A stretch of 64,000 nucleotides of DNA from Arcobacter ellisii (GTDB lineage Bacteria > Campylobacterota > Campylobacteria > Campylobacterales > Arcobacteraceae). The stretch lies in the NCBI RefSeq assembly GCF_003544915.1, contig NZ_CP032097.1:2170001-2234000 (forward strand), written 5' to 3'. Both the position numbers and the translations under genes were made by a program. The notes under the pieces are model-generated. The model did not search any database, was not told the DNA's origin, and was given only the letters and a program-made list of their open reading frames with translations. Shown piece by piece: positions 1 through 64,000 of this stretch; positions within the stretch are counted from its first letter, which is position 1; every line of letters starts with the position of its first letter.

Positions 1-271
1 TTTGGAGCATCTCTTAAAGCAGATGTAGCAACACATATAATTTTTCTTGATTTTAATGCATTTGATATATTTAAAAAAGATTTTAAAGATTCATAAGCTC
101 TTTGCATTGGAATATCCTGAAGATTACCATCATTTTCATAACAACCTTCAGATATTTTCACCCTACTTTTAGTCTCATTTATTAGACTAAATGCAAATCT
201 ACTACTCTTTTGTAAGACAACCATTCGCATTGAGTTTGAACCAATGTCGATGATTGTAGTCACTTTAGACA

Positions 272-272
<1 letters not shown>
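1..272 (-). CDS. Ppx/GppA phosphatase family protein, N-terminal part only
   Basis: Only the first 90 or so residues are in the window; the gene runs off the left edge. The translation begins MSKVTTIIDIGSNSMRMVV, the phosphate-binding loop of the actin-like Ppx/GppA fold, and later has ICVATSALRDAP, the second conserved block. Family members are exopolyphosphatases and/or pppGpp phosphohydrolases in the cytoplasm; which activity applies cannot be told from this fragment. The ATG overlaps the stop of the upstream ferredoxin gene by one base (TAATG), so the two are probably co-translated. The family call is firm. Confidence 0.85.
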
Positions 273-547
<275 letters not shown>

Positions 548-569
548 TTAATTGTCTTGGAGTTATAAC

Positions 570-1322
570 CTAAAATTCTTTAATAATTTCTTTAAGTAAG
601 TTATATCTTTCTTTATTTTTTGTTATAAATAAATATTCATTTGTTTTATAAATATATAAATCTTTACAAATATATAATGCAGCTGCAATATCAAATTCTC
701 TTAAATTTCCACCATATAAAACAAATTCATAATTAAAGGCATTACTTAAACTAAGTGCAACTGCTCCTAAAGTTCTAAATTTTATATGATTTGATGTAAG
801 TTTTTCACAAATTTTTGGATAATTATAAGCTCTTTCAAAAATTGATATTTTATTTTTTGGAACTTCAATTATATTTTTGTATTCCATTTTTTCTAAAGAA
901 AAAAATTTAATATCATTTTCAAAGGCTCTATAAGTAATAATTCCAGAGATTAAATTTGTAACAAATCCAGCAATTGTTTCATTGTTTTTTTGTAAAGCAA
1001 TTGAAGTACCAAAATATGGTAAATTTGAATAAAAATTATTACTTCCATCAAGTGGGTCAATCACAATTGTAAACTCTTTATCATTTGATAATAATCCTGA
1101 CTCTTCAGAATAGATATTCCCAAATTTTTCAAGATGTTTTATAAAGATATTTTCAGCAGTTAAATCCATATTTAAACAATTGTCTCCACCAAAACCGATT
1201 TGATTTGTATATTGGAAATCATTTAAAGATAGATTGTTATTTATGTAAGTATATAATTCTTTATTTGCAAGCTTTACAGCCTCTATAAAAGAATTTTTAT
1301 ATAAGGCTGTAATATTTTTCAT
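570..1322 (-). CDS. Inositol monophosphatase family protein
   Basis: 250 residues with the metal-dependent sugar/inositol phosphatase fold. The metal-binding motif is VIDPLDGSNNFYSNLPYFG near residue 85, preceded by an EESG element. The C-terminal motif reads EFDIAAALYI where the family usually has WDxAAG, so the usual Trp is absent. Relatives dephosphorylate inositol monophosphate, PAP/3'-phosphoadenosine nucleotides (CysQ) or fructose bisphosphate; sequence alone does not choose between them. The gene lies four bases after gltD on the same strand and is probably translated from the same transcript. Confidence 0.8.
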   Translation of the reverse strand: MKNITALYKNSFIEAVKLANKELYTYINNNLSLNDFQYTNQIGFGGDNCLNMDLTAENIFIKHLEKFGNIYSEESGLLSNDKEFTIVIDPLDGSNNFYSNLPYFGTSIALQKNNETIAGFVTNLISGIITYRAFENDIKFFSLEKMEYKNIIEVPKNKISIFERAYNYPKICEKLTSNHIKFRTLGAVALSLSNAFNYEFVLYGGNLREFDIAAALYICKDLYIYKTNEYLFITKNKERYNLLKEIIKEF

Positions 1323-1326
1323 TTTA

Positions 1327-2703
1327 TTATGCTAAATCTCTTATGATAGCTTTTGCAGCTTCTCTTCCATCAACTGCAGCAGTTACAGCTAAGTGAGCAC
1401 CTCTTCTACAATCTCCACCAGCATAAACTTTTTTATTTGAAGTTTTGAAATTAGAATCAATTACAATTCCACCCCAAGAGTTAGTTTCAACATTTAATTC
1501 TTTTAAAAATGCTGGAACTTCTGGAGAGAAACCAAGTGCTAAAATCACAACATCAGCTTCTTCAAGATATTCACTACCTTCATTTATTACAACTTTTTGT
1601 CTTCCTGAAGAATCTGGTTCACTCATTGAAGTTTCAAGTAATTCAACTGCAACAGCAGAGTTATTTTCTACTTTGATAGATTTAGGTGCAACATTAAATA
1701 CAAATTCAACACCCTCTTCTTTAGCATTAACAACCTCTTTTTTAGATCCAGGCATATTTTTTTCATCTCTTCTATAAAGACATTTTACAGTTTCCGCACC
1801 TTCTCTAACAGATGTTCTAACACAGTCCATTGCAGTATCTCCACCACCAATAACAACAACTCTTTTATCTTTAACATCAATGTAATCTACATTTTTACTT
1901 CCAAGATTTCTTTTTTGAATTCCTGTTAAAAAATCAATTGCAAAATATACATTAGATGCATTTTCACCATCAATTTTAACTTTGTTACTTGCTGTTGCAC
2001 CAATTCCTAAATAAATTGCATCAAAATCTTTTTCTAAATCAGAAATTGATTTATCTTTTCCAATCTCGCAATTTGTATGTAATTTCATTCCTGCTTCAAG
2101 TAACCAGTTAATTCTTCTATCAACTGTTGTTTTATCAAGTTTAAATCCTGGAATTCCATACATTAAAAGTCCACCAGCTCTATCTGCTCTTTCAAACATT
2201 TCAACTTCAAAACCACGTCTAAGTAAAAAAGTTGCAGCTGAAATTCCAGAAGGTCCAGAACCAATAACGGCTACTCTTTTTCCATTTTTCTTAGTTGTAA
2301 ACTGAGGTTTTAAACCATTTTCAAAAGCATTTTCTGAAATATATGTTTCAATAGCACCAATTGAAATTGCACCATGTCCAGTATTTAAAGAACATGCACC
2401 TTCACATAATACATCTTGAGGACAAATTCTTCCTAAAATTTCTGGGAAAGGAGATGTTTCATTTGATAAAGCAAATGCCATATCTGGATTTTTTGTTGCT
2501 GTTTGTTTTAACCAAGCAGGAATATAATTTCCTAATGGACAACCAGTATGACAATATGGGTCACCACATTGCATACATCTATCAGCTTGTTCTGTTGCTC
2601 TTTGTTTAGTAAATACTTGATAAACTTCATCAAAGTCTTTCAATCTTTGAAGAACATCTCTTTTTTCAGGATTTACTCTTTCAAATTTTGTAAAATTTAA
2701 CAT
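1327..2703 (-). CDS. gltD: Glutamate synthase small (beta) subunit
   Basis: 458 residues. The N-terminal domain carries the cysteine-rich iron-sulfur region (ADRCMQCGDPYCHTGCP near residue 45). It is followed by two Rossmann folds: an FAD-binding GSGPSGISAATFLLRRG and an NADPH-binding VVIGGGDTAMDCVRTSVREG. It passes electrons from NADPH through FAD and [4Fe-4S] clusters to GltB, which makes two glutamates from glutamine and 2-oxoglutarate. It starts four bases after the gltB stop, with GGGAG before the ATG, so the order gltB-gltD is a standard ammonium-assimilation operon. Length and motifs fit the family well. Confidence 0.95.
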   Translation of the reverse strand: MLNFTKFERVNPEKRDVLQRLKDFDEVYQVFTKQRATEQADRCMQCGDPYCHTGCPLGNYIPAWLKQTATKNPDMAFALSNETSPFPEILGRICPQDVLCEGACSLNTGHGAISIGAIETYISENAFENGLKPQFTTKKNGKRVAVIGSGPSGISAATFLLRRGFEVEMFERADRAGGLLMYGIPGFKLDKTTVDRRINWLLEAGMKLHTNCEIGKDKSISDLEKDFDAIYLGIGATASNKVKIDGENASNVYFAIDFLTGIQKRNLGSKNVDYIDVKDKRVVVIGGGDTAMDCVRTSVREGAETVKCLYRRDEKNMPGSKKEVVNAKEEGVEFVFNVAPKSIKVENNSAVAVELLETSMSEPDSSGRQKVVINEGSEYLEEADVVILALGFSPEVPAFLKELNVETNSWGGIVIDSNFKTSNKKVYAGGDCRRGAHLAVTAAVDGREAAKAIIRDLA

Positions 2704-2707
2704 TCTA

Positions 2708-5700
2708 TTAATCTCCCTTGTCCGGATCCAGTGGTAACACTGTCATATTTTTTGGTTTTACCATCCAGAAATTTCTAATTTCTGCTCTAAAGTTTTGCAA
2801 TATATATTCAGCTATTTCACTTTGTGTTTCGTGTAAATAATCTAATAATAATCTTTTTAAATATAATCTTTCTCTTTCAGTATCATCTGTATCAACTCTA
2901 ACTGGTTCAATTAACTCTTGATTCATTTTATCAACAAAAGTTTTTTCTGGGTCATAAACAAATGCTAAACCACCTGTCATACCTGCTCCAAAATTAATAC
3001 CAGTATTTCCTAAAATTACAGCAATACCACCAGTCATATATTCGCATGGATTATCACCAGTTCCTTCAACAACTGTAATAGCTCCAGAGTTTCTTACTCC
3101 AAATCTCTCACCAACTGCTGCTCTAACATATAGTTTTCCACCAGTTGCTCCATATAAACAAGTATTACCAGCACCTGCGAAACTTGGACCTTGATGTGCT
3201 GGATTAATGATGATTTTTCCACCATTCATACCTTTTCCAACATAATCATTAGCTGCACCTTCAAGATGTAAATTCATACCTTTTGATAAGAATGCACCAA
3301 AAGATTGACCAGCAATTCCTTTTAAATTAATTGTAATAGAATTTTCAGGAAGTCCTTTATCTCCATAGAATCTTGCAATTTCTCCAGAAATTAATGCACC
3401 AAAACTTCTATTTAAGTTAGATATTTCAGCACTTACTTTTACAGGTGAGCTTGGATTTTCAATAGTTCTGTGAACTTTTTTCAATAACTCTTTTTCAAAT
3501 TTATTATCATCAAAAGGAGCATTTGTCTCTTTTTGACAAGTATCAATTCCATCAACTCTTCTTAAGATATTTTGGAAATCAAATTTTTGTGCAAATTTGT
3601 CATCAATAACTTTTAATAAATCAGATCTTCCAACAATTTCTTCAATTGTTTTATAACCTAAACTTGCAAGAATATTTCTTACATCTTCAGCTATAAATGT
3701 GAAGTAAGAAATTAATCTTTCAACAGTTCCAGTGAAGTGGTCTCTTAATGTTTCATCTTGAGTTGCAACCCCAACTGAACATTTATTTGTATGACAAATT
3801 CTTAAAATTTTACATCCAAGTAATGTTAATGAAGCTGTTCCAAATGCATAAGATTCAGCACCAAGCATTGCAGCTTTTACAACATCAAGACCAGTTTTTA
3901 ATCCACCATCTGTTTGAACGTGAACAAACTCTCTTAAATGGTTTGCTTTTAAAGCATTATGTGCTTCAGAAAGTCCCATTTCCCATGGATTTCCTGCATG
4001 TTTAATTGATGTTAAAGGAGCAGCTCCTGTTCCACCATCTCCACCAGAGATAATGATTTTATCTGCATAAGCTTTTGCAACCCCAGCAGCAATTGTTCCA
4101 ACACCAATTGAAGATACAAGTTTTACTGTGATTTTAGCTAATGGATTAATTTGTTTTAAGTCAAAAATTAATTGAGCCAAATCTTCAATTGAATAAATAT
4201 CATGGTGTGGTGGTGGTGAAATTAAAGTAACACCTGGAACTGTATGTCTTAATGTTGCAATAAGACCAGTAACTTTATGTCCTGGTAATTGTCCACCCTC
4301 ACCTGGTTTTGCACCTTGAGCTACTTTGATTTGTAGCTCTTCTGCACTTCTTAAATATGCAGGTGTAACCCCAAATCTTCCTGATGCAACTTGTTTGATT
4401 TTAGAATTTCTAATAGTTCCAAATCTTTTTGAATCTTCTCCACCCTCACCTGAGTTAGACATACCACCAATTGTATTCATTGCTGTTGCCATTGCTTCGT
4501 GAGCTTCAGGAGAGATAGAACCTAATGACATAGCAGCCGTTGCAAATCTTTTGAAGATATCTTCTTTTGATTCAACTTCATTAATATCTATAGGTTTTCT
4601 ATCTGAATTAAATTCTAAGAAGTCTCTAATAAACTTTTTATCTCTATTTTTTACTAACTCTCTTAATCCTTCAAAATCAGTAATATCTTCTTTTGAAGAA
4701 GCATGTTTATTGTGCATAGCTTTTGTTGTAGCTGGACCATAATCATGGTATTCACCACCATTTGAATATTTATAGAATCCACCTAAATCAAGAGGAAAAA
4801 CTGTATTCTCTTCTTTAAATGCATTATGATGAGCTTTATTAATTCTTTCTTCTATATCACTATAAGTTAAACCTGCTAATTCACTATGAGCACCTGTAAA
4901 ACAGTCATTAATAATCTCATCACTTAATCCAATAATATCAAATAATCCAGAATTTCTGTACGAAGCAATTGTACAGATTCCCATTTTTGACATAATTTTT
5001 AATAAACCTGCATTAACTGATTTTTGAGTATTTTTTAAATATTTTTGCATTTCATATTTTGTTGGTTTTTCTCTTTGGAAAAATGCAACAGTTGATGCAT
5101 ACATCATATATGGATAAATTGCTGTAACACCAAATGCAATTAAAACAGCTGCCATATGTGGATCATAAACTTCTCCAGTAATTGAAACAATAGAAGCTTT
5201 ATGTCTAATTCCCTCTTTTAATAATTTTTGATTTACGTAACCAACTGCCATAGCTGCAGGAATTACTTTTTCATTTTCATTAACAGATCTATCATCTAAA
5301 ATAATTACAGATACACCATCTTCTTTAACAGCCTTAACAACATAAGAAGCTAAAGTTTCTAATGATGCTTTTAAATCTGATTTAAAAGTTGTAGAGAAAA
5401 TTCTATTTTTATAATATTCTTCATATCTTGGTGATTTTTCATCTCCAAAAGAGTAAAGAACATCATATTTTTCTTTCATTAAAATTGGACTTGTTACTTT
5501 TAATCTTCTTGCATATTCTGGTTTTTCATCTAAAATATTATGAATTTTACCAAAACCAGTTTCAAGTGACATCACCACTTTTTCTCTATAAGGGTCAATT
5601 GGTGGGTTTGTAACTTGTGCAAATTTTTGTCTAAAGAAATCAGTAAAATTTCTATTTACATTTGAAAAACATGCTAATGGAGTATCATCTCCCATAGAAC

Positions 5701-7147
5701 CAACTGGTTCTTTCCCATCTTTTGCCATTGGTTCAATTACTTGGTCTAATACTTCATATGTTACATTAAAGAATTTTTGTTTTTTCTCTAAATTTTCTAA
5801 TTTATAGTCTTTAACATTTAAGAATGTATCTTCAATATATTCTTGAACATAATCCATATCATCATTTAACCATTTTGAATAGTGTTGTGATGATTTTAAA
5901 TAGTTGTTAATATCATCTTCTTTTAAGATTTTCCCGTGTTTAAGGTCAAGGGCAATCATTTGTCCTGATTGTAATCTTCCTCTTTCAAGAATATTATCAT
6001 CTTCAATTTTTAATGTTCCATACTCAGATGTAATATATAATTTATCATCTTTTGTGATAACATATTTAGAAGGTCTTAATCCATTTCTATCAATTAAACA
6101 ACCAATATGTCTTCCATCTGTTAATGAAACAGCAGCAGGTCCATCCCAAGCTTCCATTGCAGTTGATGTATATTCATAAAAAGCTCTTAAGTTTGAGTCC
6201 ATGTGCGGAGCATTTTGCCAAGGAGCAGGTACTAATGCACGTGCAGCTTTGAAAAAGTCAACACCATTTGCTAATAAAAATTCAAACATATTATCTAAAG
6301 ATGTAGAATCTGAACCAACATTTTGTAAAATTGGTAATAATCTTTTCATCTCTTCTTCAGAAAAAATTTCTGATTTTAATTGTTCTGATTTTACTTCAAC
6401 ATTAAATCTATTTGCTTCAACAGAATTTATCTCTCCATTATGAGCAATTGCTCTAAAAGGTTGTGCTAATCTCCATAAAGGAAGAGTATTTGTTGAAAAT
6501 CTTTGATGAAATAATGAAAAAGAGATTTTAAAATCTTCATCCCTTAAATCAATATAAAAATGTTTAATGTGCGTAGGCATAATTAGCCCTTTATACGCGA
6601 TAACCTTTGACGAAAATGTAGGAATATAAAAATCTTTCTTCTCTATTAATTTATGCTCACACTCTTTTCTTGTTAAGTAAAGCATCGCATCAAATCTTTT
6701 TGATGACATTAAAGTATTTGGTGTAACAAATACTTGAATAATATTTGGTAAGCTTTCTAAAGCTTGTTGACCTAAAGCGTCTGTATCAACAGGTACAGTT
6801 CTTGTTAAGATAACTTTTAAATCATTCTTTTCACAATACTCTTTAAATGTATCAATATCTTCTAAATCTTTTGCAAAAATCATTGCTACTGCATAGATTT
6901 CTGGTAAATCAACACCTTTTTGTGTCGCTATTTTTCTCATGAAAGAATCTGGCATTGATAATAATAAACCTGAACCATCTCCAGTTTTACCATCAGCTGC
7001 CACTGCACCTCTATGCATCATTCTTTCAAGTGAAGTAATTGCATCTTCTAAATTTTTATGACTTGGTCGATTTTTCATATCAGCTACTAAACCAAACCCA
7101 CAATTATCTTTAAAAGATGTTAGTAAGTCTAAATTGCACCCCATCAT
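2708..7147 (-). CDS. gltB: Glutamate synthase large (alpha) subunit
   Basis: 1479 residues, the normal GltB length. A 15-residue propeptide precedes Cys16 (CGFGLVAD), which becomes the N-terminal nucleophile of the class II glutamine amidotransferase domain. The central region and the FMN-binding synthase domain (GMSNSGEGGED, GGTGAAPLTSIKHAG) follow, then the [3Fe-4S] cysteines C-x5-C-x4-C in GCKILRICHTNKC. The C-terminal beta-helix domain has repeated GG motifs (GATGGKLYV, MTGGIAVILG, MTGGLAFVYD). It releases ammonia from glutamine and channels it to 2-oxoglutarate. MM at the start leaves a one-codon uncertainty in the initiation site. Confidence 0.96.
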   Translation of the reverse strand: MMGCNLDLLTSFKDNCGFGLVADMKNRPSHKNLEDAITSLERMMHRGAVAADGKTGDGSGLLLSMPDSFMRKIATQKGVDLPEIYAVAMIFAKDLEDIDTFKEYCEKNDLKVILTRTVPVDTDALGQQALESLPNIIQVFVTPNTLMSSKRFDAMLYLTRKECEHKLIEKKDFYIPTFSSKVIAYKGLIMPTHIKHFYIDLRDEDFKISFSLFHQRFSTNTLPLWRLAQPFRAIAHNGEINSVEANRFNVEVKSEQLKSEIFSEEEMKRLLPILQNVGSDSTSLDNMFEFLLANGVDFFKAARALVPAPWQNAPHMDSNLRAFYEYTSTAMEAWDGPAAVSLTDGRHIGCLIDRNGLRPSKYVITKDDKLYITSEYGTLKIEDDNILERGRLQSGQMIALDLKHGKILKEDDINNYLKSSQHYSKWLNDDMDYVQEYIEDTFLNVKDYKLENLEKKQKFFNVTYEVLDQVIEPMAKDGKEPVGSMGDDTPLACFSNVNRNFTDFFRQKFAQVTNPPIDPYREKVVMSLETGFGKIHNILDEKPEYARRLKVTSPILMKEKYDVLYSFGDEKSPRYEEYYKNRIFSTTFKSDLKASLETLASYVVKAVKEDGVSVIILDDRSVNENEKVIPAAMAVGYVNQKLLKEGIRHKASIVSITGEVYDPHMAAVLIAFGVTAIYPYMMYASTVAFFQREKPTKYEMQKYLKNTQKSVNAGLLKIMSKMGICTIASYRNSGLFDIIGLSDEIINDCFTGAHSELAGLTYSDIEERINKAHHNAFKEENTVFPLDLGGFYKYSNGGEYHDYGPATTKAMHNKHASSKEDITDFEGLRELVKNRDKKFIRDFLEFNSDRKPIDINEVESKEDIFKRFATAAMSLGSISPEAHEAMATAMNTIGGMSNSGEGGEDSKRFGTIRNSKIKQVASGRFGVTPAYLRSAEELQIKVAQGAKPGEGGQLPGHKVTGLIATLRHTVPGVTLISPPPHHDIYSIEDLAQLIFDLKQINPLAKITVKLVSSIGVGTIAAGVAKAYADKIIISGGDGGTGAAPLTSIKHAGNPWEMGLSEAHNALKANHLREFVHVQTDGGLKTGLDVVKAAMLGAESYAFGTASLTLLGCKILRICHTNKCSVGVATQDETLRDHFTGTVERLISYFTFIAEDVRNILASLGYKTIEEIVGRSDLLKVIDDKFAQKFDFQNILRRVDGIDTCQKETNAPFDDNKFEKELLKKVHRTIENPSSPVKVSAEISNLNRSFGALISGEIARFYGDKGLPENSITINLKGIAGQSFGAFLSKGMNLHLEGAANDYVGKGMNGGKIIINPAHQGPSFAGAGNTCLYGATGGKLYVRAAVGERFGVRNSGAITVVEGTGDNPCEYMTGGIAVILGNTGINFGAGMTGGLAFVYDPEKTFVDKMNQELIEPVRVDTDDTERERLYLKRLLLDYLHETQSEIAEYILQNFRAEIRNFWMVKPKNMTVLPLDPDKGD

Positions 7148-7423
7148 TTTCCTTTATATATTAATCTTTTATATTCCGTAGTAAAGTTGGATAATAATAT
7201 ACTATAAATTAGTTTAAACGTAGTTAAATACACAGAATATTGAATTTCTTCAATCTAACATTATACATTATAATAAAGTGTAAATTTGTTAACAACCTAT
7301 ATAAAATATATACAGAAAATATTTTTAAAAAAATTTATTTACAATTTTGTACATATTTATACATAATAGTTACATAACTTTTAACTATAATTTTTTATAT
7401 CAAAAATTAAGGAGAGCAAAGAT
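7148..7423. promoter_or_regulatory. Divergent promoter region between gltB and dctP
   Basis: This 276-bp, very AT-rich gap separates gltB (minus) from dctP (plus) and contains no plausible gene. On the plus strand TATAAT at 7386-7391 is a good -10 element for dctP, and AAGGAG at 7409-7414 is its ribosome-binding site, nine bases before the ATG. Phased A/T tracts upstream fit Campylobacterota promoters, which lack a clear -35. The gltB promoter must lie near 7160-7260, but I cannot fix a single hexamer. Confidence 0.6.
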
Positions 7424-8416
7424 ATGAAAAAATTAGTTTTAGGAACAATTGCGGCAGCAATGTTATCAACTTCAGGATTAGCAGCAGACTATACAATGAA
7501 AGTAAGTCACGTTGTAAGTGCTAGTACACCAAAAGGAAAAGCAGCAGACTTTTTTGAAAAAAGAGTTGAAGAATTAACAGGTGGAAAAATTGATGTTCAA
7601 GTATTCCCAAATTCTCAATTATATGGTGATGGTGAAGAGATGAAAGCACTTGTTATGAACAATGTGCAATTAATTATGCCAAGTTTATCAAAATTTACAA
7701 GTATTGCACCACAAATGCAATTATTTGACTTACCTTTTATTTTTAGAGATAAAGCACACCTTTATAATGTAATGGACGGTGAAGTTGGTAAAACTTTAAA
7801 ATCATTCGTTGATGAGAAAAAACAAATGATGGCAATGGATTATTGGGATGCAGGATTTAAACACTTCTCAAGTAGTAAACAACCAATTGTAACTCCAGAA
7901 GATGCAAAAGGTTTAAAATTTAGAATTCAAAGTTCAAAAGTTTTAGAAGCACAATTTAAAGCTGTTGGAGGAAACCCACAAGTTTTACCATTCTCTGAAG
8001 TTTATTCAGCATTACAACAAGGTGTTGTAGATGGAACTGAAAATCCATTATCAAATTTCTATACAAAAAAATTCCACGAAGTACAATCTAATCTTACTTT
8101 AAGTAACCATGGGTATTTAGGTTACCTTGTTGTTATGAATAGCAAATTCTGGGATAAATTACCAAAAGATTTACAAGCAAATGTTGCTCAAGCTATGAAA
8201 GAAGCAACTGAATTAGAAAGAAAAGAGTCAGCAGTTGAAGATGCAAAAATCATGGAAGAGTTAACTAAATACTCAAAAGAGACTGGTAAACTTCAAATTG
8301 TAGAATTAACACCTGAGCAAAAAGAACAATGGAAAAAAGCTATGTCAGTTGTTTATCCACAATTCTATGATGTAATAGGTGAAGATTTAATCAAAAAAGC
8401 AATTGATACAAAATAA
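7424..8416 (+). CDS. dctP: TRAP transporter solute-binding subunit DctP
   Basis: 330 residues with a Sec signal peptide (MKKLVLGTIAAAMLSTSGLAA, cleavage probably after A-A near residue 20) and a DctP-family periplasmic binding fold. Visible family features are VSHVVSASTPKGKAADFFEKRV near the start, GLKFRIQSS with the substrate-carboxylate arginine, and VVDGTENPLSNFY. It captures an organic acid, often a C4-dicarboxylate, and delivers it to DctQM; the actual ligand cannot be read from sequence. It is the first gene of dctPQM, and a Cache kinase/regulator pair lies just beyond the operon. Confidence 0.93.
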   Translation: MKKLVLGTIAAAMLSTSGLAADYTMKVSHVVSASTPKGKAADFFEKRVEELTGGKIDVQVFPNSQLYGDGEEMKALVMNNVQLIMPSLSKFTSIAPQMQLFDLPFIFRDKAHLYNVMDGEVGKTLKSFVDEKKQMMAMDYWDAGFKHFSSSKQPIVTPEDAKGLKFRIQSSKVLEAQFKAVGGNPQVLPFSEVYSALQQGVVDGTENPLSNFYTKKFHEVQSNLTLSNHGYLGYLVVMNSKFWDKLPKDLQANVAQAMKEATELERKESAVEDAKIMEELTKYSKETGKLQIVELTPEQKEQWKKAMSVVYPQFYDVIGEDLIKKAIDTK

Positions 8417-8428
8417 TAAAGTTTGAAT

Positions 8429-8974
8429 ATGAAAAAATTTTTTGAAATTATCGACATAATTGTAGGTACTATCAACCAAACAATGGCAGTTTTCGGACTG
8501 TCATTGGGGGTTTTACTTGCATTTATCAACGTTATATTAAGATATGCTTTTGACATGAGTATTACATGGGCAGCAGAACTTACTAATTATCTTTTTATTT
8601 GGTCAGCACTTTTTGGTGCAGCATATGGATTTAAACAAGGAGCTCATATTTCTGTATCTTTAGTTATTGAGAAATTTCCTCCTGTTATTACAAAATTCTT
8701 TTTGATTTTTGCAAATTTTATTTCAATTGCATATCTTGCTTTAATATCTTATTTCGGATATGAACTAATACTTATGTTAATGGATTTTGGAGAAATGAGT
8801 GTTGATTTAGGTATTCCATTATGGATTCCACATTTAGTACTTCCTATAGCATTTGCACTAGCTGCATATAGAACTGCAGAAAAATTAGTTGAAATTTATA
8901 GAACAGATTCAAATGATATTCAACTATTTAACGAACATGAAGCAGTAATAAACGAAATAAAAGGAGAAAAATAA
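8429..8974 (+). CDS. dctQ: TRAP transporter small permease DctQ
   Basis: About 181 residues with four hydrophobic segments and the DctQ motif region (ITWAAELTNYLFIWSALFGAAYGFKQGAHI), which contacts DctM. I chose the ATG at 8429. An in-frame TTG at 8423 would add two residues, and neither start has a strong Shine-Dalgarno sequence, so translation is probably coupled to dctP, which ends 12 bases earlier. It is an inner-membrane protein required for Na+-driven uptake with DctM. Confidence 0.92.
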   Translation: MKKFFEIIDIIVGTINQTMAVFGLSLGVLLAFINVILRYAFDMSITWAAELTNYLFIWSALFGAAYGFKQGAHISVSLVIEKFPPVITKFFLIFANFISIAYLALISYFGYELILMLMDFGEMSVDLGIPLWIPHLVLPIAFALAAYRTAEKLVEIYRTDSNDIQLFNEHEAVINEIKGEK

Positions 8975-8975
8975 T

Positions 8976-10256
8976 ATGGTTATTGCAACACTATTTATCT
9001 TACTTTTTGCACTTATGCTATTAGGAGTACCTGTTGCTGTTGCATTAGGAACAACAACATTATTAACTTCATTTTTCTTTACAGATATGGATTTAATGGG
9101 AATTCCATCTAAGATTTTTGATGGTTTAAATAAATATACACTTATGGCTATTCCAATGTTTATCCTAGCTGGTTCTTTATTATCAAGAGGATCATCAGCA
9201 CATAGAATAATTGAATTTGCAAAGAGTTTAGTAGGACATCTTCCTGGTGGACTTCCAATTGCTGCAATTCTTGCATCAATAATTTTTGCAGCTGTAAGTG
9301 GAAGTTCTCCTGCAACTGTTGCTGCTATTGGTTCTGTTATGTATGGAGCAATAAAACAAGCAGGATATAATGAACAATTTGCAATTGGAACAATTGCAAC
9401 ATCTGGAACATTAGGTATTTTAATTCCACCATCAATTGTTTTTATCGTTTTTGGGGTAACAGCTGATCAATCTATTGGAAAACTATTTATGGCTGGGGTT
9501 ATTCCTGGACTTATGATTGGTGCTATGATGATGATTGCAACTTATTTCTTAGCTAAAAGAAGTGGTTTCAAAGCTGGAAAAAGAGCATCATTTAAAGAAC
9601 AATTTACAGCATTTAAAAATGCATTTTGGGCATTATTAATCATTGTTATTGTTATTGGTGGAATTTATGGAGGTATATTTACTCCAACAGAAGCTGGTGC
9701 ATTCAGTGTTATGTATGCTTTCTTTGTTTCATTCTTTATTTATAGAGATACTAAATTTAAAGATTTATATAAAATCATTTTAGATTCAGCACAAACAAGT
9801 TCAATGATTTTCTTTATCATTGCAAATGCTATGCTTTTTGCTCATTTCTTAACAGATGAGCAAATTCCTCAGCATATTACTGAGATGATTATTGAAGCAA
9901 ACATGGGACCTTTAATGTTCTTATTAATTGTAAATATTTTACTTTTATTAATGGGACAATTTATGGAACCAAGTTCAGTGGTTATGATTACAGTTCCATT
10001 GTTATTACCAATTGGTATGGCTTTAGGAATTGACCCTATTCATCTTGGTGTTATTATGGTTGTAAATATGGAAATTGGTATGATTACCCCACCAGTTGGG
10101 CTTAATCTATTTGTTGCTAGTGGAATAACAGGACTTAGTCTAAAACAAGTAATTGTTGCTTCTTTACCAATGACAACTATATTACTGATTGGTTTATTAC
10201 TAGTTACATATATCCCAGAAATTTCATTGTGGTTACCACGTTTAATGTATGGATAA
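8976..10256 (+). CDS. dctM: TRAP transporter large permease DctM
   Basis: 426 residues, about 12 membrane segments, the Na+-coupled transport subunit of the TRAP family. Typical blocks include LLGVPVAVALG, FILAGSLLSRGSSAHRI, AAVSGSSPATVAAIGSVM, GTLGILIPPSI, GIFTPTEAGAF and MEIGMITPPVGLNLFV. It starts one base after the dctQ stop, with GGAG upstream, completing the dctPQM operon. A strong inverted repeat with flanking A and T runs follows immediately and ends transcription. Confidence 0.95.
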   Translation: MVIATLFILLFALMLLGVPVAVALGTTTLLTSFFFTDMDLMGIPSKIFDGLNKYTLMAIPMFILAGSLLSRGSSAHRIIEFAKSLVGHLPGGLPIAAILASIIFAAVSGSSPATVAAIGSVMYGAIKQAGYNEQFAIGTIATSGTLGILIPPSIVFIVFGVTADQSIGKLFMAGVIPGLMIGAMMMIATYFLAKRSGFKAGKRASFKEQFTAFKNAFWALLIIVIVIGGIYGGIFTPTEAGAFSVMYAFFVSFFIYRDTKFKDLYKIILDSAQTSSMIFFIIANAMLFAHFLTDEQIPQHITEMIIEANMGPLMFLLIVNILLLLMGQFMEPSSVVMITVPLLLPIGMALGIDPIHLGVIMVVNMEIGMITPPVGLNLFVASGITGLSLKQVIVASLPMTTILLIGLLLVTYIPEISLWLPRLMYG

Positions 10257-10288
10257 AAAAGAGAGAGATTTTAATCTCCTCTTTTTTA
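10255..10288. terminator. Bidirectional intrinsic terminator
   Basis: An A-run, a GAG(A)GAGATT arm, a short TT loop, an AATCTCCTC arm and a T-run form a nearly perfect hairpin with one bulged base. It sits between the convergent ends of dctM (plus) and the glycerophosphodiesterase gene (minus). The A/T flanks give a U-tract in both directions, so it can serve both genes. Confidence 0.8.
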
Positions 10289-10993
10289 AATTATAAAATT
10301 CTCAAAAATAACTGCTGAAACTCTATTTTCTATCTTTTTAAAACTTTTTTCATTTTTTATTGTCCAAACTACAACTTCTAAATTTCTTTTTTTACAAAAA
10401 TTAAAAATCGAACTATCTATTAATTTATCTTCCAAAGAGACAAAACTTGGTTTAGTTTTAAAATATCTATATAAAAAAAGTATAGTTTCATATTTTTTTA
10501 CTCTTTTAGGAACACTTTCAAAAATCAAACCTCTATTTTTATTTGAACTATTTTTTTTCAACCAAACTAAAATATCTTTTTCAAAGGAGCATAAAAAATA
10601 GTTCCCCTCATATTTTTCTAATTTTTTCATCAAAATATTTTCCAATAAACCAATATTTTGATGTTTTTTTATCTCTATAATTAAAGGTATTTCTCCTTTT
10701 ATCAAATTTAACAAATCATCAAATAAAGGTATTTTTTCTTCTGTTTCATATAATTTCAATTCATTCAAAAAAGAGAATTCAAGCTCTTCAATTTTCTCTT
10801 TTTTACCACATAATCTTTTTAAATCATCATCATGAAAAACTACTATTTGATTATCTTTTGTAATATTAATATCAAACTCTATTGCATAATTTTTTTCTAT
10901 TGCTTTTTTAAAAGCCAATAAAGAGTTTTCAGGAACTACTCTGTTTTTATGTAAACCACGGTGAGCTATTAATTTATTTTTAAACAAACTCAT
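10286..10993 (-). CDS. ugpQ: Glycerophosphodiester phosphodiesterase
   Basis: 235 residues of the GDPD TIM-barrel family. The catalytic start is IAHRGLHKNRVVPENSLLAF (HRG and PENS), followed by EFDINITKDNQIVVFHDDDLKRLCG with the metal-binding E-x-D and the HDD general acid/base. A later IIEIKKH strand and the C-terminal EVVVWTIKN complete the barrel. It hydrolyses glycerophosphodiesters to glycerol-3-phosphate and an alcohol; no signal peptide is present, so it is cytoplasmic. The start overlaps the end of the upstream histidine kinase by 14 bases, so the two are co-translated, although a functional link is not obvious. Confidence 0.9.
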   Translation of the reverse strand: MSLFKNKLIAHRGLHKNRVVPENSLLAFKKAIEKNYAIEFDINITKDNQIVVFHDDDLKRLCGKKEKIEELEFSFLNELKLYETEEKIPLFDDLLNLIKGEIPLIIEIKKHQNIGLLENILMKKLEKYEGNYFLCSFEKDILVWLKKNSSNKNRGLIFESVPKRVKKYETILFLYRYFKTKPSFVSLEDKLIDSSIFNFCKKRNLEVVVWTIKNEKSFKKIENRVSAVIFENFII

Positions 10994-12569
10994 AATTTAT
11001 ATCTTTTATTGAACTATCTTTTGGGACAAAAATAGCAAATTTTGCCCCCTCTTTTGTGTTTCTAACTCTTAATTTACCTTTCATATTTTTATCAACAATA
11101 ATTTTTGACATATAAAGCCCTATTCCTGTTCCATCACTTTCTGATTTTGTTGTAAAATATGGCTCAAAAATTTTTCCTTTTGGTTCAACTAAAACTCCAC
11201 CACCATTATCTTCAACATATAAAACTACATAAGTATCCTCTTCATAAGCACTTATTTTTATAGTTGGATTTTTAATATTTTTTTCTATTAACACATCTTT
11301 TGCATTATTAATAATATTTAATAAAACTTGTTGATATTCATTTAGATATGTTTTTAAAACAATATTTTTATCAACATTTATTTCTATATTTATATTATAA
11401 TTTTTTAATGTACTTGAAATAATATTCATAACAAGTTCAATAACTTTATATAAATAAAACTCCTCTTTCTCTTTTTTTGGCATAAAAAAGTTTCTAAAAT
11501 CATCAATAGTCCTAGACATATATTCCAAAACTTTATCAGCTTCCAAAGATTTTTGTTCCATTGTTTTTTCATCAAGTGCATTAATACTATATTTGAACTT
11601 TATAAACATCAATATTGAAGAGAGTTCACTTAAAGGTTGTCGCCATTGATGAGCAATATTTGAAATCATCTCTCCAAGTGCTATAAATTTTGATTTTTGA
11701 ACCAAAAGCTGTTCTTTTTCCCTATTTTTTTCTATCTCATTTTTTACTTTTTCTTCTAAAGATTGATTTAACTCTTCTAATTCTTTTGCATTTGATAAAA
11801 CTTTATTTTCATAGTTTTTAAGAACTTCATCGATTTTTTGAGATATAAAAATAGAGATTAAAATTGCAATAGATAAAAACATAATAAACAAAACAACATT
11901 TTGAACTATTTGATTTTTTACTCGTTTTTTAAACTCTTTTGTTTTTGCTGCTAGTTCATTTTCCATATCATCTGTATAAACACCAACAGCAATAATCCAG
12001 TTCCATTTTTCGTAATATTTAAAATATGAGATTTTTTGTTTTATCTCTTTTGTATCTGGTTTTTTATATGAATATTTTGTAAATGATTCACCTTTTTGTC
12101 GTATATCTCTTAAAAAATCTTCCCTGAATTTTTTACCATCAGAATCAGTATAATTTGTAGAGATATAAGTTCCAACTAAATCAAGTCTATTTGGATTTAC
12201 AATTAATTTTGCAAAATCATCTCCACCTTGCATATTTTTTACTTCATAAACAAAAAAATAATTACTTGTATTTTCTTCAAAAGTGATGTTATTAAAAAGT
12301 CGAATTGCATCCATTTTTTGTTCTTCATCATCTAAATCAGACTTAACAATATTGTAATTTAAAATATCAATAACCGTATTTATCTCTTTTTTTAAGGTAT
12401 TTTTTTTATCTGCATAATACTCTTCTTGGAATTTTTCCATCTCAACATCAAAATCACTATAAGTATTTTTCACATAAAAATATGACATTGCAAAAACCAT
12501 TGTGGACATAATTACAATAAATGTAAAAATAATAATTTTTGATAAATTTTTTTCAGTAACTAATCCCAA
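10980..12569 (-). CDS. Cache-domain sensor histidine kinase
   Basis: 529 residues. One membrane segment at about 9-32, a periplasmic single-Cache domain (about 35-215; SNYFFVYEVKN, YYEKWNWIIAVGVY), a second membrane segment (about 225-245), a coiled coil, an H-box with NIAHQWRQPLSEL (His307) and a HATPase domain with N-box NAKDVL, DNGGG and GTGIGLYMSK. Single-Cache domains usually bind small organic acids in the periplasm. The gene diverges from an OmpR-type regulator (gap 65 bases) and stands near dctPQM, so control of that transporter is a reasonable inference, not shown by the sequence. Confidence 0.88.
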   Translation of the reverse strand: MGLVTEKNLSKIIIFTFIVIMSTMVFAMSYFYVKNTYSDFDVEMEKFQEEYYADKKNTLKKEINTVIDILNYNIVKSDLDDEEQKMDAIRLFNNITFEENTSNYFFVYEVKNMQGGDDFAKLIVNPNRLDLVGTYISTNYTDSDGKKFREDFLRDIRQKGESFTKYSYKKPDTKEIKQKISYFKYYEKWNWIIAVGVYTDDMENELAAKTKEFKKRVKNQIVQNVVLFIMFLSIAILISIFISQKIDEVLKNYENKVLSNAKELEELNQSLEEKVKNEIEKNREKEQLLVQKSKFIALGEMISNIAHQWRQPLSELSSILMFIKFKYSINALDEKTMEQKSLEADKVLEYMSRTIDDFRNFFMPKKEKEEFYLYKVIELVMNIISSTLKNYNINIEINVDKNIVLKTYLNEYQQVLLNIINNAKDVLIEKNIKNPTIKISAYEEDTYVVLYVEDNGGGVLVEPKGKIFEPYFTTKSESDGTGIGLYMSKIIVDKNMKGKLRVRNTKEGAKFAIFVPKDSSIKDINYEFV

Positions 12570-12634
12570 TTTTAAACCTTCTTAACCTAATTTTGCTATG
12601 ATAACATAATTATTATAATAAGGATTTTTAGAAT

Positions 12635-13321
12635 ATGCAAAATGATTTTATAAATAAACTTAATGCCTTTACAGTTTTATACGCAGAAGATGAAGATGGA
12701 ATTAGAAATAATATTCAAGAGATTCTTCAACATCTATTTAAGGAAGTTTATAGTGCAAAAAATGCTAGTGAAGCATATATGAAATATCTTGAAACTAATC
12801 CTGATTTAATTATAACTGATATAAAAATGGGAAATGAAACAGGTATTGATTTAGTTAAAAAAATCAGAAAATCAGATTCTAAAACAAGAATTATTATTAC
12901 CTCAGCATTTACAGATTTAGAATATTTACTTCAAGCAACAGAACTTCATTTGATTAAATATATAGTAAAACCAATAACTCAAGATAAATTAATGGAAGCA
13001 TTAGAAGCTTTTGTAAATAGTTATGATAACTCAAAAATTTATAATCTAATTCCTAACTGGATTTTTGATTACAGTAAAGCCATTGTTTCAAATGGAAAAG
13101 AGGAGTTTACTTTAACAAAAAAGGAAAATACCTTCTTAAAGTTACTTATTAGTAAAAATAGAATTATCACTTATGAAGAATTAGAAACGAATATTTGGGA
13201 TGAAGATTCTGTTATGACTTCAAATGCTATGAGACTTTTTATAAAAAACTTTAGAAAAAAACTTCCTAAAGATTTTTTAAAAAATGTTCAAGGAGTTGGA
13301 TATAAGTTAGTTAGAGATTAA
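12635..13321 (+). CDS. OmpR-type response regulator
   Basis: 228 residues. N-terminal receiver domain with the acidic pocket (YAEDEDG), phospho-acceptor Asp62 in LIITDIKMGN, a Thr/Ser switch (IITSAF) and Lys in YIVKPI. The C-terminal winged helix (FTLTKKENTFLKLL, NAMRLFIKNFRKKL, GVGYKLV) is the Trans_reg_C DNA-binding fold. It diverges from the Cache kinase at 10980-12569, which is its likely partner. Its 3' end overlaps the convergent EI24 gene by 15 bases. Confidence 0.9.
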   Translation: MQNDFINKLNAFTVLYAEDEDGIRNNIQEILQHLFKEVYSAKNASEAYMKYLETNPDLIITDIKMGNETGIDLVKKIRKSDSKTRIIITSAFTDLEYLLQATELHLIKYIVKPITQDKLMEALEAFVNSYDNSKIYNLIPNWIFDYSKAIVSNGKEEFTLTKKENTFLKLLISKNRIITYEELETNIWDEDSVMTSNAMRLFIKNFRKKLPKDFLKNVQGVGYKLVRD

Positions 13322-14137
13322 CTTTATATCTTCTTGTTCTTGATTTTTTTCCTCTTGTTTATTAGGATTTTTCTCCAATTTATCCAATTGTATAAAATAT
13401 GAATGTCCTAAATAAATTATAAAATAAACTGCACTAAATAAAGTTGCAAAAGGAATCATAGAAATAAGATATAAAAATAAAGTTCTAAGTCTAAAACTAT
13501 TTGCTTCTTTTTTATAAATCTCTTTGTATTGTTCTTTTGTTAAAATTGTTGAACTAACATCAAAATTTAAAAGCTTATGAAAAAAATAATAAAGTGGTAA
13601 AGCAAAAGCAATAATATTTAAAACTGGCACAAAATAAACAGGAATTAGAATCAAAAATAGTAAAACCATCATAGATAAACTTTTAAATAGTTCCCATAAT
13701 GATGAAAATAGTGTTCCATATCCATTTAATTCCAAATGTGAATAATATCTTTTATGCAAAATTCCCAAAATCATTGGTGTTAAAAAACCTATAATTATAA
13801 TTGATAAAATAACTGAAGCTTGTAAAATCAAAACTGTTCCAATAGTATAAAGTAAAAATCCAGCCAGCCAAGATGTAACTGAATATTTAAACAAAAAAAC
13901 TATTAAATAAGTAAACCAAACAAAATAAAAAGGAGCATTTTCATCAATAACAACTTCTTGTCCATTTTGTGAAGCTTGTGCTATTTCTTGAAGATTTGTT
14001 ATGCCAAAATCTGCTGCTGCAAAAAACATAGAGTATAAAATTAGCATTGTAATAAATAGAGGTATTAATGCAATTTTTAACATTGAACTTGTAAAAAAAT
14101 CTTTTACGCTTTTAAATATTATTTCTATTTCATTCAT
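13307..14137 (-). CDS. EI24-family (CysZ-like) inner-membrane protein
   Basis: 276 residues when started at the ATG at 14137, which has AAAAGGAAA upstream. A longer in-frame start would run back through the preceding gene and is rejected. There are about six hydrophobic segments in the pattern of the EI24/CysZ family, including FALPLYYFFHKLLNFDVSS and GFLTPMILGILHKRYYSHLELNGYG. E. coli CysZ is a sulfate permease; family members in Campylobacterota have no proven role. The C-terminus is a charged Asn/Gln/Glu tail. It starts one base after the radical SAM gene. Confidence 0.75.
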   Translation of the reverse strand: MNEIEIIFKSVKDFFTSSMLKIALIPLFITMLILYSMFFAAADFGITNLQEIAQASQNGQEVVIDENAPFYFVWFTYLIVFLFKYSVTSWLAGFLLYTIGTVLILQASVILSIIIIGFLTPMILGILHKRYYSHLELNGYGTLFSSLWELFKSLSMMVLLFLILIPVYFVPVLNIIAFALPLYYFFHKLLNFDVSSTILTKEQYKEIYKKEANSFRLRTLFLYLISMIPFATLFSAVYFIIYLGHSYFIQLDKLEKNPNKQEEKNQEQEDIKLISN

Positions 14138-14138
14138 A

Positions 14139-15023
14139 TTAATTTTCCTTTTTATCAAATCTTGTTCGATATTCACACTTTTGACAAAGTTCTTCAACTA
14201 AAATGTTTTTTTTAAATCCATTTTGAATATCTTTTACACGTTTTGAGTTTAATATATCGTCAATTTGTGTATTGTTTGTATTCCCTAGATTTATAACTGC
14301 ATTTTGGTCTAAACAACAAGGAATAACATCACCATTTGTTAAAATCCCAAAATGTGAATCTAAACCATAACAAAAACCTTTTGTTGAAACTATTTCATTA
14401 TTTAAAGATGGCCAGTTAAAATATTCATCAAAATTAAAAAATATTTTTCTATCTATTCTTATATTTTTAGGTCTTTGTTTATAAACTTCTTCTATATTTA
14501 TATCTGTATTAAATGCTTCATTTATTTTATTAAAAACTTTTGTATTAAACTCTTTTGCACTTTTTTCTTCATCCAAATTCCAAATTCTAAAATTTATAAA
14601 ATATTCATGTTTTCTACTTTGAGCAAACTTTACAAAATTTATAATTGGTTCTAAATATTCATCTAAACTCTTTTTATGAGAATTTGCATTATATGAATTT
14701 ATTGAAAAATTTATTTGCTTAATTGTAGGATTTAAAAGTGTTTCATAATGTTTTTCATTTATATTATTTGCTGTTGTTGTAATATTTACTTTTAATCCAT
14801 GTTTTAAACTAATGTTTAGATATTCATTTAAATTTGATAAAACAAGTGGGTCACCAACAACATGATAAGCTAACTCTTTTGTATATGGTTTTAATTGAGA
14901 ATTTAAACTATCAAAGTGTTCTAAACTCATTATTCCATTTGGTAAGGTTTTTGGAGGACAAAATGTACACTTTAAATTACAGATATTTGTTATTTCAATA
15001 TGTACTTTTTTAAATTTTTTAAT
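14139..15023 (-). CDS. Radical SAM/SPASM protein, probable ATT start
   Basis: 294 residues if initiated at the ATT codon 15023-15021. Read from there the protein is MKKFKKVHIEITNICNLKC, with the radical SAM cysteines in CNLKCTFC (C15, C19, C22). The first in-frame ATG (14930) lies after the cluster and would destroy the domain. AAGG sits eight bases before the ATT, and an in-frame stop lies just upstream, so no ATG, GTG or TTG can serve. A C-terminal SPASM-like cysteine set follows (CYGLDS, CCLDQN, LCQKCEYR). The substrate is unknown. It is co-transcribed with the EI24 gene. Confidence 0.8.
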   Translation of the reverse strand: MKKFKKVHIEITNICNLKCTFCPPKTLPNGIMSLEHFDSLNSQLKPYTKELAYHVVGDPLVLSNLNEYLNISLKHGLKVNITTTANNINEKHYETLLNPTIKQINFSINSYNANSHKKSLDEYLEPIINFVKFAQSRKHEYFINFRIWNLDEEKSAKEFNTKVFNKINEAFNTDINIEEVYKQRPKNIRIDRKIFFNFDEYFNWPSLNNEIVSTKGFCYGLDSHFGILTNGDVIPCCLDQNAVINLGNTNNTQIDDILNSKRVKDIQNGFKKNILVEELCQKCEYRTRFDKKEN

Positions 15024-15133
15024 AACTTTTTCCTTATTTTAATTTCCAAATTGTACCGAATAGTTATTAAAAATAATCAATTACTAAATTGAGTTTAACT
15101 ATAATCTATCTCACTATTAATAAAGGTAAAAAC

Positions 15134-15457
15134 ATGGAAATGATTTTAAATGAAAATGATTTAGTAGTTGGTGCTAGATTTGAAAATGGAACTATTCAAG
15201 ATTATGTTGATGATAACAAAACATATGGATTGATTAGAATAGAAGATTCTACGGCAAATTGGTTCTTATTTAACAAAGAAGAGAGTGAAGAAGATTTACA
15301 AAAACTTTACAAAAAAGTTTTAAAAGAAGAACATTTTATAGAAGATGATTTTGGTGAAGAGATAGTTGTTTTTAATAAAATTGGAGATAAACCATTTGAA
15401 GCATTCATCGAAAAAATTGATGAATACCTTGGTGATGAAATGGGAAATTTAATCTAA
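15134..15457 (+). CDS. Small acidic protein of unknown function
   Basis: 107 residues from the ATG at 15134, which has AAAGG eight bases upstream; an earlier start at 15089 lacks one. The protein is strongly acidic (many Glu and Asp), has no signal peptide or membrane segment, and includes VVGARFENGTIQDYVDDNKTY and a C-terminal EKIDEYLGDEMG. I do not recognise a family. It is transcribed alone and its 3' end overlaps the convergent membrane-protein gene by four bases. Confidence 0.6.
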   Translation: MEMILNENDLVVGARFENGTIQDYVDDNKTYGLIRIEDSTANWFLFNKEESEEDLQKLYKKVLKEEHFIEDDFGEEIVVFNKIGDKPFEAFIEKIDEYLGDEMGNLI

Positions 15458-16191
15458 TTATCAATAAATAACTTTTTATAAATAATGTCAAAGTTTTGAA
15501 CAGGAATAAGATTAAAATCACTTTCCTTTTCATTTGACCAAAATAGATATTTATTTCTAAATTTATTGTGGCTGCTTATAAAAAATATGTTAAAAGCAGT
15601 TGCTATTACATTTTTTGTCTGTTTATCAATAACTTTGTATTGATATTTTCCATAAATTTTTGGTAAATATGTATCAACTAAAGTTTTTGTCACTTCATAT
15701 CTTGGATTTTGTTCTTCAATTTTTATATTTTCATTAGTATAAGAGTTTAGATAAATTCTTTGTGTATTATAAATATATCTATTAAATTTATAAGCATAAG
15801 TTGAAATATCTATAAACTTTTCAACATAATCTTTATGAAGATTTTTTATCTCATTTATTTCAGCTTCAGTGATATTTGTTGAGTATTTTAAAGGATAAAT
15901 ATATACTCCAATCATTGATAAACTATCTATTTTCAAGTTCTCATTTTTAATTGGTTTTGAATATATTTTTGAATCCATTTGAGTTAGTTCATAAAAGTTT
16001 TTTATACTATATTTTATAAAAATATCATAATACGCAAAACTTAAAAGCGTAAGCAATAAAATAAAAAACACAATTACACTTTTTAAAATTTTTGATAAGA
16101 TAAAACTTATAAAAAAACAAAAAGAGATAAAAGACAAATTTGACAAAATAAATAAAATATTTTCAGGAACAACTAACTCAAAAGATGGCAT
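15454..16191 (-). CDS. Membrane protein of unknown function
   Basis: 245 residues. Two hydrophobic segments near the N-terminus (about 10-33 and 37-56; ILFILSNLSFISFCFFISFIL and VIVFFILLLTLLSFAYY) are followed by a soluble, Tyr- and Asn-rich domain of about 185 residues that probably faces the periplasm. I do not recognise the family. It lies eight bases after the 178-residue gene on the same strand, so the two are likely an operon. Confidence 0.6.
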   Translation of the reverse strand: MPSFELVVPENILFILSNLSFISFCFFISFILSKILKSVIVFFILLLTLLSFAYYDIFIKYSIKNFYELTQMDSKIYSKPIKNENLKIDSLSMIGVYIYPLKYSTNITEAEINEIKNLHKDYVEKFIDISTYAYKFNRYIYNTQRIYLNSYTNENIKIEEQNPRYEVTKTLVDTYLPKIYGKYQYKVIDKQTKNVIATAFNIFFISSHNKFRNKYLFWSNEKESDFNLIPVQNFDIIYKKLFIDN

Positions 16192-16199
16192 CTATCTCC

Positions 16200-16736
16200 T
16201 TAATTTAATAAATAGGGTAAATCCCTTTTTAATGATTCTAATAAATCTTCATTTAAAAAGAATTTTGAATATCTAGCTTCTGGATTTTTATAACAAAAAG
16301 CACAAACATATCTATTTTTCTTTATTAATTCCACACTTTTATCCAAAATTTTTCTCAAAGATGGATTGTTTTCATAATACTCATACATAGCTTCTAAATT
16401 ATTTGCTATATCATTATCTTTGATAAACACCACATTTTCTTGCATAAACTCTATAACATTATCTTCATCACTTATTATATTTAAAAATGCTTCTTTAACA
16501 TCTTCAAATCTCATATCAAATTTAGCACCAACTAAAAGCACTTCTTGTAAATTTGTTATATCATTTTTTTGAAAATAGTATTGCAATAAAAGATTCAAAT
16601 AATGTTCTTGAACATCAATATTATAATCTTCTAAAACTTCAAAAACTTCATTAGAATTATTAATTTTACCATTCTCAATTAAGGTATTATGTAAAACACC
16701 TATTTGTCCAATAATTTCATGTAATCTATCACTCAT
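16200..16736 (-). CDS. Helical cytoplasmic protein of unknown function
   Basis: 178 residues, predicted almost all alpha-helical, with Leu/Asn/Glu-rich helices suggestive of a helical repeat. A single CAFC pair occurs near residue 150 in RYVCAFCYKN. No signal peptide or membrane segment is seen. AAGGGAA precedes the ATG. Family not recognised; it is first in a two-gene minus-strand unit with the membrane protein that follows. Confidence 0.55.
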   Translation of the reverse strand: MSDRLHEIIGQIGVLHNTLIENGKINNSNEVFEVLEDYNIDVQEHYLNLLLQYYFQKNDITNLQEVLLVGAKFDMRFEDVKEAFLNIISDEDNVIEFMQENVVFIKDNDIANNLEAMYEYYENNPSLRKILDKSVELIKKNRYVCAFCYKNPEARYSKFFLNEDLLESLKRDLPYLLN

Positions 16737-16849
16737 AGATTCCCTTTTATAATTTTATATATTGTATCCAAAATAGATTTTAATATTATTATAAAATGTG
16801 CTATCATAATTATTGAAATGATTAAATTATAAAAACACTAAGAAAAAAA

Positions 16850-19800
16850 ATGCAAAACTTAATAAAACAACTATTTTTATCTATTTTGATTTTAAACATA
16901 ACTCTATTTGCAAATTCAGAAAAAATAACTTTGCAACTTGAATGGAAACACCAATTTGAATTTGCAGGATTTTATACTGCTATTGAAAAGGGTTATTATA
17001 AAGATGTTGGTTTAGAAGTTGAAATAAAAGAGTTTCAAGATGGAATTAATATCAGTCAAGATGTAATAAATGGTAAATCTACTTTTGGTATTTCCTCTTC
17101 TGCTTTGATTTTAGAAAGATTAAAAGGAAAACCTGTTGTTTTAGTTGCTTCATATTTCAAACAAAATGCTTTAGCCTTAGTTACCAAACCACATATAAAA
17201 ACTCCTGCTGATTTAAAAAATAAAAAGATTATGGCTTTAGATTGGGAGATGGAACATACAAGTTTAGGGGTTATGTTAAAAGATTTTAAAATAAAGTCAG
17301 ATGATTATACTTTGGTATCACATAACTATGAAATTGATAAATTTATAAATAATGAAGTTGATGCTATGAGTATATTTATAACTTCTCAACCTTTTGAACT
17401 GGACAAATTAGGAGTAGATTATAATATTCTAAATCCTGCAAATTTTGGGATTTATTCTTATGATGTAGAACTTTTTACAAGTGAAAGTGTTGTAAACAAA
17501 AATCCAAAAATGGTTAAAAAATTTGTTGAAGCAACAAATAAAGGTTGGGAATATGCTTTTAAAAATAAAGAAGAGATTGTTGATTTAATTTACAATAAAT
17601 ATACAAAAAGAAAAACAAAAGAATCTTTATTGTTTGAAGCAAATAAAACAGAAGAGATATTTAAAACAAATATTTTTAAAATAGGTGCTATTGCTCCTGA
17701 ATTAATCAAACTAAACGCAGATTTATATACAAAACTAGGTTTAGTTAGTGAAAATTTTAATATTACTTCCCTTTTAAACTCTTATTATCTTTTAAATCAA
17801 AATAAAAACCCAATATTTTTTACAGAAGAAGAAAAAATATATTTAGAAACACATCCAATAATAAAAGTACACAACGAAATGAGTTGGCCTCCTTTTAACT
17901 ATAATATAAAAGGAACACCAACTGGATTTTCAATAGATTATATGAATCTTTTAGCATCAAAATTAAAAATTGATGTTGAATATATCTCTGGTTTTACTTG
18001 GAATGAATATATTGAAAAATTAAAAAATCAAGAGATTGATGTGATGTTAAACATTGCAAAAACATCAAAAAGAGAAGAAGATTTTATATTTACAAGTGAT
18101 TATGCAAAAGCAATAGATACAATTTTTACAAAAATAGATAATACAAAACTAAAAAAAATAGAAGATTTTAATGGAAAAACCCTTGCTGTTATAAAAGGTT
18201 TTTATGAGGAAGAACTTTTAAAAAAATATTATCCTGATATAAAATTAATATTGGTTAAAGACTCATTAGAAGCTTTAGAAAAAGTTGCTTTTGGAGAAGT
18301 TGAGGGTTCAATTGATAATTTTGCAGTTGGGAATTATTATATACAAAACAATCATCTTTCAAATTTAAAACCTGCTTTTTCTGTAAATGATGAAAGATTT
18401 AATTTAGATATGTTTCTTGCAACAAATAAACAAAATGAGATATTAAGAAATATTTTAGAAAAAGGTAAAGACCAAATAAGTGAAGAAGAACTTTTAGAAT
18501 TAAAAAGAAAATGGATTAATCCAAATGAAAATGATAAAAATACAGCTATTTATTTAAACAAAGAAGAGAAAGATTATTTAAAAGAAAAAAGAGTAATTAC
18601 TATGTGTGTAGACCCAGATTGGGAGCCTTTTGAAAAAATCAATGATAAAGGTGAACACGAAGGAATAGCAGCAGATATTATCAAACTAATCTCTTCAAAA
18701 TTGAATGTAAAAATAAAACTTATCCCAACAAAATCTTGGGAACAAAGTATAACTTTTTCAAAAGAGAAAAAGTGTGATATTTTGAGTTTTTTAAATGAAA
18801 CACCAAAAAGAAAAGAGTGGTTAGATTTTACTGAACCTATTTTTGAAGACCCAAATGTTATTGTAGGAAGAATTGAAAATCAAGAGATAAAAGATTTATC
18901 AAAAATAAAAGCATCAATTGCACTACCAAAAGGTACAGCAATGTCTGAAATATTTGCAAAAGATTTTCCAAATTTAATTATTATTCCAACAAACTCAGAA
19001 GATGAAGCTTTCAAATTAGTAGAAAATAAAAAAGCTGATTTAACAATGCGTTCAATGATTATTACAGCATATACAATCAAAAAAAATAATTTATTTAATC
19101 TTAAAATAGTAAATCAACCAAAAGGTTATGAAAATTATTTAAGAATTGGTGTAATAAAAGACAACTTTACCCTTGTAAATATTTTAAATAAAGCAATTTT
19201 TCATATGGATAAAAAAGAGATTGAAGATATTATAAATAAATGGGTTGTAATAAAATATGAAAAAGTTCAAGATTACACTTATTTTTGGGTACTTTTAATT
19301 ATGATTTCAATTTTATCTATCTTCTTTTTATATAGACAATATTTACTAAAACATACAAATAAATATTTACAAGCTGAAGTTATAAAAAGAACTCAACAAT
19401 TAGAACATTCAAATATAGTTTTAGAACAAAAACAAAATGAACTTTATAATCTAAATAAAAATCTTGAAATCAAAATAAAAGAGGAAGTAGAAAAAAATAA
19501 ATTGATTCAAGAAAAACTTTTCAAATCTGATAAACTAGCTTCCATGGGAGAGATGATAAGTAATATTGCTCACCAATGGAGACAACCTTTATCAATTATT
19601 TCTACAGTATCAACTGGGATAAAACTACAAAAAGAGTTAAATATTTTAACAGATGAAGAGCTGTTAAAGAATATGGACTTAATAAACAAAAATGCCCAAT
19701 ATCTATCTGAAACTATAGATGATTTTAAAAATTTTATAAAAGGTGATAGAAAAATTCAACTTTATAATCTAAATGATACAATTAATCAATTTTTGCATAT

Positions 19801-20257
19801 TGTTGATTCATCAATTAAAAATTCTAATATTACTATAATTTTAGATTTAGATAAAAGTATATTTATTCTTGGTTATCCAAATGAATTAATTCAATGTTTT
19901 ATAAATATTTTTAACAATTCAAAAGATGCTTTTTCTGAAATAAAACAGACTCATCCCCTCTTTTTTATAGAAACAAAAGAGGAGAATGGTTTAGCCATAA
20001 TAAGTATTAAAGATAATGGTGGGGGAATTCCTGAAAATATAATTTCAAAAATTTATGACCCATATTTTACAACAAAACATAAATCTCAAGGAACAGGTCT
20101 TGGATTAAATATGACATATAAACTAATAACTCAAAGTGCTCAAGGAAAAATTGATGCAACAAATGTTACATATGAATTTGAAAATAGTATTTATAAAGGT
20201 GTAGAATTTAAAATTACCCTTGAAATAGAAAAGAATAAAATTTTGGAAAATAAATAA
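16850..20257 (+). CDS. Hybrid periplasmic-binding sensor histidine kinase (NMT1 + two SBP_bac_3 domains)
   Basis: 1135 residues, unusually large. After a signal sequence (about 1-21) comes an NMT1/THI5-like binding domain (about 22-310; LQLEWKHQFEFAGFYTAIEKG), then two SBP_bac_3 amino-acid-type binding domains (about 340-555 and 570-800; each opens with a WxPF motif, SWPPFNYN and DWEPFEKI). A membrane segment at about 810-830, a coiled coil, an H-box with NIAHQWRQPLSII (His908) and a HATPase with DNGGGIPE and GTGLGLNMTY follow. It most likely senses several small ligands in the periplasm. The next gene, a response regulator, overlaps its stop by one base and is the likely partner. Confidence 0.9.
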   Translation: MQNLIKQLFLSILILNITLFANSEKITLQLEWKHQFEFAGFYTAIEKGYYKDVGLEVEIKEFQDGINISQDVINGKSTFGISSSALILERLKGKPVVLVASYFKQNALALVTKPHIKTPADLKNKKIMALDWEMEHTSLGVMLKDFKIKSDDYTLVSHNYEIDKFINNEVDAMSIFITSQPFELDKLGVDYNILNPANFGIYSYDVELFTSESVVNKNPKMVKKFVEATNKGWEYAFKNKEEIVDLIYNKYTKRKTKESLLFEANKTEEIFKTNIFKIGAIAPELIKLNADLYTKLGLVSENFNITSLLNSYYLLNQNKNPIFFTEEEKIYLETHPIIKVHNEMSWPPFNYNIKGTPTGFSIDYMNLLASKLKIDVEYISGFTWNEYIEKLKNQEIDVMLNIAKTSKREEDFIFTSDYAKAIDTIFTKIDNTKLKKIEDFNGKTLAVIKGFYEEELLKKYYPDIKLILVKDSLEALEKVAFGEVEGSIDNFAVGNYYIQNNHLSNLKPAFSVNDERFNLDMFLATNKQNEILRNILEKGKDQISEEELLELKRKWINPNENDKNTAIYLNKEEKDYLKEKRVITMCVDPDWEPFEKINDKGEHEGIAADIIKLISSKLNVKIKLIPTKSWEQSITFSKEKKCDILSFLNETPKRKEWLDFTEPIFEDPNVIVGRIENQEIKDLSKIKASIALPKGTAMSEIFAKDFPNLIIIPTNSEDEAFKLVENKKADLTMRSMIITAYTIKKNNLFNLKIVNQPKGYENYLRIGVIKDNFTLVNILNKAIFHMDKKEIEDIINKWVVIKYEKVQDYTYFWVLLIMISILSIFFLYRQYLLKHTNKYLQAEVIKRTQQLEHSNIVLEQKQNELYNLNKNLEIKIKEEVEKNKLIQEKLFKSDKLASMGEMISNIAHQWRQPLSIISTVSTGIKLQKELNILTDEELLKNMDLINKNAQYLSETIDDFKNFIKGDRKIQLYNLNDTINQFLHIVDSSIKNSNITIILDLDKSIFILGYPNELIQCFINIFNNSKDAFSEIKQTHPLFFIETKEENGLAIISIKDNGGGIPENIISKIYDPYFTTKHKSQGTGLGLNMTYKLITQSAQGKIDATNVTYEFENSIYKGVEFKITLEIEKNKILENK

Positions 20258-20946
20258 TGGATTTTTTTAAACAAAATCTTTTAATCATTGAAGATGAAAA
20301 AGATACCCTTGAACTTATGATAGAGATTTTTGAAACAAAATTCTCTAATATTTATAGTGCCAGTGATGGATATAGCGCACTTGAAGTTTTTAGACAAAAT
20401 AGTATAAATGCAATTTTATGTGATATAAATATTCCAAAACTAAATGGTTTAGATTTAATCATTAAAATAAGAGAAATTAATTATTTAATACCTATTATAA
20501 TAATTTCAGCATACTCAGATTCAGATGTTTTACTACAAGCTAGTAATTGTAATATTCAAGGATATATTACAAAACCTTTGACATCAGATAATGTAAATAC
20601 AATTATAAAAAAAATCTACTATCATCAAAACCATGAATTTATAGATAAACTTGTTCAACTAAATGATACAGTAAATTTTGATTTGATAAATTCTCAAATT
20701 ATAAAAGAAAACAAAATTGTAAAACTGACAAATAAAGAGACAGCTTTTTTAAAATTATTATTACAAAAAAAAGGGCAATTAGTTCCATATAAAACTATTG
20801 AAGAGATCATTTGGTATGATGAAAATAAACAGATGTCAAGCACAAGTTTACGTACACTTGTAAAAAATTTAAGAAAAAAAATTGCCAATGATATAATTGA
20901 AAATGTGCCAAAAATTGGATATAGATTAATAATTGAGAATAACTAA
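20257..20946 (+). CDS. OmpR-type response regulator
   Basis: 229 residues with a receiver domain (IIEDEKDT acidic pocket, Asp56 in AILCDINIPKLNG, switch IIISAYSDSD, Lys in GYITKPL) and a winged-helix Trans_reg_C domain (KLTNKETAFLKLLL, SSTSLRTLVKNLRKKI, PKIGYRLI). The start overlaps the upstream kinase stop by one base (TAATG), so the pair is translationally coupled. Same architecture as the regulator at 12635-13321. Confidence 0.9.
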   Translation: MDFFKQNLLIIEDEKDTLELMIEIFETKFSNIYSASDGYSALEVFRQNSINAILCDINIPKLNGLDLIIKIREINYLIPIIIISAYSDSDVLLQASNCNIQGYITKPLTSDNVNTIIKKIYYHQNHEFIDKLVQLNDTVNFDLINSQIIKENKIVKLTNKETAFLKLLLQKKGQLVPYKTIEEIIWYDENKQMSSTSLRTLVKNLRKKIANDIIENVPKIGYRLIIENN

Positions 20947-20958
20947 TAAAAGGTAAAA

Positions 20959-22551
20959 ATGAATCAAAAGCACTATTTAGAAACTGAATTATATGAGATG
21001 ATTCAAAAAGATTCAACTATCTTTAATTTTTTAGAAAAAAATTCATTAGATGGAATATGGTATTGGGATATGGAAAATCCCCAAAATGAATGGTTAAGTC
21101 CAAGATTTTGGGAAGTTTTAGGTTATGAAGCAGAAGAAAAAAAACATTTAGTATCTGAATGGCAAGAATTAATATTTCCCGAAGATTTAGAAAAAACAAT
21201 TGAAAATTTTAATAAACATTATGAAGATCTAAATCATCCTTATGACCAAATTGTAAGATATAGACACAAAGACGGTCATACAGTTTGGATTAGATGTAGA
21301 GGAAGTATTTTAAGAGATAAAAATCAAAAACCTATAAGAATGATAGGTGTTCATAATGATGTTACTGTTCAGAAATATAACGAAGAAAAACTTCTAAAAA
21401 GAACTGATGAGTTAAAAGCAATTTTAGACTCTTCTCTTAGTGGAATAATGGCATTTGAAAATTTTTATGATAAAAATGGAGAAATTATTGATTTTATATT
21501 TACAATGTCAAATAAAGAGGCTTGTAGAATAGTTAATTTAAGTGAAGAACAACTCCTTGGGCAACGTTTGTCAAAAATACATAGTGGAAATTTTAAACCC
21601 TTGGATTCTTTAGGAGGAAGAACACTTTTTGATATTTATAAAGAAGTTGTTTTAACAGGAGAGTCAAAATCATTAGAATTCTATTTTGAAGGAGATGGAA
21701 TAAAAGATTGGTTTAGAAATAAAGCAGTGAAATTCAATCATGGGTTTGTTTGTACTTTTGAGGTTGTTACTCAAGAAAAACTTTTTCAAGAAAAATTAGA
21801 AAAAAAGGTAAAAGAAGAGGTAGAAAAACAAAACAAACAAGAAAAAATACTTATTCAACAATCAAAAATGGCTGCAATGGGAGAGATGATAGGTGCGATT
21901 GCACATAATTGGAGACAACCTCTTAATACTGTTTCTTTATTATGTCTTGCTTTAACTACAAAATTTGATAACTCTAAATTAGATAAAAATTACTTAAATA
22001 AGTGGATTGAAAAAATAAATAAACAAGTAAATTTTATGTCTCAAACCATAGATGATTTTAAAAATTTTTATAAACCAAAAGAGGAGTTTAAAAAGATATT
22101 TTTAAAAGAAGTTATTTTAAAAGTAGCCTCTTTAGTAAATTTTGAATTTAAAATAAATAATATCCAAATCAAGGTGGATATTCATCCTTCTATTTCATTT
22201 ATATGTTTAGAAAATCAGTTACAACAAGCAATAATAAATATATTAGTAAATGCAAAAGAAGCAATTATAAATAGAGATATTAAAAATGGAATAATTTTAA
22301 TAAGTGCAAAAAGAAAAAACTCTTCAATAGAATTACTCATACAAGATAATGGAGGAGGAGTTGAAAATGAAGAGATTTTAAAATCTATGTTTGAGCCATA
22401 TTTTACAACAAAACTACAATCTCATGGAACAGGTATAGGATTATATATGACAAAAATTATTATTGAACAAAATTTAGGTGGCAAAATAAAAGTTAAAAAC
22501 CTAAATGATGGGCTGATATTTAAAATTAAATTGCCAATCTTGGTTATTTAA
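20959..22551 (+). CDS. Cytoplasmic PAS-PAS histidine kinase
   Basis: 530 residues with no signal peptide or membrane segment. The first PAS (about 20-135) has a PAS_3-type opening (GIWYWDMENPQNEWLSPRFW) and a PAC-like tail (RHKDGHTVWIRCRGSILRD). A second, weaker PAS occupies about 150-275. A coiled coil, the H-box MIGAIAHNWRQPLN and a HATPase domain (NAKEAI, DNGGGVEN, GTGIGLYMTK) follow. It starts 12 bases after the preceding response regulator and may share that regulator. The signal is intracellular, possibly redox or energy state. Confidence 0.87.
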   Translation: MNQKHYLETELYEMIQKDSTIFNFLEKNSLDGIWYWDMENPQNEWLSPRFWEVLGYEAEEKKHLVSEWQELIFPEDLEKTIENFNKHYEDLNHPYDQIVRYRHKDGHTVWIRCRGSILRDKNQKPIRMIGVHNDVTVQKYNEEKLLKRTDELKAILDSSLSGIMAFENFYDKNGEIIDFIFTMSNKEACRIVNLSEEQLLGQRLSKIHSGNFKPLDSLGGRTLFDIYKEVVLTGESKSLEFYFEGDGIKDWFRNKAVKFNHGFVCTFEVVTQEKLFQEKLEKKVKEEVEKQNKQEKILIQQSKMAAMGEMIGAIAHNWRQPLNTVSLLCLALTTKFDNSKLDKNYLNKWIEKINKQVNFMSQTIDDFKNFYKPKEEFKKIFLKEVILKVASLVNFEFKINNIQIKVDIHPSISFICLENQLQQAIINILVNAKEAIINRDIKNGIILISAKRKNSSIELLIQDNGGGVENEEILKSMFEPYFTTKLQSHGTGIGLYMTKIIIEQNLGGKIKVKNLNDGLIFKIKLPILVI

Positions 22552-22722
22552 TTTTAAAATAAATTATTTTTTAAAAAACTCACAAAAAAAACACACTTTT
22601 TTTATACAATTATTTACAAGTAAACTATGAAAAAGAGTCGATTTTATGAACCGACACTTTATAGCTACCAAAATACTTTTTCATAAGTTATTATCTTAAC
22701 TATTATTAAAAAAGGGAGTTTT

Positions 22723-23958
22723 ATGTTCGGAGCAATTTCAAATAAAGAGTTAGAAATTATTGATAATTATTTTAAACAATTTATCAAATTTATCTCTTAC
22801 GAAAAAAGTGAATTTGATTATATTGAATCAACAGGAAACAAAAAACTTGATGATATTTTAAGAAACTGGAATGAAGAGATAAAAGTTTTTGATAAAAGAA
22901 ATAAAGATGATATGAGAGTTTTAGGAGAGATTGTATTAACAGCTGACAAAGTAGAAAAAGGTATATACAATTGTAAAATAAAATCAGAAAGTTCAAATCC
23001 AACAATCTCTACTTTAAAAAATACGCTTAATAAAATGCTTTCAAGTATAAATGACTCTAATTCAAGAATTTTAAGAGTAATCAATAGTTATACAAATAAT
23101 GATTTTACAGATAGCATAAAAGTTGTAGATAAATATAAAGATGAAATGAAATTATTGATGGAAAATGTTAATAAATTAGGTAAAGCCTTAGAAATTAATG
23201 CAAAAACTAATTTCCAAAATGGTCAAACTCTACAACATGACTCTTCACTTATGACCTCATCTATGAATAATTTAGCTTCAAAAGCAAATGAACAAGCAGC
23301 CTCTTTAGAACAAACAGCAGCAGCACTTGAAGAGATAACAAGTATTACTAGAAATAATGCCGAAAATGCTTCAAAAATGGCAACTTTAGGGCAAATTGTA
23401 AAAAAATCTGTTTTTAGTGGTGAACAATTAGCAAGTAAAACTGCTATCTCTATGGATGAAATAAATGAAAAAGTAAAAGCTATAAATGAAGCAATCACAG
23501 TAATTGACCAAATTGCTTTCCAAACAAATATTCTAAGTTTAAATGCAGCAGTAGAAGCTGCAACTGCTGGAGAAGCTGGGAAAGGATTTGCTGTTGTTGC
23601 ACAAGAAGTGAGAAATCTAGCTTCACGAAGTGCAGAAGCTGCTAAAGAGATTAAAAATCTAGTAGAAGAAGCTAATCAAAAAGCGAATGATGGGAAAACT
23701 GTTTCATCAGATATGATAGAAGGTTACAAAGAATTAAATAAAAATATCTCTGAAACAATCCATATAATAGAAGATGTATCAAGATCTTCAAAAGAACAGA
23801 TGACTGGAATTGAGCAAATAAATGATGCTGTAAATATGTTAGATAGAGTTACGCAAGAAAATGCTTCTGAATCAAATCAAGTAAAATCAATTGCTCAAAA
23901 TGTATCACAATTAGCAAATGAATTATTAGCTGATGCAAAAACTAAAAAGTTTAACTAA
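22723..23958 (+). CDS. Soluble methyl-accepting chemotaxis protein (CetA-like partner)
   Basis: 411 residues. The C-terminal half is a standard MCP signalling domain with the hairpin signature [19 protein letters not shown] and [19 protein letters not shown]. The N-terminal 190 residues contain a HAMP-like coiled region but no membrane segment or recognised sensor. A CetB-like PAS gene follows 12 bases later, so it probably acts as the transducer half of a split energy-taxis receptor. Unlike Campylobacter CetA it has no membrane anchor. Confidence 0.85.
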
Positions 23959-23970
23959 AGGAAATTGAAA

Positions 23971-24369
23971 ATGGCAAATGAAAAAGAGACAATTTTAGAT
24001 AAAAATGCTTTTTTAGTAAGTGAAACTGATTTAAAAGGTATTATAAGATTTGCAAATGAAGATTTTTGTAAAGTTGCTGAATATTCTTTGGATGAATTAT
24101 TAGGAAAACCTCATAGCATGGTAAGACATAAAGATATGCCTAAAAAAGCTTTTAAATCTTTGTGGGATACTGTACAAAAAGGTGAAGTATGGACAGGTTA
24201 TGTAAAAAATGCAACTAAAAATGGTGGATATTATTGGGTTTTTGCAACAGTTTATCCATTTGAAAGTTGTGATGGAACAAGAGGATATCTATCTTGTAGA
24301 AAAAGAGCTACACCTGAAGAGATAAAAAAAGCTGAAATTCTTTATGAAAAATGGAATAAAGAAAATTAA
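23971..24369 (+). CDS. CetB/Aer-type PAS protein
   Basis: 132 residues from the ATG at 23971, chosen because AAAGGA lies at ideal spacing; a TTG at 23965 is in frame but unlikely. One PAS domain with the Aer/CetB pattern: ETDLKGIIRFANEDFCKVAEYS, LLGKPHSMVRHKDMPKKAF, LWDTVQKGEVWTGYVKNATKNGGYYWV. This subfamily binds FAD and reports redox or energy state to a chemoreceptor. It ends at 24369, one base into the next gene's ATG. Confidence 0.83.
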   Translation: MANEKETILDKNAFLVSETDLKGIIRFANEDFCKVAEYSLDELLGKPHSMVRHKDMPKKAFKSLWDTVQKGEVWTGYVKNATKNGGYYWVFATVYPFESCDGTRGYLSCRKRATPEEIKKAEILYEKWNKEN

Positions 24370-26564
24370 TGAATAATATAAATTGTTTTAATAAATTTAA
24401 TTTTATAGCTAGCGATTACAATATCTTAATCATTGAAGACTCTACTTCAATGATTAAAATCATAAATACTATTTTTCAAAAAAATGGATTTAATACATTT
24501 TTGAGCTCTACAATAAAAGAGGCTAAAGATATAATTAGCAAAAATAAAATTGACTATATAATTTTAGATATAAATCTTCCTGATGGACATGGATACGAAA
24601 TAATAAAAGAGTTATCTAGTTCAGTTAAAATCATCGTTTTAACAACTCAAACTGATTTACAATTAAAAGAGGTTTCTTATCAAAAAGGTGTAATTGATTT
24701 TATAAATAAAGATAAAAACTTTTTATATAAAATTTCTGAAATACCAAATCTAATAAAACAATTTGAAAAAAATAAATCAAAAACAATTTTGATTGTTGAA
24801 GACTCTTTTGTTGTAAGAGAACAACTAAAAGATATTTTAGAAAATAGAAACTACAAAATCTTAGAAGCAAAAGATGTAAAAGAGGCTGTTGATATTATTA
24901 ATTTTAATAAAATTGATTTAATGTTATTGGACTTAGAACTAGAAAAATCAAATGGTTATGATTTTTTAATAAAAAATAGAACTCTAATTCTTGAGAAATT
25001 AAATATCAAAGTAGTAATTATTACAGGAAATATTTCCTCAAATCTTATTAGAGACTCTTTTAGATTAGGTGTAAAAGAGATTATAAGAAAACCATTTGTT
25101 ATAGAAGAACTGATTTTAAAAACTGATATTTTTATAAATGATAAAGATATTGAAGATGAAATGATTTGTAAAACTCAGTTGCTAAATCAATATAAAGATA
25201 CAGTTGATAGAAGTTCAATTGTTTCAAAAGCAAATGAAAAGGGAATAATAACTTATGTAAATGAAGCTTTTTGTAAGATTTCAGGATATACACAAGAAGA
25301 ACTTTTAGGAAAACCACATAATATTGTAAGACATCCTGATATGGATTCTTTAGTGTTTAAAGAGATGTGGCATACTATCAAAGATTTAAAAATTCCTTGG
25401 ACTGGAATTGTAAAAAATAGAAAAAAAGATGGAAGTAGTTATTGGGTTCAAACAATTATAAATCCTATTTTAGATGAAAATGGAAACATCTTAGAATTTA
25501 TTGGAATAAGAACTGATATAACTGAAATTGAAAAAACAAAAGAGTATTTTAAAGACCAATATGATATCTCTCAAAATAATTTCCAAGAAGTAATGAATCT
25601 TTCAAAACTTTATGAAAATGCAATTGAAAGAAGTAATATTATTTTAAGGGTAGATACAAATAAAATCATTACCTATGCAAATGAACAATTTTATAAAATA
25701 AGTGGTTTTACAAAAGAAGAATTAGTGGGGAAACACTATGATTTTATAAATAGAGTAATCTTTAATGATGATTCTTTTATGGAAAAAATGTGGCAAGCTA
25801 TTGAAAATAAAGAGATTTGGAAAGGACAAATAAGTAATATTTTTAAAGATAATAAAATCCATCATTTTTTAGCAACTGTTGTTCCAATTATTAATACCCA
25901 AGGTAAAATAATTGAATATTTAAGTATTAGAAAAGAGATAACAGAAGTTATAAAATTACATGAAGAGATAGAAGATACTCAAAGAGAAATTATTTATAAA
26001 ATGGGTGAAATTGGTGAGAGTAGAAGTAATGAAACTGGAAATCACGTAAAAAGAGTAGCCCATTATTCAAAACTTTTAGCAACTTTATATGGCTTAGATG
26101 AAAAAGAGTGTGATATTTTATTTACAGCAAGTCCAATGCATGATATTGGGAAAGTTGGTGTTCCTGATTCTATTTTAAATAAACCTGGCAAACTAACAGA
26201 AGATGAATGGAAAATTATGAAAAAACACACTGTTATTGGTCATAAAATATTAAAAAATTCAAAAAGAGAAATATTAAAAGCAGCTGCAATAGTAGCCATG
26301 GAACATCATGAAAAATGGGATGGAAGTGGTTATCCAAGAGGTTTAAAAGAAGAAAAGATTCATATTTATGGAAGAATTACTGCAATTGCTGATGTATTTG
26401 ATGCACTTGGAAGTAATAGATGTTATAAAAAAGCTTGGGAAAAAGAAGAGATTTTTAAACTTTTTAAAGAAGAAAAAGCTAAACATTTTGACCCAAAATT
26501 GATTGATTTATTCTTTGAAAATATAGATAAATTTAAAGAAATTAGAGATAGATATAAAGATTAA
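24369..26564 (+). CDS. REC-REC-PAS-PAS-HD-GYP phosphodiesterase
   Basis: 731 residues: two receiver domains (about 15-130 with [12 protein letters not shown], and 138-255 with [14 protein letters not shown]), two Aer-like PAS domains (about 275-395, [29 protein letters not shown]; and 415-530), then an HD-GYP domain with [13 protein letters not shown] (His591-Asp592) and [14 protein letters not shown] enzymes hydrolyse cyclic-di-GMP. The joint receiver and redox-type PAS input suggests that phosphorelay and energy state both set c-di-GMP. It overlaps the stop of the PAS gene by one base and precedes another MCP, so it belongs to the same chemosensory operon. Confidence 0.88.
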
Positions 26565-26587
26565 GTATTAGAAAAAGGAGAATAATT

Positions 26588-28060
26588 ATGTTTAATTTTA
26601 CAAAAACAGAAGAAGAAGCAGGAAGATTAAATGCAATGGAACAAAACTTTGCAATTATTTCATTTAAACCAGATGGCACAATACTACATGCAAATGACAA
26701 TTTTTTAAATGCTTTAGGTTATAAATTAAGTGAAGTTGTTGGTAATCATCACAGAATGTTTTGTAATAAAACATATACAAATACAAAAGAGTATTCTGAG
26801 TTTTGGAACAATTTAGCAAATGGAATATCTCTGATAGATGAGTTTGAAAGATTTAGAAAAGATGGAAGTTCTATTTGGATTCAAGCTTCATATACTCCTG
26901 TAAGAAATAAAAATGGAACAGTAACTCGTGTTGTTAAATTTGCACAAGATATAACTGATTCTAAAAAAGTGATAGAGGCTGTAAAAAAAGCAATTGATTT
27001 AGCAAAAGCAGGTATTTTAAAACAAACTATAAAAGAAACAACTCAAAATCAAGGAATTGAAGAACTTAAAAATGGTGTAAATGAGTTATTTGAGATTGTA
27101 TCTAATAAAGTAGATGGTAACTTAAATAAAATATCAGATGCTTTATCATCTTATCAAAAATTAGATTTTAGACATAGAATAAGTGGAAATGATTTAGGAG
27201 AAGTAGCAATTGGTCTAAATAATCTTGCAAATGTTGTAAATGAAATGTTAGTAGAAAATAAAACAAATGGATTAACATTAGATGAAAGTTCAAATATTTT
27301 ATTAGCAAATGTTGATAAATTAAATATTAGTTCAAATGAAGCAGCAGCAAGCCTTGAAGAAACAGCAGCAGCGCTTGAACAAATCACTTCAAATATTAGA
27401 AACAATACTGAAAATATTCAAAAAATGGCAAGTTATTCAAATAGTGTAACAAAATCAGCAAATGATGGAGAAAAATTAGCAAATCAAACAACTGTTGCAA
27501 TGGAAGAGATAAATATACAAGTTAATTCTATAAATGAAGCAATTACTGTAATTGACCAAATAGCATTCCAAACAAATATTCTAAGTCTAAATGCAGCAGT
27601 TGAAGCAGCAACTGCTGGAGAAGCTGGAAAAGGATTTGCCGTTGTTGCTCAAGAGGTAAGAAATCTAGCTTCACGAAGTGCAGAAGCAGCTAAAGAGATA
27701 AAAACTATAGTAGAAAATGCAACTAAAAAAGCAAATGATGGAAAAGAGATAGCAAGTCATATGATAGAGGGTTATATAGAGTTAAATCAAAATATCACAA
27801 ATACAATAAATTTAATTCAAGATATACAAATGTCAAGTAAAGAACAATTAATGGGAATAGAACAAATCAATGATGCAGTAAATAGCCTTGACCAACAAAC
27901 ACAACAAAATGCAATGATAGCTAGTCAAACTCATGATGTAGCAGTATTAACTGATGAAATAGCAAAATTAGTTGTAAGTAATGCAAATGATAAAGAATTT
28001 ATTGGGAAAGATGAAGTTAAAGCTAAAAATATAAATACAAACAAAAAGGGAAGATTCTAA
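26588..28060 (+). CDS. Cytoplasmic PAS-MCP chemoreceptor
   Basis: 490 residues without membrane segments. The N-terminal PAS (about 20-130; [37 protein letters not shown]) is followed by a helical linker and an MCP signalling domain with [19 protein letters not shown], almost identical over the hairpin to the MCP at 22723-23958. It is the last gene of the plus-strand chemosensory block, with AAAAAGGAG before the ATG. Confidence 0.88.
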
Positions 28061-28068
28061 AATCTTCC
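28049..28068 (-). terminator. Possible minus-strand terminator after the tRNA genes
   Basis: GGAAGATT-ctaa-AATCTTCC forms an 8-bp stem that overlaps the 3' end of the PAS-MCP gene. On the minus strand it is followed by C and a five-T run, so it would end transcripts coming from tRNA-Thr/tRNA-Gln. On the plus strand it is followed by A residues only. Confidence 0.4.
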
Positions 28069-28145
28069 TAAAAAAGAAAATTATTTTGAACTAAAATATT
28101 GTTATTATTTGTGAATGATGATTTTTAATGTTTGATTTTGTAATG

Positions 28146-28220
28146 TGGATGGGGTAGAAGGATTCGAACCTTCGAATGACGGTACCAAAAACCGTTGCCT
28201 TACCGCTTGGCGATACCCCA
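28146..28220 (-). tRNA. tRNA-Gln (TTG)
   Basis: 75 bases including encoded CCA. Acceptor stem TGGGGTA/TACCCCA, anticodon stem ACGGT/ACCGT with loop TTTTGGT giving anticodon TTG, and a T-arm with GTTCGAATC. It lies 19 bases after tRNA-Thr and is probably co-transcribed with it. Confidence 0.97.
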
Positions 28221-28239
28221 AAAAAAGGTGATTAAAGAA

Positions 28240-28316
28240 TGGAGCTGGTGAAGGGAGTCGAACCCCCGACCTGCTGATTACAAATCAGCTGCTCTAGCCA
28301 ACTGAGCTACACCAGC
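28240..28316 (-). tRNA. tRNA-Thr (TGT)
   Basis: 77 bases including CCA. Acceptor stem GCTGGTG/CACCAGC, anticodon stem GCTGA/TCAGC with loop TTTGTAA giving anticodon TGT, T-loop TTCGACT. Confidence 0.97.
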
Positions 28317-28674
28317 ATTCTTTATTATAAATGGTGTCAAGAGAGGAACTTCGATTTATCTTTCTGAATGCCCTATCTTACGAAGTTTTAACTTTTTTAA
28401 AGTTACCCGTACTGCTACTGGTACTGCTAAAAAAATCTACTTTTCATGCAAAATCAATTTAAACATATCCTAAAAAATGTTATAACTGAATGCGGTTGAA
28501 ATTATATTCAACATTAGATAAATTTTTCCTTAAATATTGTATAAAATATATATACAATTTTATATATTTCTATCTATATAATTACTAGATAATTTTATAT
28601 AAGATATAAACAAATATTTTTCAAATATATCTTTGCAATGCTAAACTCTTTTAAGAATTTAGCATTGTTATTTG
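28317..28674. other. Gene-free left edge of the island, with integrase-like debris
   Basis: No intact gene is seen in these 358 bases. They hold the 16-bp tRNA-Met tail copy at 28331-28346. On the minus strand at about 28360-28432 there is a short open frame ending KLRKIGHSER-stop, containing two GCAGTAC motifs. Similar GTACTGC or GTACCGC pairs recur at about 45661-45712 and 46398-46415, close to the other island end. I read this as worn remains of integration, not as a gene. The rest, to 28674, is AT-rich with nothing recognisable. Confidence 0.4.
28331..28346. repeat. Direct repeat of the tRNA-Met 3' end (putative att site, left)
   Basis: ATGGTGTCAAGAGAGG, identical to 45904-45919, where it forms the CCA end, acceptor stem and part of the T-arm of tRNA-Met(CAT). 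Both copies have the same orientation. Such a tail copy is what a tyrosine-recombinase element leaves when it inserts into a tRNA 3' end. Confidence 0.6.
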
Positions 28675-29223
28675 TTACTTATTTAAAAGTTCTCTAAAAT
28701 CTTTATGTTCTAAAATATCTCCAATTAATTGTTTAATTGAAGGAGCAAAAGATGTACCCATATTATTACAAGCGGTTGATGCTAAGTATGATGAAGGATA
28801 ATCTCTTTTTGTGTTAACTGTAATTGATTTACCATTTGATGAAGTTATTGTTACATTTATTTCCCAATAAGCATTTCCAAACATTGTACTTCCATAAATT
28901 TTATTTAGATTTCCAGATATTTTTAAATCTGAATTTTTATCATAAACACCTGCCATTTTTAGTTCACTAATTAAAGCTTCTTCTATATATTGTGAAAATG
29001 GTTCACCTTTTGGAGTTGATACAGTTTCAGCAAGTCTACACATTACACTACTTTCATCTTTGTTTGAAGCTGTAAAAGTTGAAACATCAAGTTTTAAATC
29101 TTTATAATTTCTTAGAATTTGAACATTGTCTGCTGAAACATTGTACTCATTTGTTTTTATCCCACAACCACTAAAAAGTAAAGTTGTAACTAAAGATGTT
29201 GATATTAATATTTTATTTTTCAT
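28675..29223 (-). CDS. Lipoprotein of unknown function
   Basis: 182 residues with a lipoprotein signal peptide; the lipobox is LLFSGC, so mature Cys20 would be lipidated. The mature part is a mixed alpha/beta domain (SAELKMAGVYDKNSDLKISG-like region; exact family not recognised) with four further cysteine-containing spots. It is the last gene of the minus-strand envelope cassette, 14 bases after the outer-membrane protein gene. The palindrome at 29783-29800 lies upstream of that pair. Confidence 0.75.
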   Translation of the reverse strand: MKNKILISTSLVTTLLFSGCGIKTNEYNVSADNVQILRNYKDLKLDVSTFTASNKDESSVMCRLAETVSTPKGEPFSQYIEEALISELKMAGVYDKNSDLKISGNLNKIYGSTMFGNAYWEINVTITSSNGKSITVNTKRDYPSSYLASTACNNMGTSFAPSIKQLIGDILEHKDFRELLNK

Positions 29224-29237
29224 TATTTTCCCTTTTA

Positions 29238-29735
29238 TTAAAATGTATATTTAAAATTTGTATTGATTTTTTCATATGTATAATTAGGCATTTTGTCTGA
29301 TGTCATATCATAAGTTTTATACTCAAGATTCATTGCAAAGTTTTTTGTAAATCTATAATCAACCCCTGCTCCATAACCAAAACCTGCTCCATTCATAGTA
29401 TCAACAGATTGTAAAGCTCCTGAACCAATAGCATATAAAGCAAGATTGTTATCAAACATTGAATAACCTAGTTTTAAATCTGCATTTGAACTAAAAACAT
29501 CTGCACTTTTACCGTCTTCTAAATCTACATTTCCATAAGCAAACTCAATAACTATTCCCACATAAATATCACTTTGTGTGTACCAATTTACTCCATATCC
29601 AACATTTACTTCCGTAAAATCTTTTTCTAAGACTTTTGCACTTGAAACCCCAATATGATAATCTGTCACATTTTGAGCAGATAAATTTAAAGCTAAAGCA
29701 GAAGTTACTATTGCCAATTTTGTTAATTTTTTCAT
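29238..29735 (-). CDS. Small outer-membrane beta-barrel protein
   Basis: 165 residues with a Sec signal (MKKLTKLAIVTSALALNLSA, cleavage near residue 20). Alternating aromatic/polar strands follow (YHIGVSSAKV, VNVGYGVNWYTQSDIYVGIVI, AGFGYGAGVDYRFTKNFAMNLEYKTY), with a C-terminal Phe (INTNFKYTF) as in Bam-inserted barrels. This is the OmpW/porin-like small barrel type; ligand unknown. A -10-like TATAAT at 29772-29767 (minus) and the ACGAA-N8-TTCGT palindrome at 29783-29800 form its promoter. Confidence 0.78.
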   Translation of the reverse strand: MKKLTKLAIVTSALALNLSAQNVTDYHIGVSSAKVLEKDFTEVNVGYGVNWYTQSDIYVGIVIEFAYGNVDLEDGKSADVFSSNADLKLGYSMFDNNLALYAIGSGALQSVDTMNGAGFGYGAGVDYRFTKNFAMNLEYKTYDMTSDKMPNYTYEKINTNFKYTF

Positions 29736-29782
29736 TTTATTTCCTTGTTGTTTTGAATTGATTTGAATTATAAAAAAATAAG

Positions 29783-29800
29783 ACGAACATATAAGTTCGT
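29783..29800. promoter_or_regulatory. 18-bp palindromic operator (site 1)
   Basis: ACGAACATATAAGTTCGT, symmetrical in its outer five bases and centred on TATA. It ends ten bases upstream of the TATAAT of the outer-membrane protein gene. Three other copies of ACGAA-N8-TTCGT occur at 30669, 31704 and 44186. The proposed binder is the WYL regulator encoded at 30772-31695. Confidence 0.7.
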
Positions 29801-29831
29801 TTATTTTATAGATGGTAAAAAATTTTTATTT

Positions 29832-30233
29832 TTATGAAACTAAAAAACACCAATCAAAAAATTTCTTCCATAAACTTATTACTATATTTAAAACTTGATT
29901 ATCTGGGAAAATTGCTTCTAAAAACACAAACATAAAACTTGCTAAAATATAGCAAAAAAACCAATATAAAATTTGATTTTCAATTCCCAAAAACTCTAAA
30001 ACTACTCTTTTAAAAAATTTAAAATAAAAAAACAGTCCTAGCCCAAGTCCAATTATTGCACCTAACCATTTGATAAAATTTACTCCATTTCCTAAATGAT
30101 TCATTATCTCATAACCAAAAATCATAAAAGGTAAATATGGATAAAGTAATACAAATAAAATTATTGCAAATCCATCTCTACCATTATTACAGTTATATCC
30201 ATCACAAAATGGGTCACCACAACTACAACTCAT
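29832..30233 (-). CDS. Membrane protein with N-terminal cysteine cluster
   Basis: 133 residues. The N-terminus is MSCSCGDPFCDGYNCNNG, with four cysteines in 14 residues, a possible metal or Fe-S knuckle. Three hydrophobic segments follow (about 21-40, 55-72 and 88-108). Family not recognised. It lies 13 bases after the small secreted protein gene and before operator site 1, so it is in the envelope cassette. The 96-base gap to the next gene holds a separate promoter. Confidence 0.65.
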   Translation of the reverse strand: MSCSCGDPFCDGYNCNNGRDGFAIILFVLLYPYLPFMIFGYEIMNHLGNGVNFIKWLGAIIGLGLGLFFYFKFFKRVVLEFLGIENQILYWFFCYILASFMFVFLEAIFPDNQVLNIVISLWKKFFDWCFLVS

Positions 30234-30246
30234 AATAAACTCTTTT

Positions 30247-30624
30247 TTAATTTAAGTGATTATAAGTTGCTGTAAAGAAATAACTATTTTCATCAACAAA
30301 AAACTTTATATCAACATTTACAATACCTTGATATTTATTTGTTTTACACTCTTCAAATGCTGTTTCTTTAAGATAATTAAAAAACTCTCCATAAGCATCA
30401 TTAAACTTTTTTAATTGAAGTTTTCCATCACTATCTCTATAAAATCTTCCTGTTGTTGAATACACTGATTGAAAATCTACAACTTGTAATGTTTTTTCAT
30501 CTTTTCCAAAAAGTTTCAATTTTTGAGTTGGTGTATATGAACCAAAGTTTAATACTTCACAACTTGCAAATAATTGCGAAGATAAAATTGTAGATATTAA
30601 TGTTCCTAAGATTATTTTTTTCAT
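30247..30624 (-). CDS. Small secreted protein of unknown function
   Basis: 125 residues with a clear Sec signal (MKKIILGTLISTILSSQLFA) and a mature part with two cysteines (SCEVLNFG and FEECKTNKY) that could form a disulfide in the periplasm. The C-terminus is Tyr- and Phe-rich (ENSYFFTATYNHLN). Family not recognised. Its promoter carries a TATAAT at 30658-30653 (minus) and operator site 2 ten bases further upstream, and it diverges from the WYL regulator gene. Confidence 0.65.
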   Translation of the reverse strand: MKKIILGTLISTILSSQLFASCEVLNFGSYTPTQKLKLFGKDEKTLQVVDFQSVYSTTGRFYRDSDGKLQLKKFNDAYGEFFNYLKETAFEECKTNKYQGIVNVDIKFFVDENSYFFTATYNHLN

Positions 30625-30668
30625 TTTGTTTTCCTTGTTTTAAATTAAAGGAATTATAAAAACTCTAA

Positions 30669-30686
30669 ACGAAGATATAAATTCGT
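30669..30686. promoter_or_regulatory. 18-bp palindromic operator (site 2)
   Basis: ACGAAGATATAAATTCGT between the divergent secreted-protein gene (minus) and the WYL regulator gene (plus). It ends ten bases from the minus-strand -10 hexamer, the same geometry as site 1. Its place beside the regulator gene suggests autoregulation. Confidence 0.7.
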
Positions 30687-30771
30687 TTTATTAAAAAAAA
30701 TATTATTAATTTAATTATTCTTTTATTTTAAAAAGGTATATTTTCTTATTTATTTAAAATGGAATAATTTA

Positions 30772-31695
30772 ATGAAACATGATTATGATAAAACTGTTAC
30801 AAGATTAATTACAATTCTTTCAAAATTTTCTCAAAATGAGATTGTAAATCCAAAAGAATTAGCCCAAGAGTTTAATGTTAGTGTTAGAACTATTCAAAAA
30901 GATTTAAAAGATAAACTTATGCCAAACTTTCCAATTTATATGTATAAAAAAGGTGAATATAGATTAAGTGAAGGTGCTTCTATCACTAAATCCCATTTAA
31001 CAAATGATGAAATGATAATTTTATCTTTAGCTCTTTCAAAATTTAAAGATGTAAGTGATTTTGATATAACAACAGACAATCTTTTAAAAAAACTTTTAAA
31101 ACCTAACTTAAACAATCCATACTTTATGAAATATGATGATATTGAAGATTTAGATATTGATTCAAAAATAGTTCAAACAATAGAAGATGCAATAGAGTAT
31201 TCAAATATTATTGAAGTAAATACAAAAAATAGTTCTAAAATAGTTGAAGCCTATAAGATGACAAACTATGGAGGAATATGGTACTTATTTGCACGAGATA
31301 CAAAAGATAATAAAATCAAAACATTTATGATTTCAAAAATAAAATCTGTTAATTTAACTTCAAAAAAATATAATTTTCCTAAACATGCAATTGAACAAAT
31401 GCTTGACAAAGCACATTCGCCATATTATCAAGATGGAAATACTTATGATGTAAAAGTAAAAGTTTATAGTGAAATTGCCCATTTCTTTGAACAAAAAGAG
31501 TTTCTACAATCTCAAGAAATAGAAAAAAAACTAGAAGATGGAAGTTTAATAATCAATTTTGAAATAAGTCATGATGAAGATATAGATAATATTATCAAAG
31601 CTTGGTTACCACATATAGAGATAATAGAACCACTAAGATTTAGAGAGAAATTAAAAAATGAATTAAAAGAATATTTAGAAAAAATTCAATTCTAA
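30772..31695 (+). CDS. WYL-domain transcriptional regulator
   Basis: 307 residues. The N-terminal winged helix (about 1-75; LAQEFNVSVRTIQKDLKD) is of the DeoR/HTH_11 type. A WYL domain follows (about 130-205; NYGGIWYLFARDTKDNKIKTFMISKIKSV), and a C-terminal extension resembles the WCX region. WYL proteins sense ligands, often nucleic acids or nucleotides, and commonly control phage-defence loci. Its gene sits between operators at 30669 and 31704 and directly upstream of the CRISPR-Cas operon, so it very likely controls that operon, the envelope cassette and the 57-aa/Card1 unit. Whether it represses or activates is not visible. Confidence 0.88.
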   Translation: MKHDYDKTVTRLITILSKFSQNEIVNPKELAQEFNVSVRTIQKDLKDKLMPNFPIYMYKKGEYRLSEGASITKSHLTNDEMIILSLALSKFKDVSDFDITTDNLLKKLLKPNLNNPYFMKYDDIEDLDIDSKIVQTIEDAIEYSNIIEVNTKNSSKIVEAYKMTNYGGIWYLFARDTKDNKIKTFMISKIKSVNLTSKKYNFPKHAIEQMLDKAHSPYYQDGNTYDVKVKVYSEIAHFFEQKEFLQSQEIEKKLEDGSLIINFEISHDEDIDNIIKAWLPHIEIIEPLRFREKLKNELKEYLEKIQF

Positions 31696-31703
31696 TTATT
31701 AAA

Positions 31704-31721
31704 ACGAATTTACATTTTCGT
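31704..31721. promoter_or_regulatory. 18-bp palindromic operator (site 3), cas operon
   Basis: ACGAATTTACATTTTCGT, nine bases after the WYL gene stop and eight bases before a -10-like TATATT (31730-31735). The NrN-CorA gene begins at 31765 with AAGAGG before its ATG. This is the only promoter-like region for the cas operon. Confidence 0.72.
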
Positions 31722-31764
31722 AAACAAATTATATTATTAAAATTTAAAAACATAAGAGGTTTAA

Positions 31765-34104
31765 ATGAACAAAAGAGTTTTTTTACTTGGTGGTAAAGAT
31801 TTAGAAATGTTAGAAATCAAAAAAATTCTTTCAGAAAAAAATGAAACATATGAAAATAAAGATTTATCATGGGGTGCAAAATTAAGTGATTACAGAAATG
31901 AACTTGAAAAATATAATACTGATGATATAACAATTTATGGCATTGAGTTAGAAGAAGATATTAAAGCTCCTAAAAATTATATTGAAATAGACCATCATGG
32001 TAAAAATGAAGATAATCCCTCTTCATTGGAACAGGTTGCAAAAATATTAAATATTGAATTGTCTAAAGAACAAAAATTAATAGCTGCAAATGACAGTAGA
32101 TATATAAATGGTATGCAAAACCTTTGTGCTACAAAAGAACAAATAGATGAAATTAGGAAAAGAGATAAAGAAGCTCAAAATATAACTTTTGAAGATGAAA
32201 AGTTAGCTAAAGAGTCTTTTGAAACAGCTTGTAATAATAATTCGAATTTAATTTGTTCAAAAACTTCAAAATTTACAGTAGTAAGTGATTTAGCTTATTA
32301 TAAATTTGATAATTATGTTATTTACAATAATGAAAAAATTTTATTTTACGGATATAAAAAATCTAATATTTTAGAGTTCTTGCTATCTCAAAATATAGAT
32401 GAATCAAATTACTATTATGGTGGAGGAGATTTTGGTTTTGTAGGAATTAAAGATAGGATTTTAAGTGAAGATAAAATCAATAATTTATTAGAAGAATTTA
32501 AAAAATTTGATAAAAAAGAAGAGCTTTATAGTTATCATACTTTTATGTTTCCCTTTACATTTAAAGACCATTTTAAAAAAACGAAAAATTGGGAATATAA
32601 ACCTTTTGAAATTTTAGAACAAAAAGATTTTAATGAATATGTGTATTTTTATAAACATATTCAAGATGCAATTTATAATAAAAATAATAAGAATAGTGAA
32701 AAATGGATTTCAAAATATTATAAATATAAATTTCAAAAAGGTAAATATTCAATAAATTGTAAAAAAGGAGTTTTTGAACTTGAACTTGATGGTTTAAGTT
32801 TAAGAATTTTTAATACAGATGTTGGAATTTTATCTTTTAATCTTAAAAATACTAAATATTCTGATAAAAATTCTATATTAGCAATAAATGATTTTGGAAG
32901 AAGAATATATCCTCAATTTTTAGGAGAAAAATTTACTGGTAATACTAAAAATGCCATATTATCAAATTGTATAACATTAGAATTAGATGATAAAATCATA
33001 AATGAAGATTTTACTAAATTTAATACTATAGATAGTTTTAAAGAACTAAAAAAATTGAATTTGCTACCATCTTTTATATTAGAATTGATTGAAGATAATT
33101 TTTCAAAAGATGAAGAAAATCTTACAACAATTCGTCCAATTATTGATGATAGGATGTTTATAATTTCTTTATATATGAATGATGCATTAATAACAAAACT
33201 TCAAAACTATAAAGAGTGTTCAAATCAATATGAATATGAAACAAATGATTCCTGGTACAAATATATTTTTATAGATGGTGATGAAAAAACTTGCCAAAGT
33301 AAACACATGACAAAAAAACTAATCTCTGAATCAACTTATGATAGATGGATTGAATGGGGTACACTTTTTGGAATTAGTAGATATTCATTTGTTTCAATTA
33401 CAGGAAGTTGGTTTGGTAAAAATAGACTTTTGCCTCATATTCAAACAATGTATTTTCAGATATTTACTTTACTTTTAGCATATAGAGCAACTATTATTAA
33501 GTTTTCAGATGATATTCAAAATGTTACAAATGAAACAACTCAAAACTTAGAAAAACTATCAAAAGATACAGAAGAAATTTATGAAAAATATTTGAGTTTT
33601 TTAAATAAGTTATATTTTAAGGAAATAACTGCACAAGACCAAGGAATAGAGCTTTATAATCAAGCAATGAAAGTTATGGATATTGAAAAATATATGAGTG
33701 ATTTAGACCATGAAATAACACAATTACACACTTATGTCGATATGAGAAAAGAAAAAGAGAGAAATGACAAACTAGAATTTATAAGTAAAATAGGAGCTAT
33801 TTTACTTCCTCCATCACTTTTAGCAGGGCTATTTGGGATGAATGTTTTAATTTTAGATGAAACTTTTTGGAATCAATCAGTATCACTTTTACTTATTGTT
33901 TTAAGTGGAATAATAGGATTCCTATTTACATTTAAAAAAATGAAAATGCTAAAAATCATAATACCCACTATATTAATGTTTATAATTTTACTAACTATAT
34001 TTGGAATATATTCAGATAAAAAAGACTTAGAAAAACCACAAGAAATAGAAATAAAAAATCAACCAATAGAAGTAATTTTATCTAAAGAAAAAGGAGAAAA
34101 ATGA
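31765..34104 (+). CDS. NrN(DHH phosphodiesterase)-CorA fusion, type III CRISPR effector
   Basis: 779 residues. The N-terminal 245 resemble a DHH/DHHA1 phosphoesterase: DHHG at 76-79, AANDSRY as the following motif and YYGGGDFGF near residue 220 as a DHHA1-like glycine block. The first DHH-family metal motif (HxDxD) is absent, replaced by GGKDLEM. The rest is a CorA-like protein: a long soluble region, coiled coil, then LAGLFGMNV (GMN at 691-693) and two membrane segments (about 680-700 and 707-727) plus a third hydrophobic stretch near 735-755. In Bacteroides fragilis Cmr, a separate CorA is activated by SAM-AMP and NrN degrades SAM-AMP. Here both are one polypeptide. First gene of the cas operon; overlaps cmr1. 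Confidence 0.85.
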   Translation: MNKRVFLLGGKDLEMLEIKKILSEKNETYENKDLSWGAKLSDYRNELEKYNTDDITIYGIELEEDIKAPKNYIEIDHHGKNEDNPSSLEQVAKILNIELSKEQKLIAANDSRYINGMQNLCATKEQIDEIRKRDKEAQNITFEDEKLAKESFETACNNNSNLICSKTSKFTVVSDLAYYKFDNYVIYNNEKILFYGYKKSNILEFLLSQNIDESNYYYGGGDFGFVGIKDRILSEDKINNLLEEFKKFDKKEELYSYHTFMFPFTFKDHFKKTKNWEYKPFEILEQKDFNEYVYFYKHIQDAIYNKNNKNSEKWISKYYKYKFQKGKYSINCKKGVFELELDGLSLRIFNTDVGILSFNLKNTKYSDKNSILAINDFGRRIYPQFLGEKFTGNTKNAILSNCITLELDDKIINEDFTKFNTIDSFKELKKLNLLPSFILELIEDNFSKDEENLTTIRPIIDDRMFIISLYMNDALITKLQNYKECSNQYEYETNDSWYKYIFIDGDEKTCQSKHMTKKLISESTYDRWIEWGTLFGISRYSFVSITGSWFGKNRLLPHIQTMYFQIFTLLLAYRATIIKFSDDIQNVTNETTQNLEKLSKDTEEIYEKYLSFLNKLYFKEITAQDQGIELYNQAMKVMDIEKYMSDLDHEITQLHTYVDMRKEKERNDKLEFISKIGAILLPPSLLAGLFGMNVLILDETFWNQSVSLLLIVLSGIIGFLFTFKKMKMLKIIIPTILMFIILLTIFGIYSDKKDLEKPQEIEIKNQPIEVILSKEKGEK

Positions 34105-35234
34105 GTAATTTTAAAGTTAAGTTTACACTCAAACAACACACCCCAATCATTCACTTTCAAAGTGATCAAATGGGTGCAACATTAAGAGCAACGGAGTTAA
34201 AACCTAAATTTGATAGGTTTTTATTGGAAAATGTAAAAGATTTACCTTTTAGAAAAAACGCAAATGGAGAAAAATCACTTGATTACAAAATAAAAATTAT
34301 TGCACATGATAATATTATTGAAACTATTGAAAAAATAAATCCAAAAAATGATAAAGAAATACCTGACCCTTTATTTTTTGGGAATATGGGAGATAATATT
34401 GTTAGAAAAAAATTTGCACAAGCAAAAGAATTAGAAATTGAATTTTTCAGTTTTTCTTCTGAAATAAAAAAAGCAATAGAAGAAAAATTTGAAGCATTTC
34501 TTGCAAATACAAATTTTGGAACAAGACAAAATAAAGGATATGGATGTTTTTATTTAGATAACCCATTTGATAAAACTTTAATTCCTTATGAAGTTTATAG
34601 TTTCAATAGTAACAACTGGAAACAAGATATAAAACTCTTATATTCATTTTTAAGACAAGGAATAAATTATCCAAAAGGTAGAGATTTACCATCAAGATTT
34701 TATTCTAAACCAGCAATTTTCACATATGCACTTACAAAAAATTGGATATGGGATAAAAAAGCAATAAAACAACACTTTTTCCCAAATGATTTAAAAGATC
34801 AACAAAAAAAATATGATCTAAATTCTCCTGTAAATGCAAATGGTCAAAATACTTTTTTACTTCGTGACTTATTTGGTCTTTCAAGTGAACAATCGTGGAT
34901 GAATTATCGAGCAAGTATTAAAAAAGAGCATGAAAAAGAGCAAAAACAAGAAGAGATTGAAAGATTCAAATCACCTTTAACTTTTAAAATTATCAATAAT
35001 ACAGTTTACTTTTGGGCAGATAAAAGTGTGGAAAAAATTCTTGATAAAACTTTTAAAATAAGTGCAAGAGGAACTCCACTAAATCTAAAAACACCAAAAA
35101 TTTTTTGTTTTGATGAATTCTTTGAATATGTTAAATCAATTGATTTATCAAAACATATTGATAGCAAATTTCACAAAGAACCAGAATTTAACTCACTTAA
35201 ACGAATTTTAGACAGTATAAAGGCTTCAAAATGA
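34101..35234 (+). CDS. cmr1: Cmr1-like RAMP protein (Cas7 group)
   Basis: 377 residues. The start FKVKFTLKQHTPIIHFQSDQ and ATLRATELKPKFDRFLL is typical of the Cmr1-like subunit of Bacteroidota/Campylobacterota type III-B systems; FGTRQNKGYGCFYL is the glycine-rich RAMP loop. It caps the crRNA 3' end of the Cmr complex and helps recognise target RNA. ATGA overlap with the NrN-CorA gene and four-base overlap with cas10 show tight coupling. Subunit naming rests on order and motifs. Confidence 0.82.
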   Translation: MSNFKVKFTLKQHTPIIHFQSDQMGATLRATELKPKFDRFLLENVKDLPFRKNANGEKSLDYKIKIIAHDNIIETIEKINPKNDKEIPDPLFFGNMGDNIVRKKFAQAKELEIEFFSFSSEIKKAIEEKFEAFLANTNFGTRQNKGYGCFYLDNPFDKTLIPYEVYSFNSNNWKQDIKLLYSFLRQGINYPKGRDLPSRFYSKPAIFTYALTKNWIWDKKAIKQHFFPNDLKDQQKKYDLNSPVNANGQNTFLLRDLFGLSSEQSWMNYRASIKKEHEKEQKQEEIERFKSPLTFKIINNTVYFWADKSVEKILDKTFKISARGTPLNLKTPKIFCFDEFFEYVKSIDLSKHIDSKFHKEPEFNSLKRILDSIKASK

Positions 35235-36571
35235 AATATATCGCGCTTACAATTGGACCAATTTATAAAACCTTAAAAAATAGCAAAAAAACCAGAGAAC
35301 TCTGGGGTGGTAGTTATATTTTTAGTTATATTATGAAAAAAATAATTGAAAAATTTAAAGATAGAGAATTTGTTACACCATATGTTGATGAGAATGTATT
35401 TAAAAGTGGTAAAGAAGTTGGTTTATTTCATGATAGATTTATTTTTAGAGCAAATACAAATGATACTAAGCAGAGTGTGCAAAAGATTATTGATAAAGTT
35501 TTACAAGAACTTTCAAATAATACATCACTTAGTTTTGAATTTTTAAAAGCTTATTTTCAAATCAATCATTTGGAAATAGAATTAAATGATGATACAAATC
35601 CTATTTTAGAAATTAGCCCATATCTTGATAGTTTAGAACAATTTTATAGAATTAACCACTACAAAGAAAATGAACTTTCAAAAATGCTAAAAAACAATAA
35701 TAGTTTTCTTATAAAAGATGCTTTTGATGTAAAAAGAAAAGATTTTCCTTCTCTACCTGAAATTGCATTACAAGATTTTAGTGATTTATGGGAAAAAGAT
35801 GATGCTAAAGCCTTTGAAGACAAAAGACTAAAACCTTACCACAAATATATTGCTATAATTCATGCAGATGGTGATAATATGAGTGAAATTATCAAAGATA
35901 CTTCAAAATTGCAAGACACTTCAAAAAAACTCTTTGATTTTTGTATAAAATCTCATGAACTAATTAAAACATTTGGTGGGTACACAATATTTGCAGGAGG
36001 AGATGATTTACTATTTTTCGCTCCTATTGTGAGTAAAAATAAAACTATTTTTGAACTTCTTGATGAAATATCAAATGAATTTGATGATAAGTTTAAACCA
36101 AAAGCAACTCTTTCATTCGGTGTGAGTATCACTTATTACAAATATCCCCTTTATGAAGCCTTAGAAAATAGTAGAAATTTATTATTTTCAAAAGCTAAAC
36201 AATTACCTAAAAACAATATTGCTTATGAAATAATCAAACATAGTGGACAAACATTTGGTGGAATTTTATACAAAGGTTCAAATAGCTATAAAAAATTTTT
36301 ATCATTTGTAAGTATTGAAAAATCATTGAATGATAATTTTTTACATTCATTACATCATAAAATAAATTTACATAAAAAAACTCTCGAAACAATCATAACA
36401 GATAATAATAAACTTGAAAATTTCTTCAAAAACTATTTCAATGAGGCTGAACACAATGAATACAAAGATTTTTTTGTAAAACTAATTGATTATATGATGA
36501 GTGAACAAAATATAGATAATATCTATGCAACACTTAGATTTATCAAATTCATAAAAGGGGATAAAGAGTGA
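35231..36571 (+). CDS. cmr2: Cas10/Cmr2 polymerase without HD nuclease domain
   Basis: 446 residues, short for Cas10. There is no N-terminal HD nuclease; the protein begins directly with the first palm-like domain. The second palm has the metal-binding HADGDNM (211-217) and the cyclase GGDD at 256-259 (FAGGDDLLFF). It should therefore make a nucleotide second messenger on target-RNA binding but not cut ssDNA by HD. Whether it makes cyclic oligoadenylate or SAM-AMP cannot be decided from sequence by eye; the CorA neighbour argues for SAM-AMP and the Card1-like gene at 44484 for cOA. Confidence 0.92.
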   Translation: MKYIALTIGPIYKTLKNSKKTRELWGGSYIFSYIMKKIIEKFKDREFVTPYVDENVFKSGKEVGLFHDRFIFRANTNDTKQSVQKIIDKVLQELSNNTSLSFEFLKAYFQINHLEIELNDDTNPILEISPYLDSLEQFYRINHYKENELSKMLKNNNSFLIKDAFDVKRKDFPSLPEIALQDFSDLWEKDDAKAFEDKRLKPYHKYIAIIHADGDNMSEIIKDTSKLQDTSKKLFDFCIKSHELIKTFGGYTIFAGGDDLLFFAPIVSKNKTIFELLDEISNEFDDKFKPKATLSFGVSITYYKYPLYEALENSRNLLFSKAKQLPKNNIAYEIIKHSGQTFGGILYKGSNSYKKFLSFVSIEKSLNDNFLHSLHHKINLHKKTLETIITDNNKLENFFKNYFNEAEHNEYKDFFVKLIDYMMSEQNIDNIYATLRFIKFIKGDKE

Positions 36572-37548
36572 AATATAAAATAACACTAAAACCATTACAA
36601 CCATTTTTATTTGGTGGAGATAACACCTATGGAAAAATTGGGGATAAGGAAAATGGTACATATATAACTAAATCAAGGTTATTCCCTCAACAATCAGCTA
36701 TTTTAGGAATGCTTAAAAAAGAAATTATGACTCAACAAGGTTTATTAACAAAAAAAATCAAAGGAGAATGGGTTGATAAAAATAAAACAACAACAGCCCA
36801 TGAATTTGTTGGATTAGAAAAATTTAATATTTTCCAAAATACTCCTCAAAATTTTGGAAAAATAAAAAAAATTAGTCCAATTTTTATTGAACAAAATAAT
36901 CAAATTATCATAAAAAAAGCAAATATAAAGAGTTTTCCAATAGAAAAAAATGATAATAATTTTTTTCTTAAAAATTTTACATCGAAATTTGATATTTTTG
37001 ATAATTTTGAAACATTAGATGGAAATAAAAATTATAAAACAACTGACATTTTCAAAGAGATAAATCAAACCCTTAATCAAAAAAATGCTAGTGAAAATTC
37101 ACTATATAAAAAAACCTCTTACATGCTTGAAAAAGGTTTTAGTTTTGTATTCTTTTTAGAATGTGATTGTGAAATAAAAGGGTCTATTATAACACTTGGA
37201 GCAGATAAAAGTAGTTTTATCATGGAAGTAGAATCATCAACACAAAATTTAGATATTAAAACTTCTCATTTAATTCTTTTAAGCGATAGTTATATTTCAC
37301 TACCTTTAGAAGAGCATTGTGATTTTGCAATAACTTCAGAAATAAGTTATCAAAATTTAACAAATATAAAAGGTATTCAAAAAAATAAAAAAACAAATAA
37401 AAATAGTTTTTCAAAAAGTAAAAAAGTTTATCTTTATGAAAAAGGTTCGGTAATAATTGGTGCAAAACAATCATTAATTGACAATATAAACAATCCAAAT
37501 TTACAACAAATTGGCTACAACACATATACATTAGGAGAAAATAAATAA
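36568..37548 (+). CDS. cmr3: Cmr3 (Cas5 group)
   Basis: 326 residues. The N-terminus ITLKPLQPFLFGGDNTYG and the SRLFPQQSAILGMLKKEI block are the Cmr3/Cas5 RAMP pattern; YEKGSVIIG and YNTYTLGENK lie near the end. It binds the crRNA 5' handle and contacts Cas10. The start overlaps cas10 by four bases and the stop shares a base with cmr4. Confidence 0.88.
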   Translation: MKYKITLKPLQPFLFGGDNTYGKIGDKENGTYITKSRLFPQQSAILGMLKKEIMTQQGLLTKKIKGEWVDKNKTTTAHEFVGLEKFNIFQNTPQNFGKIKKISPIFIEQNNQIIIKKANIKSFPIEKNDNNFFLKNFTSKFDIFDNFETLDGNKNYKTTDIFKEINQTLNQKNASENSLYKKTSYMLEKGFSFVFFLECDCEIKGSIITLGADKSSFIMEVESSTQNLDIKTSHLILLSDSYISLPLEEHCDFAITSEISYQNLTNIKGIQKNKKTNKNSFSKSKKVYLYEKGSVIIGAKQSLIDNINNPNLQQIGYNTYTLGENK

Positions 37549-38372
37549 TGCAAACTAATCTTTATAAAATCACAACACTAACAAATTTACATGTAGGAAG
37601 TGGCGATGCAAATTTTGACATCATTGATAATCAAGTTCAAAGAGACTCTATTACAAAATTACCTAATATTAACTCTTCAAGTTTAAAAGGTGCTTTTAGA
37701 GAACATTTCACTCAATTTGATGCAAATGGAATGATTAATTATATATTTGGTCCAGAATCAACATGTGATGATAATCATCAAACTGGTGCATATAGTTTTT
37801 TTGAAGCAAAATTACTTACAAGACCTGTAAGAAGTAATGTTAAATATTTCTTTAATGCTACAAGTCCATCAATAATAAGTGAATTTTTACAAAATTGTAC
37901 ACTGTTTAAAATTGAACTTGATAGTGAACTAAAAAATACTCTTCAAAAATTAAGTGAATTAAAACCAAATAAACCACTTATTTTTGAAGATATAAAAGAT
38001 GTTATTTTAGAAGATTTAGAAGCACAATTCCAACAATTTGATATTTCAAAACTTAAAAACTTTTTAGGTAAAGATTTGGCACTTTTTAGTGATGAAGATT
38101 TAAAAAATTTAGCTCTTCCTGTATTAGCCAGAAATAAACTAGACAATGGAGAAAGTAAGAATTTATGGTATGAAGAAATTGTTCCAAAAGAAACACAATT
38201 TTACTTTTTTATTATAAAACCTGATAACTTAGATGCACAAGACAAAATTCAAAAAATAGATGGTTTTGAAAGAAGATTTGACAATGAAGAAATTATTCAA
38301 ATTGGTGCAAATAAATCTATTGGTTATGGTTTTTGTAAAGTAACACAAATAAAAAATGGAGATGTAAAATGA
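37548..38372 (+). CDS. cmr4: Cmr4 (Cas7 backbone, target-RNA cleaving subunit)
   Basis: 274 residues. LTNLHVGSGDANFDIIDNQVQRD and LPNINSSSLKGAFREHF are diagnostic for Cmr4. The Asp in VGSGDANFD and nearby residues form the RNase site that cuts target RNA at six-base intervals. GANKSIGYGFCKV is the C-terminal RAMP loop. It forms the helical backbone of the Cmr complex along the crRNA. Confidence 0.9.
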   Translation: MQTNLYKITTLTNLHVGSGDANFDIIDNQVQRDSITKLPNINSSSLKGAFREHFTQFDANGMINYIFGPESTCDDNHQTGAYSFFEAKLLTRPVRSNVKYFFNATSPSIISEFLQNCTLFKIELDSELKNTLQKLSELKPNKPLIFEDIKDVILEDLEAQFQQFDISKLKNFLGKDLALFSDEDLKNLALPVLARNKLDNGESKNLWYEEIVPKETQFYFFIIKPDNLDAQDKIQKIDGFERRFDNEEIIQIGANKSIGYGFCKVTQIKNGDVK

Positions 38373-38725
38373 GTAAAAAAAGAATAGAAAGTTATATCCC
38401 AAAAGCAATAGAACTTCTAACAAAAGAATTTCCAGAAGGGAAAATTGCATCTTCATACAATGGTTATATTTCAAGTTTTGGAGCAAGTATTATACAAAGT
38501 GGTCTCAAACCAACACTTGCAGTTTTTGAAAATACAAATGCTTCAACAAAAGAAGATAAAAGTTATTTAACTAAACTTATTTTAAAACTTCTACCAAATA
38601 CTCAAGGAAATTCTCTTTTAAAATTTGTTTTAGCCAATAAACAAAAAGAAGAATCATTAAAAGAAGAGATTTTGGATATTGCCGTAGCTTTAAAGTTAAG
38701 TATTCGTACTTTTAAACTTGTTTAG
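38369..38725 (+). CDS. cmr5: Cmr5 (Cas11 small subunit)
   Basis: 118 residues, all-helical, the normal size of Cmr5. Visible blocks are SYIPKAIELLTKEFPEGKIAS, YNGYISSFGASIIQSGLKPTLAVF and a C-terminal helix. It lines the minor filament that touches the target RNA. Overlaps cmr4 by four bases. Confidence 0.88.
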   Translation: MSKKRIESYIPKAIELLTKEFPEGKIASSYNGYISSFGASIIQSGLKPTLAVFENTNASTKEDKSYLTKLILKLLPNTQGNSLLKFVLANKQKEESLKEEILDIAVALKLSIRTFKLV

Positions 38726-38734
38726 GAGATTGTT

Positions 38735-39544
38735 ATGAGTTTCGCAAATGCTTTTGCAAATATGAACAAATCAAAAAAAGAGATATTTGATAATAATAAA
38801 TCAAGTCAACAACCAACTCCATCAGTAAAAAAAGAAAAAGAGCAAAAAGAGTTTAAACCAAAAGCAAATATTGGATGGTTATTTTATAAAGATTATTTTA
38901 AAGATTTGAATTATTCTAAACTAGATGATTCTAAAAATGAAGATATAATCAATAAAAAAGTAAATAATATCATAAATCAAAAATTCACAATGCAAAAATC
39001 TAAAGATTTAGGTAATACTAAATTTGAACTCTCAATTATTTACCCTGGATTATTAATTGGAAGTGGAAATACTCATGAACTTCCAGATATTAAAGGTCAA
39101 GCTATTTTAGGATTTCATTTTGATTATACAAGTGGTCTTCCAGAAATTACAGGAAGTAGTATAAAAGGTATTTTAAGAAGTGCATTTAATAATGAAAAAT
39201 ATATCAAAGAAATTTTAGATAAAGATGATACTTTAAATATAAAAAAGTTAGAAAGTGAAATATTTGATAATAATGATATATTTTTTGATGCAATTATTAT
39301 AAAATCAGGGAAAAACAACAAAATTTTAGAAGATGATTTTATAACTCCACATAAGGAAGCTACTAAAAATCCTATTCCTTTAAGATTTATAAAAGTTCTT
39401 CCAGAAGTTACTTTTGAATTCCAATTTTTACTACAAGATGGAATAATCAAAAAAGAACAAAAGTTAAACCTCTTCAAACAAATAATCCTAGACTTTGGGC
39501 TAGGTGCAAAAACAAATGTAGGATATGGAAAATTCCAAGAATAA
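38735..39544 (+). CDS. cmr6: Cmr6 (Cas7 group)
   Basis: 269 residues. A lysine-rich N-terminal extension of about 85 residues precedes the RAMP core: LSIIYPGLLIGSGNTHE, FDYTSGLPEITGSSIKGILRSAF and a C-terminal LGAKTNVGYGKF glycine loop. Sits in the usual cmr5-cmr6 order. GGAG-type site ahead of the ATG; nine bases after cmr5. Confidence 0.88.
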   Translation: MSFANAFANMNKSKKEIFDNNKSSQQPTPSVKKEKEQKEFKPKANIGWLFYKDYFKDLNYSKLDDSKNEDIINKKVNNIINQKFTMQKSKDLGNTKFELSIIYPGLLIGSGNTHELPDIKGQAILGFHFDYTSGLPEITGSSIKGILRSAFNNEKYIKEILDKDDTLNIKKLESEIFDNNDIFFDAIIIKSGKNNKILEDDFITPHKEATKNPIPLRFIKVLPEVTFEFQFLLQDGIIKKEQKLNLFKQIILDFGLGAKTNVGYGKFQE

Positions 39545-39556
39545 AGGATAACATAG

Positions 39557-41788
39557 ATGTTTACATCAACTTTATCACATATTTTTACACTTCAAAACTT
39601 CCGATTTGCATTTGATGAAATATCATCAAATGCAACGGGTATAGATAATATGAGTTATCAAGAATTTAAAGAAGATTTTTCAAATCAAATAAAAGATTTA
39701 ATAAACTCTATACTTTCAGGTATTTATTCACCCGAACCTTTAAAAAAGATTGAAATTCAAAAAGAAGATAGTTTTGAAACAAGACCAATTGCATTAAGTT
39801 CCATAAAAGATAAATTGGTTCAAAGAGTTTTGTACAAAGCTTTAAATGATTATTTCGATGAACAATTTTCAAATAAATCATATGCATATAGAAAAAACAA
39901 ATCAACAATTACAGCAATAAATAGAGTTAGTCAGTTTATTCAAGAAGGAAATATTTATATTCTAAAAACAGATATTGATAACTTTTTTGAAACAATAAAT
40001 CATGAAAAATTATTGATGATTTTAGATAAACAAATATCAGATAGAAGTATTACTAGACTAATTTCTCTATTTTTACAAACTGGAGGATTTAAAAACTTAG
40101 ATTACCATGAGCATGAAGATGGTGTTCATCAAGGGGATATTTTATCACCACTTCTTTCAAATATCTATCTTGATTTAATGGACCAATGGCTAGAAAAAAA
40201 TGAAATTTTGTTTGTAAGATATGCTGATGATTTTGTAATTTTAAATAAAAATGAAACTCAACTAAAAACTATACAAGAAAATTTAGAAATATTCTTATCT
40301 ACATTAGATTTAAAACTAGGAAATGATAAAACCTACTTTAGCACTATTCAAGATGGTTTTGAGTTTTTAGGTATTCATTTTAAAGGAAAACAAAAAATAG
40401 TTGATAATGAAAGATTCCAAAAAACTCTTTCAAAACTTCATAAATTGAGTAAATCAAAATCATCATTGGTAAAATACACAAAAGATTTAAACGCTTATTT
40501 ATTTGCAATAAAAAACTATTATCTAAAAATCATTGAAAAAAACTCTACACAATACTCTCTTTTAGAACAACATCTAATAGATTCAATTTCATATAAAGTC
40601 TATATTTGTAAACAAAACAAAGAGATAAAAACAAAAAAAGAGTTTAAAATAATTTTATCTCAAATTAAATTAGATACTATTTTTGATATTGAAATTATCC
40701 AAGATAAAATTGAATTAATAATTGCAAAAGCCTATGAACAATATCTTTCAAATAAATCATATAAAGATAGTAAAACAAAAATAGATAAGAAAAAAAATGA
40801 ATATGCAAAAAAATTTGCAAACGATTCTACTTTACATATAAACAGTTTTGGTTTAAATTTAGGTATTAGTAAAAATAAATTTGTAGTAAAAGAGTATGGA
40901 AAAGTAAAAATGACTTTTCCATTTGAGAAAATTTCAAGAATCATATTAGAAGGGGAAGGAATTTCACTTTCAACAGATGTTATTAAAAAATCCGTTGAAA
41001 ACAATATCACAATAGATTTCTTAAATAAAAATGCCATTTCCTATGCTTCTTTGATAACATACAAAGCTGCAACAACACAAAATATTCAAAAACAATCTAT
41101 GATTTTAAACTCTAAAATACATTTGCACCTTGCAAAAGCATTTATTCAAGGCAAAGCAAAAAATCAAATCAATTATATAAAATATCTAAACAAATATCAT
41201 AAACTATTAGAATCAAATATTTTAAATATGGAAAAACTCCATAAAAATATCAAAAAAGCTTCTACAATAGATGAAATTATGGGATATGAAGGCTCAATTT
41301 CTGTTGTATATTGGAATAGTATAAAACTAATTCTTGAAGTTCCATTTGAAGCAAGAGTTACTTTTGGAGCAAAAGATATTGTAAATAGTTCATTAAATTA
41401 TGCCTATGCAATATTATATGGAAAAGTACAACATTGTTTAGTTCATGCAGGACTTAGTCTAAATATCTCATTTTTACATGCAATAGATGAACAAAAACCA
41501 ACTTTAGTTTATGATATGATAGAAGAGTTTAGGACATTTATAGTTGATAGAACTATATTTTCAATGTTAAACAAAAATGAGCCTATCAAACTAGACAAAG
41601 ATGGTTTATTAACAAAAAATTCAAAACAACTAATATCTAAAAACATCAAAGAAAAATTAGGAAGTTACACAATGTGGAAAAAAGAATCAATAAAAATTGA
41701 AAATATTATCCAAACTCAGTGTCACAAACTAGCAAAATCTATTGATGAAAACAAAGCAAATTATAAACCTTTTATAGGAAAATATTGA
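39557..41788 (+). CDS. Reverse transcriptase-Cas1 fusion
   Basis: 743 residues. The N-terminal half (about 20-330) is a group II intron-like reverse transcriptase: RPIALSSIKDKLVQR, ILKTDIDNFFETI, GVHQGDILSPLLSNIYL and the catalytic YADD at 222-225. Cas1 begins near residue 425 (INSFGLNLGISKN) and has the catalytic Glu in IMGYEGSISVVYW and the His/acid residues in HAIDEQKPTLVYDMIEEF. Such fusions can acquire spacers from RNA. No Cas6 domain precedes the RT, unlike the Marinomonas-type Cas6-RT-Cas1. Followed by cas2 with four-base overlap. Confidence 0.95.
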   Translation: MFTSTLSHIFTLQNFRFAFDEISSNATGIDNMSYQEFKEDFSNQIKDLINSILSGIYSPEPLKKIEIQKEDSFETRPIALSSIKDKLVQRVLYKALNDYFDEQFSNKSYAYRKNKSTITAINRVSQFIQEGNIYILKTDIDNFFETINHEKLLMILDKQISDRSITRLISLFLQTGGFKNLDYHEHEDGVHQGDILSPLLSNIYLDLMDQWLEKNEILFVRYADDFVILNKNETQLKTIQENLEIFLSTLDLKLGNDKTYFSTIQDGFEFLGIHFKGKQKIVDNERFQKTLSKLHKLSKSKSSLVKYTKDLNAYLFAIKNYYLKIIEKNSTQYSLLEQHLIDSISYKVYICKQNKEIKTKKEFKIILSQIKLDTIFDIEIIQDKIELIIAKAYEQYLSNKSYKDSKTKIDKKKNEYAKKFANDSTLHINSFGLNLGISKNKFVVKEYGKVKMTFPFEKISRIILEGEGISLSTDVIKKSVENNITIDFLNKNAISYASLITYKAATTQNIQKQSMILNSKIHLHLAKAFIQGKAKNQINYIKYLNKYHKLLESNILNMEKLHKNIKKASTIDEIMGYEGSISVVYWNSIKLILEVPFEARVTFGAKDIVNSSLNYAYAILYGKVQHCLVHAGLSLNISFLHAIDEQKPTLVYDMIEEFRTFIVDRTIFSMLNKNEPIKLDKDGLLTKNSKQLISKNIKEKLGSYTMWKKESIKIENIIQTQCHKLAKSIDENKANYKPFIGKY

Positions 41789-42063
41789 TGAACTTTATAA
41801 TAACTTATGATATTCAAAATGATAAGCGAAGAAAAAAAATTTCTGATGAACTTGAAGCTTTTGGAATTAGAGTAAATTATTCAGTATTTGAGTGTGAATT
41901 AAATAAAACAAAACTAAAAAGACTAAGACTAAAATTAGAAGAAATTATTGATAAAAAAGAAGATAGTTTAAGATTTTATCATATATGCCAAAGTTGTATT
42001 CCAAAATCTTTTGAAATATGTGATAAAGCTGATATTTTTGAATCTCAAGAGCTTTTTATTTGA
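41785..42063 (+). CDS. cas2: CRISPR adaptation protein Cas2
   Basis: 92 residues of the ferredoxin-like Cas2 fold: MNFIITYDIQNDKRRKKISDELEAFG with the metal-binding Asp after a beta strand, then RVNYSVFECEL and a C-terminal region with two CxxC-like cysteines. It forms the integrase complex with the Cas1 part of the preceding protein. Last gene of the cas operon, ending at the CRISPR leader. Confidence 0.94.
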   Translation: MMNFIITYDIQNDKRRKKISDELEAFGIRVNYSVFECELNKTKLKRLRLKLEEIIDKKEDSLRFYHICQSCIPKSFEICDKADIFESQELFI

Positions 42064-42477
42064 TTTAAAAAAAGAAAAATCGATTTGAGAACTTTTTTAG
42101 CCCATTTTATGGCTCTTTTAGTTAAAATCACTTAATTAAAGTTAGCAAAATAGGTTTAATGAAAATCTATCTTTTGAGATTTGCGAACTTTTATTTTTGA
42201 TTAAGTTTAAAAGAGCCATATTTGTGCTCTTTATAAACTTATAATTTTATAAAAAATAGAAAATCTCAACTTTTCAAAAAATCAAAAAAAGGTTTGCGAA
42301 CTTTTTTCTTATTTAAAATGCCTAAAATAGGAGATATTTAAAAATTTATTGTCAAAATGATGAAGTTGTATTTTAAAAAAGGATATACTTTTGCGAACTT
42401 TTTACAAAGATTGATAAAATGAGAGTTTGAAAGATTTTGATTAAATTTTAAATTTTTAAATAGCCCATTTTATGGCT
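42064..42477 (+). promoter_or_regulatory. CRISPR leader with repeated motifs
   Basis: 414 gene-free bases between cas2 and the first repeat. The motif TTGCGAACTTTT (first copy TTGAGAACTTTT) recurs at 42085, 42181, 42294 and 42391, roughly every 100 bases. The 17-bp leader end TAGCCCATTTTATGGCT directly abuts the first repeat (42461-42477) and is also present at 42098-42114 without a repeat behind it. A 7-bp stem AAAGAGC/GCTCTTT spans 42210-42232 and may end cas transcription. The leader's position at this end fits the worn terminal repeat at the far end of the array. Confidence 0.75.
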
Positions 42478-44170
42478 GAAAACCTCTCTCCAAGAGAGGT
42501 AGTTATTTTGAGACATAAATTCTAAATTTTGCATTTCAATCCTTTTGAAAACCTCTCTCCAAGAGAGGTAGTTATTTTGAGACATAGGTCTGCATTTTTT
42601 TGATTTTTTTTTATTTTCATTTTGAAAACCTCTCTCCAAGAGAGGTAGTTATTTTGAGACACTTGCAGCGTGCTGAGTTAAGTTAATTGTTTTTGAGAAA
42701 ACCTCTCTCCAAGAGAGGTAGTTATTTTGAGACTTTTTAATGATTTTATGAAAATAGGTTTTCTATTTTGAAAACCTCTCTCCAAGAGAGGTAGTTATTT
42801 TGAGACATTATTACAGTCTTAATTCCCCTTTTCCAAAAGTTAGGAAAACCTCTCTCCAAGAGAGGTAGTTATTTTGAGACAAATTTCTCCTGCAAATTGT
42901 TTTTGAAATTCTAATAAGAAAACCTCTCTCCAAGAGAGGTAGTTATTTTGAGACAATATACTCCTCATCCATTGTCCCATCATTTTTGTGAGGAAAACCT
43001 CTCTCCAAGAGAGGTAGTTATTTTGAGACATCCGTGAAAATGAAACAATAGTTCTTTATCTTTTGAAAACCTCTCTCCAAGAGAGGTAGTTATTTTGAGA
43101 CAATTAGGGCATTTTTCTTCCATTTGCCAGATAAAAATTAGAAAACCTCTCTCCAAGAGAGGTAGTTATTTTGAGACCATAACCTTTCGGCTACTGTATC
43201 TTCACCATATGAAAACCTCTCTCCAAGAGAGGTAGTTATTTTGAGACATTAATGCTTCTCCCCATATTCCTACAGAAGAAGTTTGAAAACCTCTCTCCAA
43301 GAGAGGTAGTTATTTTGAGACTCTTTTATTAAAGAAATAGTTTCTGTTAAAAAATCGAAAACCTCTCTCCAAGAGAGGTAGTTATTTTGAGACAAATCTC
43401 CACTGCAACAATATTATTTTCTGCTTCGAAAACCTCTCTCCAAGAGAGGTAGTTATTTTGAGACATCTTGTGCTTCTTCGTTAGCTGTTTTTATAGAGAA
43501 AACCTCTCTCCAAGAGAGGTAGTTATTTTGAGACATTACTACAGAAACAGCCAAAAGAGGAAAAGAAACAGAAAACCTCTCTCCAAGAGAGGTAGTTATT
43601 TTGAGACAACCAATTGCGATTCTTTTTTCATCTTCCGTTAAGAAAACCTCTCTCCAAGAGAGGTAGTTATTTTGAGACAAGTTTGTGCAGCAGCAACTGG
43701 ACTATCCCATGAGAAAACCTCTCTCCAAGAGAGGTAGTTATTTTGAGACTGGTTTGGGTTATGACCTTGACCTTGGTTTGGGGAAAACCTCTCTCCAAGA
43801 GAGGTAGTTATTTTGAGACGATCAATTAGATGTTCTTCAACAAATTCATCAAATAGTTGAAAACCTCTCTCCAAGAGAGGTAGTTATTTTGAGACATTTG
43901 CAGAACCTATGTATAAGTCTGATTTTTTGTTGGAAAACCTCTCTCCAAGAGAGGTAGTTATTTTGAGACAAATAATCGCTTTTGCTCTTAATTTAGGTAA
44001 TTTATTTGAAAACCTCTCTCCAAGAGAGGTAGTTATTTTGAGACGAATACAACTTTGCAGTTTCAGCATAAGTGATCGTGTTGAAAACCTCTCTCCAAGA
44101 GAGGTAGTTGTTTTGAGACACAATAGGTAATCTTTTTTCATAAGCAAACATTATGAAAACCTCTCTTCAA
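42478..44170 (+). CRISPR. CRISPR array: 23 full repeats, 23 spacers, worn terminal repeat
   Basis: The repeat is 37 bases: it opens GAAAACCTCTCTCC, holds an internal hairpin ACCTCTC-tccaa-GAGAGGT and ends TAGTTATTTTGAGAC. Repeat starts are 42478, 42547, 42624, 42697, 42770, 42844, 42918, 42993, 43065, 43141, 43211, 43285, 43357, 43428, 43498, 43571, 43642, 43713, 43783, 43859, 43933, 44008 and 44083. Spacers are 32-40 bases. Repeat 23 carries one change (TAGTTG), and a decayed copy begins at 44155, marking the old end. The 3' eight bases TTTGAGAC resemble the type III crRNA handle ATTGAAAC, supporting plus-strand transcription from the leader beside cas2. Confidence 0.98.
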
Positions 44171-44185
44171 AGAAAGAAAAATTTA

Positions 44186-44203
44186 ACGAACTTATATTTT
44201 CGT
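44186..44203. promoter_or_regulatory. 18-bp palindromic operator (site 4), 57-aa/Card1 unit
   Basis: ACGAACTTATATTTTCGT, 16 bases after the last trace of the array and ten bases upstream of a -10-like TATATT (44214-44219). It is the same palindrome as those beside the WYL gene, 13 kb away, and precedes the 57-residue gene and the Card1-like gene. Confidence 0.72.
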
Positions 44204-44256
44204 TATAAAAATGTATATTTCCATTTTAGATTTATTTAAAAAAGGAAATATACATT

Positions 44257-44430
44257 ATGAAAATATTTTTAAATTTTGCAATTTTTATCATTTTGATTTA
44301 TTCTTCTATAAAATTACATAAGTATTTACTTAAAAAATATAATAGTTCACCATTTACTCTGTTTAATGTAGTTTTATTTTTTGGTTCATTTTTTATTACC
44401 TCTTTTTTAATCTATTTTTTTGAAAAATAA
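44257..44430 (+). CDS. 57-residue two-helix membrane protein
   Basis: A short gene with AAAAGGA eight bases before the ATG. The product has a hydrophobic helix at about 3-18 (FLNFAIFIILIYSSI), a short basic loop (KLHKYLLKKYNSS) and a second helix at about 34-54 (FNVVLFFGSFFITSFLIYF), ending FEK-stop. Its family is unknown to me. It has its own -10 hexamer and WYL-type operator, and the Card1-like nuclease gene follows 54 bases later on the same strand, so it is probably an accessory protein of the CRISPR defence. Confidence 0.65.
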   Translation: MKIFLNFAIFIILIYSSIKLHKYLLKKYNSSPFTLFNVVLFFGSFFITSFLIYFFEK

Positions 44431-44483
44431 AATAAATTCAAATATAAAAAAAGATAAAATGATATTATTTATTTAGGACTAAT

Positions 44484-45569
44484 ATGATTTTAATTTCACT
44501 TCTTGGTGTTCACGACTCTTCAATTTTCCCTATTCTTTTCGAATTTAAAGACAAAATCAAAAAACACATTATTATTCATGATGACTCAAAATATGAAAAA
44601 ACAATTATAAAAAAAGTGATTAATTCAGAAGAAGAGTTTAAAAATTTTTATTCTCTAAATTATCAAACTTTTTCAATTCAAATTGATGAAGATTCTTATG
44701 ATTCAATTATTTCTTGTTATAAAAAAATTGAAATTTATTCAAATAATGATTTTAAAAATATCTATTTTAATGCAACTGATGGTTTGGTATCTTCTTCGAT
44801 AATTCTTTCAGATAAACTTCTTGACAATGGTGCAAGTGTTATAGCTTATGATATTTTTGATAATGGTTTTAATCTTGTGACAAAAAATTCAATGGAAAAA
44901 AGAAAAATCACTCAAAATATAGATATAAGAACTCACTTAATGCTAAAAGGATATAAGATTGTTTTCACTGGAGCTAAAATTGAAGCAGTTAAGAGAAAAA
45001 ATCATATATTAAAAATTTGTGAAAATATAGATCTATTACATGAATTTGCAAATAAAATCCAAAATCAAAGTATCGAAAAAATAAATGGTTTTGATGGATT
45101 AAAAAGTTTAATCTCTCAAATAGATAAACTTGATGATAAACCTTTTATTCAAGGTGGAATTTTTGAAGAATATATTTATTGGCTGATTGAAGATAACTTC
45201 GATTTTGACCAAGTTATGTTTAATGTAAAAGTGGAATTTGAAGAAAATGTTTTCAATGAATTTGATGTTTTGATGATTAAAGATAATCATTTACATGTAA
45301 TAGAGTGTAAATTAAAAAAATTTGTTGAAGGTGAAAATTTTGTATATAAACTAGATTCTGTTGTAGATTATTTAGATGATGATGGCAAAGGAATGATTTT
45401 AGTTATTGGTGGAGAAAATGATAAAATCACAACAAAAGGTAATCTAAAAAGAGCTTTTTCTTTAGGCACAAAAGCACGAGCGAGAAGTGCAGATATTTTG
45501 ATACACCATGCAAAAACTTTTAACAAAAATGAATTTTTAGACAATATTCAAAAACATTTTTTTAGTTGA
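44484..45569 (+). CDS. Card1/Can2-like CARF nuclease (DUF1887 type)
   Basis: 361 residues. The N-terminal half is CARF-like: ISLLGVHDSSIFPILFEFKD, then IYFNATDGLVSSSIILSDKLL as the ligand-site glycine/Thr region and IDIRTHLMLKGYKI. The C-terminal half is a PD-(D/E)xK nuclease: FEEYIYWLIED, Asp261 in NEFDVLMIKD and Glu274-x-Lys276 in VIECKLKK. Card1/Can2 proteins cut DNA and/or RNA when bound to cA4. No HEPN R-x4-H motif is present. It is the second gene of the unit led by the 57-aa protein. A tail GGENDKITTKGNLKRAFSLG resembles family members. Confidence 0.83.
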   Translation: MILISLLGVHDSSIFPILFEFKDKIKKHIIIHDDSKYEKTIIKKVINSEEEFKNFYSLNYQTFSIQIDEDSYDSIISCYKKIEIYSNNDFKNIYFNATDGLVSSSIILSDKLLDNGASVIAYDIFDNGFNLVTKNSMEKRKITQNIDIRTHLMLKGYKIVFTGAKIEAVKRKNHILKICENIDLLHEFANKIQNQSIEKINGFDGLKSLISQIDKLDDKPFIQGGIFEEYIYWLIEDNFDFDQVMFNVKVEFEENVFNEFDVLMIKDNHLHVIECKLKKFVEGENFVYKLDSVVDYLDDDGKGMILVIGGENDKITTKGNLKRAFSLGTKARARSADILIHHAKTFNKNEFLDNIQKHFFS

Positions 45570-45904
45570 TTTAATAATTTCTTATAATTGGATTTCTTAA
45601 GACACATAAAATGATATTTGAGATTTAACTTTCTAATTATAAAACTTATATAATCTTTGCAGTACGCCTCACAATATTTCTTTGTCGTACTGCAAACCGT
45701 ACTGCTAAAATTTTAAGCTCAAATAAACTGCGATCTACTTGAATGAACTATTAATGTAAAATAAAGTTTTTTAAATTGATATAAATTTAATAAAATGTGT
45801 AAATATATAGCAATAAATAGGAATCCAATAAATTTTGTGAGTTTGATGATATATTTTGAAATTTTATTAATTTTTAATAAGTTTTTAAGTAAAATTATGG
45901 TATA
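45570..45904. other. Gene-free right edge of the island
   Basis: 335 AT-rich bases between the Card1-like gene and tRNA-Met. At 45661-45712 there is a cluster of GTACTGC/GTACGCC motifs (AGTACGCC, CGTACTGC, CGTACTGCTAAAA), echoing GTACTGC-tactG-GTACTGCTAAAA at about 28408-28432 on the left edge. A minus-strand frame of 64 codons at 45719-45913 runs into the tRNA and has no ribosome-binding site, so I do not call it. No integrase gene remains. Confidence 0.4.
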
Positions 45905-45919
45905 TGGTGTCAAGAGAGG
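45904..45919. repeat. Direct repeat in tRNA-Met 3' end (putative att site, right)
   Basis: ATGGTGTCAAGAGAGG, the CCA end, acceptor stem and start of the T-arm of tRNA-Met(CAT), identical to 28331-28346. The intact tRNA is at this end, as expected for an element that entered its 3' end and extends to lower coordinates. Confidence 0.6.
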
Positions 45920-45981
45920 GACTCGAACCCTCGACCTCCGGCTTATGAGACCAGCGCTCTAACCAGCTGAGCTACCTTGAC
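45905..45981 (-). tRNA. tRNA-Met (CAT), elongator type
   Basis: 77 bases including CCA. Acceptor stem GTCAAGG/TCTTGAC, anticodon loop CTCATAA giving CAT, T-loop TTCGAGT. A lysidine-modified tRNA-Ile2 also has anticodon CAT and cannot be fully excluded by eye. Its 3' end is the presumed attachment site of the island. Confidence 0.9.
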
Positions 45982-45988
45982 ACAAAAT

Positions 45989-46065
<77 letters not shown>

Positions 46066-46094
46066 ATTTATAAAAGAACTATTTAACTTTAAAA

Positions 46095-46171
46095 TGGAGC
46101 GGGAGACGAGACTCGAACTCGCGACAGTCTGCTTGGAAGGCAGAAGCTCTAGCCAACTGAGCTACTCCCGC
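46095..46171 (-). tRNA. tRNA-Gly (TCC)
   Basis: 77 bases including CCA. Acceptor stem GCGGGAG/CTCCCGC, anticodon stem TCTGC/GCAGA with loop CTTCCAA giving anticodon TCC. First in the minus-strand cluster Gly, fMet, Met. Confidence 0.96.
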
Positions 46172-46676
46172 ATATTTTAAACCTTTATCGTTAAAGGACT
46201 GGAATTATAATCGAAATATTATTAAAAAACACTTAATTGTTTCACTATTTCTAATGATGAGCACTATTTTTTAATAATCTTAAAAAAATAAACTCTTGTT
46301 TTATATCTCAGATTGAAAAAGTTTTTAGGTCGGCCTCATGAAGGACTCAAGCTTAAGTTCAATCCTCATTTTTACGATGTTTTTAAATTTCTCAGTACCG
46401 TTATAGTACCGCAAAAACCATACACTTCGTGAAATGGTTCTTCTTTTTTCATGATTCCGATAATAGGACTCAAAGATAGCCTAAAAATCATCATTTAAAG
46501 AGCTTTTTTCTTTTTTGCTACCGTAAATTATACTGTAAAAAATAAAAAGAACAATAACTAAATATTTTTATATATTTATTCAATAGCTATTAAAATATAA
46601 ATTAAACGATTAACAAGTTATCCAAACAGCTTTTTACTCATAAAAGAAATTTAAAGCCCATAAAATAGACTTCCCC
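46172..46676. other. Gene-free spacer with decayed sequence
   Basis: 505 bases with no supported gene. At 46398-46415 are two GTACCG-type motifs (CAGTACCG, AGTACCGC) like those at the island edges. Around 46325-46365 a minus-strand frame, KFKNIVKMRIELKLESFMRPT-stop when read from GTACTGAG, looks like the eroded tail of a recombinase or similar protein. The tRNA-Gly promoter must also lie in the first 100 bases. The remainder shows nothing I can name. Confidence 0.35.
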
Positions 46677-46875
46677 AGTTATCTTAGTTATCCAAGTGAA
46701 TATTTATCTATAAATTTAACTAATTGGTTAAATTCTGGAACTATCTCTTTTAATTTTAATATTTTATCTTCACAAACTAATAACTCTTCAATTTTTTGAT
46801 TTAATTCATTTATATCAAAATTAGTAGAACTTGTAACTGTCATAGATTCATTTCATACTTTGTTTTTTGGTCACT
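46677..46875 (-). pseudogene. Partial copy of the pglF 3' end
   Basis: These 199 bases are about 90% identical to 48205-48397, the 3' end of the pglF-like gene, in the same orientation. On the minus strand the copy still encodes the C-terminus and continues to PEFNQLVKFIDKYSLG-stop. It has no start and lacks the catalytic domain. It lies on the far side of the ATPase gene, so the two copies bracket that gene. Confidence 0.8.
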
Positions 46876-46903
46876 GTTCTCAAACGAAGTGTTAACTAAA
46901 ATA

Positions 46904-48094
46904 CTAATATAAAAAACCAAAAAGCCAAAGTGGTATTTTATTATCAAATCCAATTTCTACATCATCATTAACAACATAGCCATTTTTATTTCCTTTTAAT
47001 TGAGCTGCATTTTTTGAAGCACCGCCTATTTCAAATACATAGTTATCATTTATTATAAAATCACCTTTATCATGATAATGCACTTGATTATGAAGTCCAA
47101 GTTGAGATACAAAAAAACTTTCTCTAATAGAACCTATATCACCATTTCCACAAGCAACAACAAAAAGGTTCGGATTATCTAAAAGAAGTTTATCTGGTTT
47201 ATTAATAGCTCTCATTCCTTCACCTCCTCTTACAATATTTATCAAACTTCCTGCATCCATTCTTTCTAGATATTTTTGTAAAGTTGGCCAAGAAGTACCA
47301 ACTGCTGAACTTAGTTTTGAAATATTTAATTCATAAGGTTTTGTACTACAAAGCATGTAAATAATCTTTTTTAATTTATCTAATTTTGAAGGTTCTATAT
47401 TATAAATACCACATAAATCTGAGTCAATTGTAAGATTAATTACTTCTAAAAGTTTCATAGAATAATCACTTAATGATTCTTGATAAAAAGGATAACAGCC
47501 ATATTTTAAATAATTATTAAATTGCTCAACTGGTCTTATATGTTTTAAAATTTGAAAAGCTATATCTTCATGATTTTGTAAAATCTCTTCTAGGGAATAA
47601 CTTTGAAAAGTCTCATTAGTCTGTAACTCACAAAATTCTCTTAAAGATAAAACTCCTAAAGTATGAATAACTGCTCTTCTTGATAAATCAGCAAGAGAGT
47701 TTTCTATTTGTAAAGCAGAAGATCCACTAAATAACACTTGTAAATCAAAAACATCATATATTGCTTTTAAATCCTTTGAAAAATGTTCATTTTTATGTAT
47801 TTCATCTATAATAAAAAGTTTTCCACCTCTTGCATAAAATGCTTCAGCAATATCATACAATGATTCACCACTCATAGCAGGATGATCACAACTAACATAA
47901 AGTATTTTTGAGATTGGATAGTCTAAACTTTTTGCATATTGCAAAAGAATAGTACTTTTTCCAGCACCTCTTGCTCCTTTTATTCCTATTAATTTACTAT
48001 TAAAATCAATTTTTGAATAAAGATATCTTTTATATGTTGGAACTTCTCTTGATAAGATTTGAATTGATATTTTTTGAAGTGTAGCTAAATCCAT
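46904..48094 (-). CDS. AAA ATPase with DUF4143-type C-terminus
   Basis: 396 residues. Walker A is GIKGARGAGKSTILLQ (about 35-50), Walker B KLFIIDEIHK, sensor-1-like VLFSGSSALQI. A C-terminal winged helix (AVGTSWPTLQKYLERM) and a restriction-endonuclease-like end with a conserved VFEIGGASKN region complete the AAA_14/DUF4143 pattern. Members are widespread in low-GC bacteria and archaea, often near mobile DNA, with no established role. It is bracketed by a duplicated pglF end, has a large inverted repeat ahead of its start, and appears to be an insertion in the glycan locus. Confidence 0.82.
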   Translation of the reverse strand: MDLATLQKISIQILSREVPTYKRYLYSKIDFNSKLIGIKGARGAGKSTILLQYAKSLDYPISKILYVSCDHPAMSGESLYDIAEAFYARGGKLFIIDEIHKNEHFSKDLKAIYDVFDLQVLFSGSSALQIENSLADLSRRAVIHTLGVLSLREFCELQTNETFQSYSLEEILQNHEDIAFQILKHIRPVEQFNNYLKYGCYPFYQESLSDYSMKLLEVINLTIDSDLCGIYNIEPSKLDKLKKIIYMLCSTKPYELNISKLSSAVGTSWPTLQKYLERMDAGSLINIVRGGEGMRAINKPDKLLLDNPNLFVVACGNGDIGSIRESFFVSQLGLHNQVHYHDKGDFIINDNYVFEIGGASKNAAQLKGNKNGYVVNDDVEIGFDNKIPLWLFGFLY

Positions 48095-48106
48095 ATTTTT
48101 CTCTTA

Positions 48107-48160
48107 TTGTAAAATGTATTTTATAATAATAGCTATTTTGATATAAAATACACTTTACAA
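48107..48160. repeat. Inverted repeat upstream of the ATPase gene
   Basis: Two 19-base arms, 48107-48125 and 48142-48160, are inverted with a 16-base spacer; 18 of 19 positions match. The core TTGTAAAATGTATTTTATA is itself partly palindromic. It begins 12 bases upstream of the ATPase start and probably overlaps its promoter, so it may be an operator or the trace of an insertion end. Confidence 0.65.
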
Positions 48161-48204
48161 CCATCTTATATTCTATTCAAACTATTTATAAAATGGTCTT
48201 CTCA

Positions 48205-48397
48205 AGTTATCTTAGTTATCCAAGTGAATATTTATCTATAAATTCAACTGATGATTAAATTCTGGAACTATCTCTTTTAATTTTGCTATTTTATCTTCAC
48301 AAACTAATAACTCTTCAATTTTTTGATTCAGTTTATTTATATCAAAATTAGTAGAACTTGCAACTGTGATAGATTCATATTTTGTTTTTTGGTCACT
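48205..48397. repeat. Duplicated segment, intact-gene copy
   Basis: Matches 46677-46875 at roughly 90%. It covers the last 50 or so codons of the pglF-like gene plus 31 bases of downstream sequence. One base is missing near 48251 relative to the other copy, so the gene here stops at PEFNHQLNL whereas the copy reads on for seven more residues. Confidence 0.75.
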
Positions 48398-50002
48398 ATC
48401 ATTTATCAATAACTCTTCATATAGTTTTTCTCCAGGTCTTAAACCACAGAACTCTATATTTATCTCATTTCTTCCACTTAGTTCAATCATTTTTTTAGCT
48501 AAATCAACTATCTTTATAGGTTCACCCATGTCAAGTATAAATATCTCCCCACCTTTTCCAATACTTGCAGCTTGAAGTACAAGTTCACAGGCTTCAGGAA
48601 TTAACATAAAATATCTTGTAATATCAGGATGTGTTACAGTTATTGGACCACCTGCTTCTATTTGAGCTTTAAACTTTGGAATAACACTTCCACTACTTCC
48701 TAATACATTTCCAAATCTAACAGCAACTATTTCTGTATTTTTAGAATCTACATTTTGTGCATATAATTCACAAACTCTTTTTGTAGTTCCCATTACATTT
48801 GTTGGTCGAACTGCTTTATCAGTTGATATTAAAACAAATTTTTCAACTTCATATTTGATAGATAAATCTATACAGTTTTTAGTTCCTATTATATTGTTTG
48901 AAATTCCTTCTAAAATATTATGTTCAACTAATGGTACATGTTTATAAGCAGCTGCATGAATAACGATTTGAGGTTTATATTTAGCAAATGTTCTTTCCAA
49001 GAACTCTGTTTTTCTAACCGTTTGCATAACTGGAATTACATTTTCATCTTTTAATTCTTCCATAATCGAATAAAGATTAAACTCACTATGGTCTAAAAGT
49101 ATTAATTGTTTTGCACCATAAGCTTTACATTGTCTGCTTATCTCACTTCCTATACTTCCACCAGCACCAGTTATTAGAACTACTTTATCTTTTATAAAAT
49201 TTTCTATTTGATTTTTATCTAAATCTTTTGGATGCCTTGCAAGTAAATCTTCAACACCTATATCTTTTAACTCTTTTTTATCATTTGAAGAAAGTGTGTT
49301 TATTATTTTTATATCTAAAATATTTAAGGCATTTAATTTTTCATAAATAGCTATTAACTCTTTTTGAGAATAATCTTTTGAAATAATAGCTGCTTCAATA
49401 CTTTTTGTTTTTACAACTTTTTTTAAATCCTCAAAATCATAAACTCTTAAATCAAAAATATATGTATTTTTTAAAATTTTATTTTCATCAATTATTGCAA
49501 CAGGAGTATAATGAAAATTCTTTTTATCACAAAATAAATTCTTAACAGTAGAATTTGCTCCAATAATCAAAGTATTTTTATATTTTGTACTTCCAGCACT
49601 TTCTAAAATAATTCTTTTTGAAAGACGCAATAGTGTAATAAAAACTAAAGAGAGCATAAAATCTATGATTATTATACTTCTAGCAAGTGGTTGCATATTT
49701 TCTTTAAAAATCAAAAATATTATAAAAAATATTGTATAAACAATAATATGTGCCAACAATATTTTTTTTACTTCATGTAAAGAAAAAAATCTCCAAGCAG
49801 TTCTATAAAGCCTAAAATAAAGAAAAACTAAAATTTTCATCGAAAAAAGTATTATAAAAATTGAGAAAAAATTATCGATAAAATTTGATGGTATTTGAAA
49901 ATTAAATCTTAAATTATACGCAAAATATAAAGTAAAAAGTGAAATAATAATATCACTTAACAAAAAAAATGATATTCTTTTCAATGGAGATGCTTTTAAC
50001 AC
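48236..50002 (-). CDS. pglF: PglF/WbpM-type UDP-GlcNAc 4,6-dehydratase
   Basis: 588 residues. Four N-terminal membrane segments (about 12-32, 45-65, 80-100, 108-128) anchor it in the inner membrane. A CoA-binding-like domain and then a large SDR domain follow, with GAGGSIGSEISRQ (NAD binding), HAAAYKHVPL and a modified catalytic region SIDKAVRPTNVMGTTKR lacking the usual Tyr-x3-Lys tyrosine, as in PglF/WbpM. It converts UDP-GlcNAc to a 4-keto-6-deoxy sugar, used for bacillosamine or related aminosugars. The C-terminus is cut by a one-base deletion relative to the duplicated copy at 46677. End of the glycan locus. Confidence 0.88.
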   Translation of the reverse strand: MLKASPLKRISFFLLSDIIISLFTLYFAYNLRFNFQIPSNFIDNFFSIFIILFSMKILVFLYFRLYRTAWRFFSLHEVKKILLAHIIVYTIFFIIFLIFKENMQPLARSIIIIDFMLSLVFITLLRLSKRIILESAGSTKYKNTLIIGANSTVKNLFCDKKNFHYTPVAIIDENKILKNTYIFDLRVYDFEDLKKVVKTKSIEAAIISKDYSQKELIAIYEKLNALNILDIKIINTLSSNDKKELKDIGVEDLLARHPKDLDKNQIENFIKDKVVLITGAGGSIGSEISRQCKAYGAKQLILLDHSEFNLYSIMEELKDENVIPVMQTVRKTEFLERTFAKYKPQIVIHAAAYKHVPLVEHNILEGISNNIIGTKNCIDLSIKYEVEKFVLISTDKAVRPTNVMGTTKRVCELYAQNVDSKNTEIVAVRFGNVLGSSGSVIPKFKAQIEAGGPITVTHPDITRYFMLIPEACELVLQAASIGKGGEIFILDMGEPIKIVDLAKKMIELSGRNEINIEFCGLRPGEKLYEELLINDSDQKTKYESITVASSTNFDINKLNQKIEELLVCEDKIAKLKEIVPEFNHQLNL

Positions 50003-50016
50003 AAAATAATCCTTAG

Positions 50017-50589
50017 TTAATAAAGTTTTGAATTATAATCAAAAGGTGATGAAATATCATTAAAATTTAATAATTTTTTATCAGCACTAGAGAGAATTAC
50101 ACACTCTTTAGGTATTTTCCAATCAATATTTAGATATTCATCATCATATTTTACTCCTATACTTTGATCTGGTGCAAAATATCTATCTATTTTTATATTT
50201 ACAATTGCATCTTCACTCAAAACTGAAAAACCGTGTAAAAAACCTCTTGGAATAAATAGCTGTTTTTTATTTTCACTACTTAATTCTATTGAAATATACT
50301 TTCCAAAAGTCGGACTTCCAACTCTAAAATCAACTGCAACATCTAAAATCTTTCCTTGTAAAACCGTTACAAGTTTTGATTGGGCAAATTCCAAAGTATT
50401 TGTATGTAAGCCTCTAATTACTCCATGTTTACTAAAAGAAATATTATCTTGACAAAAATCTACATTAAAACCTAAAAAGTTTTCAAAAGACTCTTTTTTG
50501 AAAGCTTCATATACAAAACCTCTATCATCAAAGTGAATTATTGGTTCACAAACTATAATTTCTGGTATTCCTTGCCTTAAATATTTCAT
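50017..50589 (-). CDS. rfbC: dTDP-4-dehydrorhamnose 3,5-epimerase-like protein
   Basis: 190 residues, RmlC cupin fold. FDDRGFVYEAFKKESF and DNISFSKHGVIRGLH (catalytic His in RGLH) are diagnostic; LFIPRGFLHGFSVLSE and RYFAPDQSIGVKYDDE follow. It epimerises dTDP-4-keto-6-deoxyglucose at C3 and C5. No rmlD reductase is found in the window, so either rmlD lies elsewhere or the epimerised sugar enters another branch. Overlaps the upstream MNT gene by four bases. Confidence 0.9.
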   Translation of the reverse strand: MKYLRQGIPEIIVCEPIIHFDDRGFVYEAFKKESFENFLGFNVDFCQDNISFSKHGVIRGLHTNTLEFAQSKLVTVLQGKILDVAVDFRVGSPTFGKYISIELSSENKKQLFIPRGFLHGFSVLSEDAIVNIKIDRYFAPDQSIGVKYDDEYLNIDWKIPKECVILSSADKKLLNFNDISSPFDYNSKLY

Positions 50590-50876
50590 AGTAATACAGC
50601 GTTTTTTTCTATTTGATTTTTTAGTAGTATATCTTTTGTGTTATAATTAACTACATCTATTTTTAAATGAAAATCTTTTTTAAAAAGGTTAGTTAAAAAT
50701 TTTATCTTTTTTTTACGAAACTCTAATGAATCTAAATCTATATCAATGGCTAAATCAATATCTCCACCTTTTTTTGTATCATCTATTCTACTCCCAAAAA
50801 GATAAACATTTACATTTCCAAAACTATCGCAAATAGCTTCTTTTATTTTATTTATGATTATTTTTTCTAGTCTCAT
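50586..50876 (-). CDS. MNT-type nucleotidyltransferase antitoxin
   Basis: 96 residues, minimal nucleotidyltransferase of the MntA family. The active-site motif is YLFGSRIDDTKKGGDIDLAID (GS...DxD). In characterised pairs the antitoxin AMPylates the HEPN toxin tyrosine. It overlaps the HEPN gene upstream by four bases and rfbC downstream by four, so it is fully embedded in the glycan operon. Confidence 0.85.
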   Translation of the reverse strand: MRLEKIIINKIKEAICDSFGNVNVYLFGSRIDDTKKGGDIDLAIDIDLDSLEFRKKKIKFLTNLFKKDFHLKIDVVNYNTKDILLKNQIEKNAVLL

Positions 50877-51355
50877 TTTAAATACTTATTTGCAAATTTC
50901 AAAGAATTAAAATAATAACTTTCAAGCTTTTCAAAACTATCTATACAAAACTTTAAATCTATTAACGCCTCTTCTAACTCTTCAGGATAATCATGTTCTA
51001 ATTCATTTCTAACTTCTCTTAATTCAATCCAACTTTCAAGGCTATCTATAATTTCTTCTTTTTCTATATAATATAAAACTTCACTCATTTTTGAACTGTT
51101 AATACCAGCTACATCAAGAAGTAAAGAAAATATTTTAGCTCCTAAAAAATCTTGAATGGAACTAAATCTTTTTAAATAAGCATCTAATATTGCTTTTTCT
51201 TCAGGTTTTAAAGTATTGAATATAAATTGGTCATAAATATTTTTATTTACTAAAATTTTATCTATCAAAAGTTTATAATCTTTTAATGCTTCGTAATGTT
51301 TTGATAACTTCTCAAATCTTTTTTCTAAAATCTGTTTTGTGTCACTTTCTCTCAT
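50873..51355 (-). CDS. HepT-like HEPN toxin
   Basis: 160 residues, all-helical, with the HEPN RNase motif R-x4-H followed by x-Tyr in EVRNELEHDYPEEL near residue 119. This is the tyrosine AMPylated by MntA partners in other systems. Directly followed by the MNT gene. Together they form a type VII-like toxin-antitoxin unit. Confidence 0.83.
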   Translation of the reverse strand: MRESDTKQILEKRFEKLSKHYEALKDYKLLIDKILVNKNIYDQFIFNTLKPEEKAILDAYLKRFSSIQDFLGAKIFSLLLDVAGINSSKMSEVLYYIEKEEIIDSLESWIELREVRNELEHDYPEELEEALIDLKFCIDSFEKLESYYFNSLKFANKYLK

Positions 51356-51410
51356 AATATACTCACAATAATTGATGATTTTTTGACTTTATTATATCAT
51401 AGATATAAAT

Positions 51411-52373
51411 TTATTCAAATTTCTTTTTTTTATCCACAAACTTCATACTTAATATTAGTAAAATCATCGATAAAACAAAAGCTACAAAAATATTTGACAC
51501 AAAATAAACTATTAAAAATAGTATTAAATTTAATCCTATAGAATAATTTGTTACTTTATAATGACTCCATCCAGCTTGAGTAAGTCTTTGATAAGCATGT
51601 TTTTTATGGGCTTGTGATAATTTTTCTTTATTTAATTTTCTTCTTATCAAAGTCAGAGTTGCATCAAACCAATAAACTCCAAATAAGATAATCCATACCC
51701 AAAAATTTGTTGATTCTTGATTTGCATAATATATGGTAAAAATTGCAATGTTATACCCTAATAGTGTACTTCCAACATCTCCCATAAATATTTTAGCCTT
51801 ATTCCAATTCCAATATAAAAATCCAATAGTTGCAACAGCTAAAACTAAAAAATGATTTCCACCAAATAAAACAAATCCTGCAAGTGCTAAAAACAGAGCT
51901 TCACTTCCTGCATAACCATTTATTCCATCTAAAAAGTTATAAAGATTTACAAACCAAATTATCATAAAAAATGCAAAAATATTTGTCAAAATTAGACTTG
52001 AAATATCAAAAATACCAAAAGTCAAAGTTTCAAATCCACCTAAAAAGTATAATCCTAAAACGGCTACAAAAGCTTGGATTATTAACCTTAACTTTGGGCT
52101 TAACTCATATATATCATCAAAAAAACTAATTATTGATATAACACTACCACATAATAAAGCAAAAAAAAGATTTTGCTCAATTTGATTTATAAAAAATAAG
52201 TAGAACAAACCAATAAACCAAGTTATTGATATTGCTATTCCTCCACCATGAGGTATAGGAATGGTATGGCTACTTCGTTCATTTACGGTAGCTACTAATG
52301 ATTTTTTTATCATATAATTTTTTATAACGTATGTTAAAAAAAATGAGATTATTAAAAGTATTATATAAATCAT
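51411..52373 (-). CDS. WecA/WbpL-type undecaprenyl-phosphate sugar-1-phosphate transferase
   Basis: 320 residues, about ten membrane segments. Signature blocks are HGGGIAIS-like start (SHTIPIPHGGGIA), SFFDDIYELSPKLR with the conserved DD, YNFLDGINGYAGSEA, and MGDVGSTLLGYN. It transfers a HexNAc-1-phosphate to undecaprenyl phosphate and should begin the repeat unit. The sugar specificity (GlcNAc, GalNAc or a 6-deoxy HexNAc from PglF) is not clear from sequence. Confidence 0.85.
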   Translation of the reverse strand: MIYIILLIISFFLTYVIKNYMIKKSLVATVNERSSHTIPIPHGGGIAISITWFIGLFYLFFINQIEQNLFFALLCGSVISIISFFDDIYELSPKLRLIIQAFVAVLGLYFLGGFETLTFGIFDISSLILTNIFAFFMIIWFVNLYNFLDGINGYAGSEALFLALAGFVLFGGNHFLVLAVATIGFLYWNWNKAKIFMGDVGSTLLGYNIAIFTIYYANQESTNFWVWIILFGVYWFDATLTLIRRKLNKEKLSQAHKKHAYQRLTQAGWSHYKVTNYSIGLNLILFLIVYFVSNIFVAFVLSMILLILSMKFVDKKKKFE

Positions 52374-52383
52374 TAAAGTATTC

Positions 52384-53199
52384 CTAATCTCTTATTATTT
52401 TATATATTTCTTTTATTATTTTTCGGGGCATTAATCTTATTAGTAATTTAAGTGATAAATTTTTTAACAATTCTATAAAATTTATAAACTTAACGTTATA
52501 CAAACTTGTCCAAAAATTAAATTCATATATAAGATATTTCCATCCTCTTCTTCTTTCTAATTGATTATACCCTGCTCTCATTTTTACCAAACTTTTTTGA
52601 ATGTTATATACTTTTGAATTATTCATTACCATTCTTATCCACAAATAATAATCTTCAAATGAATACATTTTTTTATAATTTCCAGCATCAATTACACTCT
52701 GTTTTTTAAACATAACAGCTGGATGATTTATAGGATTTCTCATCTTTGAAAATTTTATTATATCTTCATTATATTCAGGAACTTTTCTACTAGAAATTAT
52801 TTTATTTTCATCATTATCAAATTCATCAATCCAACTACTACACAAATCAATATTATTTTTGTTAAAAATCTCAATTTGTTCTAAGAATCTAGTTGGTAAA
52901 GATATATCATCTGTATCCATTCTAGCTACTAATTCATTTGTACATTCTTTTAAACCAACATTTAATGCATCCCCAAGTCCCATATTATTTTCTAAAGGTA
53001 CAATTTTCATTATTTCATTTAATTTATTTTTCCATTTGAAAATAGCCTGCATCAATTCTTCTGTTAATTTACCATCTAAAACTAATACTATTTCATTTGG
53101 TTTTAATATTTGTTCATCCCAAATACTAACCATCGCTCTATTAAAATAATTAGCATTTTCTTTATAATAAATTGACATTAATACTGAAAATTTATTCAA
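52384..53199 (-). CDS. Family 2 glycosyltransferase
   Basis: 271 residues, GT-A fold. VLMSIYYKENANYFNRAMVSIW is the N-terminal nucleotide-sugar strand, ELVARMDTDDISLPTRF carries the DxD (DTDD) and RNPINHPAVMFKK follows. Domain resembles galactosyl/GalNAc transferases of polysaccharide loci, but the specificity cannot be assigned. Start overlaps the end of the fucosyltransferase by four bases. Confidence 0.82.
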   Translation of the reverse strand: MNKFSVLMSIYYKENANYFNRAMVSIWDEQILKPNEIVLVLDGKLTEELMQAIFKWKNKLNEIMKIVPLENNMGLGDALNVGLKECTNELVARMDTDDISLPTRFLEQIEIFNKNNIDLCSSWIDEFDNDENKIISSRKVPEYNEDIIKFSKMRNPINHPAVMFKKQSVIDAGNYKKMYSFEDYYLWIRMVMNNSKVYNIQKSLVKMRAGYNQLERRRGWKYLIYEFNFWTSLYNVKFINFIELLKNLSLKLLIRLMPRKIIKEIYKIIRD

Positions 53200-54014
53200 A
53201 ACTTTATCCTTCTTTCATTTGGTATAAATATTTTTCTTAGATTATTAGGTGTCCAATATTCAGGCGATATTACAATACTATTTTCATTATTTGCTAATGC
53301 ACTCGCCCACATTGAAAATGTACTTGAAGATAAAATACGATATTTATATTTCCCAATTAAATAAAAATCATCGTATATACTATTTCCTATAAATTCATAA
53401 TTAATATCCAATTGTTCTAAAACTGTATTGGCATATTTTTTATCATCAGTAACTACTTTAAACTTATTCTTTTTATATTCATCTTTCATTATATTAATTG
53501 CATTAATATAATATTCTTTTGGAGAAATTACATTCCAACCAAGTTTTACAAAATCACCACCTCGAATATGAATAATACAACTTTGATCATCTTGTTCATA
53601 TTTAGTGGGTAAAAAAAAATCTTTTAATATTTCTATTTCTTTATCAAAATCTTCTTGAATTAAACAATCTTGAAAATAACCATCTAAAATCATAAATTGC
53701 TTGTTTGGATTTTTTAAAGCCTCTTGAAAATTTTTATCACTAATAAATGGATAAAAAGGTACTTTAAGAGGAAAAATTTTAGGAATTCTAAAATCAACTA
53801 TTCTATTTCTTATATAATTAATTTGAAGTTTTTTAAAATCAAAAAAATAAACAAGCTCATTTTTATGTTTTGCTTCATATTTTTGAAGTCCAGATAAATC
53901 AATAGATATATTATTTACACCTATCTTTTTTGCCAATAATAATGCGGCTGATAATTGGAATATTTGATTTCCTAAGCCACCTGCTAATCTTACTAAAATC
54001 AATTTATTTCCCAT
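53196..54014 (-). CDS. GT11 alpha-1,2-fucosyltransferase-like protein
   Basis: 272 residues. VRLAGGLGNQIFQLSAALLLAKK and HIRGGDFVKLG are GT11 motifs; the second motif is normally H-x-R-R-G-D-Y, so one Arg is replaced by Gly here. SSSTFSMWASALA matches the third conserved block. It would add L-fucose from GDP-Fuc in alpha-1,2 linkage. No GDP-fucose synthesis gene is in the window. Start overlaps the upstream GT6 gene by 11 bases. Confidence 0.85.
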   Translation of the reverse strand: MGNKLILVRLAGGLGNQIFQLSAALLLAKKIGVNNISIDLSGLQKYEAKHKNELVYFFDFKKLQINYIRNRIVDFRIPKIFPLKVPFYPFISDKNFQEALKNPNKQFMILDGYFQDCLIQEDFDKEIEILKDFFLPTKYEQDDQSCIIHIRGGDFVKLGWNVISPKEYYINAINIMKDEYKKNKFKVVTDDKKYANTVLEQLDINYEFIGNSIYDDFYLIGKYKYRILSSSTFSMWASALANNENSIVISPEYWTPNNLRKIFIPNERRIKF

Positions 54015-54789
54015 ATCTTAAAAATTTTTTCAATATTTTAACAATAAAAAAACGTATATTGTAAAATAATCCTTTATGCTTTATACTAATAATTTTTTCT
54101 TTATCTTGTACAATAATTTTTTTACTAATATTTATGTTATAATGCTGAGGATAGCAAAAACTTGGTGTCAAAATATTAAACTCTTCTTTATGTATCTGTA
54201 CATAATTATTTATGTGACTTTCATCATGCCAAATAGCCACTATACCTTCTGAAAAATCTTTGTCTATATTATAGTTTAATATTTCAGCCATATTAAGAAA
54301 TTCATCTTTTGTTCCTCCATTAAATCCACCACATACATAAACACTATCTTCTCTTTTTTCAGTATAAGCTAATGATTTTACATTTGTTTCATAAGTAAAT
54401 TTTTTAGGCTTTTTATTAAAAAATCCTGGATGTAAAGTTACAAATAAATCCTTATTTGCAAACAACTCACTCTTTGAAACTTTTTCACTAAAAAATAAAT
54501 TTGCATTACAAAAAATTAAATAATCCATATTATTAAAATTAGCTTTATTTTTCATAAATATTTTATATCTATATAAGGTAGGAAATGGCCAATCCATTTT
54601 TTCCTGGAAAATAGGATGTATTCTTTTATCTTTAATATTTAATAATTCTTCATTATCAGTAAATATAAAATAATGTTTTTCATCCTCAATTAAAAAATTT
54701 TCTTCACAACTTTTGTAAAAACCATCCCAAAATTTCCAATATTCTCCTGTACATATAAATAATATTCCTATTTTTTTAAGTCTATTCAT
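54004..54789 (-). CDS. GT6 glycosyltransferase (ABO-like)
   Basis: 261 residues from the ATG at 54789, which has GAGGA at good spacing; a TTG at 54804 would add five residues. Family 6 features are YFIFTD near residue 40, IHPIFQEKMDWPFPTLYRY, YLIFCNANLFF (NxN in place of DxD, typical of bacterial GT6), LHPGFF, VCGGFNGGT and IWHDESHINNY. Enzymes of this family add alpha-1,3-GalNAc or alpha-1,3-Gal to fucosylated acceptors, as in human A/B transferases and in Helicobacter mustelae and E. coli O86. It lies immediately before the fucosyltransferase gene. Confidence 0.85.
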   Translation of the reverse strand: MNRLKKIGILFICTGEYWKFWDGFYKSCEENFLIEDEKHYFIFTDNEELLNIKDKRIHPIFQEKMDWPFPTLYRYKIFMKNKANFNNMDYLIFCNANLFFSEKVSKSELFANKDLFVTLHPGFFNKKPKKFTYETNVKSLAYTEKREDSVYVCGGFNGGTKDEFLNMAEILNYNIDKDFSEGIVAIWHDESHINNYVQIHKEEFNILTPSFCYPQHYNINISKKIIVQDKEKIISIKHKGLFYNIRFFIVKILKKFLRYGK

Positions 54790-55951
54790 TATTTTTATCC
54801 TCAATTCTTCTTAAATAATATATAACAGTAATCATTAAAGAAATTAGACACCATATAAACATTGTAATGAGATAATTAATAGTTGCTATAAATCCATTTC
54901 TTAATATATATGGATAAAATGATACGATTGCTAATATAAAATATATTAATATCAAATGATTTAGATACTTGAGTTCAATTAATACTAATATTAATAAAAT
55001 TATAAATAAAAATGCAATAAACGAAGTAATAACAGATATTGGAGCTAGAATCAAATCATTAGTTATTGATCCGCCATATCCTATTAATCCTAACTTATTC
55101 ATACAAATTGCAGCTACATCAGGAAATAGAAAATCCATTTCAGATCGAAATAAAGGAAAAATAAAAGCTCTAAAGAAATGTAAACCATCATATCCACAAT
55201 TTTCTAAAGGAATATTATTTATAAGTATTGAATTACCTAAAAAAATATTTAAAGGGTCTCCCAAGAATAAAATTATAAAGTCATACAGAGAAAAAAATGA
55301 ATAATTACTGAACAAACTTCTACTAATACCTATAAAAATAAATAATGTTATGAGAACTAATATATTTTTAAAATTCCATCTAATTAAAATAATCATAAGA
55401 AAAAGAATTCTGAATAAACTAATTCTAGCACCTAATGTAATTTCTAATAATGATCCGAAAAATATAATAAAAATATATTTTTTATTACCATAAGCCAATT
55501 CTATAACTGAAGATATTAATGCAATGGAAAATACATATGATACATAATTACTATATAACAACCATCCAACATGTTCTAATACTTCATCCCTACCTAAATC
55601 GAAATATATAATTTTATAATACAATAATGGTAATCTAGAAATTATAAATACTGTTACTGTTATATTTACAATTATTAAATTAACTTTTCTAAATAATTTA
55701 TTCTCTTTAAACTCAAATTTAATCTTCTTTATTAAATAAATACATATAAATGTCATCAATAACAATATAATTAAATCTATTATTTGCAAAAAAATATGAT
55801 TTGTTGAAAATAAATATACATTATAAAAATTATTATCTAAATAATTATTTTCATATACAAAAAATGGAGCAAATAAATATAAAAAAAATAATATCATACT
55901 AGCAAGAATATATTTAGAGATTAAACTAGTTTTATAGTATTTTAGAAGCAT
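54782..55951 (-). CDS. wzy: Probable O-antigen polymerase Wzy
   Basis: 389 residues with about 11-12 hydrophobic segments and a large periplasmic loop near residues 215-275 (DPLNIFLGNSILINNIPLENCGYDGLHFFRAF). Wzy proteins have little sequence conservation. The call rests on topology, on the locus (wzx three genes upstream), and on the absence of any other candidate. Overlaps GT6 by eight bases. Confidence 0.72.
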   Translation of the reverse strand: MLLKYYKTSLISKYILASMILFFLYLFAPFFVYENNYLDNNFYNVYLFSTNHIFLQIIDLIILLLMTFICIYLIKKIKFEFKENKLFRKVNLIIVNITVTVFIISRLPLLYYKIIYFDLGRDEVLEHVGWLLYSNYVSYVFSIALISSVIELAYGNKKYIFIIFFGSLLEITLGARISLFRILFLMIILIRWNFKNILVLITLFIFIGISRSLFSNYSFFSLYDFIILFLGDPLNIFLGNSILINNIPLENCGYDGLHFFRAFIFPLFRSEMDFLFPDVAAICMNKLGLIGYGGSITNDLILAPISVITSFIAFLFIILLILVLIELKYLNHLILIYFILAIVSFYPYILRNGFIATINYLITMFIWCLISLMITVIYYLRRIEDKNNE

Positions 55952-55963
55952 ATTATAATTAAA

Positions 55964-56686
55964 CTATGAAATATTGCAAAATCTATTTTTCCATACATCT
56001 TTATGAACAAAAATTGTATTTATATAATTATCAGCATAAATAAAATAATTATTATTTAAGAGTGTCTCTATTAGATTATTTCTTTTTAATTCTTCACCAT
56101 TTTCAGAATAAGTCATTGTTTCAAGGCAAATTACTTTTGGATATGTATTTGAAAAATCTATTGAATTAAGAATTAAATCTTCTATGCCTTCTACATCTAT
56201 GGATAAAAAATCAGGGAATTTTGAATCAAAATATCTATCTAAAATTATTTTTATTGGAAGTATTTCTACTTTAGTAATTTTTTTAATTTTTATTCTCGAG
56301 TTTTCTTGAAGATATCGTGCTTCTTTTTCAGAAAATGTGCTCATTGTAGGTTCAGACATAATAAAAAAATCTATATTTCCTATAGTATCAGAAATTCCTA
56401 TATTTAAGTTTATATCTTTTCTTCTTAGAAAATTAAATCTTTTTATTAAGCTAGGATTTGGTTCAATGTTTATCCCTCTTGATCCATTTTTGTAAAATAT
56501 TGCAGTATTACTTAAATAATAGGGATCATGAGCACCAATATCCATATATGATGGATTCTTTATTTTTAACTGATTAAAAATAAACCTTATTATTAAATCC
56601 TCACCTTGTTGAGAAAAACTTTTTTTAGAGAAATACCCACTCAGTGTATACTTAAATCTTCTTAACTTATTCACTAATTCTGACAT
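55964..56686 (-). CDS. FkbM-family methyltransferase
   Basis: 240 residues. FSQQGEDLIIRFIF and YMDIGAHDPYYLSNTAIFY give the FkbM SAM-binding opening; GINIEPNPSLIKRF, LNIGIS and FLSIDVEGIEDLIL are the next motifs. Likely O-methylates a sugar of the surface polysaccharide. Overlaps wzx by 13 bases. Confidence 0.85.
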   Translation of the reverse strand: MSELVNKLRRFKYTLSGYFSKKSFSQQGEDLIIRFIFNQLKIKNPSYMDIGAHDPYYLSNTAIFYKNGSRGINIEPNPSLIKRFNFLRRKDINLNIGISDTIGNIDFFIMSEPTMSTFSEKEARYLQENSRIKIKKITKVEILPIKIILDRYFDSKFPDFLSIDVEGIEDLILNSIDFSNTYPKVICLETMTYSENGEELKRNNLIETLLNNNYFIYADNYINTIFVHKDVWKNRFCNIS

Positions 56687-57927
56687 TCATAACCTTTTCT
56701 TAATTTCTTTACGTTAACATAAACTGTGATAGTGTACACTAATGATGATAAAAACATCGTAAAAATCAAACCATTTATTGCAAAAATATTTAAAGCATAA
56801 TATCCACAAAATACAGTAATTAGAGCTGTAAAAATATTTGGTAAAATTAACTTCTTCATTTTTTTATAAACAAAAATTTCTATACTTAAAAATGCTCCAA
56901 TATTGGTTATTGCAGAAATAATAAATAAGTATACAATTAACCAAGAATGTTCTAAATATTTTTCACTTGTTAGTAAAATAATAATTTTATCATGAAACAT
57001 AAATAAAATAAATCCTCCAATAGTAAATAATATAAATAAATTTTTTATATTTTTGTTAGTAGATTTAATAATATATTCATTATTAATTAATTCTTTTTGA
57101 TAGTAAATTGGAGAAAAATAAGCGCTTAAAATACCAATTAACTGAGTAGGAAAAATTGTAGCTATATTATTTAACATATTAAAATATCCTACCCACTCTA
57201 AATCATAAAAATTTTTTATTAACCAAACTGGTGCATTTAAAGTAGTCCAACTAAATACTGTCCAAATTAAAAGAGGAGTTGAAAAAAATATAAATTTTTT
57301 ATTTAATATGTACAAATTTTTAAATCTTATTAAATTAGTTTTTAAAATAGAATTATTTATAAATAATATGTATAATATATTTATTCCGAGAAAACAATTA
57401 ATACTGATTAAAATATTCTTTATATCAATATTAAAATATTTATAAAGTAATATAACAGTTAATATTTTAAATATATTTTCATATAATTTTGACATAGTAA
57501 CTATATTTCTATTTCTTCTAAAATTTTCTATTGTTAACAATAAATTTCTGATAATTGTAAAAAAAGTAAATACTAGTAATTCCCATTTTAATTTATATAT
57601 TTCTTTGAATAAATCTATCTTTATTATTTCAAATAAAATTAAAATAATTATCATTTGTATTATTGAAATAATTATATATAAGCATATGGAATTAGAATAA
57701 TATCTTGATAAATTATTTTTGTGATTATTTAAATCTCTTGCAACAGCTTGATCAAAAGAAGAAAAAGGTAAAAGAAGAAAAAATGTACTTGCAGAGATTA
57801 AAAGAGAATATATTCCATATTCACTTACACTTAAATGTATACTTAATAGTTTTATAAAAATAAATCCTCCTATTAACACGACTATTTGTCCAATAACAAC
57901 TATTAAAAATTCTTTAGAAATATTCAT
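56674..57927 (-). CDS. wzx: Polysaccharide flippase Wzx
   Basis: 417 residues from the ATG at 57927, chosen because ATGA overlaps the preceding stop. A start eight codons upstream lies inside that gene and is less likely. Twelve or more hydrophobic segments in the MOP/MATE-like pattern: EFLIVVIGQIVVLIGGFIFIKL, SVSEYGIYSLLISASTFFLL, SSFDQAVARDL. It moves undecaprenyl-linked repeat units across the inner membrane. Confidence 0.82.
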   Translation of the reverse strand: MNISKEFLIVVIGQIVVLIGGFIFIKLLSIHLSVSEYGIYSLLISASTFFLLLPFSSFDQAVARDLNNHKNNLSRYYSNSICLYIIISIIQMIIILILFEIIKIDLFKEIYKLKWELLVFTFFTIIRNLLLTIENFRRNRNIVTMSKLYENIFKILTVILLYKYFNIDIKNILISINCFLGINILYILFINNSILKTNLIRFKNLYILNKKFIFFSTPLLIWTVFSWTTLNAPVWLIKNFYDLEWVGYFNMLNNIATIFPTQLIGILSAYFSPIYYQKELINNEYIIKSTNKNIKNLFILFTIGGFILFMFHDKIIILLTSEKYLEHSWLIVYLFIISAITNIGAFLSIEIFVYKKMKKLILPNIFTALITVFCGYYALNIFAINGLIFTMFLSSLVYTITVYVNVKKLRKGYECQN

Positions 57928-58799
57928 TGTATTTTCTTTAAAATAAAACATGGTATCAATAGTTTTAATAGTGATTTATAAAAATTTAAATCAAAAAAGT
58001 TTCTATATGAAATATTTTTAAATAAAAAATACTTAATTGCATATAGTTTATTACATTTCCCAAAACTACCAAGCCATCTAATATTCCATTTTCTTAACGC
58101 TTCATCAAAAATTGGTTCATTTGAATATTTTGAAATTATTTCGTATTCTGCATTTTGCATTTTTTGCAAATTAGAAGATAGGCTTAATGAATTACCTACT
58201 CTATAAAAAGATAAGTGTTTATCTACAAATCCAATTTGATTTTCTTTTGCTATTTTTAACCACATTTGGTAATCTTCAATATAACCTTTTTCATAATCAT
58301 ACTTCATATATATTTCTTTTTTTAAGAGTGTTGTTAAACTGTTTATAAAGAAGTTACCACAAAGTAAATCTTCAAATATGTATCCTTCTTTTCCACCATC
58401 TTTAATATTTCCTATTATTTCATCTTCAATATTTATTAAATGCATATTTGAATAAACCATAGAATATTGTGGATTATTTTCTAAATAATCTACTAAAACT
58501 TCAATCTTATCATTGACAAATGCATCATCTGAAGCTAACAATGAAATATATTTACCTTTTGCCAAATTTCTTAATTTCTCAATAGTAAATATTAATCCTT
58601 TATTTTCTTGTTTATAATACTCAAATTTATATTTCTTTAAAAGAGATTGTATTATTTGATCAGAATTATCAGTTGAACCATCATTTATAACAATTAATTC
58701 TATATTTTTATATGTTTGATTCATCACACTTTTAATTGCAAATTCAATATATCTTTCGTGATTGTATAATGGAACTAGAATAGATACTAATGGCTTCAT
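57924..58799 (-). CDS. Family 2 glycosyltransferase
   Basis: 291 residues. VSILVPLYNHERYIEFAIKSVM, ELIVINDGSTDNS and YISLLASDDAFVNDKIEVL (DD metal site) are the standard GT2 start; EDYQMWLKIAKEN is the later ED motif. Specificity unknown. Overlaps the next gene's ATG and the preceding gene by four bases each. Confidence 0.86.
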   Translation of the reverse strand: MKPLVSILVPLYNHERYIEFAIKSVMNQTYKNIELIVINDGSTDNSDQIIQSLLKKYKFEYYKQENKGLIFTIEKLRNLAKGKYISLLASDDAFVNDKIEVLVDYLENNPQYSMVYSNMHLINIEDEIIGNIKDGGKEGYIFEDLLCGNFFINSLTTLLKKEIYMKYDYEKGYIEDYQMWLKIAKENQIGFVDKHLSFYRVGNSLSLSSNLQKMQNAEYEIISKYSNEPIFDEALRKWNIRWLGSFGKCNKLYAIKYFLFKNISYRNFFDLNFYKSLLKLLIPCFILKKIQ

Positions 58800-59701
58800 A
58801 AATTCTCGATAAATATTATATTTTCATCTTTAATATTATCTATAATATAATTATTTAAATTTTCATCGTATACCCATTTTGATGGACTTATTACAATTTT
58901 ATTAATATTTTTATTAAGCCAAGAAGATAACCAACTAAATCCACTATTTGCTATAATATTATGTTTACATTGAGTCATTAAATAAAATTCTTCATAATCT
59001 TCAAAGTTCTCAATATATCTATGATTAATATCTTCTAGAAAATCAAAAGAATTCTTAACCCATTCTAAATCATCTGAAAAAATTAATATTTGGAAATTAC
59101 CTATTGTTTCTTCTAGATACTTAATCGCTTTTTTATAATACACTATATCGCAAGTACAGTGTAATTTAGAAGTTTCTTTATTATGCACAAAATCACCTCT
59201 TCTTACATGAAGAGATACATAACATATATTTGTATTAATATTTTGTATAAAAGTATTAACTCTAAGAGCATATTCAGATTTTAAAGTAAAATCATTTTGT
59301 AAAATATTCTTTATGTTGTTAAAATACTTATAACCTATCCACTCTCCTTCTAAATAAAGATCATTTCCTAAATTATTAAAATAATTTATAGTCATACTAC
59401 TTTTATTTGAGTAAGTTTTATAACTAATTAAATCTTTCCCTAAAAATCTATTTATTTTATTAGTAATTTTACAAATAATATTTTTAGGTCTTAACCGATC
59501 TATTTCTTTTCTTGATGCATTTTCTATATCTAAATTAAAATAACTTAACTTTAATTCTCTACTCGTATCAATTTTTCTTATTGAATCAAACCAAAATAAA
59601 TCTAATTTTAACTCTGTATCATATTTTAATGACAAACTTTTTGCAACTGCATACTTATGTAATTGACTGGCTAATCCACCCATAATTTTTATAATTATCA
59701 T
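58796..59701 (-). CDS. GT11 alpha-1,2-fucosyltransferase-like protein
   Basis: 301 residues. KIMGGLASQLHKYAVAKSLSLKY is the first GT11 block (G-Q changed to A-S-Q) and SLHVRRGDFVHN the second; NIIANSGFSWLSSWLN is the third. This is a second, divergent GT11 copy of the locus, about 20-25% like the first by eye. It might use another deoxyhexose than fucose. It begins one base after the acetyltransferase-like gene ends. Confidence 0.8.
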   Translation of the reverse strand: MIIIKIMGGLASQLHKYAVAKSLSLKYDTELKLDLFWFDSIRKIDTSRELKLSYFNLDIENASRKEIDRLRPKNIICKITNKINRFLGKDLISYKTYSNKSSMTINYFNNLGNDLYLEGEWIGYKYFNNIKNILQNDFTLKSEYALRVNTFIQNINTNICYVSLHVRRGDFVHNKETSKLHCTCDIVYYKKAIKYLEETIGNFQILIFSDDLEWVKNSFDFLEDINHRYIENFEDYEEFYLMTQCKHNIIANSGFSWLSSWLNKNINKIVISPSKWVYDENLNNYIIDNIKDENIIFIENL

Positions 59702-59702
59702 A

Positions 59703-60314
59703 CTAAACTTCCAACTTTCTAATTATTTTTGCAGGACAACCACCAGCTATCACATTTTTTGGAATAGATTTTATTACAACAGAACTATTAGCTATTACAC
59801 TATTATCTCCAATTGTTACACCTTTTAATATTTTTACATTAGAACCAATAAAAACATTTCTTCCAATAACTACTTTTGCTGTTTTTGGAATACCACTGAT
59901 TCTTCTATCTGGATGCAAATCATGAAAATCACTATCACTAACTTCAAAGTTTAAACCAATAAGTGTATTTTCTCCTATTTCAATCCCCTCTCCTTCACTT
60001 GTGATCATGAAATTATTATTAATAGTAACATGATTCTTTATTATAATTTTAGAATTACTTTTTCGAGCATCTATATATCCATAACCATTATAAAAAAAAG
60101 GGCTTCTCTTTACACCTAAATTAACATTTTTATCAAATAGTATAGTCCCTTCCCCTAATAATTGAGTTGGTTGATTATATATTGGACTCCCTATTACATT
60201 TTTACAATTTGATAAAATTTTATATTTCAAAACTCGTGGATATTGAAATACAATATATCCAAGCAAATTTTTAATTTTTTGTTTTACTTTGAAAATAAAT
60301 CTATCTATATTCAT
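59703..60314 (-). CDS. Left-handed beta-helix acyltransferase
   Basis: 203 residues with hexapeptide repeats from about residue 65 onward ([64 protein letters not shown]) and a C-terminal [14 protein letters not shown] typical of WbbJ/CysE-like O-acetyltransferases. Acceptor unknown; probably modifies a sugar of the repeat unit. Overlaps the aminotransferase gene by 14 bases. Confidence 0.84.
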
Positions 60315-61401
60315 TTATTACCTGAACAATATTTTTAGTATTTCCAATGCTTTGAATACCAAAAATAGGCAAACTCAAAACTTCATTATGAATTTGTCCA
60401 CTTATGGGATAGCTTTCTTTATTCCACTCTTTATAAGCATTTTGTTTATGAGGTGGAATTGGATAATGAATTAGTGTTTGAATACTATTATCAAGTAAAT
60501 ATTTTTGTAATTTATCTCTTTTTGTAATTCTTATTACAAACAAATGCCATACATGGTTATTTTGTTCTCTTACTGTTGGTAAAATCAACTTATCATTTTT
60601 AATATTTTGTAAATAATAGTTTGCTATTTCTCTTCTTTTTTCCACTTCATTATCAAGGTATTTTAGTTTTACTCTAAGCATAGCAGCTTGTATTTCATCA
60701 AGTCTACTATTAATACCTTTATAAAGATTTTCATATTTTTTATGACTTCCATAGTTTCCTAGTGCTTTTATAGCATTGGCAAGTTCTTCATCATTCGTTG
60801 TAACTGCTCCACCATCACCTAAAGCACCTAAATTTTTTCCAGGATAAAAACTAAATCCACTAGCATCTCCTAGATTTCCACTTCTTTTATCTTTAAAATA
60901 TGCACCATGAGACTGAGCTGAATCTTCTATAACTTTTAGATTATATTTTTTAGCAATTTCATTTATTTTATCCATTTCACAAGTTTGACCATAAAGGTGA
61001 ACTGGCAAAATAGCTTTTGTTTTTGATGTGATTTTTTCCTCTATTTTAGTTGAATCTATTAGATAAGTATTATTATCTGGTTCAACTAAAACAGGAACTA
61101 AATTATTCTGAGAAATCGCCAAGATAGAAGCTATATATGTATTTGAAGGCACAATCACTTCATCACCATCTTTCATAACTCCTAATTCTTTATAAGCTCT
61201 TAAGATTAAAATAAGTGCATCTAAACCATTTGCAACACCTATAGCATATTTTGTACCACAATATTGTGCGAATTCTTTTTCAAATTCTTTACACTCATTA
61301 CCTTGTATATACCAACCACTATCAATTACTCTTGTACAAGCTTCAATTAATTCTGTTCTATAGTGAGTATTTATACCTTTTAAATCTAGAAATGGAATCA
61401 T
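60301..61401 (-). CDS. fdtB: Sugar aminotransferase, DegT/DnrJ/EryC1 family (FdtB-like)
   Basis: 366 residues, PLP-dependent. [63 protein letters not shown] and [21 protein letters not shown] (Schiff-base Lys) are family motifs. It adds an amino group to C3 of a dTDP-3-keto-6-deoxyhexose. Neighbouring rmlA, rmlB, fdtA and an LbH acetyltransferase point to dTDP-Fuc3NAc; the epimer Qui3NAc is possible. Confidence 0.87.
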
Positions 61402-61913
61402 TATTTATTTTCCTTACATTCATCACAAATTAATTTTTCATTACATTTTTGCCCACATTTACAAACATAGCCTTTAAAAATTGCAGGATTACCATACCAG
61501 AGTTCTTGTATTCCAACATCTTTTGTTATTACACTTCCTGCACCAATCATTGCATATTCATTAATTGTTATTCCTCCAACAATTGTGCTATTTGCTCCAA
61601 TTGAAGCTGATTTTTTTATAGTAGTCTTTAAAAATTCTTTTGGATATTGTTTACTTCGTGGTAAAAAATCATTCGTGAAAGTTACATTTGGACCTATAAA
61701 TACATTATCTTCTAAAGTAATCCCATCCCAAATTTGTACTCCACTTTTTACAGTTACATTATTTCCTATACTTACATCATTTTCAATTAATACTTGAGCA
61801 TTTATATTGCAGTTACTACCTATTTTTGCATTTTTTAGAATTACACAAAATTGCCAAATATTTGTATTTTCTCCAATATTTTGTGTTTGTACATCTGCTA
61901 ATTTATGAATCAT
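61401..61913 (-). CDS. fdtC: Hexapeptide N-acetyltransferase (FdtC-like)
   Basis: 170 residues with left-handed beta-helix repeats ([58 protein letters not shown]). The C-terminus has [19 protein letters not shown], an extra cysteine tail like a zinc knuckle. It probably acetylates the 3-amino group made by FdtB. Ends at the ATG of fdtB. Confidence 0.8.
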
Positions 61914-62307
61914 TTCTTACTTCTTCTAAAAATTTATCATAATCAATAATATAATCACTAGCATCATAATATTCATTTGCTAAAACCATAAGTACACAAT
62001 CTGAGCTAAAATCATGCATAGTTCCCCAAATAAGCGCATCTTGAAAAAGACCTAAATTTGGTTTATTTAAATCAAATGTTTCTTTTGTTTTACCATTATC
62101 TAAAGTAACTTTACAACTACCATTTACAGCTACTAAAAACTGTTTAGTTTTATAATGTGAATGATTTCCTCTTGGAATACCCTCTTGTGTTCCATAGATA
62201 TAAAATACTCTTTTTACATCAAAAGGTATTTGTTTATTTGCTTCAAGAGCTACTAGTTGACCCCTATGGTCTCCTAAAACTTTAAATTCCTCTAATCTTG
62301 TTATCAT
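61903..62307 (-). CDS. fdtA: dTDP-4-keto-6-deoxyhexose 3,4-ketoisomerase (FdtA-like)
   Basis: 134 residues, cupin fold. [29 protein letters not shown] and [18 protein letters not shown] (metal/acid-base His residues) are diagnostic for FdtA/QdtA. It moves the keto group from C4 to C3 before transamination by FdtB. Overlaps rmlB by four bases and fdtC by 11. Confidence 0.87.
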
Positions 62308-63353
62308 TTCTTGATTCCATATTTAATTAAATACCACTCAATAGTCTTAATAATTCCACTATCAAAGTTCTCATCAGCTTTCCATCCAAGCTCATCCTCT
62401 AACTTTGTTGCATCTATTGCATATCTTCTATCATGTCCTGCTCTATCTTCTACAAATGTAATTAATTCTTTATATGAAGAATTATCAGCTTTTGGAACTT
62501 CTTTATCTAGAATCGTACAGATAGTGTTAACTATTTGAAGATTTGTTCTTTGATTTCTTCCACCGATATTATAAGTTTCACCTTTTTTACCATTATGGTA
62601 AACTATATCAATACCTTTACAATGGTCAAGTACATACAACCAATCTCTAATATTTTTCCCATCTCCGTAGATTGGAATATTTTGATTTGAAAGAGCTTTT
62701 CTTATAATTGTTGGAATTAATTTCTCATCATGTTGTTTTGGTCCATAATTATTCGAGCAGTTTGTTATTACTGTATTTAATCCATAAGTTTCATTATATG
62801 CTCTAATTATCATATCACTTGAAGCTTTAGAAGCTGAATATGGAGAGTTTGGTGCGTATGGAGTATTTTCAGTAAACAAATCATTTGGATTTTCCGAAAG
62901 TGTTCCATATACTTCATCAGTTGAGATATGATGAAATCTTGAGTTTTGATATTTTTCTTTATATTCAAATGGTTTATTCATCCAGTATTTATAAGCTACA
63001 TCAATTAGAGTAAAAGTTCCATTTACATTTGTTTGAACAAATACACCTGGATTTTTAATTGAGTTATCAACATGAGATTCAGCAGCAAAATGAATAACAC
63101 CCGTTATATCATATTCAGTGAATATAAACTCTACTAATTCTCTATTACAAATATCACCCTTTATAAATTTATATCTTGTATTATTTTCACACTCTTTTAG
63201 GTTTTCTAAGTTTCCAGCATATGTTAAAAGGTCAAGATTAATTAAATTATAATTTGGATATTTTTCTAAAAAATAAGGTACAAAGTTTGAACCTATAAAT
63301 CCAGCTGTTCCCGTTAATAGTATATTTTTATTTGAATTACTAAACATCATCAT
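62304..63353 (-). CDS. rfbB: dTDP-glucose 4,6-dehydratase
   Basis: 349 residues, SDR fold. [21 protein letters not shown] (NAD loop), [24 protein letters not shown], and [18 protein letters not shown] (Tyr-x3-Lys) are signature motifs. Converts dTDP-glucose to dTDP-4-keto-6-deoxyglucose, the common precursor for the Fuc3NAc and RmlC branches. Three ATG codons in a row (MMM) at the start make the exact initiation uncertain; it overlaps rmlA's end. Confidence 0.95.
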
Positions 63354-64000
63354 CTTTCACTAAATCATAAAGGTATTGTCCATAACCATTCTTTGAAAGT
63401 GGTTCTGCAATTTTTAAAACTTGTTCTTTAGAAATCCATTTATTGTTATAAGCAATCTCTTCCAAACAAGCCATTTTATAACCTTGTCTATGTTCTATTG
63501 TTTGTACAAATTGTCCTGCATCAAGTAAACTATCATGAGTTCCTGTATCAAGCCAAGCGAATCCTCGACCTAAAAGTTCTACTTTTAGTTTTGCTTTTTT
63601 AAGATATTCTTGATTTACAGATGTTATTTCAAGTTCACCTCGTTCACTTGGTTTTACATTTTTTGCGATTTCTATCACATCATTATCATAAAAATATAAT
63701 CCAGTAACTGCAAAATTTGATTTTGCTTTAGTTGGTTTTTCTTCTATACTTATTGCATTTCTATCTTTATCAAATTCAACAACACCAAATCTTTCTGGAT
63801 CCTTTACTTGATAACCAAAAACTATTGCACCATCTTTTATTGAAGCAGCACTTTTAAGCATAGGAGAAAATCCTTGTCCATAAAAAATATTGTCCCCAAG
63901 AATTAAACAAACACTATCTTTCCCAATAAACTCTTCTCCTAAAATAAATGCTTGTGCTAAACCATCAGGATTTGGTTGAATTTTATATTCTAATTTTATT
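63340..64000 (-). CDS. rfbA: Glucose-1-phosphate thymidylyltransferase, C-terminal part
   Basis: About 219 codons are present; the N-terminus lies beyond the right edge. The visible sequence has [34 protein letters not shown] and [34 protein letters not shown], typical of RmlA, and [18 protein letters not shown]. It makes dTDP-glucose from dTTP and glucose-1-phosphate. First step of the dTDP-sugar pathway in this locus. Confidence 0.94.

Follow-up and report, generated by a model that had tools for sequence, protein, structure and literature searches.

The 64,000-nucleotide stretch of the Arcobacter ellisii genome analysed here (the window; bases 2170001-2234000 of a genome consisting of one contig of 2.80 Mb) contains a glycosyltransferase pair, GT6 and GT11a, inside a Wzx/Wzy polysaccharide cluster that extends beyond the window edge into the genes for GDP-fucose. 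We hypothesize that this cluster encodes a fucosylated, Wzy-polymerised polysaccharide with a blood-group-A-like trisaccharide, a scheme which, taken as a whole, we regard as moderately probable. According to this model, the product would be a surface polysaccharide, probably the O-antigen of LPS. Beta-galactose would be placed by one of two GT2 enzymes, and alpha-1,2-L-fucose would then be added by GT11a (or else by GT11b, a second enzyme of the cluster) from GDP-fucose provided via ManC-Gmd-Fcl, which would yield an H-like Fuc-alpha1,2-Gal. GT6, as a metal-independent enzyme, would subsequently transfer alpha-1,3-GalNAc from UDP-GalNAc to form the A-like trisaccharide, upon which Wzx would flip the unit and Wzy would polymerise it. 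Gene content, fold and family, active-site residues and the nucleotide-sugar pathways were established by the analysis, while the sequence of the steps, the GT11 involved, the choice of GalNAc, the linkages and display at the surface are inferred.

ABO-like glycans of bacteria are already known from E. coli O86, Helicobacter mustelae and Bacteroides ovatus, and what is new is a further case in this genome. The case is complete and can be read from its genes; it belongs to Campylobacterota but not to Helicobacter, and its fucose supply is located in the same gene run. Natural anti-A and anti-B antibodies have been proposed to arise from bacterial ABO-like glycans, which can also serve lectins, viruses and phages as ligands. 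A role of such an epitope in colonisation or immune evasion, as raised in the initial annotation, is a speculative extension.

Polysaccharide cluster and GDP-fucose supply

All genes of the cluster (Table 1) are read from the same strand and all frames are intact. From the 5' end, the order is Wzz-like, galE, manC, gmm, gmd, fcl, rmlA, rmlB, fdtA, fdtC, fdtB, WbbJ-like acetyltransferase and GT11b, followed by GT2b, wzx, FkbM methyltransferase, Wzy-like, GT6, GT11a, GT2a, WecA-like, a short gene of no assigned function, RmlC-like and the FlaA1/WbpM-like dehydratase. Wzy, Wzz and WecA are names given by position and sequence character, without family match: the Wzy-like candidate matched no Pfam and no NCBIfam model, and the WecA/WbpL-like gene matched no NCBIfam model at 1e-20. 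Matches of the fdtB/fdtC region to an aminotransferase and a NeuD-like acetyltransferase stay under the cut-offs. GC content is lowest at wzx (18.5%) and at the Wzy-like gene (19.9%), compared to 25.6% in the window. Low GC at wzx and wzy is usual in exchangeable O-antigen cores.

Table 1. Coordinates of the cluster genes and of the genes for GDP-fucose supply (positions are those of the window unless preceded by an identifier)
Feature	Position	Strand	Basis
FlaA1/WbpM-like nucleotide-sugar dehydratase	48236..50002	-	PseB/FnlA-like domain, under cut-offs
RmlC-like epimerase	50017..50589	-	TIGR01221, 195 bits
WecA/WbpL-like initiating phosphotransferase (putative)	51411..52373	-	sequence reading
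GT2a glycosyltransferase	52384..53199	-	PF00535, 58 bits
GT11a, putative alpha-1,2-fucosyltransferase, divergent, GT6 partner	53196..54014	-	PF01531, HIRGGD, GT-B fucosyltransferase fold
GT6 alpha-1,3-GalNAc/Gal transferase, BoGT6a-like, NXN type	54004..54804	-	PF03414, NF041524, PDB 4ayj, fold match
Wzy-like polymerase candidate, hydrophobic	54782..55951	-	position and composition
FkbM-type methyltransferase	55964..56686	-	PF05050
Wzx flippase	56674..57951	-	PF01943
GT2b glycosyltransferase	57924..58799	-	PF00535, 89 bits
GT11b, second putative fucosyltransferase	58796..59701	-	PF01531, 93 bits; HVRRGD
Hexapeptide O-acetyltransferase, WbbJ-like	59703..60314	-	PF00132; NF007240 under cut-off
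fdtB, fdtC, fdtA-like, for dTDP-3-acetamido-3,6-dideoxyhexose	60301..62307	-	fdtA: PF05523, 158 bits
rmlB	62304..63353	-	TIGR01181, 461 bits
rmlA, crossing window edge	63340..64000	-	
fcl, gmd, gmm, manC, galE, Wzz-like (outside window)	L012:1213-6872		
fcl	L012:1213-2268		
gmd	L012:2277-3422		600 bits, cut-off 415
Phosphomannomutase-like gene, away from cluster	C1:949585-950934		

The initial annotation proposed an A/B-like surface glycan, stated that no GDP-fucose genes lie in the window, and named a genome lacking GDP-fucose synthesis as the finding that would speak against such a glycan. The statement on the window is literally true, as these genes start 212 bp past its right edge. A full de novo pathway was found in the genome, comprising Gmd, Fcl, a bifunctional GMP/PMI-type ManC (555 bits) and a phosphomannomutase-like ManB, which is 63% identical to its counterpart in a genome of the same order (G237); gmm (GDP-mannose mannosyl hydrolase) is also present. 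Fcl shares 54% identity with its E. coli counterpart and, as read from alignments, keeps S107, C109, Y136, K140 and H179 (E. coli numbering), the catalytic residues of the E. coli enzyme. It scores 463 bits against NF047922, under the cut-off of 500, with the match split by an insertion. Neither the fucose salvage enzyme Fkp nor ColD was found in the genome; the best match to ColD, an enzyme marked by a His that substitutes for the PLP lysine, is FdtB (34%). Based on the presence of Gmd, Fcl, ManC and a phosphomannomutase and on the lack of ColD and Fkp, the genome should make GDP-L-fucose de novo, mostly from genes of the same run.

Two other roles for these genes were considered. Synthesis of colitose instead of fucose is ruled out in this genome, given that ColD is missing and that Fcl keeps C109 and H179. 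A role of Fcl as a Campylobacter heptose enzyme was suggested by its best PDB match, 7anh (536 bits), which exceeds E. coli Fcl (367 bits), yet it is not preferred: in the printed alignments 7anh and 7cxt, presumably heptose enzymes, lack a Cys that this Fcl shares with E. coli Fcl, and GDP-fucose synthase is preferred for this reason.

An LPS core cluster some 8 kb to the left of the window includes a WaaL-like ligase gene, which fits an O-antigen. This gene argues against a cluster that is silent or displayed otherwise, for example not expressed or used for a protein-linked glycan, as do the frames of GT6 and GT11a, which are free of internal stops. A PglB-like oligosaccharyltransferase (L032:930-3158) abuts the related cluster of G237 and points in the other direction; we consider silence or another display very unlikely here, and O-antigen remains our preferred reading.

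Directly right of the cluster and outside the window, an apparent integrated mobile element (L012:7330-19205) carries a relaxase-like gene, a tyrosine integrase, a DnaB-like helicase and an N6-DNA methylase. Window positions 39557-45569 encode a fusion of reverse transcriptase with Cas1 (39557-41788) and a Card1-like nuclease (44484-45569), and between the two lies a CRISPR array with about 24 repeats (about 42477-44170).

The GT6 protein and its sugar donor

The genome encodes a single GT6. Its frame is 54004-54804 if opened at a TTG, or 54004-54789 if opened at the ATG chosen in the initial annotation. The protein carries FCNANLFF and IWHDESH, and its reading as a bacterial GT6 beside a GT11 gene is borne out by profiles, PDB match and an overlap of 11 bp with GT11a on the same strand. 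A profile search gives 97 bits with PF03414 and 253 bits with NF041524 (cut-off 250), and these matches above curated cut-offs, together with the GT-A fold, place it in CAZy family GT6. In a PDB search the closest solved structure is BoGT6a of Bacteroides ovatus (4ayj, E 4.4e-45; also 4cj8), with the human A and B transferases next in rank. The predicted structure (pLDDT 94) superimposes on BoGT6a with 1.8 A rmsd and on human GTA/GTB with about 2.7 A, at 36-37% sequence identity to BoGT6a. As in the metal-independent BoGT6a type, an NXN motif (N100-A-N102) replaces DXD, and both Asn are invariant in the aligned relatives.

The substrate contacts of BoGT6a (Table 2, PMC3961637) were mapped onto an alignment of 91 GT6 domains. 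All catalytic residues are retained; the catalytic and donor contacts conserved in the GT6 are T10, Y13, W66, T70, R73, N95-A-N97, H122, T134, G157, W189-HDE192 and K231 (BoGT6a numbering). Two donor contacts differ from BoGT6a: N69 is replaced by Pro, and the C-terminal clamp GGHxxLR (H239/R243) is missing. Of the diphosphate contacts K231 is kept, and lysines are found close to where GGHxxLR is absent.

The donor was assessed from the pocket positions equivalent to human 266/268, which are Leu/Gly in GTA and Met/Ala in GTB. The residues are Cys/Gly in the GT6 described here, Ala/Gly (A155/G157) in the GalNAc-using BoGT6a, which forms an A-type product from 2'-fucosyllactose, and Gln/Cys in the Gal-using WbnI of E. 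coli O86. The residue corresponding to T134 of BoGT6a is likewise Thr in this GT6, whereas WbnI has Pro. Moreover, the GalE of the cluster has a Cys aligned with human GALE C307 (Tyr299 in E. coli), a small residue as expected for a bifunctional GalE; the exchange Y299C makes E. coli GalE bifunctional (PMC5349592). The pocket Cys/Gly, Thr134 and the GalE Cys favour UDP-GalNAc and an A-type product. Type A is therefore likelier than type B, which is a lean and not a proof, and GalNAc transfer to Fuc-alpha1,2-Gal by GT6 is predicted from pocket residues only.

A blood-group-B-like determinant would arise by the same scheme if GT6 used UDP-Gal, like WbnI. UDP-Gal is also supplied by GalE, and the donor rule is built on very few tested enzymes; it is broken by the GT6 of genome G173, with Tyr/Ser at the two pocket positions, which has a GT11 neighbour and may be the H. 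mustelae A enzyme. Since Thr134, Cys155 and Gly157 are closer to BoGT6a than to the Pro, Gln and Cys of WbnI, a B-type product appears quite unlikely to us.

Putative fucosyltransferases and the linkage of GT6 with GT11

GT11a is assigned to CAZy family GT11 by its match to PF01531 (56.9 bits, cut-off 23.9), by the motifs HIRGGD (HxRxxD) and SSSTFS (SxFS), and by a GT-B fucosyltransferase fold. Comparison with PDB sequences by phmmer yielded no match for GT11a. Its predicted structure (pLDDT 87) matches the GT-B fucosyltransferases NodZ, POFUT1 and Arabidopsis FUT1 with Foldseek probability 1.0 but TM-scores of only 0.45-0.58. Given these scores, and with the heptosyltransferase WaaC also among the top fold matches, the donor of GT11a is not fixed by fold alone; GDP-fucose as donor and an alpha-1,2 link to galactose are putative. 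The HIRGGD motif was considered as a sign of inactivity, which is ruled out: in other GT11 enzymes the motif reads HIRMGD, HVRLGD or HVRCGD, its sole invariant residues being H, R and D.

The second of the two GT11 genes of the genome, GT11b, lies about 5 kb from the pair and was absent from the initial annotation. The two proteins are 31% identical, with HIRGGD in GT11a vs HxRRGD in GT11b. In a quick GT11 tree, GT11a and its copies in two sister clusters, in G237 and on contig L041, form a long isolated branch, GT11b belongs to the main bulk of the family, and neither is confidently near a characterised enzyme. In the sister clusters the GT2a-GT11a-GT6, GT2b and GT11b modules are 51-79% identical to those described here (GT6 and GT11a 74-76%), while wzx and wzy have been replaced (27-29%). 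Based on adjacency and on the joint conservation of GT2a-GT11a-GT6, we favour GT11a, and not GT11b, as the partner of GT6.

The association of both families was surveyed more widely. A scan of the genome collection with the single GT6 protein gave nothing, and an alignment-based scan gave 211 loci. Of these, 80 named loci were kept, which belong to many phyla and were identified solely through their similarity to GT6. A GT11 gene lies within less than 200 bp in 34 of these, is fused to GT6 in 3, lies within 5 kb in 21 and farther away in 2; 14 loci with full flanks have no GT11 nearby, and in 6 the flanks are too short to tell. GT6 and GT11 are direct neighbours in 33 of the 51 loci having both as separate genes, with 9.3 (sd 2.7) expected if the GT6 position is shuffled among genes. 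Among 397 Campylobacterota genomes, GT11 is found in 65 and GT6 in 12 (one of the latter is a weak match and was put aside); 9 of the 11 clear GT6 genomes contain GT11, compared to 56 of the 386 others (Fisher P 2e-6, relatedness ignored). The excess of neighbours, the fusions and the co-occurrence support the notion that the acceptor of GT6 is usually the product of a GT11.

These data bear on a further explanation, by which fucose and alpha-GalNAc or alpha-Gal are present in the glycan, not arranged as an ABO trisaccharide: GT11a would form another linkage or use another donor, GT11b would fucosylate elsewhere, and the GT6 acceptor would be unfucosylated. The divergence of GT11a and its unplaced position in the tree, the more typical GT11b, the WaaC match and the GT6 loci without GT11 are consistent with this. 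We nevertheless consider such an arrangement unlikely, because the overlapping GT11a and GT6 stay together in three clusters that differ in wzx and wzy, and because GT6-GT11 neighbourhood is far above chance, with fusions among the loci. The ABO-like trisaccharide remains preferred.

The natural fusions were found in bins assigned to Magasanikbacteria, Kuenenia and Hoeflea (L066, L103, L105); such polypeptides may perform both the H and the A/B step. Synechococcus phage B23 (MN695335.1) has adjacent GT11 and GT6 genes overlapping by 4 bp (L133:2225-3735), its GT6 having a DAD (DXD) motif and a Gln/Cys donor pocket.

Related clusters and known systems

The cluster of G237 (L032:9106-16661 and L033:26-7548) follows nearly the same plan as the one described here, with colitose genes instead of fcl. 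Its ColD is 66% identical to E. coli O55 ColD and has an SHH motif where the PLP lysine would be expected; its ColC is 59% identical to ColC and 41% to Fcl. Searches of G237 found no Fkp, and no further Fcl-like match scored above 68 bits. GT11b of G237 lacks HxRxGD, GT11a and GT6 are intact, and an extra GT11c lies beside colD. In vitro, GT11 enzymes such as WbgN of E. coli and human FUT2 accept GDP-colitose as well as GDP-fucose (PMC11987014). Together with the colitose genes, this donor tolerance predicts that the product of the GT11-GT6 pair of G237 is probably an analogue of the H/A determinant with colitose, although GT11c could be the colitosyltransferase instead.

Since the same pair is accompanied by colitose and not fucose genes in G237, a GT11-GT6 pair alone is no proof of an ABO epitope. 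The A/B-like glycan of the initial annotation was proposed from this pairing, which is insufficient; a fucose-dependent ABO-like determinant, leaning to A, is nevertheless best supported. Judging by gene content, the nucleotide-sugar genes would decide the epitope, and in this genome these are for fucose. The fucose and colitose sister clusters offer a natural comparison of nucleotide-sugar supply vs transferases as the decider of the epitope. A broader possibility, which we put forward tentatively and hold to be rather doubtful, is that GT11a-GT6 constitutes a mobile ABO-like cassette using fucose or colitose according to the neighbouring genes, with a true A determinant here and a 3-deoxy colitose version in G237.

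The pairing had also been likened to E. coli O86 and H. mustelae. The comparison with H. mustelae holds for adjacency: in this species of the same phylum, GT6 lies beside a fucosyltransferase gene (HMU12050/HMU12060), and blood group A antigen was shown on its LPS. Unlike there, the present genes are part of a repeat-unit cluster of the Wzx/Wzy type, which also contains Fdt and Rml genes. The O86 cluster was reached via O55 WbgN, as a DNA search for E. coli O86 with Histophilus GT6 gave nothing. It likewise combines GT6 and GT11 with wzx, wzy and genes for mannose/fucose precursors in a single Wzy-type cluster, but GT6 and GT11 are not adjacent there. WbnI is 34% identical to the present GT6 and has a Gal-type pocket (P/Q/C), and GT11a shows no close relationship to its O86 counterpart.

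Among 150 relatives, GT6 was found in this genome only, apart from a single weak fragment in a different genus of its family. This near-absence suggests that the GT11a-GT6 module was probably acquired laterally. The contig L041, assigned to a Candidatus Gracilibacteria bin, has a 76% identical copy of this module and a GC content of 22.8%, and is probably a misbinned Campylobacterota contig.
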